Position numbers and translations under genes: made by a program. A DNA stretch of 36,531 bases. Source: Cytophagaceae bacterium (GTDB taxonomy: Bacteria; Bacteroidota; Bacteroidia; Cytophagales; Cytophagaceae). Where the stretch lies: contig JALONM010000043.1 in assembly GCA_025454925.1 (NCBI GenBank), positions 1 through 36,531 of the forward strand. The letters run 5' to 3'. Numbering within the stretch: position 1 is the stretch's first letter; each line of letters opens with the position of its first letter. The notes beneath the pieces were generated by a model. The model searched no databases and was not told the DNA's origin. It was given only the letters and a program-made list of their open reading frames with translations. Positions 1 to 36,531 of the stretch are shown piece after piece.

Positions 1-55
1 TGATTTAGCACGGCGAAAATTTCATAGGTAACAAGAAATAATGAAACAGAGAAAT

Positions 56-86
56 AATCATAAAAATCAATCAATCATAAAAATCA
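56..86. repeat. Short direct repeat upstream of hsdS
   Basis: The 14-base word AATCATAAAAATCA occurs at 56-69 and again at 73-86, a period of 17 bases, in the AT-rich leader of hsdS. The rest of 1-111 has no convincing gene. A nine-codon open tail at 2-31 that ends in TAA could be the end of an upstream gene, but it is too short to judge. Confidence 0.5.
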
Positions 87-111
87 GTGGTTCAGACAAA
101 ATGGGATTCGT

Positions 112-1347
112 ATGGAAGTAAGAAAGGGATATAAGCGAACGGAATTAGGAGAATTGCCCAAAGAATGGGATATAAAAACATATGGAGAAGTTTTTGACTT
201 TTTACCTACGGCTTCTTATTCACGAGCAGAAACAATAGAATTCGGAACTATTAATTATGTTCATTATGGTGATATTCATACAAAATGGCATTCATTCCTA
301 GATCTTAAAAAACATGAACTTCCCAAAATAATAAATGAAAAAGTTAAAGATTATCCGCTATTAAAAGACGGTGATTTAATTGTGGCTGATGCGTCCGAAG
401 ACTATGAAGGAATAGGAAAAAGTATTGAGGTATTAAATATTGAGAATAAAAAAGCGATATCGGGATTACATACTTATTTATTGCGTGATAAAGGTTTTTT
501 GAAAGATGGCTATAGAGGCTATTTGCATTCTAATAAACTAATAAAAAAACAGTTTGATAAACTAGCAACAGGATTAAAGGTTTTTGGAATTTCAAAAAAT
601 AATATAAAGGTCGTTAAAATCCCCCTTCCTCCCCTCGCCGAGCAAACCGCCATTGCCAATGCCCTTTCCGATGCCGATGCGCTGATCAGCAGCCTGGAAA
701 AGCTCATCGCCAAAAAGCAACTCATCAAACAAGGTGCCATGCAGGAATTGCTGAAACCTAAGAAGGGATGGGAAGTGAAGAAGTTGGGGGAAATTGCAGA
801 AGTTAGAGATGGTACCCATCAAACCCCAAAATATGTTGAGCATGGGGTTCCATTTTATAGTGTTGAAAGTGTAACAAAAAATGATTTTACGAATACCAAA
901 TACATTTCACTTGAGGAACATCAGTTTTTGACTAAATCATTTAAAATGGAAAAGGGAGATATCCTAATGACCAGAATTGGCTCAATAGGTGACTGCAAAT
1001 TAATCGACTGGGATGTTGATGCGAGCTTTTACGTCAGTCTTGCCCTTTTAAAAATTAAAATTGGGTATTCCGCAGAATTTATTTATCATTATTCAAAATC
1101 ATCTTCTTTTAAAAAGGAAACAGAGTTGAATTCTCTTCAAACTGCTATTCCCAAAAAAATTAATCTTGGTCCAATTTCAAATATTAAACTAGAAATACCT
1201 GATTTTGCTGAACAAAATAGAATTGCCACTATCCTCTCTGACATGGATTCCGAAATTTCCGCCCTGGAATCCAAACTCGAAAAATTCCGACAGATTAAAC
1301 AGGGCATGATGCAAAATCTTCTCACCGGAAAAATACGATTGGTATGA
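112..1347 (+). CDS. hsdS: Type I restriction-modification specificity subunit HsdS
   Basis: This subunit gives DNA sequence specificity to a type I restriction-modification complex and docks HsdM and HsdR. The 411 residues have the family layout: target-recognition domain 1 (about 1-165), a central conserved helical region with LPPLAEQ and a run of Leu/Lys-rich helix (about 168-225), target-recognition domain 2 starting near GWEVKKLGEIAEVRDGTH, and a second conserved helix starting at FAEQNRIATILSDMD and ending QGMMQNLLTGKIRLV. The ATG at 112 fits the usual start MEVRKGYK followed by GELPKEW. The stop overlaps the hsdR start in an ATGA, so the two are translationally coupled. Base composition is strikingly mosaic: hand counts give 23-30% GC in the recognition domains and 50-57% in the central conserved region. 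No hsdM is present here; it is expected upstream of the window. Confidence 0.95.
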   Translation: MEVRKGYKRTELGELPKEWDIKTYGEVFDFLPTASYSRAETIEFGTINYVHYGDIHTKWHSFLDLKKHELPKIINEKVKDYPLLKDGDLIVADASEDYEGIGKSIEVLNIENKKAISGLHTYLLRDKGFLKDGYRGYLHSNKLIKKQFDKLATGLKVFGISKNNIKVVKIPLPPLAEQTAIANALSDADALISSLEKLIAKKQLIKQGAMQELLKPKKGWEVKKLGEIAEVRDGTHQTPKYVEHGVPFYSVESVTKNDFTNTKYISLEEHQFLTKSFKMEKGDILMTRIGSIGDCKLIDWDVDASFYVSLALLKIKIGYSAEFIYHYSKSSSFKKETELNSLQTAIPKKINLGPISNIKLEIPDFAEQNRIATILSDMDSEISALESKLEKFRQIKQGMMQNLLTGKIRLV

Positions 1348-4300
1348 ACAGCGAACGTATCACCCAAAACCGTGTAGTACAACTCTTCCAGCAGCAACTG
1401 GGCTACCTGCCTTTGTTCGGCGGCAACCTGCAAGACCGCTACGGAAACAGCAACATCGAAGAAGAACCGCTCCGGGCTTTCCTCAAAAACAAACAGGGCT
1501 ATTCCGATGCCCTCATCAGCAAAGCCCTCGATAAACTCAAAAGCGAAGCCAACAACCACCAGCGGGGTTTGTACCTCAACAACCTGGAGGTATACAAGCT
1601 CCTGCACTACGGCATTGATGTAAAAGAAAGTTTGGGCAAACACACCGATACGGTACAGCTCATCGACTGGCGCCATCCGCTCCGCAACGATTTTTACATC
1701 GCCGAAGAAGTGACCATCGAAGGCAATCGGGAAAAGCGCCCGGACATTGTGCTGTATGTAAACGGCATTGCCCTGGCCGTCATCGAACTCAAAAAAAGCA
1801 GCAAAGGCATAGGCGAAGGCATACGCCAGAACCTCACCAACCAGCAGAAAGAATTTATCGAAGATTTTTTCAGTACCATACAAATCTGCTTCGCAGGCAA
1901 CGACAGCGAAGGCCTGCGCTACGGCACCATTGGCACCACTTCCAAATACTACCTGAGCTGGAAAGAAGACGAACAGAACTACGAACCCGAACTGCTGGAC
2001 AAGTACTTGAAAAAAATGTGCAGCAAGGAGCGCTTCCTCGAAATCATCCACGACTTTGTGTTGTTCGATGGAGGGGTGAAAAAACTTCCACGCTACCACC
2101 AGTACTTTGGCATCAAGGAAGCGCAAAAGCGCATTGCCAAAAAAGAAGGCGGCATCATCTGGCACACGCAAGGTTCAGGGAAGAGTATCACCATGGTGCT
2201 ACTCACCAAGTGGATACTGGCCAACAATCCCAATGCCCGCATCGCCATCATCACCGACCGCACCGAACTGGATAAACAAATCAAACGAGTATTTTCAGAT
2301 GCAGGTGAGAAAACCCTGGAACGCGCCAAAAGCGGCGCAGACCTGATGGAGAAACTCACCAAACCCGAACCACGCCTGCTATGCAGCCTCGTGCATAAAT
2401 TCGGCAAAAGCAGCGACAAACAATTTGACGAATACATCAAAGAAATCGAAAACAATCCTCCTTCAGTAAAAGGCGAGTTGTTCGTATTTGTCGACGAGTG
2501 TCACCGCACCCAAAGCGGTCGCCTGCACAAAGTAATGAAAGCCATACTGCCCAAGAATACGGTCTTCATTGGTTTCACGGGTACTCCTTTGTTGAAAGAA
2601 GACAAAGAAACCAGTCTGGAAGTATTCGGTAGCTATATTCACACCTACAAGTTTAACGAAGCCGTAGAAGACGGCGTAGTACTGGACCTGGTCTACGAAG
2701 CCCGCGACATCGATCAGCGCATCAGTTCTCAAGACCACATCGATCTGTGGTTTGAAGCGAAAACCAAAGGACTCAACGACTTCCAGAAAGCCGAACTCAA
2801 AAAGAAATGGGGCACCATGCAAAAGGTACTCAGCTCCAAAGACCGCATGGGCAAAATCGTGAGCGACATCGTCTTGGATTTTGGCGTTCGCCCCCGCCTC
2901 AACGAAGATAAAGGAACGGCCATATTAGTGGCAGGTAGTATTTATGAAGCCTGTCAGTACTATGAACTTTTTCAGCAAACTACCCTTAAGGGGAAAACCG
3001 GAATCATTACCAGTTACAATCCCAGTCACCGTGATACCGTGAACGAGGAAACAGGTGAGAATTCTGAAACCGAAAAACAAAGCATTTACAACATTTATGT
3101 AAAACTCCTGGGCGATAAAACTACCGAGCAATACGAAGAAGAAACGAAGGATCTTTTTATCAAACATCCTTCGCAAATGAAATTGCTGGTGGTGGTTTCC
3201 AAGCTGCTTACCGGATTTGATGCCCCGAGTTGCACCGTGTTGTACATCGATAAATCCATGCAGGATCATGGCTTGTTTCAGGCCATCTGCCGCGTAAACC
3301 GCCTGGATAGCGAAGATAAAGAATTGGGCTACATTGTGGATTACAAGGATCTATTCCGGAATTTAGTAAACGACAAGGGAACGGGTGCGATCCAGGTGTA
3401 TACCTCCGAACTTTCCTACGATCAATTCAAAAAAGAAGATTGCGATGTACTCATGCAGTCGCGCCTGGAAAAAGGGCGCGAACGATTGGATACTGCCCTG
3501 GAACAACTGGAGTTGATTTGCGAACCTGTTCCCAATCCTAAAAAGGACGCTGACTACCGCTATTTCTTCTGCGGCAATAGCGAAATTCCGGAAGATCTAA
3601 AGCAACGCGAACAATTGCGGGATCAGCTGTATAAATGCACGGTAGCCTTTATCCGGGCCTATGCTAATCTTGCCAACGAACTGGATGCAGCAGGATACAA
3701 CGCCTCCGAAATGAAACACATCGAAGCTCGCTTGCTGTTTTACAAAGACCTGCGCGAAGCCATCAAAAACGCCAGTGGAGAAAAGCTTGATGTAAAAGAC
3801 TACGAAGCCGACATGCGCCACCTGATCGACCACTACGTGCAAGCAGAAGTACCCCGCAAAATATCGGATTTTGAGAGCTTACCACTGTTGGAGATCATCG
3901 CCAAGGCAGGTTTTGATGTGGCCAAGGAAACACTTCCTGAATCTATCAAGAACAACAAAGAAGCCATGGCCGAAACCATTGAGAACAGCGTGCGCAGTAA
4001 AATCGTGAAGGAGCATCTCAACGACCCAACCTTCTTTGAGAAAATGAGTCACCTCTTGGGTGAAATCATTAAGCTCCGCAAGAACAAAGCCATCGAATAC
4101 GAAGAGTACCTCAAAGAAATTGCCGAAATCGCCAAACAAGTGCAGGAAGGGAAAACTTCGAATACCCCGAAAGAGCTTGATAGTCCGGCTAAAGTAGTGC
4201 TGTACCACCATTTCGAAAACGATGTAGAGAAGGCCTTGCAAGTGCATGAAGCCGTAATAATGTATGCCCCGAGTGGTTGGAAAGGCGATAGTGCCAAAGA

Positions 4301-4400
4301 AAACCTGATCAAAAAAGAAATATTGAAATGCCTGAATGATTTTGATGCCACCATCAAAGTATTCGACGTAATCAAAGAACAAGACGAATTCGAAAAGTAA
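1344..4400 (+). CDS. hsdR: Type I restriction enzyme endonuclease/translocase subunit HsdR
   Basis: HsdR is the ATP-driven DNA translocase and nuclease of the type I complex. The 1018-residue length is normal. An N-terminal PD-(D/E)xK nuclease is visible as D134 in RPDIVLY and E148-L-K150 in VIELKKSS. The superfamily 2 motor follows: Walker A TQGSGKS with K280, Walker B DECH at 384-387, motif III around FIGFTGTPLL, and motif VI QAICRVNRL. The C-terminal third is helical and charged and would contact HsdM/HsdS. Translation starts inside the end of hsdS (ATGA overlap), so the subunits are co-expressed. No frameshift or lost catalytic residue is seen, so restriction should be functional if hsdM is intact. 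Composition is about that of the hsdS conserved core and well above the hsdS recognition domains. Confidence 0.96.
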   Translation: MNSERITQNRVVQLFQQQLGYLPLFGGNLQDRYGNSNIEEEPLRAFLKNKQGYSDALISKALDKLKSEANNHQRGLYLNNLEVYKLLHYGIDVKESLGKHTDTVQLIDWRHPLRNDFYIAEEVTIEGNREKRPDIVLYVNGIALAVIELKKSSKGIGEGIRQNLTNQQKEFIEDFFSTIQICFAGNDSEGLRYGTIGTTSKYYLSWKEDEQNYEPELLDKYLKKMCSKERFLEIIHDFVLFDGGVKKLPRYHQYFGIKEAQKRIAKKEGGIIWHTQGSGKSITMVLLTKWILANNPNARIAIITDRTELDKQIKRVFSDAGEKTLERAKSGADLMEKLTKPEPRLLCSLVHKFGKSSDKQFDEYIKEIENNPPSVKGELFVFVDECHRTQSGRLHKVMKAILPKNTVFIGFTGTPLLKEDKETSLEVFGSYIHTYKFNEAVEDGVVLDLVYEARDIDQRISSQDHIDLWFEAKTKGLNDFQKAELKKKWGTMQKVLSSKDRMGKIVSDIVLDFGVRPRLNEDKGTAILVAGSIYEACQYYELFQQTTLKGKTGIITSYNPSHRDTVNEETGENSETEKQSIYNIYVKLLGDKTTEQYEEETKDLFIKHPSQMKLLVVVSKLLTGFDAPSCTVLYIDKSMQDHGLFQAICRVNRLDSEDKELGYIVDYKDLFRNLVNDKGTGAIQVYTSELSYDQFKKEDCDVLMQSRLEKGRERLDTALEQLELICEPVPNPKKDADYRYFFCGNSEIPEDLKQREQLRDQLYKCTVAFIRAYANLANELDAAGYNASEMKHIEARLLFYKDLREAIKNASGEKLDVKDYEADMRHLIDHYVQAEVPRKISDFESLPLLEIIAKAGFDVAKETLPESIKNNKEAMAETIENSVRSKIVKEHLNDPTFFEKMSHLLGEIIKLRKNKAIEYEEYLKEIAEIAKQVQEGKTSNTPKELDSPAKVVLYHHFENDVEKALQVHEAVIMYAPSGWKGDSAKENLIKKEILKCLNDFDATIKVFDVIKEQDEFEK

Positions 4401-4403
4401 ATC

Positions 4404-5093
4404 ATGCAGTTAGGAGATATAGAAATAGAACTGGTTCAGAAAGACATCAAGAATGTACACCTGAGTGTAATGCCTCCTGCAGGTCGCGTTCGCATAGCCG
4501 CGCCTTTGCACCTGAGCGAAGATACCATACGCTTGTACGCCATTTCCAAACTGGGCTGGATACGCACCCAACAACGAAAAATACGTGGACAGGCGCGCGA
4601 AAGCAAACGTCTATTTCTAAACAAGGAAACGCACTACTTTCAAGGTCGTAAGTATTTGCTTCGGATACATTTCAACGAAACACCTTCCCGGATCATTCTG
4701 AAGAAAAAATACATCGACCTGCATGTGCGTCCGGGCACTAGCCAGGAGCAGTGTCAGGTGATTATGGATGCCTGGTACCGGAATGAGTTGAAGAAAATAG
4801 TTCCACAAATCATTGCCTATTGGCAGCCCAAAATCGGCGTACAGGTAAAAGACTGGGGCATCAAGAAAATGCGCACCAAATGGGGCACCTGCAACATCGA
4901 AGAACGCCGCCTCTGGCTCAACCTCGAACTCGCCAAGAAGCCCTTGGAATGTCTGGAATATATTGTGGTGCACGAAATGATTCACATACTGGAACGCAGG
5001 CACAACGACAAATTTTTGTATTACATGAATAAATATAGCCCACAGTGGAAAGCGATTAAAGAGAAGTTGAATAGCTTGCCTGTGGGGGGCTGA
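4404..5093 (+). CDS. YgjP/SprT-like zinc metallopeptidase (DUF45)
   Basis: The 229-residue protein matches the YgjP/DUF45 family, small soluble metallopeptidases often encoded beside type I restriction-modification genes. The zinc site is visible as H190-E191-M-I-H194 with a third ligand at H200 in ERRHNDKF, preceded by the family motif KWGTCN and WLNLELAKKP. The N-terminal half holds the beta-rich segment typical of the family. The gene starts three bases after the hsdR stop, so it is almost certainly in the same transcript. Its substrate is unknown; the family association with restriction-modification loci is established, but its role here (for example turnover of HsdR or DNA-protein adduct processing) is inference. 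Confidence 0.9.
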   Translation: MQLGDIEIELVQKDIKNVHLSVMPPAGRVRIAAPLHLSEDTIRLYAISKLGWIRTQQRKIRGQARESKRLFLNKETHYFQGRKYLLRIHFNETPSRIILKKKYIDLHVRPGTSQEQCQVIMDAWYRNELKKIVPQIIAYWQPKIGVQVKDWGIKKMRTKWGTCNIEERRLWLNLELAKKPLECLEYIVVHEMIHILERRHNDKFLYYMNKYSPQWKAIKEKLNSLPVGG

Positions 5094-5123
5094 CGGACGA
5101 CTTTACGATTTTATTTTACAGCT

Positions 5124-5313
5124 ATGAAGATAAAGGTTAATAGACAACGAAAATCAATTTACCCATTCCAATGTGAGTTCCCTGATTTTTCAATTAGTAC
5201 CGGAAAGAATGGAAGTGGTAAATCGCAGTTTATCTAAAACTTTGGTTGAAATTCTACATCAAAATGCATGGGAGTTTAAAACAATTTTGGGTGGAATTTT
5301 TATGATTATTTAG
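5124..5313 (+). pseudogene. Remnant of an AAA-type ATPase (N-terminal Walker A fragment)
   Basis: An ATG at 5124 opens a 37-codon frame that ends at 5237. It reads MKIKVNRQ, then FPDFSISTGKNGSGKSQFI, then a stop. GKNGSGKS is a textbook Walker A (P-loop), and the preceding short beta-like segment matches the start of AAA-family ATPases of the SMC/OLD-like kind. The frame stops just after the P-loop. A second frame, shifted by one and open from 5209 to 5313, continues for about 35 codons. The simplest reading is a gene that has lost almost all of its length. It sits 30 bases after the YgjP-like gene, where accessory ATPases of defence islands are common. I cannot tell which family it came from. 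Confidence 0.6.
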
Positions 5314-5387
5314 CTCAATCCTGAGCATCCTGATATTGTAAAGTGAATTTCCTGTAGCGTTCTTATTTATTCAGAGGCCCCGAGCTT

Positions 5388-5499
5388 GCGTGAGGGATAG
5401 AGCGGAAAGACCCACGCCAAGGCGTGGGCTTGCAGCGATAGCCCGACCCAATGTGGTGTGGCGCCTTAGGCGACGCGCCACGCAGGGGCACGCCCAACC
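5388..5499 (+). repeat. Dispersed intergenic repeat, copy A (hairpin-rich)
   Basis: This GC-rich block starts GCGTGAGGGATAG and ends GGGGCACGCCCAACC. It contains an 8-bp perfect hairpin (5411-5418 with 5421-5428, loop AA) and a second inverted pair GTGGCGC/GCGCCAC. A related block lies at 7554-7653 in the opposite orientation, sharing the GCGTGAGGGATAG start, a central GATAGCCCG and the GGGCACGCCC-like end. Blocks of this kind are well known as dispersed intergenic repeats in Bacteroidota genomes. It lies between convergent genes and its hairpins could help end transcription from both sides. The rest of 5314-5541 shows nothing I can name. Confidence 0.75.
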
Positions 5500-5541
5500 A
5501 ATTACCGTTTAAAACATCGGAGGTCTTGATGCAATGAACTT

Positions 5542-6012
5542 TTATTCTTCCTGAGATTTTCTGAATTTTAATTGCAGGCCTAATAAAAAATTCCGCAGCA
5601 CCTGGTCTTTGCAGTCGCGGTATTGGCTTTGATTGGGGTTGCGGAATAATGCGCTCAATTCATGCTTGCCAAAACGAAACCCAGTTAAACTTAGGATGCT
5701 TAGTATGTCCTCGTCTTGCAATTGAAGTGCGATTTTTAATTTGCGAAGTATCTGATTGTTGTTGAGACTTTTTTCATTGATGATTTCTACGCCTTCTTTT
5801 TTTCCTCGGCGGTCTACGATGAGTCCGTTTAAGAAAGGAGAAAGTTCTTTGTCGTAGAGTTGTTTAAAATCCGGATCTTCTTCTTTTTTGAGCCAGGAGC
5901 TGATTTGTGCACGCGTAACTTCCACCTGGGCCAAGGCATACAGACGCATCATGTGGTCGTCGTTCAGTTCGAAGGTGTAGCGCAAGCGTCGTAAAATGTC
6001 GTTGTTGTTCAT
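5542..6012 (-). CDS. DUF1456 family protein (YehS-like)
   Basis: A 156-residue soluble protein made of two copies of the DUF1456 domain. The first (about 2-68) contains NDILRRLRYTFELND and later a stretch of SSWLKKEEDPDFK. The second (about 83-150) contains NNQILRKLKIALQLQDED and LSALFRNPNQSQY. This tandem arrangement and length match the YehS family of Escherichia coli and its relatives. The biochemical function of the family is not established. The start ATG at 6012 leaves only six bases to the stop of a possible small upstream ORF. Downstream lies the hairpin-rich repeat. Confidence 0.9.
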   Translation of the reverse strand: MNNNDILRRLRYTFELNDDHMMRLYALAQVEVTRAQISSWLKKEEDPDFKQLYDKELSPFLNGLIVDRRGKKEGVEIINEKSLNNNQILRKLKIALQLQDEDILSILSLTGFRFGKHELSALFRNPNQSQYRDCKDQVLRNFLLGLQLKFRKSQEE

Positions 6013-6018
6013 GTTGTG

Positions 6019-6129
6019 TTAGGCAATGAAGGGCATGGCTAAGCCGGTGGTAATAGCAGGAAGATGGTTTGGGTTGGCATTGCCGCCGAGGTACTTACCG
6101 CCGGCATCAGGAGCAGGCGTTTTCGGCAT
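6019..6129 (-). CDS. Possible small protein, 36 residues
   Basis: Between the tmRNA gene and the DUF1456 gene there is a 36-codon frame starting MPKTPAPDAGG and ending TTGLAMPFIA. It is rich in Pro, Gly and Ala, with no recognised domain. It ends six bases before the DUF1456 start, a coupling-like spacing on the same strand. The frame is also open upstream for about 23 codons but without an ATG there, and a hairpin after ssrA lies in that part. No clear ribosome binding site or promoter is visible, so this may be chance. Confidence 0.28.
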   Translation of the reverse strand: MPKTPAPDAGGKYLGGNANPNHLPAITTGLAMPFIA

Positions 6130-6178
6130 GGCAGAAGGGATGAGTGCTGTAGCTGGAACTTTGTAGCAACCAGTATAG

Positions 6179-6211
6179 TTGAGTAAAGAGTGTTGTTCAC
6201 TCTCTACTCAA
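6179..6211 (-). terminator. Hairpin just downstream of ssrA, probable terminator
   Basis: Arms 6179-6192 and 6198-6211 pair over 14 positions with one mismatch, around a 5-base loop. On the minus strand the hairpin begins 17 bases after the tmRNA 3' end. There is no U-run after it, so it may act in 3' processing or as an atypical terminator. Confidence 0.5.
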
Positions 6212-6228
6212 ACACTGCTGGTAAGCAG

Positions 6229-6595
6229 TGGAGGTGGAGGGATTCGAACCCTCGTCCAGTCATGATAGCAAATGTATTTTCTACAAGCTTAGACTTTATT
6301 AATTTTAGTGCCTACACAGGATAAAGTCGCCCGATGTAAGCCTTAGATGCTGAGTTTCTCGTAGCCGGACAACATCATACCGACTACCAGTTTTCCTTTA
6401 CGATGCCCCGGAATCCAGCCCCGGAAAACGTGGGTCCGGCGGGACACTTGCGTATGCTAAATACCTAGATTAAGCAGCAAGGGCAAAAGAGTTCTCTTCG
6501 CCAATTATTAGTTCGAGAGTTTTGTCACGGGTAATACTCACAACACCCGGCCTGCTTACACACCCCTACACACGCTGTCAAATCCAGTCACCCCC
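6229..6595 (-). ncRNA. ssrA: Transfer-messenger RNA (tmRNA, ssrA)
   Basis: tmRNA rescues stalled ribosomes by adding a degradation tag. On the minus strand the RNA begins GGGGGTGACTGGATTTGACAG and ends with a T-arm GAGGG-TTCGAAT-CCCTC and the 3' acceptor strand CACCTCC plus discriminator A. The acceptor halves pair over 7 bp with a G3-U wobble, the alanyl-tRNA synthetase identity mark. CCA is not encoded. The tag reading frame lies at 6470-6502 and ends GEENSFALAA then TAA; the ALAA tail is the usual protease signal. The length of 367 nt is normal. Ends were set from the acceptor pairing and could be off by a base or two. Confidence 0.95.
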
Positions 6596-6600
6596 AAAGA

Positions 6601-6608
6601 CAAATAAA
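6601..6608 (-). promoter_or_regulatory. Candidate -7 element for ssrA
   Basis: On the minus strand TTTATTTG matches seven of the eight positions of a Bacteroidota TAnnTTTG element (the second base differs). It lies six bases before the predicted tmRNA 5' end, the right distance. No TTTG is seen at the -33 position. Confidence 0.45.
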
Positions 6609-6671
6609 CCGATCCGAAGAAAGGTTTTGGAATGCCTGGGTTTTTAAATCCCCAAAACAAAGAACTTTTAG

Positions 6672-6679
6672 TATTTTTG
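6672..6679 (+). promoter_or_regulatory. Candidate -7 element for the outer-membrane protein gene
   Basis: TATTTTTG fits TAnnTTTG exactly, 23 bases before the ATG at 6703. No clear -33 TTTG at the right spacing, so the site is only moderately supported. The region is AT-rich, where such matches arise by chance. Confidence 0.45.
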
Positions 6680-6702
6680 ATTCTACTAGGAACCTACTAC
6701 TC

Positions 6703-7491
6703 ATGCAAAAGTACATCTTTTTTTATTTATTATGGATGCTGTGTCCACTATTTATAAATGCCCAGATTTTAAATATTGAACGTTTCCGGCTGGATAAAGA
6801 CACCTTTAATGTTTGGATGGGGAATGTGGGTTTCGGTTTCTCTACGAAAAAGCAGAAGGTGTCGGTGTTTGAGTATCATGCCAATGCCAACGTGGCCTAC
6901 CTGAGCCGCAAACACAGCTATATGAGCATTAATTACATAAAATTTATAAAGGTGGAAAAAACGGACGTGGTAAGCGAAGGGTATACGCATGCGCGCTTGA
7001 ATTTTTTCAGACGTAAAATTTTGTCGTATGAACCCTTTGTGCAGTTTCAATACGACTTGGGTAGGGGATTGGAATACCGGCAACTGGCAGGATTTTCGTT
7101 TCGGATTACGCTGCATTCACACGATAAAATTAACATCGGATTTAATTCGGGAGGCATGTGGGAACTTGAAAACTGGCAAGGAAAAGTAATTCGCTTTGCT
7201 ACGGAGCAAGACAGTACCAAGGCGCATACTTCGTTTATAAAAAGTACCAGCAATGTAAACCTGCGCATACATCTATCGAAAATGATTACTTTTTTCTCGA
7301 TCATGTATTACCAAGCCCAATGGGATCGCTTTTTTGAACCGCGTTTTATCAACGACACGCAATTGCAACTGGCTTTAGGGAAACATTTTGCATTTACCAC
7401 TCAATTCACCTCCACGCTGGACGCCTTGCCGGTATTGGAGAACAACACGTTTATTTATTCGTTGAACTCGTCTCTTACGTATAAATTTTAA
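6703..7491 (+). CDS. Outer-membrane beta-barrel protein, DUF481-like
   Basis: The 262-residue protein starts with a signal peptide (about 1-20, hydrophobic FFYLLWMLCPLFI then NAQ). The mature part is a series of alternating polar/hydrophobic strands with aromatic girdles, such as YEPFVQFQYDLGRGLEYRQ followed by LAGFSFRITL, and it ends in Phe (SSLTYKF), as outer-membrane barrels do. The YEPFVQFQYD...R...G...R pattern resembles DUF481 (YdiY-like) proteins. A role is not known; it is probably a small barrel in the outer membrane. It appears to be a single-gene unit between ssrA and the second dispersed repeat. The family call is from pattern only and could instead be another short barrel family. 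Confidence 0.7.
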   Translation: MQKYIFFYLLWMLCPLFINAQILNIERFRLDKDTFNVWMGNVGFGFSTKKQKVSVFEYHANANVAYLSRKHSYMSINYIKFIKVEKTDVVSEGYTHARLNFFRRKILSYEPFVQFQYDLGRGLEYRQLAGFSFRITLHSHDKINIGFNSGGMWELENWQGKVIRFATEQDSTKAHTSFIKSTSNVNLRIHLSKMITFFSIMYYQAQWDRFFEPRFINDTQLQLALGKHFAFTTQFTSTLDALPVLENNTFIYSLNSSLTYKF

Positions 7492-7553
7492 TCGTATGAT
7501 TTTTGGTTGGGTGGTTGGTATTCCATCGGCGGGCATGAACTCAAGATGTATCA

Positions 7554-7653
7554 GGTTGGGCGTGTCCCTTGCGGCGGCGCCTATGGCGCCATGCCACTGC
7601 GGGCCGGGCTATCCGTTCCGGCGCCTTTGGCGCCCCACTTCTATCCCTCACGC
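7554..7653 (-). repeat. Dispersed intergenic repeat, copy B (inverted relative to copy A)
   Basis: Read on the minus strand this block starts GCGTGAGGGATAG and ends ACGCCCAACC, like copy A at 5388-5499. Its middle differs but keeps self-complementary words (GGCGCC occurs repeatedly with short loops). Short open frames that cross it are by-products of the GC-rich repeat. It lies just after the outer-membrane protein gene. Confidence 0.72.
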
Positions 7654-7871
7654 GGATCACAACGATTTTTTACCGGCGCTTCTCCAAAGAAGCCCAGCGA
7701 ACCATGTAGGGAACTCACGGAACGCAGATCCATGGCCGGTAATCCCGATACAGAAAATTATGGATTCGAAAAGAATTTCTTGGTGTTCGACTCCTTCTGA
7801 AATTTTAGATGTACTAAGCCGTTTTTCTACTAAAAAAAAATCTATAGAAAACTCAGCTTCGATACTGGGAT
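7654..7871. other. Intergenic stretch without a recognised gene
   Basis: Frames of up to 83 codons cross this stretch on both strands, but their translations look like no known family and they overlap the repeat or the terminator. I see no RNA gene. It may be decayed sequence or an extension of the dispersed repeat. Confidence 0.5.
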
Positions 7872-7905
7872 AAAAAAAGCAAAACCGTTTTAGGTTTTGC
7901 TTTTT
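7872..7905. terminator. Bidirectional intrinsic terminator
   Basis: AAAAAGCAAAACC at 7872-7886 pairs with GGTTTTGCTTTTT at 7893-7905 around a 6-base loop, with A-runs and T-runs on either side. It lies 27 bases after the stop of the minus-strand propeller gene and can also end transcripts coming from the left. Confidence 0.85.
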
Positions 7906-7932
7906 CATGGAGCGCTGTATGTGAAAAAAAAA

Positions 7933-10900
7933 CTATTCGGTTTTAATGATGCGTTTGGTGTACAACTGTAGTCCTGCAGAGGCTTTGAGTGTATACATAC
8001 CGGCAGGATAGCCATTCAGGTTGATCGATTTGTCTTGAGGATTTAATGATATTACCTGGCCTTGTGGGCTTATCAATTCCAAGCGATCGCAATCCAGGCC
8101 GAGGTTCAGGTGGAAAATATCATTTCCGGGATTGGGCATCACCTGCAATAGATCTTCGTTGATATTGACTTGGTACAGCAGTCCGGTAGTGCCGTTGATG
8201 CAAATATTGTCGAGGTAGAAATTGCCGCCCCACATAGGATAATTGGGGTCTGGGTAGCTGGAGAATTCAAACTTCAACAATACCTTCTGACCCTGAAACG
8301 CAGCGAGGCTTACCGTGATGGATTTCCAATCGTTGCAACTGGCGGGTGTAAATCCAAAGGTTCCCGTGTTGACGGATAGATCGTTTTCAGTGCCGGAATA
8401 TACTTGCGTATACGTAGCGCCGCAATCGCTGGAGGCCAGAATGGTCAGGTTATTCGCGGCATTCGAATACACATTTCTCGGATTGGCGATGTCGAAAATC
8501 AGACTCACATTACTCGATTGTTGCAAATCCATTTCGCGCAGCAGAAAGGAAATTTTCTTATTAGAAGGATTGAAATAGGTAGTACTGAGGTCGCATTTTA
8601 AGGCGCTGGTATGGTTGCTGCATCCGGAAAGGGTAGCGATGTTTAAGGGGATCGAATGATCTTCGGTAACCATGATGTCGTTCGACAAAGGCGCATTTTG
8701 TATGGCTTTGCAGAAGGGAGGTGCGCCGTTGCCTGATGCATTCGATAATTCAAAAGAGGTGGTTGCGGTTTGGCAAGTTCCGGAGCTCGCATAAACTTGA
8801 TAGGCTCCTGTCTGCTGCGCCAGCAGGGGATTGGCGTTGCTGGTAAGCGGCGTATTGTTCAGGATCCAATGGCAGGTACCGCTGGTGGAAACTTGCACGG
8901 CGGCAGAACCGCCATCGCAGATAAAGGATGCCGGAGGTGTGGTGAATTGTATGTTTTTACAACAAGCACTGGCATTCAAACTAATGGCCGATTGCCAGGC
9001 CCCGCGTCCATAGGTGGCGATGTACACTTTGTTGGTGCAGTAGGAGATGGTAAGGTCTTTTACATCCACTTTCGGTAAACCGGAAGAAACTTCCTGAAGC
9101 GAAGCGGAGCCTTCAGATTTTTCAAATACCCCCAGGGTAGTGGCTATCAGCAAGCGATCGGTGGTGCCGTCTACATGTACGATTTTATTTACCGAAAGGG
9201 ATGGCCAGGTGCTGTATTTCGTCCAGGTTTGTCCGCGGTCAGTAGTTGCATAAACATTCGCATTGTTGGAAGCCCAGAGAATATCGGGATTGTTGGAGTG
9301 AATGGCCAGTTGCGTAACATAAATAGGATTAAGCCCTTCCTTGGGCAGGTTTACCGAAGTCCAGCTTGCACCGTTGTCTTCGGAAAGGTAGATGGATGAG
9401 GAATTATAGATTGCGAGCACATTCGGATTGTTATGGCACAAGGCCAGATCTCCGTTGGTGAAACTGGAACCGATGCTACTGGTGATGTTTGTCCAGTTCG
9501 CTCCATAGTCTTCCGACTTCCATAAGTTGTTACGAATCATGTACAGTCTTCCGTTTACCATATTGTTCGTTTTCATTACCGTATAAAAGTTGGCGCTTTC
9601 TCCCAGGCTGCTGCTGTTCAGTAAATCCGTTTCAACATCACCGTTGTAAATGGATAAGTTGCCGTTTTGCCGGGCCAGGTATTTTTGAGTACTTCCTACT
9701 GCGTTGTAGCCAGTGGCCATGCCATCGCCGATAGAAAGGAAATCCCAAAAGGAAGTGCCGACCTCGTACACAAAAGCGCCATTATCCTGCTGTCCGGTTA
9801 TCAATTGAGAACCATCGGCAGAGGTAGAAATGGTGTACATTTGAGTGATGGAAATATTTTCGTTGAGCGATTCCCAAATCATAACACCGTTGGAAGCTCT
9901 GTGTTTATAAGCTTTGTACAGACCACCGTCGGAACAAGCGAAAGGTTGATTGGAGACTGGCTGAAAGCGAATGTTCATATAATCAACATGCGGACTTAAA
10001 GGGAAACCGTCGTCGGCGCCATACCAATTGGCTCCGCCATTGGGGGTGTAGAAGAGCGAAACACCGCCTACAAACATGCGGGATGCATCCGTGGGAGAAA
10101 CCGCAAAGGAAGCATGAATAAATCCTTGTCCACCAAAGGTAGCATCGGCAGAGAAGGAGGAGCCGGGCGGATTGGATTCGGAAGCCACGCTGGTAGTGGC
10201 ATCCAGGATTTTCGTAAAACTCGCGCCGCCGTCCGTAGATTTAAATACTCCTACCAGACGATAATTGTTTACGGACATGATGAATACGGAATTCGGTGCG
10301 TTTGCACTTACTGCAATCCGGTTGATGGTGCTACCAAAGGTGATGCCTGTTGGATTGAGTGCCGTAAAGGTTTGTCCACCGTTGGAAGATTTGTAGATGT
10401 TGGAGGAGTTGACTCCATATACAATAGCTGAGTTGGCTGCGTCGTGTACAAACGTTCTCAGGAAATTGGTCGTAAACGTTGGGGTTCCGGTTGCCAGGGT
10501 CCAGGTAATACCGTCTGAAGAATAGTAGGTGCCATAAAAAGTGTTCAACAGCATCCGGTTTTGAGCAAAGTTCATGTAAAAACTAATGGCATCCGCTTGG
10601 TTTCCGCTAAGGGTTAAGGTTGTCCAGGTGGTTCCTCCATTGGTGGTTTTCATCAAGGCATTTTCAATGTATACCCAAATTTCCATGGGGTTGGAAGGAT
10701 TGAGAAACATGTTTTCTATTAACGTATTGGGCCACTGCTGCGAGAGAAAGGTATAGGTCGTTCCGCAGTCGGTCGTTTTCCAAAGACCACCGGTTTCAGA
10801 TCCAATATAAAATATATTGGTATCGGTAGGGTGGAAGCAGATATCTTTTACTCTTCCAATACCATTGTTGTTGGTGCCGGTAGTTCCTGGAGAATAATCC

Positions 10901-11226
10901 GGTCCTACTAAGGTCCACGATAAATTGTTGAGCTTGGCAGTTTTGAGCGGGGCAGTTGTTTTCTTCCAATCCTGATACGATTGCTGGTATTCAGAACGGT
11001 TGTAGTTTCCATCCTTGTCCATGTGCCGGAGCATAAAAGCTTCCCAACGCTTAAACGTGGAAACGCCTTGTCCCTTCTGGTATTCCTTGCCTTGCCATTC
11101 CCGGTCGAAGGCAGCTTTTACTTCGTAATAATTGGGAATAGGTTTTTGACTTAATTCATACCAACCTTGTGAAAAAACGGAATGAAAGGCAAAAAATAAA
11201 AACAGAAAAAGACATTTCAATTTCAT
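7933..11226 (-). CDS. Secreted Asp-box beta-propeller protein with T9SS type A sorting domain
   Basis: The 1097-residue protein has a signal peptide (KCLFLFLFFAFHSVFSQ). From about residue 110 to 740 it carries repeated Asp-box (BNR/sortilin-like) motifs; I count nine, for example KTTNGGTTW, FKSTDGGASF, KSEDYGANW and TTDRGQTW, which point to one or two beta-propellers. Then come a cysteine-containing Ig-like segment (about 750-825) and a jelly-roll-like segment with LDNICING (about 890-1010). The last 75 residues (VMPNPGNDIFHLNL to YTKRIIKTE) form a type A T9SS sorting domain, so the protein should cross the outer membrane and be released or anchored. Ligand or enzymatic activity is unknown; sialidase or xyloglucanase relatives share Asp boxes, but I see no catalytic signature. 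It has its own candidate promoter and terminator. Confidence 0.9.
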   Translation of the reverse strand: MKLKCLFLFLFFAFHSVFSQGWYELSQKPIPNYYEVKAAFDREWQGKEYQKGQGVSTFKRWEAFMLRHMDKDGNYNRSEYQQSYQDWKKTTAPLKTAKLNNLSWTLVGPDYSPGTTGTNNNGIGRVKDICFHPTDTNIFYIGSETGGLWKTTDCGTTYTFLSQQWPNTLIENMFLNPSNPMEIWVYIENALMKTTNGGTTWTTLTLSGNQADAISFYMNFAQNRMLLNTFYGTYYSSDGITWTLATGTPTFTTNFLRTFVHDAANSAIVYGVNSSNIYKSSNGGQTFTALNPTGITFGSTINRIAVSANAPNSVFIMSVNNYRLVGVFKSTDGGASFTKILDATTSVASESNPPGSSFSADATFGGQGFIHASFAVSPTDASRMFVGGVSLFYTPNGGANWYGADDGFPLSPHVDYMNIRFQPVSNQPFACSDGGLYKAYKHRASNGVMIWESLNENISITQMYTISTSADGSQLITGQQDNGAFVYEVGTSFWDFLSIGDGMATGYNAVGSTQKYLARQNGNLSIYNGDVETDLLNSSSLGESANFYTVMKTNNMVNGRLYMIRNNLWKSEDYGANWTNITSSIGSSFTNGDLALCHNNPNVLAIYNSSSIYLSEDNGASWTSVNLPKEGLNPIYVTQLAIHSNNPDILWASNNANVYATTDRGQTWTKYSTWPSLSVNKIVHVDGTTDRLLIATTLGVFEKSEGSASLQEVSSGLPKVDVKDLTISYCTNKVYIATYGRGAWQSAISLNASACCKNIQFTTPPASFICDGGSAAVQVSTSGTCHWILNNTPLTSNANPLLAQQTGAYQVYASSGTCQTATTSFELSNASGNGAPPFCKAIQNAPLSNDIMVTEDHSIPLNIATLSGCSNHTSALKCDLSTTYFNPSNKKISFLLREMDLQQSSNVSLIFDIANPRNVYSNAANNLTILASSDCGATYTQVYSGTENDLSVNTGTFGFTPASCNDWKSITVSLAAFQGQKVLLKFEFSSYPDPNYPMWGGNFYLDNICINGTTGLLYQVNINEDLLQVMPNPGNDIFHLNLGLDCDRLELISPQGQVISLNPQDKSINLNGYPAGMYTLKASAGLQLYTKRIIKTE

Positions 11227-11254
11227 ACGTAGTGAGGGGTAAAGTTGTATACAC

Positions 11255-11262
11255 CAAATTTA
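11255..11262 (-). promoter_or_regulatory. Candidate promoter of the propeller protein gene
   Basis: On the minus strand TAAATTTG matches TAnnTTTG exactly, 28 bases before the start codon. A partial -33 word (TTGA at 11282-11285) lies 19 bases further upstream, the spacing seen in the mpl promoter of this window. Confidence 0.55.
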
Positions 11263-11362
11263 AATAAATAGGAAGTGGTATTCAATCTTGTGTGTAGGGT
11301 TGTGACATCTTGAAACAAAAAATCTGCTCCTAATAAGAATGGGAGCGTAGAACAATCGGGTA

Positions 11363-11402
11363 GAAAAAAAAGCAACGGGAGCATGTTAGATCTCCCGTTG
11401 CT
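11363..11402 (-). terminator. Intrinsic terminator of the giant gene
   Basis: AGCAACGGGAG (11371-11381) pairs perfectly over 11 bp with CTCCCGTTGCT (11392-11402), loop of 10. Read on the minus strand it is followed by eight T. It starts 22 bases after the stop of the 3964-codon gene. Confidence 0.92.
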
Positions 11403-11424
11403 AATGAATGTGTGATAAGAAGGA

Positions 11425-14400
11425 TTAACGCACCAATACCACGCGTCCTTCTTTGCGGAACGGACCTTCGTATTCGTCTGCTTTACCTTCGTAAACAATG
11501 GTATATGGGTAAACGCCGATTGGCATTGGCTCTCCGCGATACGTTCCATCCCAATGTGAGTAACGGTCTGTAGATTGGAAGATGATTTCACCCCAACGGT
11601 TAAAGACGCGCAACTCATATTTACCTACGTATTTGTTATGGATGGTAAAGAAGGCATCCATGCTGTTCGGATCACCCGGATGGAAAGCAGTGGGTGGGAA
11701 TACACGTGGAGCACACACATCGTGCACAGTAGCAGTATCTACAATCGAACATTCTTTATAATCGAATTGATTGGTAATGGTCACGAAGTACGTGTTGTCT
11801 TCAGAGTCTATGCTGGTAAAATCCTCCAGCAAAACAGTGAAGAGTTGGTTGGTATCGTTCTCCGTTGCACCCTGCCCAGACCAAGAATACTTTACTTTAG
11901 TAAAGTTAGGTGGATTGCCCACTACGCCAGGACCTGCATCCAGAATGGTACTCAAGGCTCTATCCATACACAAGGTTTTGTCGCTTGGCAATACCTGCAG
12001 CGGATACGGTTGGAAAATCAAATCCGTAGAATCAATGCCTACACACTGATCCACGCTAACACGGAAATAATAGCGACCGGTTTCTGTAGTTTGGTATTCT
12101 GTATCGTTGTCGATAACCGCGGATGAACCTTGTTTTGTCCATTCAAAGCGAGGATTAAACACCGACAGGCTGTTGATGTTGCTCGGTGCTCTATTGGCGA
12201 TTAAGTTGATTGGAATGTTTACACATTCCATGCTGTCTTCCGGCATATCAGGAACTGGTCTTGGAATGCTCACCAATAACACACTGTCTAGACTGGAGCA
12301 TCCGTTTCCATCGGTAAAGCCAACGCGCACATACGATGAATCCACACCAGTGGTGGTGGCTGTTGGTACCGTGATCGCCGGACTGCCGCTGCCCAGTGGA
12401 GTTCCCGAAGAAGTAGTCCAGTTGTATTGATTGATGGCCGAATTCGGAGGGCTGTTCACCTGCATTACTTCCAGGTCTGCCGTAGCATTGGCACAAGCTA
12501 TTACATCCGGGCTCAGTACTCTTGGAATATCATTTATGATGGTGTTTCCATAAGCAATGCGACAAGCATCCAGGTTGTATTCTACGGTATAGGTTCCAGG
12601 TGAATTTACCCGCACGGAATCCAAGTTCTCACCTGACAGGATAATGTTGTTAAACTTCCATTGGAAATTACCCAGTGGGTTTAACTGATTGTCGGAATTG
12701 AGTCCCACAAACAAGAATGGTTCGTAACAATCAGAAGCAGGTAATGACAAAGGAGGTGGAGTATAATCCTCTACTTTCATGGTGTCTTTATCTTCGCATC
12801 CGAAAATATCAGTCATGGTAAGTTCGTAATCTCCCGGATTCGTAACGGTTACGGCTTGCGTGGTAGCGAGTGTGGTAGATGGATTGGTCAACCAAACCCA
12901 GGTGTATCGCGATGCATTTGGTGTGGCAATCGCGCTGATGGTTACCGGTGCTGTATTACAAGTATAACGGTCCGGTCCGGCATTGGCGATAGGTGAATTC
13001 ACCACCAATTGAATGGTATCCCTCACAGGTTCGCAAGATCCAGCATTCTGAGAAGACCAAACTATTTTGATGGTCTTGGGAACACTGGCCAGATCAGCCC
13101 CTGAAGGGAAATAGCTTGCGTTATTGCTGAATGGACTCGGTGCAATGGTTCCCGATCCTTCTACAATGGACCACATACCGGTAGAAGCAGGATAATAAAC
13201 GGGATCCTGACTAACGGTACCTGTAATCTGAATTCCATTGATGGTAGAACAGGTATTGGAAGGCGTGGCGCTTATGGTTGGTCTTGGCATGAAGTTCAAT
13301 ACCAGCTCATCAAATACCGAATTACAAATAGCTCCATTACTAAAGTTTTCTGTACTTGTCAAACGCAAACGAACACTCTTATTGGCCGTATCCAGGGAAG
13401 AAGGAATATACACCGCGCTTACTGTAGTGATGCCAGCATTGGTGGTAGTAGATTGGTTTACAAATGAACCAGTTCCATTCGTAGTCCAAACGCCGTTTCC
13501 AGCAACCAACACGGTACCAGCCACGGTGGTACCACCGTTGATGACATCGGCACAAACCGTAAAGTCAGGTGCCGCTTCCACACTCGGAGCCGGACTAATG
13601 TCTACCAATACCACCACAGAGTCGGGCGCACAGGTAGTACCAGTAGTTTTAAATTGGAAAGAAGCCTTTTGATTAATCAGGTCTTGCGGACCTGGTACAT
13701 AAGGTATACTCAATCCGTTTGCTGTTGCAGGACTTCCGTCGGTGGCCAGGCGGGTCCAGGTTCCGGAACCTGTGGAACTGTTCGCCAGCAAGGTTATGCC
13801 TGGTGCGTTGGCGCAAATGACATTGTTTCCTGTACTGCTAGCCTTATTGAATGGTAAAATAGTAGTAACCGTGTCTTTTTGATATGTACCCGCACAGGTT
13901 CCATTCGCAGTGGCTGTAAGGAGGAATCCTACTCGACCTGCTTCAATATCCTTGGCTCCTGGTATATATTGAGCATTTAGCGTAAATGCGTTCGGAACAA
14001 ATACACCGTCACCGCTGGTAGTCCATTGTCCCTGGTTGATACTCGCCTGGCTGATGGTGTTGCCCAGTTGAATGATCGGATCAATGGCACAAACTTCATC
14101 GGAGGCTGTAATGGTTATTTCAGGCGTAGGAGTGAAAAATATTTTTACTGTGTCGATAGTAGGAAGGCACAGTACATCGTGACCCACCGACTCCAAAGTA
14201 AGAATAATAGTATCTCTGTTTTTGTCATCGCTGCTGAATCGGTAAACGGCATCCAGGTCAGTATTGGAACTCAAACTTCCACTACCTTTTACGATTTTCC
14301 ATAATCCTCCATTAGCATTAAGAATAAAGCCATTTAATTGGGCTGTTTCATTGTCGATACACAAATACTGGTCGAAGCCAGCGTTCACTATGGCGACTGG

Positions 14401-17400
14401 TGCTGGACTCAGGTTAATGGCAACAAAATCCGTATCATCCGGGCAGCTGATGCCACTGCTGGCATTGTCGGTACGCAACCAAATAACGGTTCCGCCGGCT
14501 AAGCTATCTGCAGAGGATAAGGTATAAACTGTATTTAATCCATTCGCCGGATTGAATGTTCCGCTGCCTGCTGTTTGCCAAAGCACATTGCCAGCTCTGT
14601 TGATACTTCCGGTCACCGGAATATCTTTCACCTGGGCGCAATAGAACTGATCAACACCACCGTTTACTTTGGGTTGAGGTTCCAGGTTAAAGCGTACAGT
14701 ATCATCGTACAGGTTGGTACAAACTCCAGTATTGGTTGCGGTTAGAACTAACACAACAAATCCTCTGGCGGTATCGGTTGCGGTAGGAATGTATTGTCCG
14801 TTGAGGGTTGTATTGTTTGGAATAAAGATACCATTCCCCGTGGCAATAGACCACTCTGTGGTAGTACCGATGGGAGAAATGCTTGGTAAGGCACTGGATA
14901 AATTGAACGGTGTTAATTTGGCACAAGTGTCTTTATTGGCCAACGTTGCTACAACTGGAGCCTGAACGGAAGAAATAAGCACATTGCTGGTGACGTTGGC
15001 GCAAGGCGCATTTCCTATTCCGGTAAGTGTAATGGTGGCCGTAAATGCAGTAGGAGTAAAGCGAGAAGTTAAAGAAGTTGCATTCGCAAAACTTCCCTGA
15101 GCCGAACTCCAACTTATGCTGCTAACTTGGGAGGCAGAACCATTCAGGGCTACCGCGTTAGCGACATTCAGCAAATCGGAACATACGATTTGGTTTGGAC
15201 CTGCATTCACGATTGGTGCTGGAATCACGCGGAATGTTATCGTATCTATATCAGGAGCACATATGCCGGTTAGCGTATTCGATGAAACTAAATATGTTAC
15301 CTGAGTTATGTTTTTATCCAATGGGTTCACCGTATATACTGGATTGGTTCCAGTGCTGGTATTCAACGAACCAAATCCTTGAATACGCGTCCAGATTACA
15401 CTACCCACATAATTGGTGGTAGTAGAAAGAGCCACCGTTGAACTTGTTTCGCAAATATTGGCTACCGGAGGAGTCGTCAGGATAGGCGTTTGATGCAAGT
15501 TAATAAGAACATCATCGGTAGCTCCCAAGTAACACACGTCGCTTGGAGTAAAGCGCAAACGAACAATATTTCCATTGGTAACAGCGCCTGCCGAAGGTGT
15601 ATAAATTGGATTTGCAATGCTGGCCGAAGGAGAGAAGGAAGTTGGACTCAATCCATCACCTGATACGATATTCCAGGTTCCTGCCACGCCACCGTTTAAT
15701 TGTATCAATAAAGTTTCTCCAGGTGTTGTGAAACAAATGTTTTGATCAGGGCCTGCCGATAAAACAGGTGCATTGGTATAAGTGATCAGCAAGGTGTCAG
15801 CATCCGGAAGACAAGCTCCCACGGCTTCGCTGGTGAAAATTACTTCAACCTGATCTCCATTATCGTCATCGCTGGCATTGGTCACGGTTAAAGTTGGCGA
15901 CAATGCAATGGGGTTGGAGAATACAGCTGATAATGTGCTCGATGACCAACTGCCTGAAGTTACATGTTGTAGAACAGCATTCAAGCCTAGTGGCACTAAA
16001 CCGGTATTTTCACAAATCAATACATCCGGTCCGATATTAACCACAGGTGCCTTTTCAATGAAAATGGTCATCTGGTCTGCCACCGGTAAACAGGTTCCAA
16101 TTCCTGCATTGGTAACGGCAAAAATAGTCACCTGGCCATTGTTGATGTCTTGTGTACTAAACGTATAAACCGGCCTGAGTGGATTGCTCAGATTTAATGG
16201 ACCTGAACTGGTTGACCAAAGTACGCCAGTAGCATTGGTCATAGACAGGGAAGTAACTTCAAATGTAAGTACACTGTTTTCATCTACCGAGCAAATATTG
16301 GCATCCAAGCCCAGGTCAATGGTAGGTCTTGGACGAACCGTAATTACAGCCGTATCCCTTCGTGGGCCGCAAGTTCCCAGACCTGCTGCTGTAGCCACCA
16401 CCCGGAAGCTTCCAACTGTCGGTGCGGTATAAGCAGGAGTGAGGGTAGACGTATTGGGAGCAAAACTTCCGCCATCCGGACTAGACCATGTTATTGCCGA
16501 AGAGCGTGATGTGCTGGCGCTTAAATTCGCTACCGGACTATCGATACAAACAGTTTGGTCAGGACCTGCATTTACAACAGGCAATTTGGTAAGAGTAATT
16601 ACTTTGGTGTCGGTAGCTGCTGGACACAAACCATTTTCAGTGGATGTAAGTTGCAAGGTAATGGAGGCAAGGGCGGTATCAATAATTCCAGTGCAGCAGT
16701 TGGATAAGAAATACGTACCGTTGATGGTGGTATTTAATCCAAAAACGCCGCCACCATTAACAGATTGCCATACACCTCCCGCAGCGTTGGTAACCGAAGC
16801 ATCCGATAAGCTTACTGATCCGGTTGTTTGACAAATGGTTACATCCGCTCCTGCGTTGACCACCGGTAAGGGTTGTATGTTTACCACAATCTGGTCGGAA
16901 GCTGAGAAGCAATTTCTATTGTCTATGGTACGCGCTGTGATAGTCACCGAGCCAGCTAATCGATCCAAGGCAGTAATGGTGTAGGTGGCTGTCGTAGGGC
17001 TAGTAATCGTAAAGGCAGAACTATCCGGACTGGTAGGACTAGACCAGGCCACTGTCGTTGCTACTGTTGGAGCGGCGCTCAGGCTGATGGTAGTTTGGTT
17101 GGCACAGATCGACATGGTCGCTCCATTGTCGATTTCCACTTCTGGTGCTTTCTCAATGTTAATTAACATGCTATCTGACACAGAGGCGCACAAACCTGGG
17201 GCTGTAGTGAATTTAACCTGCACCGTTGTTGGGGCAGCGAGTCTTTCCGCCGCAGAAGGAATGTAAACGGCAGTATCGGAAGAGGCATTGCCATTTAAGA
17301 AGGTTCCTGTTCCATTGGTAGTCCAGAGACCAACAGGATTAGGCGTTACATTGCTGTTGGCGTTCAATGAAACAAAGAATGTATCCGAACAAATTGACCG

Positions 17401-20400
17401 GTCATTTCCAACTGTTAATACAGGACTTGGTGTTACTGTAATCTGCATGGTATCGCGATCCGGTAGACACAAGCCAGCATTGGTAGAAGAGGTTAAAATC
17501 AATTGAATGATTCCACTGTTACCATTGGCATCGTAGGTACTTGTCAAGCTATTGATGTCGGAAAATTTATTTCCACCAGACCATTGTGCTGTAAATGGAG
17601 TATTTACAGTACCAGCCAACTGCACCAGGCCATTGTTTCCGCAAACAATCCGGTCCGGGCCAGCATTTACTTCCGGAGCCGGGCTGAAGGTAATAATTAC
17701 TTTATCCGAATCTCCGGGGCAATCCATGTTTCCGACCGATGTAAGGGTTAAGGTAACAAATCCGCGTTGCACATCATTGGTGTCTGCATCGTAGAGGTTT
17801 CCTGCCGGGAATGCGGTGCCTGCTGTAAAACAGGTGGTACAATTCGATGAAGATTTCCAGGTGCCTGTGGCGATCGGTGAATTAGTAATAGAGCCGTTAA
17901 GTGTTGCTACATTGTTGTTGGCACAAAGCACCACATCATCTCCTGCATTCACAACAGGTTTTCTATTGATCGTTATTGTCGTTGAAACTGGCACCACACC
18001 GCAAAGGGAGTTGTCCGATTTTAACGTAAGTACAATCGAGTTGGATGTTCTATCCAAAGCAGAAGGAATGTACGTGACTGTGTTTTGAGTTGCGTTATTG
18101 AATACTGCACTTGGTGAAAAAATACCACCGGTGGTAGACTCCCAGATACCTGTTGTTACCACCCCTGTAATGGAACCTTGAATGCTGATACCCGCCGTAT
18201 TTTCACACGCATTGGCAGGAGGAGAAACAAGACTTACCGAAGGTGCTTGAGTAAAATTGATGGTAACATTATCGTTTAACGAAGGACAAAAGCCTTGAGC
18301 TGGCACGGTCATGGTAAAGACAACCGCTCCTGAAACGTTGGTACCACTTACTACAAAAGGAGCGGTAGGAGAAATGCTAACACCGGCATTGTTGGAGGTC
18401 CAGGAAACGTTGTTGGAAACATTGGTTTTGTTAAACAGTACCACCGGACTTAATGTGAAATTAGCAGGCGTGCCGCATTGGTTTTGATCCGGACCTGCAC
18501 TCAAGGATAGATTGCTAATTCCGATGCTTACCGAATCGCGCATGGGGCGACAGAATCCGTTGTTGGAAGTTTCAAAGTACAATTTTACAGCACCGGCATC
18601 CACGTCTGTCCCAGAAGGGATATAAGAAGTAGCAGGAGAGGCAGCGTTTACAAAGCTTCCGGTTCCTGCGGTTGTCCAAAATCCAGACCCTGTAGAACTG
18701 TTCGCTCCGATGCTTACACGATCCGATTGTGCTGTACATAAGTTGTTGGAACTCATGGAAAGTGTATTTCCAGGAATAATTGTATACACCACCTGGTCGC
18801 TAACTCCCGGACAGGCTCCTACGGCACCCGCAGCATACGTGAAGGTAATGCTTCCAGTACTAGGTGCTGATGGGGTAAAGGTAGGATTGAATACTGTAGT
18901 GGAACTAAAGGTTCCGGCTACACTGGCTGACCATGTTCCGGAGGCACCCGTAGCCTCTAAGGATATTGGCGGGATATCAGATAAACAAACCGTGCGATCA
19001 GGTCCAGCATTGACAACAGGGATTTGGGTAAACGTAAGGTTAACTACATCAGTAATGGATGCACAGCCTGGATTACCGGCAGCAGTAAGTCGTAATTGAA
19101 CCAAGCCATTGGTTTTATCTGTGGCGCTGATGTTGTAGGAAGTGACCGCACTGTTCACAGACGCAACAGTTCCGGTAGCCGGAGCTAAGACTGTCCAGGT
19201 GAATTGGCTTACGTTGGTGCCACTTCCATTTAAGGAAATACTATTTTGATTCGTACAAACCACCAGGTCCGGACCTGCATTTACAGTGGGGGCAGCATTA
19301 AAGCTCAAACGCATGGTATCTGATACAGGAAGACAGCCCAGTGGACCACCTGTAGAACTTAAAATAAGAAGCACACTTCCATTGCTTACATCGGCAGCTG
19401 ATGGGGTATAGGTGGTTGACAAGGCATTGGGATCTCCGAAACAAGCGTTGCAAGCACTTGTACTTGTCCATCGTTGACCATTTACCGCTTGACTAAATAA
19501 ACCGTTCAAATTGATGGAACCGGTAGAACTTTCACAAAGTTCCTGGTCTGGACCAGCACTGGCCCTGGGTGGATCCTGATAACTAATGGTAATATTGGTT
19601 TGGCTATTGACCGCGTTACAGTTTCCATTTCCGGTAGAAACGGCCCTAAGAGTAACAAAACCATTGGATAAATCCGTAATGCTTGGAATATAGGTGGCAC
19701 TTAAGCTCGTATTGTTTGGTGAAAAAGTTCCAGTCCCAGAAACCGTTTCCCAACGTATACCTGTGGCCGGAGCCTGAGGAGTAGCGCTGATCGCAGTATT
19801 TGGATTGGTTTTACAAACCTGTTGGTTATTGGAACTTGTAATGGTAACGACCGGTGATGGCGTATAGGTAATTGTCAACTGATCGGATACAGTATTACAA
19901 TTGGTTAAGGTAGAAGTTAACCTCAAAACGGTAGTGCTGTTATCTGGAGGTGTTGATGATGGAGTGAAGCTTGCATTCAGACTAGTTGGATTGGTAATGG
20001 TTCCTGCTACACCGGATACTACGGTCCATTGTACTGTTCCGGCTGAAGCGAAACCGCTTAAGGAAATATTAGAGGCATTGTTTGCACAAACCGATTGGTC
20101 GGGACCTGCATTCACAGTAGGAGAGGGCGTTACACGAATAAACATGGTATCTCTTTCTGCAGCACAGTTGTTGGTAACCATGGTCATTACAAGTCTTGCA
20201 AATCCAGCGTTGCCCTCAGCCACTGATAATGTATATTGAGGATTTACCGCACTATTGGGAGGATTAAAATTAAAAACTCCTGTGCCACCCGACCAGGTCA
20301 CTGTTCCTGGACCACTGGCGCCTGAAATAACCACGGTCTGGTTATTATCACAAACCGTTAAGTCCGGACCTGCATTTGGCTTTGGAGCATCGTCTACTAC

Positions 20401-23319
20401 AATTAGTAAATTGTCGGTGGATGATCCACAATTGCCATCCGAAGGCACGGTATAGGATACACTTGTTGCTGCGGCTGCCAATTCACTGGCAGAAAGACAA
20501 TAAGTAATGGTGCTGCTGTTGATGCTAGGTGTAAAAGTGCCACCAGCAATGGATGCCCAAGATCCTAGACCGGCTCCGGAGCCTCTTACGGTTAGCGTTA
20601 CACAAGGATTATTAGCACAAATCAACGTGTCATTGCCAACATTAACCGAAGATGGGTTATTAAGTGTGATCTGCAATGTATCGCGCACAGGTGGACAGGT
20701 GCCTGCGGTTGAAGTAAGCACGAATCTTAAAAAGTTTTGACTTAGGTCCGTATTGCCAGGATTGTAGATCGCCTGAGTGGTATTGGTAGCCCCCATAAAA
20801 CTTCCATCGCTGCAGCCCAGGCATAACCAGGCCAGGGTGCCACCTACGGCACTCCCATTTAATACAATTGAATCGGTTCGGGTTCTGCAATATTCGTCGT
20901 CCAACCCTGCACTCACTATCGGAGGATTCACAAATGTAATAAGGGCTGTATCTGTGACAGCACTACAAGCCACCGGCGAAGTTTGCACTACTCGTAATAC
21001 CACCCTGGCACTGCCTGCCAATTTTTCGGCTGCAGTTGGCGTATAGACTGGTGTTAACATGTTCCCATTGCTGAATGAACCATTGCCGGTCCAGGTAATG
21101 GTGTGCGCTGTACCTCCTGTGATGGTTCCTGTAAGCGAGACGGTGGCATCACTGGTACAAATATTCGGACGGTCCGTTGCATTTACGGTTGGATTGCTGT
21201 TAAGAACAGCAAAGATGCTATCTATGGCAGCAGGACAAGCTACACTGCCAGTATTCGTGAGAGATCTCAAAATAAATTTAATAGTAGTGGTACCAGGGCT
21301 GTTCAAAACACTAGCCGATGGCTGGTACTGCGCATTCATAGTTTGTGCGTTCGGAATAAAGGTACCTCCAGGGGTAGCAGTTTCCCATTGAAAACTACTG
21401 GTACTTCCATTCGTAACACCACCAAGTTGAATAACTGTTGTACTGGATTTACATACAGGAGTAGGCGTGGCACCCGTAACGATCGGGCCAGGAATAATTT
21501 CAACGTACATCGTGTCGGATGCGTCTGAACATCTTCCTGCTTGTGGCACCGCTCGTATAAAAAGTTTTAAATTGGGATTTGATTTATCCGCTGCGCTCAA
21601 GTTGTAGTCAGTATCAAAAGAATTAGGATTTGAGAATGTCCCAGTTCCATTAGTACCCCAGGTGCCATTCGTAATTTCTCCTGAAACCAAACCATTTAAT
21701 GCTATTACATTTACATTACTACAAACCGTTGTGTCGTTTCTTTCTCCAGGAGGGTTCAAACGATTGGCATCAGCGATGGTTGATTGGACGGTGTAGGAGG
21801 TATTTGATTTAATAATATTGGCATACCACCAGGTGTTCATTGTTTCAGGACAGTTCGGAAAGCAACCGTTTTCGCCTCTGTTTCTCCAGCGGTGGCAAGA
21901 ACTAACGCTGGCATCACAACCTGTTAAATTGACGAGTCCATCAATTGCCGCTGCGGGAGGGTTATCAATGATAGGTCCTCCCGTGTAAGTAGGATCAGAG
22001 GTGGTAGTAGGAGCTTCGTCATCCCAATAAACACGGATTGCAGAACTCGCTCCGGTACAAGAAGCAAAAGCAGCCGGACGCACCAAACGAACCGAATATC
22101 CATTATCATGATTTTCTGCATCGAACATGGGAACGTGGGTGTTTCCATTAAAGTAGTTCACTTCAATGTTTACCGTAGTTCCAACGGCAATCAGGTTGCC
22201 TTGTCCGTCGCGGGTGTCCCAGGGAATGCAATTGTCTCCCGCCTGCACGTCTTGTACAAAAATTCTGTCGCGTGAATTTTGATCGTAACCTACTCCAAAC
22301 GGAGCCGATTGATCGATATCAAGCAACACTTCTACTTTTCCGGAACGCGTTACATTCATATTAATGCAGCGACGGGCAGGATCACAACCCGTGACAGTGA
22401 CAGGACCATTTAAACAACCAAATTGTCTTTCAGGAAAACAAGCTGGATCAGGATCGTTTAAGAAGATTCTGTATTCCGGGTAATTGATATTTCCAACCCT
22501 GGACTTTCTATCTATTCCTGGGTTTCCTGTATTCGTACATCCGGTGGAATTTGCTGAAATAACGAAGTTAATGGGGCGCATGCCATTAAAATCTACCGCA
22601 GTAACCACACTATCTTTGGTGTAAATGAATAATTCAGCTTCAAATTGACGTTGTGCCTGGTCACCCGCCAAGTCCCAGGTATACGACCACAAACGCCCAT
22701 CAATGACAGTTTGACTCGTATTGTTGTTCCAAACGGTTATATCAAAAAAGTCAAAACGACGTTGTGCCTGTGTAATAACAGTTGGACTAGTAGAATTAAA
22801 TTCTATGTAGTAATCCCCAACCTGATCGGCAATGTGCTGCAATGGAGCGTATCCACCGGCAGCAGGCAATGGACCTGCCACGCAAGTATTATAATTTGCA
22901 ATTCTTCCAGCACCAGCATTCGGCAACGCATAACAAAAAAGAGCACCAGGGTCTTGGTCTGTTAATACCGGACTACCAACTCCCACTGCGGGAGTGGCGC
23001 TATTAAAATTTACCGTGGTACCATCAGGTTTTCTAAGACGAAAAAACGTTGTATTGGAAGGTTCGTTAAAACCCATGTTGATTACTTCATTAAGATTGCA
23101 GATTCGAATGTTTATTCGAAAGTTAGGCTCTGCTGTGCTGAAGAAGGTTCCGGATTTACGGGTAGACTGATTGGTAGAACTCCAAAGTGAAATTTTGAAG
23201 TTATTGGCATCGGCAATTGTGGGGCGCAATTGCTTCGTGCCTTCTGCCCCTGCTTTGAAAAATAGAGTGAACAGCAGAACACAGGAATACCTGAAAGATC
23301 TCGTTGCAAAGAGTTTCAT
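11425..23319 (-). CDS. Giant tandem-repeat surface protein with T9SS type B (gliding-type) sorting domain
   Basis: This 3964-residue protein is one uninterrupted 11.9-kb frame. It begins with a signal peptide (MKLFATRSFRYSCVLLF). Residues 30-500 form an N-terminal region that includes a FlgD-like segment around WDTRDGQGN (about 365). From about 530 to 3445 there are 32 units of about 92 residues of the form VNAGPDxxVC ... WxxxGTGTFxP ... YxPSxxDxxxGxVxLxL ... GxCxxxxDxxxI. A related PKD-like unit and about four further Ig-like modules follow. The end (FNRWGEIIF, WDGTYRGEPMPIGVYPY, final VVLVR) is a type B T9SS sorting domain of the gliding-motility-associated kind. By size and export route it is likely a cell-surface adhesin or fibre comparable in role to SprB or RemA, but the repeats are not SprB repeats. 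Function beyond surface display is inference. Confidence 0.93.
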   Translation of the reverse strand: MKLFATRSFRYSCVLLFTLFFKAGAEGTKQLRPTIADANNFKISLWSSTNQSTRKSGTFFSTAEPNFRINIRICNLNEVINMGFNEPSNTTFFRLRKPDGTTVNFNSATPAVGVGSPVLTDQDPGALFCYALPNAGAGRIANYNTCVAGPLPAAGGYAPLQHIADQVGDYYIEFNSTSPTVITQAQRRFDFFDITVWNNNTSQTVIDGRLWSYTWDLAGDQAQRQFEAELFIYTKDSVVTAVDFNGMRPINFVISANSTGCTNTGNPGIDRKSRVGNINYPEYRIFLNDPDPACFPERQFGCLNGPVTVTGCDPARRCINMNVTRSGKVEVLLDIDQSAPFGVGYDQNSRDRIFVQDVQAGDNCIPWDTRDGQGNLIAVGTTVNIEVNYFNGNTHVPMFDAENHDNGYSVRLVRPAAFASCTGASSAIRVYWDDEAPTTTSDPTYTGGPIIDNPPAAAIDGLVNLTGCDASVSSCHRWRNRGENGCFPNCPETMNTWWYANIIKSNTSYTVQSTIADANRLNPPGERNDTTVCSNVNVIALNGLVSGEITNGTWGTNGTGTFSNPNSFDTDYNLSAADKSNPNLKLFIRAVPQAGRCSDASDTMYVEIIPGPIVTGATPTPVCKSSTTVIQLGGVTNGSTSSFQWETATPGGTFIPNAQTMNAQYQPSASVLNSPGTTTIKFILRSLTNTGSVACPAAIDSIFAVLNSNPTVNATDRPNICTSDATVSLTGTITGGTAHTITWTGNGSFSNGNMLTPVYTPTAAEKLAGSARVVLRVVQTSPVACSAVTDTALITFVNPPIVSAGLDDEYCRTRTDSIVLNGSAVGGTLAWLCLGCSDGSFMGATNTTQAIYNPGNTDLSQNFLRFVLTSTAGTCPPVRDTLQITLNNPSSVNVGNDTLICANNPCVTLTVRGSGAGLGSWASIAGGTFTPSINSSTITYCLSASELAAAATSVSYTVPSDGNCGSSTDNLLIVVDDAPKPNAGPDLTVCDNNQTVVISGASGPGTVTWSGGTGVFNFNPPNSAVNPQYTLSVAEGNAGFARLVMTMVTNNCAAERDTMFIRVTPSPTVNAGPDQSVCANNASNISLSGFASAGTVQWTVVSGVAGTITNPTSLNASFTPSSTPPDNSTTVLRLTSTLTNCNTVSDQLTITYTPSPVVTITSSNNQQVCKTNPNTAISATPQAPATGIRWETVSGTGTFSPNNTSLSATYIPSITDLSNGFVTLRAVSTGNGNCNAVNSQTNITISYQDPPRASAGPDQELCESSTGSINLNGLFSQAVNGQRWTSTSACNACFGDPNALSTTYTPSAADVSNGSVLLILSSTGGPLGCLPVSDTMRLSFNAAPTVNAGPDLVVCTNQNSISLNGSGTNVSQFTWTVLAPATGTVASVNSAVTSYNISATDKTNGLVQLRLTAAGNPGCASITDVVNLTFTQIPVVNAGPDRTVCLSDIPPISLEATGASGTWSASVAGTFSSTTVFNPTFTPSAPSTGSITFTYAAGAVGACPGVSDQVVYTIIPGNTLSMSSNNLCTAQSDRVSIGANSSTGSGFWTTAGTGSFVNAASPATSYIPSGTDVDAGAVKLYFETSNNGFCRPMRDSVSIGISNLSLSAGPDQNQCGTPANFTLSPVVLFNKTNVSNNVSWTSNNAGVSISPTAPFVVSGTNVSGAVVFTMTVPAQGFCPSLNDNVTINFTQAPSVSLVSPPANACENTAGISIQGSITGVVTTGIWESTTGGIFSPSAVFNNATQNTVTYIPSALDRTSNSIVLTLKSDNSLCGVVPVSTTITINRKPVVNAGDDVVLCANNNVATLNGSITNSPIATGTWKSSSNCTTCFTAGTAFPAGNLYDADTNDVQRGFVTLTLTSVGNMDCPGDSDKVIITFSPAPEVNAGPDRIVCGNNGLVQLAGTVNTPFTAQWSGGNKFSDINSLTSTYDANGNSGIIQLILTSSTNAGLCLPDRDTMQITVTPSPVLTVGNDRSICSDTFFVSLNANSNVTPNPVGLWTTNGTGTFLNGNASSDTAVYIPSAAERLAAPTTVQVKFTTAPGLCASVSDSMLINIEKAPEVEIDNGATMSICANQTTISLSAAPTVATTVAWSSPTSPDSSAFTITSPTTATYTITALDRLAGSVTITARTIDNRNCFSASDQIVVNIQPLPVVNAGADVTICQTTGSVSLSDASVTNAAGGVWQSVNGGGVFGLNTTINGTYFLSNCCTGIIDTALASITLQLTSTENGLCPAATDTKVITLTKLPVVNAGPDQTVCIDSPVANLSASTSRSSAITWSSPDGGSFAPNTSTLTPAYTAPTVGSFRVVATAAGLGTCGPRRDTAVITVRPRPTIDLGLDANICSVDENSVLTFEVTSLSMTNATGVLWSTSSGPLNLSNPLRPVYTFSTQDINNGQVTIFAVTNAGIGTCLPVADQMTIFIEKAPVVNIGPDVLICENTGLVPLGLNAVLQHVTSGSWSSSTLSAVFSNPIALSPTLTVTNASDDDNGDQVEVIFTSEAVGACLPDADTLLITYTNAPVLSAGPDQNICFTTPGETLLIQLNGGVAGTWNIVSGDGLSPTSFSPSASIANPIYTPSAGAVTNGNIVRLRFTPSDVCYLGATDDVLINLHQTPILTTPPVANICETSSTVALSTTTNYVGSVIWTRIQGFGSLNTSTGTNPVYTVNPLDKNITQVTYLVSSNTLTGICAPDIDTITFRVIPAPIVNAGPNQIVCSDLLNVANAVALNGSASQVSSISWSSAQGSFANATSLTSRFTPTAFTATITLTGIGNAPCANVTSNVLISSVQAPVVATLANKDTCAKLTPFNLSSALPSISPIGTTTEWSIATGNGIFIPNNTTLNGQYIPTATDTARGFVVLVLTATNTGVCTNLYDDTVRFNLEPQPKVNGGVDQFYCAQVKDIPVTGSINRAGNVLWQTAGSGTFNPANGLNTVYTLSSADSLAGGTVIWLRTDNASSGISCPDDTDFVAINLSPAPVAIVNAGFDQYLCIDNETAQLNGFILNANGGLWKIVKGSGSLSSNTDLDAVYRFSSDDKNRDTIILTLESVGHDVLCLPTIDTVKIFFTPTPEITITASDEVCAIDPIIQLGNTISQASINQGQWTTSGDGVFVPNAFTLNAQYIPGAKDIEAGRVGFLLTATANGTCAGTYQKDTVTTILPFNKASSTGNNVICANAPGITLLANSSTGSGTWTRLATDGSPATANGLSIPYVPGPQDLINQKASFQFKTTGTTCAPDSVVVLVDISPAPSVEAAPDFTVCADVINGGTTVAGTVLVAGNGVWTTNGTGSFVNQSTTTNAGITTVSAVYIPSSLDTANKSVRLRLTSTENFSNGAICNSVFDELVLNFMPRPTISATPSNTCSTINGIQITGTVSQDPVYYPASTGMWSIVEGSGTIAPSPFSNNASYFPSGADLASVPKTIKIVWSSQNAGSCEPVRDTIQLVVNSPIANAGPDRYTCNTAPVTISAIATPNASRYTWVWLTNPSTTLATTQAVTVTNPGDYELTMTDIFGCEDKDTMKVEDYTPPPLSLPASDCYEPFLFVGLNSDNQLNPLGNFQWKFNNIILSGENLDSVRVNSPGTYTVEYNLDACRIAYGNTIINDIPRVLSPDVIACANATADLEVMQVNSPPNSAINQYNWTTSSGTPLGSGSPAITVPTATTTGVDSSYVRVGFTDGNGCSSLDSVLLVSIPRPVPDMPEDSMECVNIPINLIANRAPSNINSLSVFNPRFEWTKQGSSAVIDNDTEYQTTETGRYYFRVSVDQCVGIDSTDLIFQPYPLQVLPSDKTLCMDRALSTILDAGPGVVGNPPNFTKVKYSWSGQGATENDTNQLFTVLLEDFTSIDSEDNTYFVTITNQFDYKECSIVDTATVHDVCAPRVFPPTAFHPGDPNSMDAFFTIHNKYVGKYELRVFNRWGEIIFQSTDRYSHWDGTYRGEPMPIGVYPYTIVYEGKADEYEGPFRKEGRVVLVR
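12990..21745 (-). repeat. Array of 32 protein-level tandem repeats inside the giant gene
   Basis: Unit starts were located by the Cys-containing word after the GPD-like motif; they fall near 21735, 21460, 21170, 20905, 20630 and so on down to 13270. Spacing is 245-300 bases, most often about 275. The units are clear in protein but much diverged in DNA; only short words such as GGACCTGCATT (the reverse complement of the NAGPD codons) recur. Units 12 and 13-14 lack the exact GPD word but keep the other landmarks. The fold is probably an Ig/PKD-like beta sandwich. Confidence 0.85.
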
Positions 23320-23343
23320 AGTTATAGCGTATTATGGGTAAGC

Positions 23344-23351
23344 CAAATATA
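23344..23351 (-). promoter_or_regulatory. Candidate -7 element of the giant gene
   Basis: On the minus strand TATATTTG fits TAnnTTTG exactly, 24 bases before the start codon, giving a leader of about 18 nt. No -33 TTTG at the right spacing. The remaining intergenic stretch to 23560 is very AT-rich and shows a short perfect palindrome GACTATTTAGTC at 23521-23532 but no clear terminator for ribF. Confidence 0.5.
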
Positions 23352-23560
23352 AAGAATACTTATTGTATTTTTATAAGTTTTTTGATTAATTTATTAACTA
23401 TATAAAATTAAATAACACCCGTTTTGTGTTTGTTTTTCTCGGAAAATTCAGGGAAATATTAGCTAAGAGTTTGAATTTTAGATAATTGTGAATAAAGTTG
23501 AGCAATTTTAATATACCATGGACTATTTAGTCACGTAATATTTATGACAAAGTTAATACA

Positions 23561-24490
23561 CTATTGTATTTTAATCAAATCTAATGTCTGTACTTTATCA
23601 AGTATTAATTGTGATTTCAGTTCTTCCAGTCCAGAGAATTTGCGTTGATCCCTGATACGCTGAATAAAATTAATCTGTAATGATTCTCCGTAGATGTCTT
23701 TGTCAAAATTCAGCAAGTGTACTTCTATGGTTTTGTTTGTGCCATCCACCGTAGGCCTGTTTCCTATATTCATCATTCCAGCATAGTACCTGTGATCATG
23801 ATTTACCGTAACCGCGTAAACTCCATCTGCTGGAATTAATTTGTCGGGTGCCTCCGGTTGGATATTAGCGGTTGGGAATCCAAGGGTGCGGCCGATCTGT
23901 TTTCCTTTTACAACAAGACCTTTTAATGAATACGGCCTTCCTAACAACAATGAGGCCTGATGAACTTCTCCCGCGTTCAAATAAGTTCGAATTTGTGTAG
24001 AACTGATCGCAAATTCATCCAACGATTGTTGCGTGATTTCTTCTACCTCAAATCCCATACGATTACTTTCTTGCTTTAGCAGATCATAATTTCCCTTTCG
24101 ATCTTTACCAAAACGATGATCGTATCCGATAATGATTTTTTTTGTCTGGAGGGTATTTACCAGTATTTCAGAAATAAATGTGAGCGGATCTAATTCAGAA
24201 AATTCACGTGTAAACGGAGTTATTATTATCCTGTCTAGTCCAAGTGCCTCAAGTGATTCGCATTTCTCAGATAAAGAGGTCAACAATGCTGGGACAGGTA
24301 GTTCACCAGCTATTACTTTGCGAGGATGCGGCCAGAAGGTGAGAACAGCGGCATGAATGCCTAACCTCTGGGATTCCGCAATTACCCTTCGAATAATTTT
24401 CTGATGAGCCAGATGAACTCCATCAAACGTTCCTATTGTTACAACACAAGCCTGTTTGTTCAATTCTTCCAGGCCATGGTAAATTTCCAT
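23561..24490 (-). CDS. ribF: Bifunctional riboflavin kinase / FAD synthetase
   Basis: RibF phosphorylates riboflavin to FMN and adenylates FMN to FAD in the cytoplasm. The 309 residues are the usual length. The N-terminal nucleotidyltransferase domain shows TIGTFDGVHLAHQ (18-30), GYDHRFGKD (122-130) and SSTQIR (163-168). The C-terminal kinase domain shows the GRPY start (184) and GFPTAN (204-209). It is the last gene of the apparent operon mpl, exonuclease, CAP/OmpA-like protein, ribF, and starts 11 bases after the preceding stop. No FMN riboswitch is seen in front of it. Confidence 0.96.
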   Translation of the reverse strand: MEIYHGLEELNKQACVVTIGTFDGVHLAHQKIIRRVIAESQRLGIHAAVLTFWPHPRKVIAGELPVPALLTSLSEKCESLEALGLDRIIITPFTREFSELDPLTFISEILVNTLQTKKIIIGYDHRFGKDRKGNYDLLKQESNRMGFEVEEITQQSLDEFAISSTQIRTYLNAGEVHQASLLLGRPYSLKGLVVKGKQIGRTLGFPTANIQPEAPDKLIPADGVYAVTVNHDHRYYAGMMNIGNRPTVDGTNKTIEVHLLNFDKDIYGESLQINFIQRIRDQRKFSGLEELKSQLILDKVQTLDLIKIQ

Positions 24491-24501
24491 CCTTCAGGCT
24501 C

Positions 24502-26910
24502 TTAATTCTGAATCAAACAACTTTCGCAATAATACTTTTTAATGCTTTCGTCTTTAAATAACTGAAAGCGAATTTTACCATTTCCATAAAGAGTGCAGAA
24601 CCTGGCTTTGTTCATCTCTCTGGCTTTTTTCATGTTTTCTACTACATGGTATTTGGAGTAATGATCCGGATCGGCCAAAGTCAAACTTAAAAAATAAAAC
24701 AACATATCCTCCGTGAAGTCACCACTCTCAATAGAAGGATTCAATACTTCAATGGCGTAGTCCTCTCTTCCGTGGTAAGCAAAATAATTCGAGATGCCTA
24801 ATACATCGTTTTGTGAAGCATCGATCGTTTTATAGTATTTTTTTACTTGAGCCAACGATTCATCCCGGTATTTATATTTATTATTTTTTCTGTAAAAATC
24901 ACTTACCAAAATGTAGTAATTCAAATACAACTGATTTACTAATTTCTTATCTACCTTGGTAGAGAACAATGCTTTGATATTTTTAATTATAGGATCAGGA
25001 TTGCTTACCTTGATGGTGGAATCCGCCCATCCTTTGAGTGTTAAGCTTAGAGCATTGAATTTAATGAAAGCATTGGAAGGGTCTAGCAAGGACGCATCTT
25101 CTAAGGCTTTCACATAATCCATATTAAATTTTTGATGATAACGGAATACAATTTCATTGTTGATCATCTGCGCAAATTCTTTAGTTCTGGGAATTGGCGC
25201 GGCATCCAATGCGTATATACCTAGTTCTCCTCCGGTAATGGCTTCAAACAAGGCTGTTTGTAAGAGAGGAGCATTGGCATAATCTTTTTTTACAATCGCT
25301 GCTTTAAGCAAATTAATAAAATCCTGACGGTTTTGTGTCAGGTCTATTTTCTCTACCACTTTCAGAGTGATTACCGCCTTACGCTCTTTTCTCAGGTAAG
25401 GTTCCAACGCTATCAATAAAGAATCACTTTGAAGTTTTTCCTTAACAACATTTTTTTCCAGTGTAGTTAAATAGGCGTATGAAGTATTCTTAATATCTCT
25501 GTTAAACTGTGCCCAGTTTTCCATGGTGCGGATATTGGTTTTGATTGAATCAAACTGAAAAGCTTGAATGGCATTGACAATACTTTGGGCTCGAAGCTTC
25601 TGAAGTTCCAGGTTTTTTTCAATTGTACCTTCAACGGAAGAATAGGCAACAATATTAAGGTCTTTAATATTAAAGCGATTCAAGTTTAAGGAATCGTAAA
25701 ATGGTTTGATGTCCTCTTCATTGAACTCTGTTTTTCCTTTTTCAAAAGGAATGATAAACGTCAAACTTTTCTTTTTAAGGATTTCACTTTTAGTAAGGGT
25801 ATCGGTGAATAAGTCGGTTTCAATAATATTGGGCTTGTGCTCCGCTTTAGGTGTATTGATCAGGTATTTACACAAGGTGTTATCTTTTATCAGCAACAAA
25901 CTCAATTCATATTCTCCGGGATTGTTGTAAGGATTATCTCCCAGGTAGGTGTAAATTTGGTTTTGATCTTTTCGTTTGTTGTTTTTTAAGATATCCCCTT
26001 TCAGGAGAGGCTTAAATAAAATACCATCGTGGACAGGAGAACGGTGCAGCGAGTTCCCACTGGCGCAAGGAAATTGTTCAACATGAACAATGTCTACGGC
26101 CAAGGCCTCATCTCCATCAGGAAAGATTTTTTCAAAAAGAGTTAAATCAGAAAACTGAAAGAATATTTTATTGCCTTCTGTTACTATCCCCCAGGTAATA
26201 TAATCGGGTATGTTCGAAAAGCGTTCATTGCATTTTGTGCATTTTTTTTCGTCGAACGCCGTTAATCCATATGCGTTATCAATGTTTAGTTTTTTAGAAG
26301 GATAAAACTGTTTGCGATTATCCTTGTGTTTCACGGAATGATGGAATCGGAATCCCTTAGAACCAAACACCGCAACGGCATAAATATATTTGCGCTCTTC
26401 ATTGACAGCAAAAGATATTCCCCAGGTGTACCATTCTGGTTTGATAAACAATTCCAGGTGTTCTTTTGAGGCTATATTGTTTTGGAAGAAGAAGTCAGCC
26501 GCATCCTGGTAAGTAAGTAGTTTTATGGTTTCTGTTTGTTTGTAGATTCGGGTAGGCTGATCGATATGTATTTTCTCAATAAGTTCATCCAGTTTTTCCT
26601 GGGTTCCTTTAAACGTTTCCACGCGTTTTTCTAAAGTAGCGTAGGCAGGCTCAGGTTGCAGATGCGACTCAATGTTATCGGTTTTACGAACGAACAATGC
26701 ATGGTTCTTGGCAGCCAACGTAAGAATGGAGTCGCGCCGTATGGCATACAAGCCCAGAGAATCGCGCAGCTTTCCTATTTTCTCTTCAATCAATTGTTCG
26801 AGTAAAGAAGATTTAAATGATTTTAAATCAATTTTGTCGCTTGCTGATTGAGCACAGAGTTTCGTAGAAATGAAACCAATTAAAAAAATCCACCAAAACT
26901 TCGTTTTCAT
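24502..26910 (-). CDS. Exported protein with CAP-like, OmpA-like and helical (TPR-like) regions
   Basis: The 802-residue protein has a signal peptide (KFWWIFLIGFISTKLCAQ). Residues 35-185 resemble a CAP/SCP domain: IEEKIGKLRDSLGL, then LTLAAKNHALFVRKTDNIESH, and a later WGISFAVNEERKYIYAVAVFG. About 380-460 resemble an OmpA-like peptidoglycan-binding domain (FEKGKTEFNEEDIKPFYDSL, VAYSSVEGT, KLRAQSIVNAI). The rest, about 540-760, is helical and TPR-like. There are CxxC pairs at KKCTKC and at the C-terminal YYCESC. A periplasmic or outer-membrane protein that touches the cell wall is likely; the exact role is unknown. It is flanked by the exonuclease gene (16 bases) and ribF (11 bases), so it is co-transcribed with housekeeping genes. 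Domain calls are by pattern; the OmpA-like match is moderately clear, the CAP match weaker. Confidence 0.72.
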   Translation of the reverse strand: MKTKFWWIFLIGFISTKLCAQSASDKIDLKSFKSSLLEQLIEEKIGKLRDSLGLYAIRRDSILTLAAKNHALFVRKTDNIESHLQPEPAYATLEKRVETFKGTQEKLDELIEKIHIDQPTRIYKQTETIKLLTYQDAADFFFQNNIASKEHLELFIKPEWYTWGISFAVNEERKYIYAVAVFGSKGFRFHHSVKHKDNRKQFYPSKKLNIDNAYGLTAFDEKKCTKCNERFSNIPDYITWGIVTEGNKIFFQFSDLTLFEKIFPDGDEALAVDIVHVEQFPCASGNSLHRSPVHDGILFKPLLKGDILKNNKRKDQNQIYTYLGDNPYNNPGEYELSLLLIKDNTLCKYLINTPKAEHKPNIIETDLFTDTLTKSEILKKKSLTFIIPFEKGKTEFNEEDIKPFYDSLNLNRFNIKDLNIVAYSSVEGTIEKNLELQKLRAQSIVNAIQAFQFDSIKTNIRTMENWAQFNRDIKNTSYAYLTTLEKNVVKEKLQSDSLLIALEPYLRKERKAVITLKVVEKIDLTQNRQDFINLLKAAIVKKDYANAPLLQTALFEAITGGELGIYALDAAPIPRTKEFAQMINNEIVFRYHQKFNMDYVKALEDASLLDPSNAFIKFNALSLTLKGWADSTIKVSNPDPIIKNIKALFSTKVDKKLVNQLYLNYYILVSDFYRKNNKYKYRDESLAQVKKYYKTIDASQNDVLGISNYFAYHGREDYAIEVLNPSIESGDFTEDMLFYFLSLTLADPDHYSKYHVVENMKKAREMNKARFCTLYGNGKIRFQLFKDESIKKYYCESCLIQN

Positions 26911-26926
26911 AGTTCCCTTTTTCTCC

Positions 26927-27730
26927 TTATTTCTTCAGTTGAGCCAATTTAATTTCTGTTAATTTTCGCTTGGTATCAATAGCAAAATCACCATTCATCA
27001 TCCAATCGTAATAGGCTGGATCTTTCTTAAATACATCTTGCACGGCTTGTCCTTTGTATTTTCCGAAATTAAAAATGATAACACTTTTATCATTTAAAAT
27101 CATTCTTCCGGCAATATCAACCATGTTTCCTACACACAACTGATGCAAGGCTTGGATATCGTTTTTAACCGGCACGCTTTCTTTGCCTGAATGGTCTTTG
27201 ATACTTTTCCCATCGTAGCGTTCCAATTGAGCCATCAATACTTCGTAAGTGGCGAATGCATCTGCTTCGGCACGATGGGCATTTTCCATTTCTTTCTGAC
27301 AATAGAATTTGTATGCGGCTGAAAGGGTGCGCGGTTCCATTAAATGGAATATTTTCTGCGCATCCACAATACGACGGTTGCTGAGGTCAAATTGAATATT
27401 CACCCGGTTGAATTCTTCCATTAACAGCGGTATGTCTAGCTTCATGGGATTGTAACCTCCCAAATCGCATCCTTGCAAAAACTGATTGAGGGTATGAGCA
27501 ATCTTATCAAACGTAGGAGCCTCTGCAACCTGTTCGTTGGTAATTCCGTGTATTTTTACAATTTCCTCCGGAATCGGAATGCCCGGATTTATCAGAAACG
27601 ATTTTCGAATGACTTCCTGGTTGGGCATTACTTTTACTAAGCCGATCTCCACAATCTTGTCGGAGGAGATGTTCATGCCGGTTGCTTCAATATCAAAAAA
27701 TACGAGCGGCTTATGTAGCTGCAAGGCCAT
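26927..27730 (-). CDS. 3'-5' exonuclease of the DnaQ (DEDDh) superfamily
   Basis: The 267-residue protein has all DEDDh acidic residues: D13 and E15 in FFDIEATG, D99 in YNPMKLDIPLL, H152 in NAHRAEAD and D157. It should degrade DNA or RNA from the 3' end with two metal ions. After the nuclease domain there is a small C-terminal module (about 218-250) with FGKYKGQ and DPAYYDWMMNGDF, resembling the C-terminal extension of exodeoxyribonuclease X-like proteins. It is not the replicative proofreader by context; a repair or processing role is more likely. It lies second in the mpl operon, 64 bases after the mpl stop. Confidence 0.88.
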   Translation of the reverse strand: MALQLHKPLVFFDIEATGMNISSDKIVEIGLVKVMPNQEVIRKSFLINPGIPIPEEIVKIHGITNEQVAEAPTFDKIAHTLNQFLQGCDLGGYNPMKLDIPLLMEEFNRVNIQFDLSNRRIVDAQKIFHLMEPRTLSAAYKFYCQKEMENAHRAEADAFATYEVLMAQLERYDGKSIKDHSGKESVPVKNDIQALHQLCVGNMVDIAGRMILNDKSVIIFNFGKYKGQAVQDVFKKDPAYYDWMMNGDFAIDTKRKLTEIKLAQLKK

Positions 27731-27794
27731 AGGTGTTTTGTTTGTTGTTTATGTTGCTTGAAGCGAAGGAATTCCCTTCCCTTTCATGGTAGCA

Positions 27795-29171
27795 TTAATC
27801 TTCTACTAATTCCTTCGCCAGTGCTTTGAGGTCTATGCCCCCAAAGTTGCCTGAACTCATGAGTAATAAATTTTTGCCATTCCAATCAATGTTTTTCAGG
27901 TAGTTTTCTAGATCTGCAGAACTAGTAAACACATGAAGGTTATCACAGGCAAATGCCTCTGTTACATCCTTATTATTAATCTCCTGAAGTTTTTTATGCT
28001 TTATGGTTTCCGGATTAAAATACACCACAGGTACATCGGCAGATTTAAAACAATCTTTGTATTGCACCAGGAATTCTTTTGTCAGGCTGCTGAAGGTGTG
28101 TAATTCAAGTACCGCTACCAGGTCTTTTCGTTCGTACTGCTTTTTTACTGCATTGGTAGTTGCCTTTACTTTAGAAGGAGCGTGCGCAAAGTCTTTAAAG
28201 ATGATGGTCGAATAATTTTTATTTAAGACTTCAAGGCGGTTAGCGGCTCCCTTGAATGTGCGAATGGCCTGATAAAACATTTCGTCGGTGATACCCAATT
28301 TGGAGCAAACCAATTTAGCACCAGAAATATTACGCATATTATGTTTACCAAATATTTGCAAAGGAACTCTGCCGAATTCCGATGTTAAATACGTAGTGCC
28401 ATCGATAATTTCATGTTTATGAGCTGGATATTCAATGCTGGTAACATCGTCTCGCTCCTTTTCACAAATATACTCGGCCAAATCATCATTATCGGAATAT
28501 AATAAAATGCTTCCTTTGGGCGACGCATCGGCAAAAGCTTCAAATTGCTTTACATATTCTTCAAAGGTAGGATACACATTTATATGATCCCAGGCTATAC
28601 CGCTGATAAGTCCGATGTGATGTTTGTAATGTAGGAACTTCGGTGTACGGTCCAGGGGAGATGCAAAATATTCATCTCCTTCGATAACAATAACAGGGGC
28701 ATCGCTCAGCTTTACCATGGTATCAAAACCTTCCAACTGGGCACCTACCATGTAGTCAAACTCTCTCTGGTGGAATTTCAGTACGTGCAGGATCATGGAG
28801 GTAATGGATGTTTTTCCATGGGAACCTGCAATCACTACGCGTTGTTTGTTTTCGGATTGCTTGTATAAATATTCAGGATAGGAATAAATAGGTAAGCCCA
28901 ATTCCTGTGCTTTCAGCAGTTCCGGATTGTCGATGCGGGCATGCATTCCCAAAATAACGGCGGAAAGGTCTTTGTTTATTTTCTCCGGGAACCAGCCTAT
29001 CTGCTCTGGTAACAAACCAGCCTTGGCCAGGCGGGAGCGGGAGGGTTCATTTATTTCATCGTCTGATCCTGTAACGTGAAATCCTTGTTGATGCAATGCC
29101 AGCGCCAAATTGTGCATAGCACTTCCACCGATGGCTATAAAATGAACGCGTTTAGTATTCTCCTGACTCAT
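27795..29171 (-). CDS. mpl: UDP-N-acetylmuramate:L-alanyl-gamma-D-glutamyl-meso-diaminopimelate ligase (Mpl)
   Basis: Mpl joins recycled murein tripeptide to UDP-MurNAc, returning it to peptidoglycan synthesis. The 458 residues show the Mur ligase layout: an N-terminal Rossmann part with HFIAIGGSAMHNLALAL, the ATP loop GSHGKTS at 116-122, the central IEGDEYF and AWDHINVYPTFEEY, and a C-terminal FKDFAHAPSKVKAT. The words GSAM and GMHARIDNPEL distinguish Mpl from MurC, whose start is GIGGIGMS. First gene of the minus-strand operon, with a complete consensus promoter in front. It diverges from dnaB. Confidence 0.93.
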   Translation of the reverse strand: MSQENTKRVHFIAIGGSAMHNLALALHQQGFHVTGSDDEINEPSRSRLAKAGLLPEQIGWFPEKINKDLSAVILGMHARIDNPELLKAQELGLPIYSYPEYLYKQSENKQRVVIAGSHGKTSITSMILHVLKFHQREFDYMVGAQLEGFDTMVKLSDAPVIVIEGDEYFASPLDRTPKFLHYKHHIGLISGIAWDHINVYPTFEEYVKQFEAFADASPKGSILLYSDNDDLAEYICEKERDDVTSIEYPAHKHEIIDGTTYLTSEFGRVPLQIFGKHNMRNISGAKLVCSKLGITDEMFYQAIRTFKGAANRLEVLNKNYSTIIFKDFAHAPSKVKATTNAVKKQYERKDLVAVLELHTFSSLTKEFLVQYKDCFKSADVPVVYFNPETIKHKKLQEINNKDVTEAFACDNLHVFTSSADLENYLKNIDWNGKNLLLMSSGNFGGIDLKALAKELVED

Positions 29172-29203
29172 TTATTTCTTGGACTATCTTTATTTTGGGT
29201 AAA

Positions 29204-29234
29204 CAAATTTATAAGAAAATTGCGGTTCGTCAAA
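29204..29234 (-). promoter_or_regulatory. Promoter of the mpl operon (full Bacteroidota consensus)
   Basis: On the minus strand TTTG (29231-29234), a spacer of 19 bases, then TAAATTTG (29204-29211). This matches TTTG-N19-TAnnTTTG exactly. Transcription would begin near 29199 and give a leader of about 28 nt to the ATG at 29171. It is the best promoter match in the window. Confidence 0.78.
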
Positions 29235-29298
29235 TCCTCTCGCTCAATCTTCAAATTCCTGCAATCGTAGTGGGCTTCACAGTAAAAAAAAGCAGATG

Positions 29299-29307
29299 TT
29301 ATCCACA
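29299..29307 (+). promoter_or_regulatory. DnaA box 1, TTATCCACA
   Basis: Exact match to the TTATNCACA consensus bound by DnaA, on the + strand in the mpl-dnaB divergent intergenic region. Its partner lies about 100 bases to the right in the opposite orientation. Confidence 0.65.
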
Positions 29308-29398
29308 TTTAAATACCGAAGATTGTATCCTGCTTGATTTTGTAGTAAATTAAGAGTAATGTCCTTTCCTCATGGATTACAGGAAGGATGTTGGTGTA

Positions 29399-29407
29399 TG
29401 TGTATAA
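29399..29407 (-). promoter_or_regulatory. DnaA box 2, TTATACACA
   Basis: Exact match to TTATNCACA on the minus strand (TGTGTATAA on +), 75 bases before the dnaB start. An AT-rich stretch (TATAAAAACGTTTATAA) overlaps it. Confidence 0.62.
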
Positions 29408-29469
29408 AAACGTTTATAACCTGTTAAAACATAGGTGAGCGTGGAACGTCACCCGACACGTGGGAGAAT

Positions 29470-29477
29470 TAAATTTG
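29470..29477 (+). promoter_or_regulatory. -7-like element touching the dnaB start
   Basis: TAAATTTG fits TAnnTTTG exactly but lies only four bases before the ATG at 29482, and there is no -33 TTTG 19 bases upstream. If used, it would give a leaderless mRNA or force use of the ATG at 29551. It may be a chance match. Confidence 0.3.
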
Positions 29478-29481
29478 TGGG

Positions 29482-31035
29482 ATGGAATCGAAAAAGCCTG
29501 GTACAAAATCGTCATTATTAAAACCAAAATTTACTAATCCTGTAGATCTGATGGGGAAACTCCCACCTCAGGCGTTGGATTTGGAAGAAGCTGTATTAGG
29601 CGCTTTGATGCTGGAAAGAGATGCGCTCACCTCTGTGATCGAAATATTAAAACCCGAAAGTTTTTATAAAGAAGCACATCAGCTTATCTACAGAGCGGTA
29701 ATTGAATTGTTTGACCGATCAGAACCTATTGATCTTCTAACGGTAGCCAATCACCTGAGATCCAAAGGCGAATTAGAAGTAGTGGGTGGCGCGTATTATA
29801 TTACTCAACTGACAACAAAGGTCAATTCCAGCGCTAATATTGAGTTTCACGCCCGGATTGTCGCAGAACAAGCCATTAAACGCGATCTGATTTCGATTGC
29901 ATCTACCGTGCAACGCGATGCTTTTGAAGATACTTCCGATGTGTTTGAATTATTGGACCGCACCGAGCAGGCGCTTTATAATGTTTCCGAGAGTAATATC
30001 AAGAAAAATTATGCGGATATGCGCTCCCTCATGGGAGAGGCCCTGCGGGAATTGCAAGCTAAAAAAGATCACGACAGCCATCTTACTGGGACTCCAAGTG
30101 GTTTTACCGATTTGGATCGCATCACTTCCGGATGGCAGAAAAGTGATTTGGTTATTGTCGCAGCCCGACCTGGTATGGGTAAAACTGCTTTTGTAGTATC
30201 TGCCATGCGCAATGCAGCGGTAGATTTTAAAAAGGGAGTTGCCATCTTCTCTCTGGAGATGTCCTCTGTGCAGTTGGTAAACCGTTTAATTTCTGCCGAA
30301 GCAGAATTGTCTTCTGAAAAAATTAAAAAAGGAAACCTGGAAGAATACGAATGGGCTCAGTTACACCATAAAATTTCTGCACTCACCAATGCTCCTATCT
30401 TCATTGATGATACCCCTGCGATTTCCATTCGTGAGTTGAGAACGAAATGCCGTCGATTGAAAGCAAAAAATGATATTCAGTTGGTTATCATTGACTATTT
30501 GCAATTGATGAGCAGTGAAGGCAATGCAAAGGGCGGCGCGGGGAATCGTGAGCAGGAGATTTCTGCCATTTCCAGATCCCTTAAGCAATTGGCAAAAGAA
30601 TTGAACGTACCTGTGATTGCCCTCTCTCAGTTGAGCCGTAGCGTGGAGACTCGAGGTGGAGATAAACGACCTCAACTTTCTGACTTACGTGAATCGGGTG
30701 CTATTGAGCAAGATGCCGACATGGTGGTGTTTTTATATAGACCTGAATATTACAAAATTGATGTCGATGAAAACGGTAATTCGACAAAAGGTATGGGAGA
30801 GGTCATCATTGCCAAGCACCGTAATGGTAGTTTGGAAAGTGTTTGGCTTCGATTCATCGGTCAATATACCAAGTTCTGCGATCTCGACCGTCCTGATTTC
30901 GGATCTTCCGGAGGTGATGCTTTCGATCAATTTGATTCCTCTTCCAAAACCGTAGGAAGCAAGATGAATAATTTCACCAATAATTTTGATTCAAATTTTG
31001 GTTCTGGTGGTGGTGATGATAAGGCTCCATTCTAA
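29482..31035 (+). CDS. dnaB: Replicative DNA helicase DnaB
   Basis: DnaB is the hexameric helicase that unwinds DNA at the replication fork. The 517 residues have the N-terminal primase-interaction domain (KLPPQALDLEEAVLGALML near 25-43), a linker, and the RecA-like motor: Walker A ARPGMGKTAF (lysine near 232), Walker B LVIIDYLQLM (near 334-343), and the arginine-finger area with SQLSRSVETR and LRESGAIEQDAD. The C-terminus is an Asn/Gly/Phe-rich tail (NFTNNFDSNFGSGGGDD), typical of Bacteroidota DnaB. A start at 29482 gives the short N-terminal extension usual in this phylum; ATG 29551 is a possible alternative. No intein is present. Confidence 0.97.
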   Translation: MESKKPGTKSSLLKPKFTNPVDLMGKLPPQALDLEEAVLGALMLERDALTSVIEILKPESFYKEAHQLIYRAVIELFDRSEPIDLLTVANHLRSKGELEVVGGAYYITQLTTKVNSSANIEFHARIVAEQAIKRDLISIASTVQRDAFEDTSDVFELLDRTEQALYNVSESNIKKNYADMRSLMGEALRELQAKKDHDSHLTGTPSGFTDLDRITSGWQKSDLVIVAARPGMGKTAFVVSAMRNAAVDFKKGVAIFSLEMSSVQLVNRLISAEAELSSEKIKKGNLEEYEWAQLHHKISALTNAPIFIDDTPAISIRELRTKCRRLKAKNDIQLVIIDYLQLMSSEGNAKGGAGNREQEISAISRSLKQLAKELNVPVIALSQLSRSVETRGGDKRPQLSDLRESGAIEQDADMVVFLYRPEYYKIDVDENGNSTKGMGEVIIAKHRNGSLESVWLRFIGQYTKFCDLDRPDFGSSGGDAFDQFDSSSKTVGSKMNNFTNNFDSNFGSGGGDDKAPF

Positions 31036-31068
31036 AAGACAAAACTGCTTATTTCTCAGGTAAATGAT

Positions 31069-31076
31069 TACCTTTG
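31069..31076 (+). promoter_or_regulatory. Candidate promoter of the flippase gene
   Basis: TACCTTTG fits TAnnTTTG and is followed by C, a common form in Bacteroidota. It lies 21 bases before the ATG at 31098, giving a leader of about 17 nt. The -33 word is weak. Confidence 0.55.
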
Positions 31077-31097
31077 CCCCTCAGAAAAATGTAGTTC

Positions 31098-32597
31098 ATG
31101 GGGATCATAATTCGTCAGAGCTTTAAAGGTACCATCGTTAGTTTTACAGGCGCTTTCCTGGGTGCTGTGAATATGCTTTGGGTGAGTCCCAAATTCCTAA
31201 GCCCTTCTGAAATTGGAACAATTTCCTTTCTGGAAAGTGCAGCCACTAGTTTGATGAGCATAGGCTCTCTCGGTATCATTTATATTTCTGACCGTTATTT
31301 TCCTCAGTTTAAAACGGAAGATCATAAACATGCAGGTTTCCCAACATTCCTTCTTGCTTATTTATTTTTAGGCTTTTTGTTTACCAGTCTGGTTTACCTG
31401 CTTGGTCAATCATATTTCATGTCGTTCTACGAAGGGAAAAGATTAGCGGTCGATTATGTTTCGTACTTTATTCCGGTACTGTTTTTCTTTTTGTTGTTCA
31501 TGGCCTTGCTGGAAACTTTTTCCCGTGCATATTTCAGGATAGTAGTCCCTTCCTTTAATCGGGAGGTATTGCTGCGTCTCCTGGGAATCATACTCGTATT
31601 GGCTTACGCCTGGTGGACGTTTGATTTTACTTCTTTTCTGGTCTTTCGTATCGCCATGTATGCCCTTGCCACATTGGTTCTGTTTTTTTATCTTAAAAAT
31701 CTGAAGATGAAATTTACATGGCCGGATTTTTCAATCTTAACCAAAGAAAAAATACTTCCCATGATCAAGTATGGTTTAATTATCATGATCGGTGGTATCG
31801 CATCTGTTCTAATTATCAAAATTGATGCTTTGTTAATCCCTGCTTTTTTGGATGTTAACATGTTGGGCATTTATTCTATTTCATTTTTTATTGGTGGTAT
31901 TCTGGAGATACCACGTAAATCCATCGCCCAGATTAGTATCCCAGTGATTTCGAAAGCTTGGAATGAGCAAGATTTTTCAACGTTGAGTCTGGTTTATAAA
32001 AAGTCGGCATTAAATCAAATGATCGTTGGAGCCTGGATATTTATGGGCATTTGGTTTAATGTAGATTCGATTTTTACCATCATGCCCAATGGAAGCGAAT
32101 ACCAGGCTGGAAAATATGTGATCTTTTGGATTGCCTTGGCACGCCTGGTTGACATGGCAACCGGTGTGAATAATGAAATTATTTTGCAATCGAAATATTT
32201 TACCTTTAATCTGTTGGTGGGTGTTTTTTTGGCAATAATAAATGTAGGTGCGAATGTACTCCTTATTCCGGTATGGGGTATTACCGGAGCTGCAATATCG
32301 ATTTTTGTTTCCTTTACCTTATTCAATCTGGTGCGGTTTATTTTTATCTGGAAAAAATTAGGAATGCAGCCTTTTGACAAATCCAACCTGTACATTTGTT
32401 TGCTGGTGCTTGCTTGTGCTGGCATCAATGAATTATTGCCAACCATGTCCCATTACCTGGTTGATGTGGTCTTGCGATCGGTGATTGTTTCCGTGCTATT
32501 TATTGGTAGTATTCTTTATTTCCGAATTTCTCCGGATTTGAATCAATTAACAATCGTACTTTATCAAAAGATTTTTTCATTTAGGATTAAAAAATAA
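31098..32597 (+). CDS. Polysaccharide flippase (Wzx/MVF-like, MOP superfamily)
   Basis: The 499-residue protein is a multi-span membrane protein with 12-14 hydrophobic helices, for example SFTGAFLGAVNMLWV near the start and MIKYGLIIMIGGIASVLII near the middle. The N-terminal word KGTIVSFTGAFLGAVN and the later PRKSIAQISIPVISKAW fit polysaccharide biosynthesis flippases that move lipid-linked sugar units across the inner membrane. The substrate cannot be told. The next genes are a methyltransferase and a glycosyltransferase, in keeping with surface-glycan assembly. Confidence 0.87.
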   Translation: MGIIIRQSFKGTIVSFTGAFLGAVNMLWVSPKFLSPSEIGTISFLESAATSLMSIGSLGIIYISDRYFPQFKTEDHKHAGFPTFLLAYLFLGFLFTSLVYLLGQSYFMSFYEGKRLAVDYVSYFIPVLFFFLLFMALLETFSRAYFRIVVPSFNREVLLRLLGIILVLAYAWWTFDFTSFLVFRIAMYALATLVLFFYLKNLKMKFTWPDFSILTKEKILPMIKYGLIIMIGGIASVLIIKIDALLIPAFLDVNMLGIYSISFFIGGILEIPRKSIAQISIPVISKAWNEQDFSTLSLVYKKSALNQMIVGAWIFMGIWFNVDSIFTIMPNGSEYQAGKYVIFWIALARLVDMATGVNNEIILQSKYFTFNLLVGVFLAIINVGANVLLIPVWGITGAAISIFVSFTLFNLVRFIFIWKKLGMQPFDKSNLYICLLVLACAGINELLPTMSHYLVDVVLRSVIVSVLFIGSILYFRISPDLNQLTIVLYQKIFSFRIKK

Positions 32598-32620
32598 GTG
32601 ATTGGGTTCAGTAGAATAGC

Positions 32621-32628
32621 TACTTTTG
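32621..32628 (+). promoter_or_regulatory. Candidate promoter of the methyltransferase-glycosyltransferase pair
   Basis: TACTTTTG fits TAnnTTTG, 23 bases before the GTG start at 32652. A TTGGG word at 32602 could serve as -33 but the spacing (16) is short. Confidence 0.45.
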
Positions 32629-32651
32629 TTTAAACGAAACTTTGCTTTAAC

Positions 32652-33359
32652 GTGAGTACGACCATAAAAGAACGTGAAGAAGGTCATGAACGGTTATATC
32701 CGAATTGGCTCAATCCACGATATTATTATTTAACTCAATTGCGCAAGCAGTTGGAATCGGTGACTAATGGATTCATTCGTTCAGGTTCTGCCAAAACGCT
32801 GGCAGATTTTGGGTGTGGTAATTCACCTTATGAGTCGCTTATTCTTCCTCATGTAAAAAAATATTACAAAATAGATTTAGAAGAAAATCCCAGGGCGGAG
32901 ATCCATATTAAACCCACTGGTGCCATTGCCATGGAGGATAACACGGTAGACGCGGTGCTATCCACGCAGGTATTGGAACATGTACCAGATCCGGTGTTAT
33001 ACCTTTCCGAAAGCAAGCGCATATTAAAATCCGATGGAATATTAATTCTTTCTACCCATGGTTATTGGATGTACCATCCAGACCCTACAGATTATTGGCG
33101 TTGGACTTCCAGTGGTCTAAAAAAAGTAGTAGAGCAGCAGGGTTTTGAAGTTATTTATTTCAAGGGCATCATCGGTAGGGCAGCCATGGGCCTGCAGTTG
33201 TTTCAAGATGGATTCTTATTTAAAATTCCTGCGTTTTTAAAACCTGTTCTGGCCCTCTTCATGCAGCCATTGATAGCTCTTATGGATAAGACTACTTCTC
33301 AACAAAGTAAAAATTCCGATGCTTGTACGTTTGTATTAGTTGCTAAAATAAAAAAATGA
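32652..33359 (+). CDS. Class I SAM-dependent methyltransferase
   Basis: The 235-residue protein shows a Rossmann-type methyltransferase: motif I LADFGCGNSPYE (50-61), an acidic end of strand 2 (KIDLEENPRAE), a motif IV-like AVLSTQVLEHVPDP, and LKSDGILILSTHG. The type resembles Methyltransf_11 proteins of polysaccharide and lipid pathways. The start is GTG; the frame has no earlier or nearby in-frame ATG. It overlaps the next gene by four bases (ATGA), so the two work together. The substrate, probably a sugar or lipid-linked sugar, is inferred from context only. Confidence 0.87.
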   Translation: MSTTIKEREEGHERLYPNWLNPRYYYLTQLRKQLESVTNGFIRSGSAKTLADFGCGNSPYESLILPHVKKYYKIDLEENPRAEIHIKPTGAIAMEDNTVDAVLSTQVLEHVPDPVLYLSESKRILKSDGILILSTHGYWMYHPDPTDYWRWTSSGLKKVVEQQGFEVIYFKGIIGRAAMGLQLFQDGFLFKIPAFLKPVLALFMQPLIALMDKTTSQQSKNSDACTFVLVAKIKK

Positions 33360-34456
33360 ATCGTTACTGCATCGCGTATCCCAATCAAGGGAATTATTCG
33401 GAGACTTTCATTTACAATCAGCTCAGATATCTTGCTCCTGAATATACATTAACCGGAGGTTGGAGACCTTTTAAAACAGAAAAGAATACCTCCATTATTT
33501 CCTTGCCTTTAGGTGAACCTATACGGATTGCCATCAAGCGAATGGCTAGCTCCTGGTATCCTTCATTCTTCAATCATTACCTATTATCACACCTACGAAA
33601 GATTGCGCCGACCGCTGTGCTAGCACAATATGGCGTGACCGGCGTAATGGTTTTAAACGCTTGCAAGGAATCAAATATTCCGTTGATTGTGCACTTCCAT
33701 GGATTTGATGCTTCGGATGCTGTTACGTTAAAAAAATATGCTCAGGATTATCAGGAAATGTTTTCGTATGCCCGCAGCCTGGTGGCTGTATCCAACGATA
33801 TGAAACGGCAATTGCTAAGACTGGGGGCTCCGGAACACAAAATCAAACTGATACCTTATGGGGTGGATACAACTTTTTTTAATGGGGCTCATCCTGAAAC
33901 TTCAGAAAAAAATATTTTAGCAGTAGGACGATTTACCGGAAAGAAAGCGCCACATCTAACGATTAAAGCTTTTAAAAAAGTCAGCCAGCATCATCCCGAA
34001 GCCAGGTTGATTATGATTGGATCTGGAGAAATGCAGGAGTACTGCGAACAATTAATACAAGAATTAGAACTTACTGAAAAGGTTCAATTGGTGGGAGTGT
34101 TGGACAAGGAAGGTATTCGCACATGGATGTATAAAAGTCGAATGTTTGTTCAGCATTCTATGGTGAATCCTGAAAATGGAGATTCGGAAGGTACGCCCAA
34201 TACCATTTTGGAAGCCAGTGCTTGTGGTTTGCCTATTGTAAGTACGCGCCATGCAGGCATTAAAGACGCCGTCAATCATAACCATACCGGATTTTTATCG
34301 GAAGAAGGTGATTGGGAAAATATGGCCTTGCATATGGATCGTTTGCTTACGGACGCTGATTTGGCCGCCACCATGGGCAAAGCTGCCAGAGAAAAAATGC
34401 TCCTGGAATACGAATTGCCGAATCAAATTGAAAAGTTAAAAGCATTGTTGATTTAA
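33356..34456 (+). CDS. Glycosyltransferase family 4 (GT-B fold)
   Basis: The 366-residue protein has the GT4 pattern: an N-terminal acceptor domain with YPNQGNYSETFI and IVHFHGFDASD, then a donor domain starting ILAVGRFTGKKAPHLTIKAF, and the E-x7-E motif E278 to E286 in SEGTPNTILEASACGLP. It should transfer a sugar from a nucleotide donor to a glycan in the cytoplasm. It is coupled to the methyltransferase by an ATGA overlap. It is a solid family call; donor and acceptor are unknown. Confidence 0.93.
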   Translation: MNRYCIAYPNQGNYSETFIYNQLRYLAPEYTLTGGWRPFKTEKNTSIISLPLGEPIRIAIKRMASSWYPSFFNHYLLSHLRKIAPTAVLAQYGVTGVMVLNACKESNIPLIVHFHGFDASDAVTLKKYAQDYQEMFSYARSLVAVSNDMKRQLLRLGAPEHKIKLIPYGVDTTFFNGAHPETSEKNILAVGRFTGKKAPHLTIKAFKKVSQHHPEARLIMIGSGEMQEYCEQLIQELELTEKVQLVGVLDKEGIRTWMYKSRMFVQHSMVNPENGDSEGTPNTILEASACGLPIVSTRHAGIKDAVNHNHTGFLSEEGDWENMALHMDRLLTDADLAATMGKAAREKMLLEYELPNQIEKLKALLI

Positions 34457-34630
34457 TTTTAATCTCCTCAGACTGCTATTCTATGGCAGAATAAGTGGCT
34501 TTATTATTTTTAGTAGAGCCATCGAAATCTTTCAAATGGGTGACTTCTTTGTTTTCTTTTTCGAATATTCACTGACTTAATCCAAGAAATTTATTTTTTT
34601 ATTTCAGATTAAATACTTGTAAGTGTTTAA

Positions 34631-34653
34631 TTATTAGCGTTTTGTGCTAATAA
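34631..34653. promoter_or_regulatory. Perfect inverted repeat upstream of the glycoside hydrolase gene
   Basis: TTATTAGC (34631-34638) and GCTAATAA (34646-34653) are perfectly inverted with a 7-base loop, 57 bases before the next start codon. It has no U-run on either side, so an operator or mRNA hairpin is as likely as a terminator. The rest of 34457-34710 is AT-rich with no gene seen; a near -7 word CATAATTTG lies at about 34688. Confidence 0.5.
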
Positions 34654-34710
34654 ATATTTATGTTACTTATCGAAGGTTTCATTGTACATAATTTGAAAAC
34701 CCAAATATGT

Positions 34711-36531
34711 ATGAGACCGAACAAGATGAACCCAGGAAAATTTGGTGCTAGGGGAGGCTGGAGTATAGTATTCTCCGTTTCCCTATTGTTTTTGCTGCTA
34801 GGTGCCCAGGCACAAAACAGAATTACGATGCCTAATGGACAGCAGATTTTTATGAGTGGAATGAATATTGCCTGGCAGGACTTTGCCAACGATGTGGGTG
34901 ATACTCCAATAAATGCTCAGCAGTGGGCCACTATTTTAGACAATGTTAAAAATGCAGGTGGAAATACCATTCGATGGTGGCTTTATACCAATGCTTCCAG
35001 AGCACCTAAATTTACTAATGGTCTGGTTTCAGGCCTGGGGACACAATCGGTTAATAATATCCGCACCGTGCTGGATTTGGCACAAGAAAGAAACATGGTA
35101 GTTATTCTATGTTTATTCTCTTTTGATTTATTGCAAAATGGTCAGTACATGATCAATGTAAACAATAATTATCGCATGCTAACCACCGATGAAGGTATGA
35201 TGGCATGTATTGATAATTGTATCGTTCCCACTGTCACCCAGATCGGATTGCATCCTGCGATTGCCTGTTGGGAAATTTTTAATGAACCGGAAGGGATGTT
35301 GCAAAATGGAGGTTGGACGAGTGTGCGTTTATCTTCCCGTTACTATTATCAACGTTTTATTAATCGCGCCGCTGGAGCCATTCACAGAGCGGTGCCTGGC
35401 GTTCTGGTTTCAAGCGGTGCCAAACATTTTCAGTCAATGTCCAATGTTTCTGGCTGGTGGAATTATTATTCCGATCAGGAACTTCGTAATGCCGGTCAGG
35501 ACAACGACGGCTATCTTGATTTCTACATGGATCATTACTACGATAACGAAGGAGCGCCAGGAACACAACATTCTCCTTTTCATCATAATCCCGCCTATTG
35601 GGGCTTGGATAAACCCATTGTGGTTGCTGAGTTTGCTGCCAGAGGTTACAACGGAAATTTTCAAATGAGTGGAGAGGAGTGTTTTCGTCAAGTGTACAAC
35701 CGGGGATATGCCGGAGCCTTAAGCTGGACGTATACCAACCATGATGGTTTTGGTGGATTGGCGGAATCAACACCTGGATTGACTTGGGTAAAAAATAATT
35801 CAGGTAATGCTTTGGTGTACGATGCCCAGCCTGAGCCGAACTTCGGAACGAATATCGCATTAAATAAACCTGTTACGGTTTCCTCTACGGAAGCTAATTC
35901 TGTCAATGTGGCCAATCTGGTGAACGATGGTAACCGGACTACCCGTTGGGCAAGTGCCTATGCCAATAACCAAACCTTGGTAATTGATTTGGGGGCATTT
36001 TACTCTATTCAAAATATGATCATCCGTTGGGAAGCGGCTTATGGATCCGCTTACACAGTTCAGTTTTCTAACGACAATCAAACCTGGACAACCGCAAGAA
36101 CTATTACCAATGGCGATGGAGGAAGAGATATACTTCAGAATCTTACCGGAACAGGTCGATACATACGCCTGCAGCTTACCACACGAGCCACTCAATGGGG
36201 ATTCTCGATCTATGAAGTTGAAGCCTATGGCACACTGCTTACATGTTCAGCTGCCATTACGGCATCGGGATCAACTACTATTTGTCAAGGACAATCATTA
36301 ACCTTGTCAGCATCGACCGGAAGTTCCTATGCATGGTTTTTGGGAACTACTGCCCTGGGCACAACACAATCAATTACCGTTACTACAGCAGGTTCTTACA
36401 CTGTGCGCGTAACGGCTTCCAACGGATGTTCGGCTACTTCAGCGGCTACAGCGGTTACTGTAAATACCTTGCCTGCTGCGAATATTACCGCTGCAACCGC
36501 CACAACTTTTTGTTCGGGAGGCAGTGTGGTG
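34711..36531 (+). CDS. Secreted glycoside hydrolase (GH5-like, clan A) with discoidin and Ig-like domains, partial
   Basis: The frame opens at ATG 34711 and is still open at the window end (607 codons seen). A signal peptide covers about 1-36 (SIVFSVSLLFLLLGAQAQ). Residues 40-375 form a TIM-barrel hydrolase: WEIFNEPEG puts the acid/base at E192, and KPIVVAEFAAR puts the nucleophile at E307, the clan GH-A pattern of GH5-type mannanases and cellulases. A discoidin (F5/8 type C, CBM32-like) domain follows at about 380-507 (NIALNKPVTVSS, WASAYANNQTLVIDLG, YIRLQL, YEVEAYG). Then come Ig/PKD-like repeats with paired Cys (TICQGQSLTLSAS), so a T9SS sorting domain is expected beyond the window. It likely cuts a beta-linked polysaccharide outside the cell. 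Specificity is not visible. Confidence 0.9.
   Translation, partial: MRPNKMNPGKFGARGGWSIVFSVSLLFLLLGAQAQNRITMPNGQQIFMSGMNIAWQDFANDVGDTPINAQQWATILDNVKNAGGNTIRWWLYTNASRAPKFTNGLVSGLGTQSVNNIRTVLDLAQERNMVVILCLFSFDLLQNGQYMINVNNNYRMLTTDEGMMACIDNCIVPTVTQIGLHPAIACWEIFNEPEGMLQNGGWTSVRLSSRYYYQRFINRAAGAIHRAVPGVLVSSGAKHFQSMSNVSGWWNYYSDQELRNAGQDNDGYLDFYMDHYYDNEGAPGTQHSPFHHNPAYWGLDKPIVVAEFAARGYNGNFQMSGEECFRQVYNRGYAGALSWTYTNHDGFGGLAESTPGLTWVKNNSGNALVYDAQPEPNFGTNIALNKPVTVSSTEANSVNVANLVNDGNRTTRWASAYANNQTLVIDLGAFYSIQNMIIRWEAAYGSAYTVQFSNDNQTWTTARTITNGDGGRDILQNLTGTGRYIRLQLTTRATQWGFSIYEVEAYGTLLTCSAAITASGSTTICQGQSLTLSASTGSSYAWFLGTTALGTTQSITVTTAGSYTVRVTASNGCSATSAATAVTVNTLPAANITAATATTFCSGGSVV

Follow-up and report, generated by a model that had tools for sequence, protein, structure and literature searches.

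A conserved DnaA-box motif upstream of dnaB suggests that DnaA controls the replicative helicase gene in a Cytophagaceae bacterium and its relatives

The gap between the divergent genes mpl and dnaB is probably a regulatory region of both, in which DnaA, bound to boxes at 29399 and 29411, would activate dnaB, a reading to which we give a probability of about 0.8. Comparison of related loci revealed a motif upstream of dnaB, its position, its conservation, a tandem spacing of its sites and the promoter element that they precede. The DNA analysed (the window, 36,531 nucleotides) makes up all of contig C26 in a draft genome of 4.52 Mb (4,523,365 bases in 135 contigs), and the features of the gap are listed in Table 1.

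The initial annotation had pointed to two exact DnaA boxes in a 310-bp intergenic region between genes named mpl and dnaB. Both boxes were located in the sequence, the distance from the mpl start to the dnaB ATG is indeed 310 bp, and the Pfam domains agree with both gene names. The leftward and rightward gene orientations on the two sides of the gap hold for the long ORFs, the final 2 kb of the contig being ambiguous, and a divergent mpl match was found by tblastn upstream of dnaB in 18 out of 18 family loci (L016-L033). The chance rate of one exact box in 33 kb was also borne out, with 138 exact TTATNCACA sites in the 4,523,365 bases of the genome. Given that the reversed control pattern occurs almost as often (130 sites), two boxes alone prove little. 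The window has four exact boxes against 1.77 expected (at least four in 5 of 100 shuffles), and simple arithmetic on the 138 sites gives approximately 0.4 chance pairs within 100 bp over the whole genome. Therefore the pair, which had been called notable, is real and suggestive, but falls short of decisive; further close box groups lie on C5, C19, C64 and C74, among the 100 of the 138 sites that were listed. Elsewhere in the window there is a tmRNA gene at 6226-6595 on the minus strand (Rfam), and positions 112-4400 on the plus strand resemble, by eye from the translations, a pair of type I restriction-modification genes for the specificity subunit and the restriction subunit.

Table 1. Genes, DnaA boxes and predicted promoter elements in and around the mpl-dnaB gap (window positions)
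Feature	Position	Strand	Basis or remark
mpl-like Mur ligase gene, divergent neighbour of dnaB	27795..29171	-	ORF; Pfam Mur_ligase, Mur_ligase_M, Mur_ligase_C
mpl -7 element TAAATTTG (predicted)	29204..29211	-	consensus TAnnTTTG as in parts of PMC6847099 and PMC7366714
mpl -33 element TTTG (predicted)	29231..29234	-	19 nt from mpl -7 element
Exact DnaA-box sequence TTATCCACA	29299..29307	+	~90 nt upstream of mpl -7 element
Conserved DnaA box TTATACACA (predicted)	29399..29407	-	83 nt before dnaB ATG
Weak second box TTATAAACG	29411..29419	-	one mismatch to TTATNMACA; 12 bp from box 29399, same strand
dnaB -7 element TAAATTTG (predicted)	29470..29477	+	4 nt before ATG
dnaB, replicative helicase, 517 aa	29482..31035	+	ORF; Pfam DnaB, DnaB_C; start backed by relatives' N-termini

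The upstream regions of dnaB were compared in 19 family loci from 10 genera, in which the start codon was supported by similar N-termini. A MAFFT alignment of these regions left the boxes apart, so it was excluded from the counts and positions were counted from the ATG. An unbiased count of all spaced motifs of the form 4+gap+3 over 160 bp upstream of dnaB, made with no prior, ranked TTAT-N2-ACA first: 8 of 10 genera have it, where shuffles predict 0.72. The form TTATN[A/C]ACA (TTATNMACA), to which box 29399 belongs, occurs within 160 bp in 13 of the 19 loci, always on the strand opposite dnaB, and in 12 of these 13 the site lies 71-94 nt before the ATG. The exception, L029, has TTATNMACA only at -149, with a form carrying two mismatches to it, TTACCCACA, at -83; in genera g5 and g10 (6 of the 19 loci) only degenerate forms were found, with no TTATNMACA within 160 bp. 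Position 6 of the dnaB sites is often A (TTATNAACA) where the canonical TTATNCACA has C. As background, TTATNMACA was counted in 18 of 218, 12 of 232 and 8 of 72 promoters of three genomes, the last sample being biased upward because it includes stretches fetched for box pairs, and the samples from G005 and G012 containing dnaB itself and gene starts set by a simple ORF rule. The mpl-dnaB gap ranges from 144 to 310 bp in the 12 motif-bearing loci with an mpl match, while the distance of the site to dnaB hardly changes, indicating that the conserved site goes with dnaB; three g5 loci without the motif have gaps of 618-729 bp. As for the two boxes of the annotation, conservation in relatives holds for the one at 29399, but not for the one at 29299, for which an exact counterpart near dnaB was found in none of the relatives examined.

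The motif extends beyond the family. A second set of 80 named Bacteroidota loci, not sorted by family membership, left 73 usable loci after exclusion of L194 and L196 (genomes already used), four loci without an ATG and one near-duplicate. TTATNMACA was present in 37 of these 73 loci, where 200 shuffles gave 2.4 loci on average and 7 at most, and TTAT-N2-ACA ranked second in the unbiased count, after an overlapping form of the same site. The motif occurred in 7 of 10 loci adjoining mpl and in 30 of 63 in which no mpl was found nearby. A sample from the same order comprised 29 loci in which a start was found, several of these starts being uncertain, and only 4 of these loci had the motif within 200 bp; 3 of 20 loci, for lack of a start, and six genomes with a split dnaB were left out of this count. 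Thus a conserved box at a defined place, as in a DnaA-regulated promoter, was found in 8 of 10 family genera and 37 of 73 further loci, with the same-order sample at 4 of 29. In G053 no TTATNMACA was detected within 400 bp of the start of the DnaB match. The dnaB matches of G021, G034, G038, G047, G048 and G053 are split by long inserts with open frames of 841-1274 aa, which are probably inteins in the helicase.

The promoters of the two genes share one element and differ in another. Bacteroidota sigma-ABfr promoters consist of TTTG and TAnnTTTG elements, according to sections of PMC6847099 and PMC7366714. Of 15 family loci tested, 10 have the pair TTTG-N19-TAnnTTTG upstream of mpl, and in the window the promoters of both genes resemble this type, that of mpl in having the pair and that of dnaB in its TAnnTTTG -7 element. 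Upstream of dnaB, TAnnTTTG ends 3-8 nt before the ATG in all 19 family loci. For comparison, 571 gene starts from three genomes, dnaB among them and those of G005 and G012 set by the simple ORF rule, yielded 13 elements so placed. In the wider set, 42 of the 73 loci have the same layout near the dnaB ATG. The dnaB promoter departs from the sigma-ABfr type in having no TTG upstream (18 of 19 family loci lack one 16-23 nt before the -7 element) and in having the start codon at the predicted start site. Given that transcription starts 4-5 nt after the -7 element in Flavobacterium johnsoniae, as stated in part of PMC6847099, the dnaB mRNA is predicted to be leaderless, beginning at or next to the A of the ATG (29482). 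Such mRNAs are a minority in two other Bacteroidota species: about 3.7% of 5' UTRs are under 10 nt in Bacteroides thetaiotaomicron, and leaderless or near-leaderless mRNAs make up 5.5% in Flavobacterium psychrophilum (sections of PMC7366714 and PMC9723704, respectively). The missing -33 element of dnaB is weakly consistent with an activated promoter. It was dropped as proof of activation, since F. johnsoniae promoters also show little -33 element in the portion of PMC6847099 that describes them and none was found at any of the 13 leaderless-type elements among the 571 gene starts.

The minus-strand sites cluster near -46, -57/58, -67, -79/81 and -90 from the -7 element, that is, in steps of about 11 bp, with two sites at -72, one at -107 and two farther away falling outside these clusters. 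A phasing simulation reproduced this arrangement in 0 of 5000 runs for 21 of 23 sites (the two most distant were left out) and gave 0.015 on distinct positions alone, the loci sharing ancestry. Second sites on the same strand were found in 21 of 264 tests at 11-12 bp, while the other offsets gave 28 of 3869; a pair made up of two full sites counts twice in these numbers. Both this spacing count and the site-position count left out ten near-duplicates, and each also left out one of two loci from the same genome, L194 in the former and L019 in the latter. A spacing of 11-12 bp on the same strand fits head-to-tail DnaA, as in the oriC of Escherichia coli. A tandem arrangement that would allow DnaA oligomers is enriched across dnaB promoters; the second site of the window carries one mismatch.

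A count over 59 genomes gave 49 tandem TTATNMACA pairs with gaps of 2-3 bp, where the reversed control pattern gave 4; A and C types are combined in 16 of these 49 pairs. Within the family there are 6 such pairs in 19 genomes, against 2 for the control, and none in the genome of the window. All three genomes of genus g8 examined have a tandem pair TTATCAACA-GTT-TTATNMACA away from dnaB (G007:C19:16400, G016:C93:25641 and G012:C1:1868432). In G053, a cluster of 23 TTATNMACA boxes of both types lies near 2.059 Mb, close to a sampled turn of the skew from negative to positive, the skew of this genome being noisy elsewhere. Because A and C types are mixed in tandem pairs and occur together in this array, TTATNAACA is probably a DnaA box in these bacteria. 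The same box type is found at candidate origins of the lineage, in 7 of 9 genera at inferred family candidates (none in g2 and g4) and in the origin-like array of G053. We infer from the sites and their spacing that DnaA is the likely binder of the conserved dnaB site, and these data suggest TTATN[A/C]ACA as a working definition of the DnaA box for these bacteria. Autoregulation of DnaA was considered as well and set aside, only one of seven genomes having a TTATNNACA site within 300 bp upstream of the chosen dnaA start.

The regulation that we propose is as follows. The gap would serve both mpl and dnaB, and DnaA would bind the box at 29399-29407 together with its weak partner at 29411-29419, 12 bp apart. 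On the minus strand it would form a short oligomer arranged head to tail, some 80 bp ahead of the dnaB -7 element. Bound DnaA would act on RNA polymerase at a -7 promoter with no recognisable -33 element, from which the mRNA would start at the A of the ATG, and would thereby raise the supply of helicase around initiation. We infer activation, as well as this timing, from the place of the site upstream of the promoter and from the seemingly helically phased distances in other Bacteroidota; the sign of the control is a guess based on position. Control of dnaB by DnaA had been offered in the initial annotation as the alternative to an origin, and the comparison supports it well, with the motif of box 29399 at a near-constant distance from the gene.

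One alternative, which overlaps our main reading and to which we would assign perhaps a quarter of the probability, is that DnaA represses dnaB, or that the site chiefly serves to titrate DnaA or to act on mpl. The sequence does not reveal the sign of control, and in the genome of the window the second exact box lies upstream of the mpl promoter. Against these possibilities, the conserved site is located upstream of the -7 element and does not overlap it, keeps a near-constant distance from dnaB but not from mpl, and is also present where mpl is undetected next door. Less probable, and in our view unlikely, is that the motif upstream of dnaB is read by a transcription factor other than DnaA that recognises TTATN[A/C]ACA. 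In its favour, the dnaB sites are frequently TTATNAACA and not TTATNCACA, and a partly palindromic motif, AGTT-N3-AAC, is also enriched in the wider set; but both box types occur in the G053 array and in the mixed tandem pairs, the A type TTATTAACA is present at origin candidates of genera g3 and g8 (among the inferred family candidates, at these only), and the same-strand spacing of 11-12 bp fits head-to-tail DnaA. That both boxes are chance matches is highly improbable: TTATNCACA is genome-wide about as common as its reversed control and box 29299, not found in relatives, may be due to chance, but for box 29399 the counts over family genera and over the wider set, each far above its shuffled expectation, contradict it.

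The annotation had proposed that the gap itself is a replication origin, which is very unlikely given the position of dnaB in relatives and the absent skew change. Like a bacterial oriC, the gap contains DnaA boxes, and in favour of an origin there are two exact boxes 100 bp apart, divergent gene directions and a box count no worse than that of a candidate on C27 of the same genome (one TTATNMACA in 400 bp, with no clear skew change). However, only one of the two boxes is conserved, and the plus-strand GC skew is positive on either side of the gap, +0.070 at 7901-23400 and +0.064 at 29482-36531, passing near zero (-0.012) in the 5.8 kb immediately to the left (23401-29171). The skew had been called weak from hand counts; it is indeed weak, and no lasting sign change was seen at the gap in 5-kb bins of the window.

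The genome itself being a draft, the place of dnaB relative to the skew minimum was read from two family genomes in a single contig. In G005 (5.115 Mb) the sampled skew reaches its minimum in the bin that begins at 500 kb and peaks at approximately 3.1-3.3 Mb, and dnaB is at 2.796 Mb; in G012 (4.433 Mb) the minimum falls in the bin that begins at 4.038 Mb and the maximum near 1.6-1.8 Mb, and dnaB is at 1.573 Mb. In both genomes the distance from the skew minimum to dnaB is about nine tenths of that to the opposite pole, which places dnaB towards the maximum and not at the minimum as in an oriC, and its distance to the box-rich stretch near the minimum is about 2.28 of 2.56 Mb in G005 and 1.95 of 2.22 Mb in G012.

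Origin candidates were found elsewhere. In G005, four exact boxes within 325 bp, compared with two in the 310 bp of the gap, lie behind a gene for an Ig-like lipoprotein roughly 12 kb away from the skew minimum. The orthologue of this gene in G012 lies about 15 kb from the minimum and is directly followed by ten one-mismatch boxes, and a smaller group, with one exact box, lies right at the minimum. The Ig-like lipoprotein gene is present in 18 of the 19 family genomes. In the genome of the window it is on C27, and the 900 bp downstream of it, from 19808 (L155), contain one exact box and three with one mismatch. The skew on C27 is -0.005 to the left and -0.029 to the right; as this is no clear change, the stretch downstream of the gene is a candidate origin by gene order in relatives. 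The work thus suggests a family-wide origin candidate based on gene order.

Four exact DnaA boxes were also found on C74, at 130480-130723 (L009 8481-8724), between mraZ and an HU-like gene. As the origin of the genome this cluster is disfavoured, given that the skew is negative on both sides of it and that in G005 and G012 mraZ is hundreds of kb off the skew minimum. The motif TTAT-N1-CAC was found upstream of mraZ more often than by chance (7 of 8 family genera, 0.38 expected), so mraZ is perhaps under DnaA control too, and the C74 boxes may mark a second DnaA-linked promoter.

A precedent is found in Caulobacter crescentus, where dnaB belongs to the DnaA regulon and has predicted DnaA boxes upstream (Hottes et al. 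2005, as summarised in part of the review PMC8203912). Predicted boxes upstream of dnaB are common to both systems. They differ in phylum and in promoter type, and here the control of dnaB is predicted from sequence. The window and other Bacteroidota are also set apart from Caulobacter by the tandem spacing of 11-12 bp, the relaxed box TTATN[A/C]ACA and the near-fixed distance from a leaderless-type TAnnTTTG. In a literature search that covered mostly papers outside subscription, no report of DnaA control of dnaB in Bacteroidota was found.

It is conceivable, although we put it at somewhat below even odds, that in much of Bacteroidota DnaA directly activates dnaB through a short, helically phased array of boxes at a leaderless promoter. 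If so, the dnaB promoter and the origin would have the relaxed box TTATN[A/C]ACA in common, and a feed-forward loop would result, through which the initiator would itself secure its helicase for each round of initiation. DnaA would then help to set the supply of the replicative helicase across much of a large phylum, as has been reported in Caulobacter.
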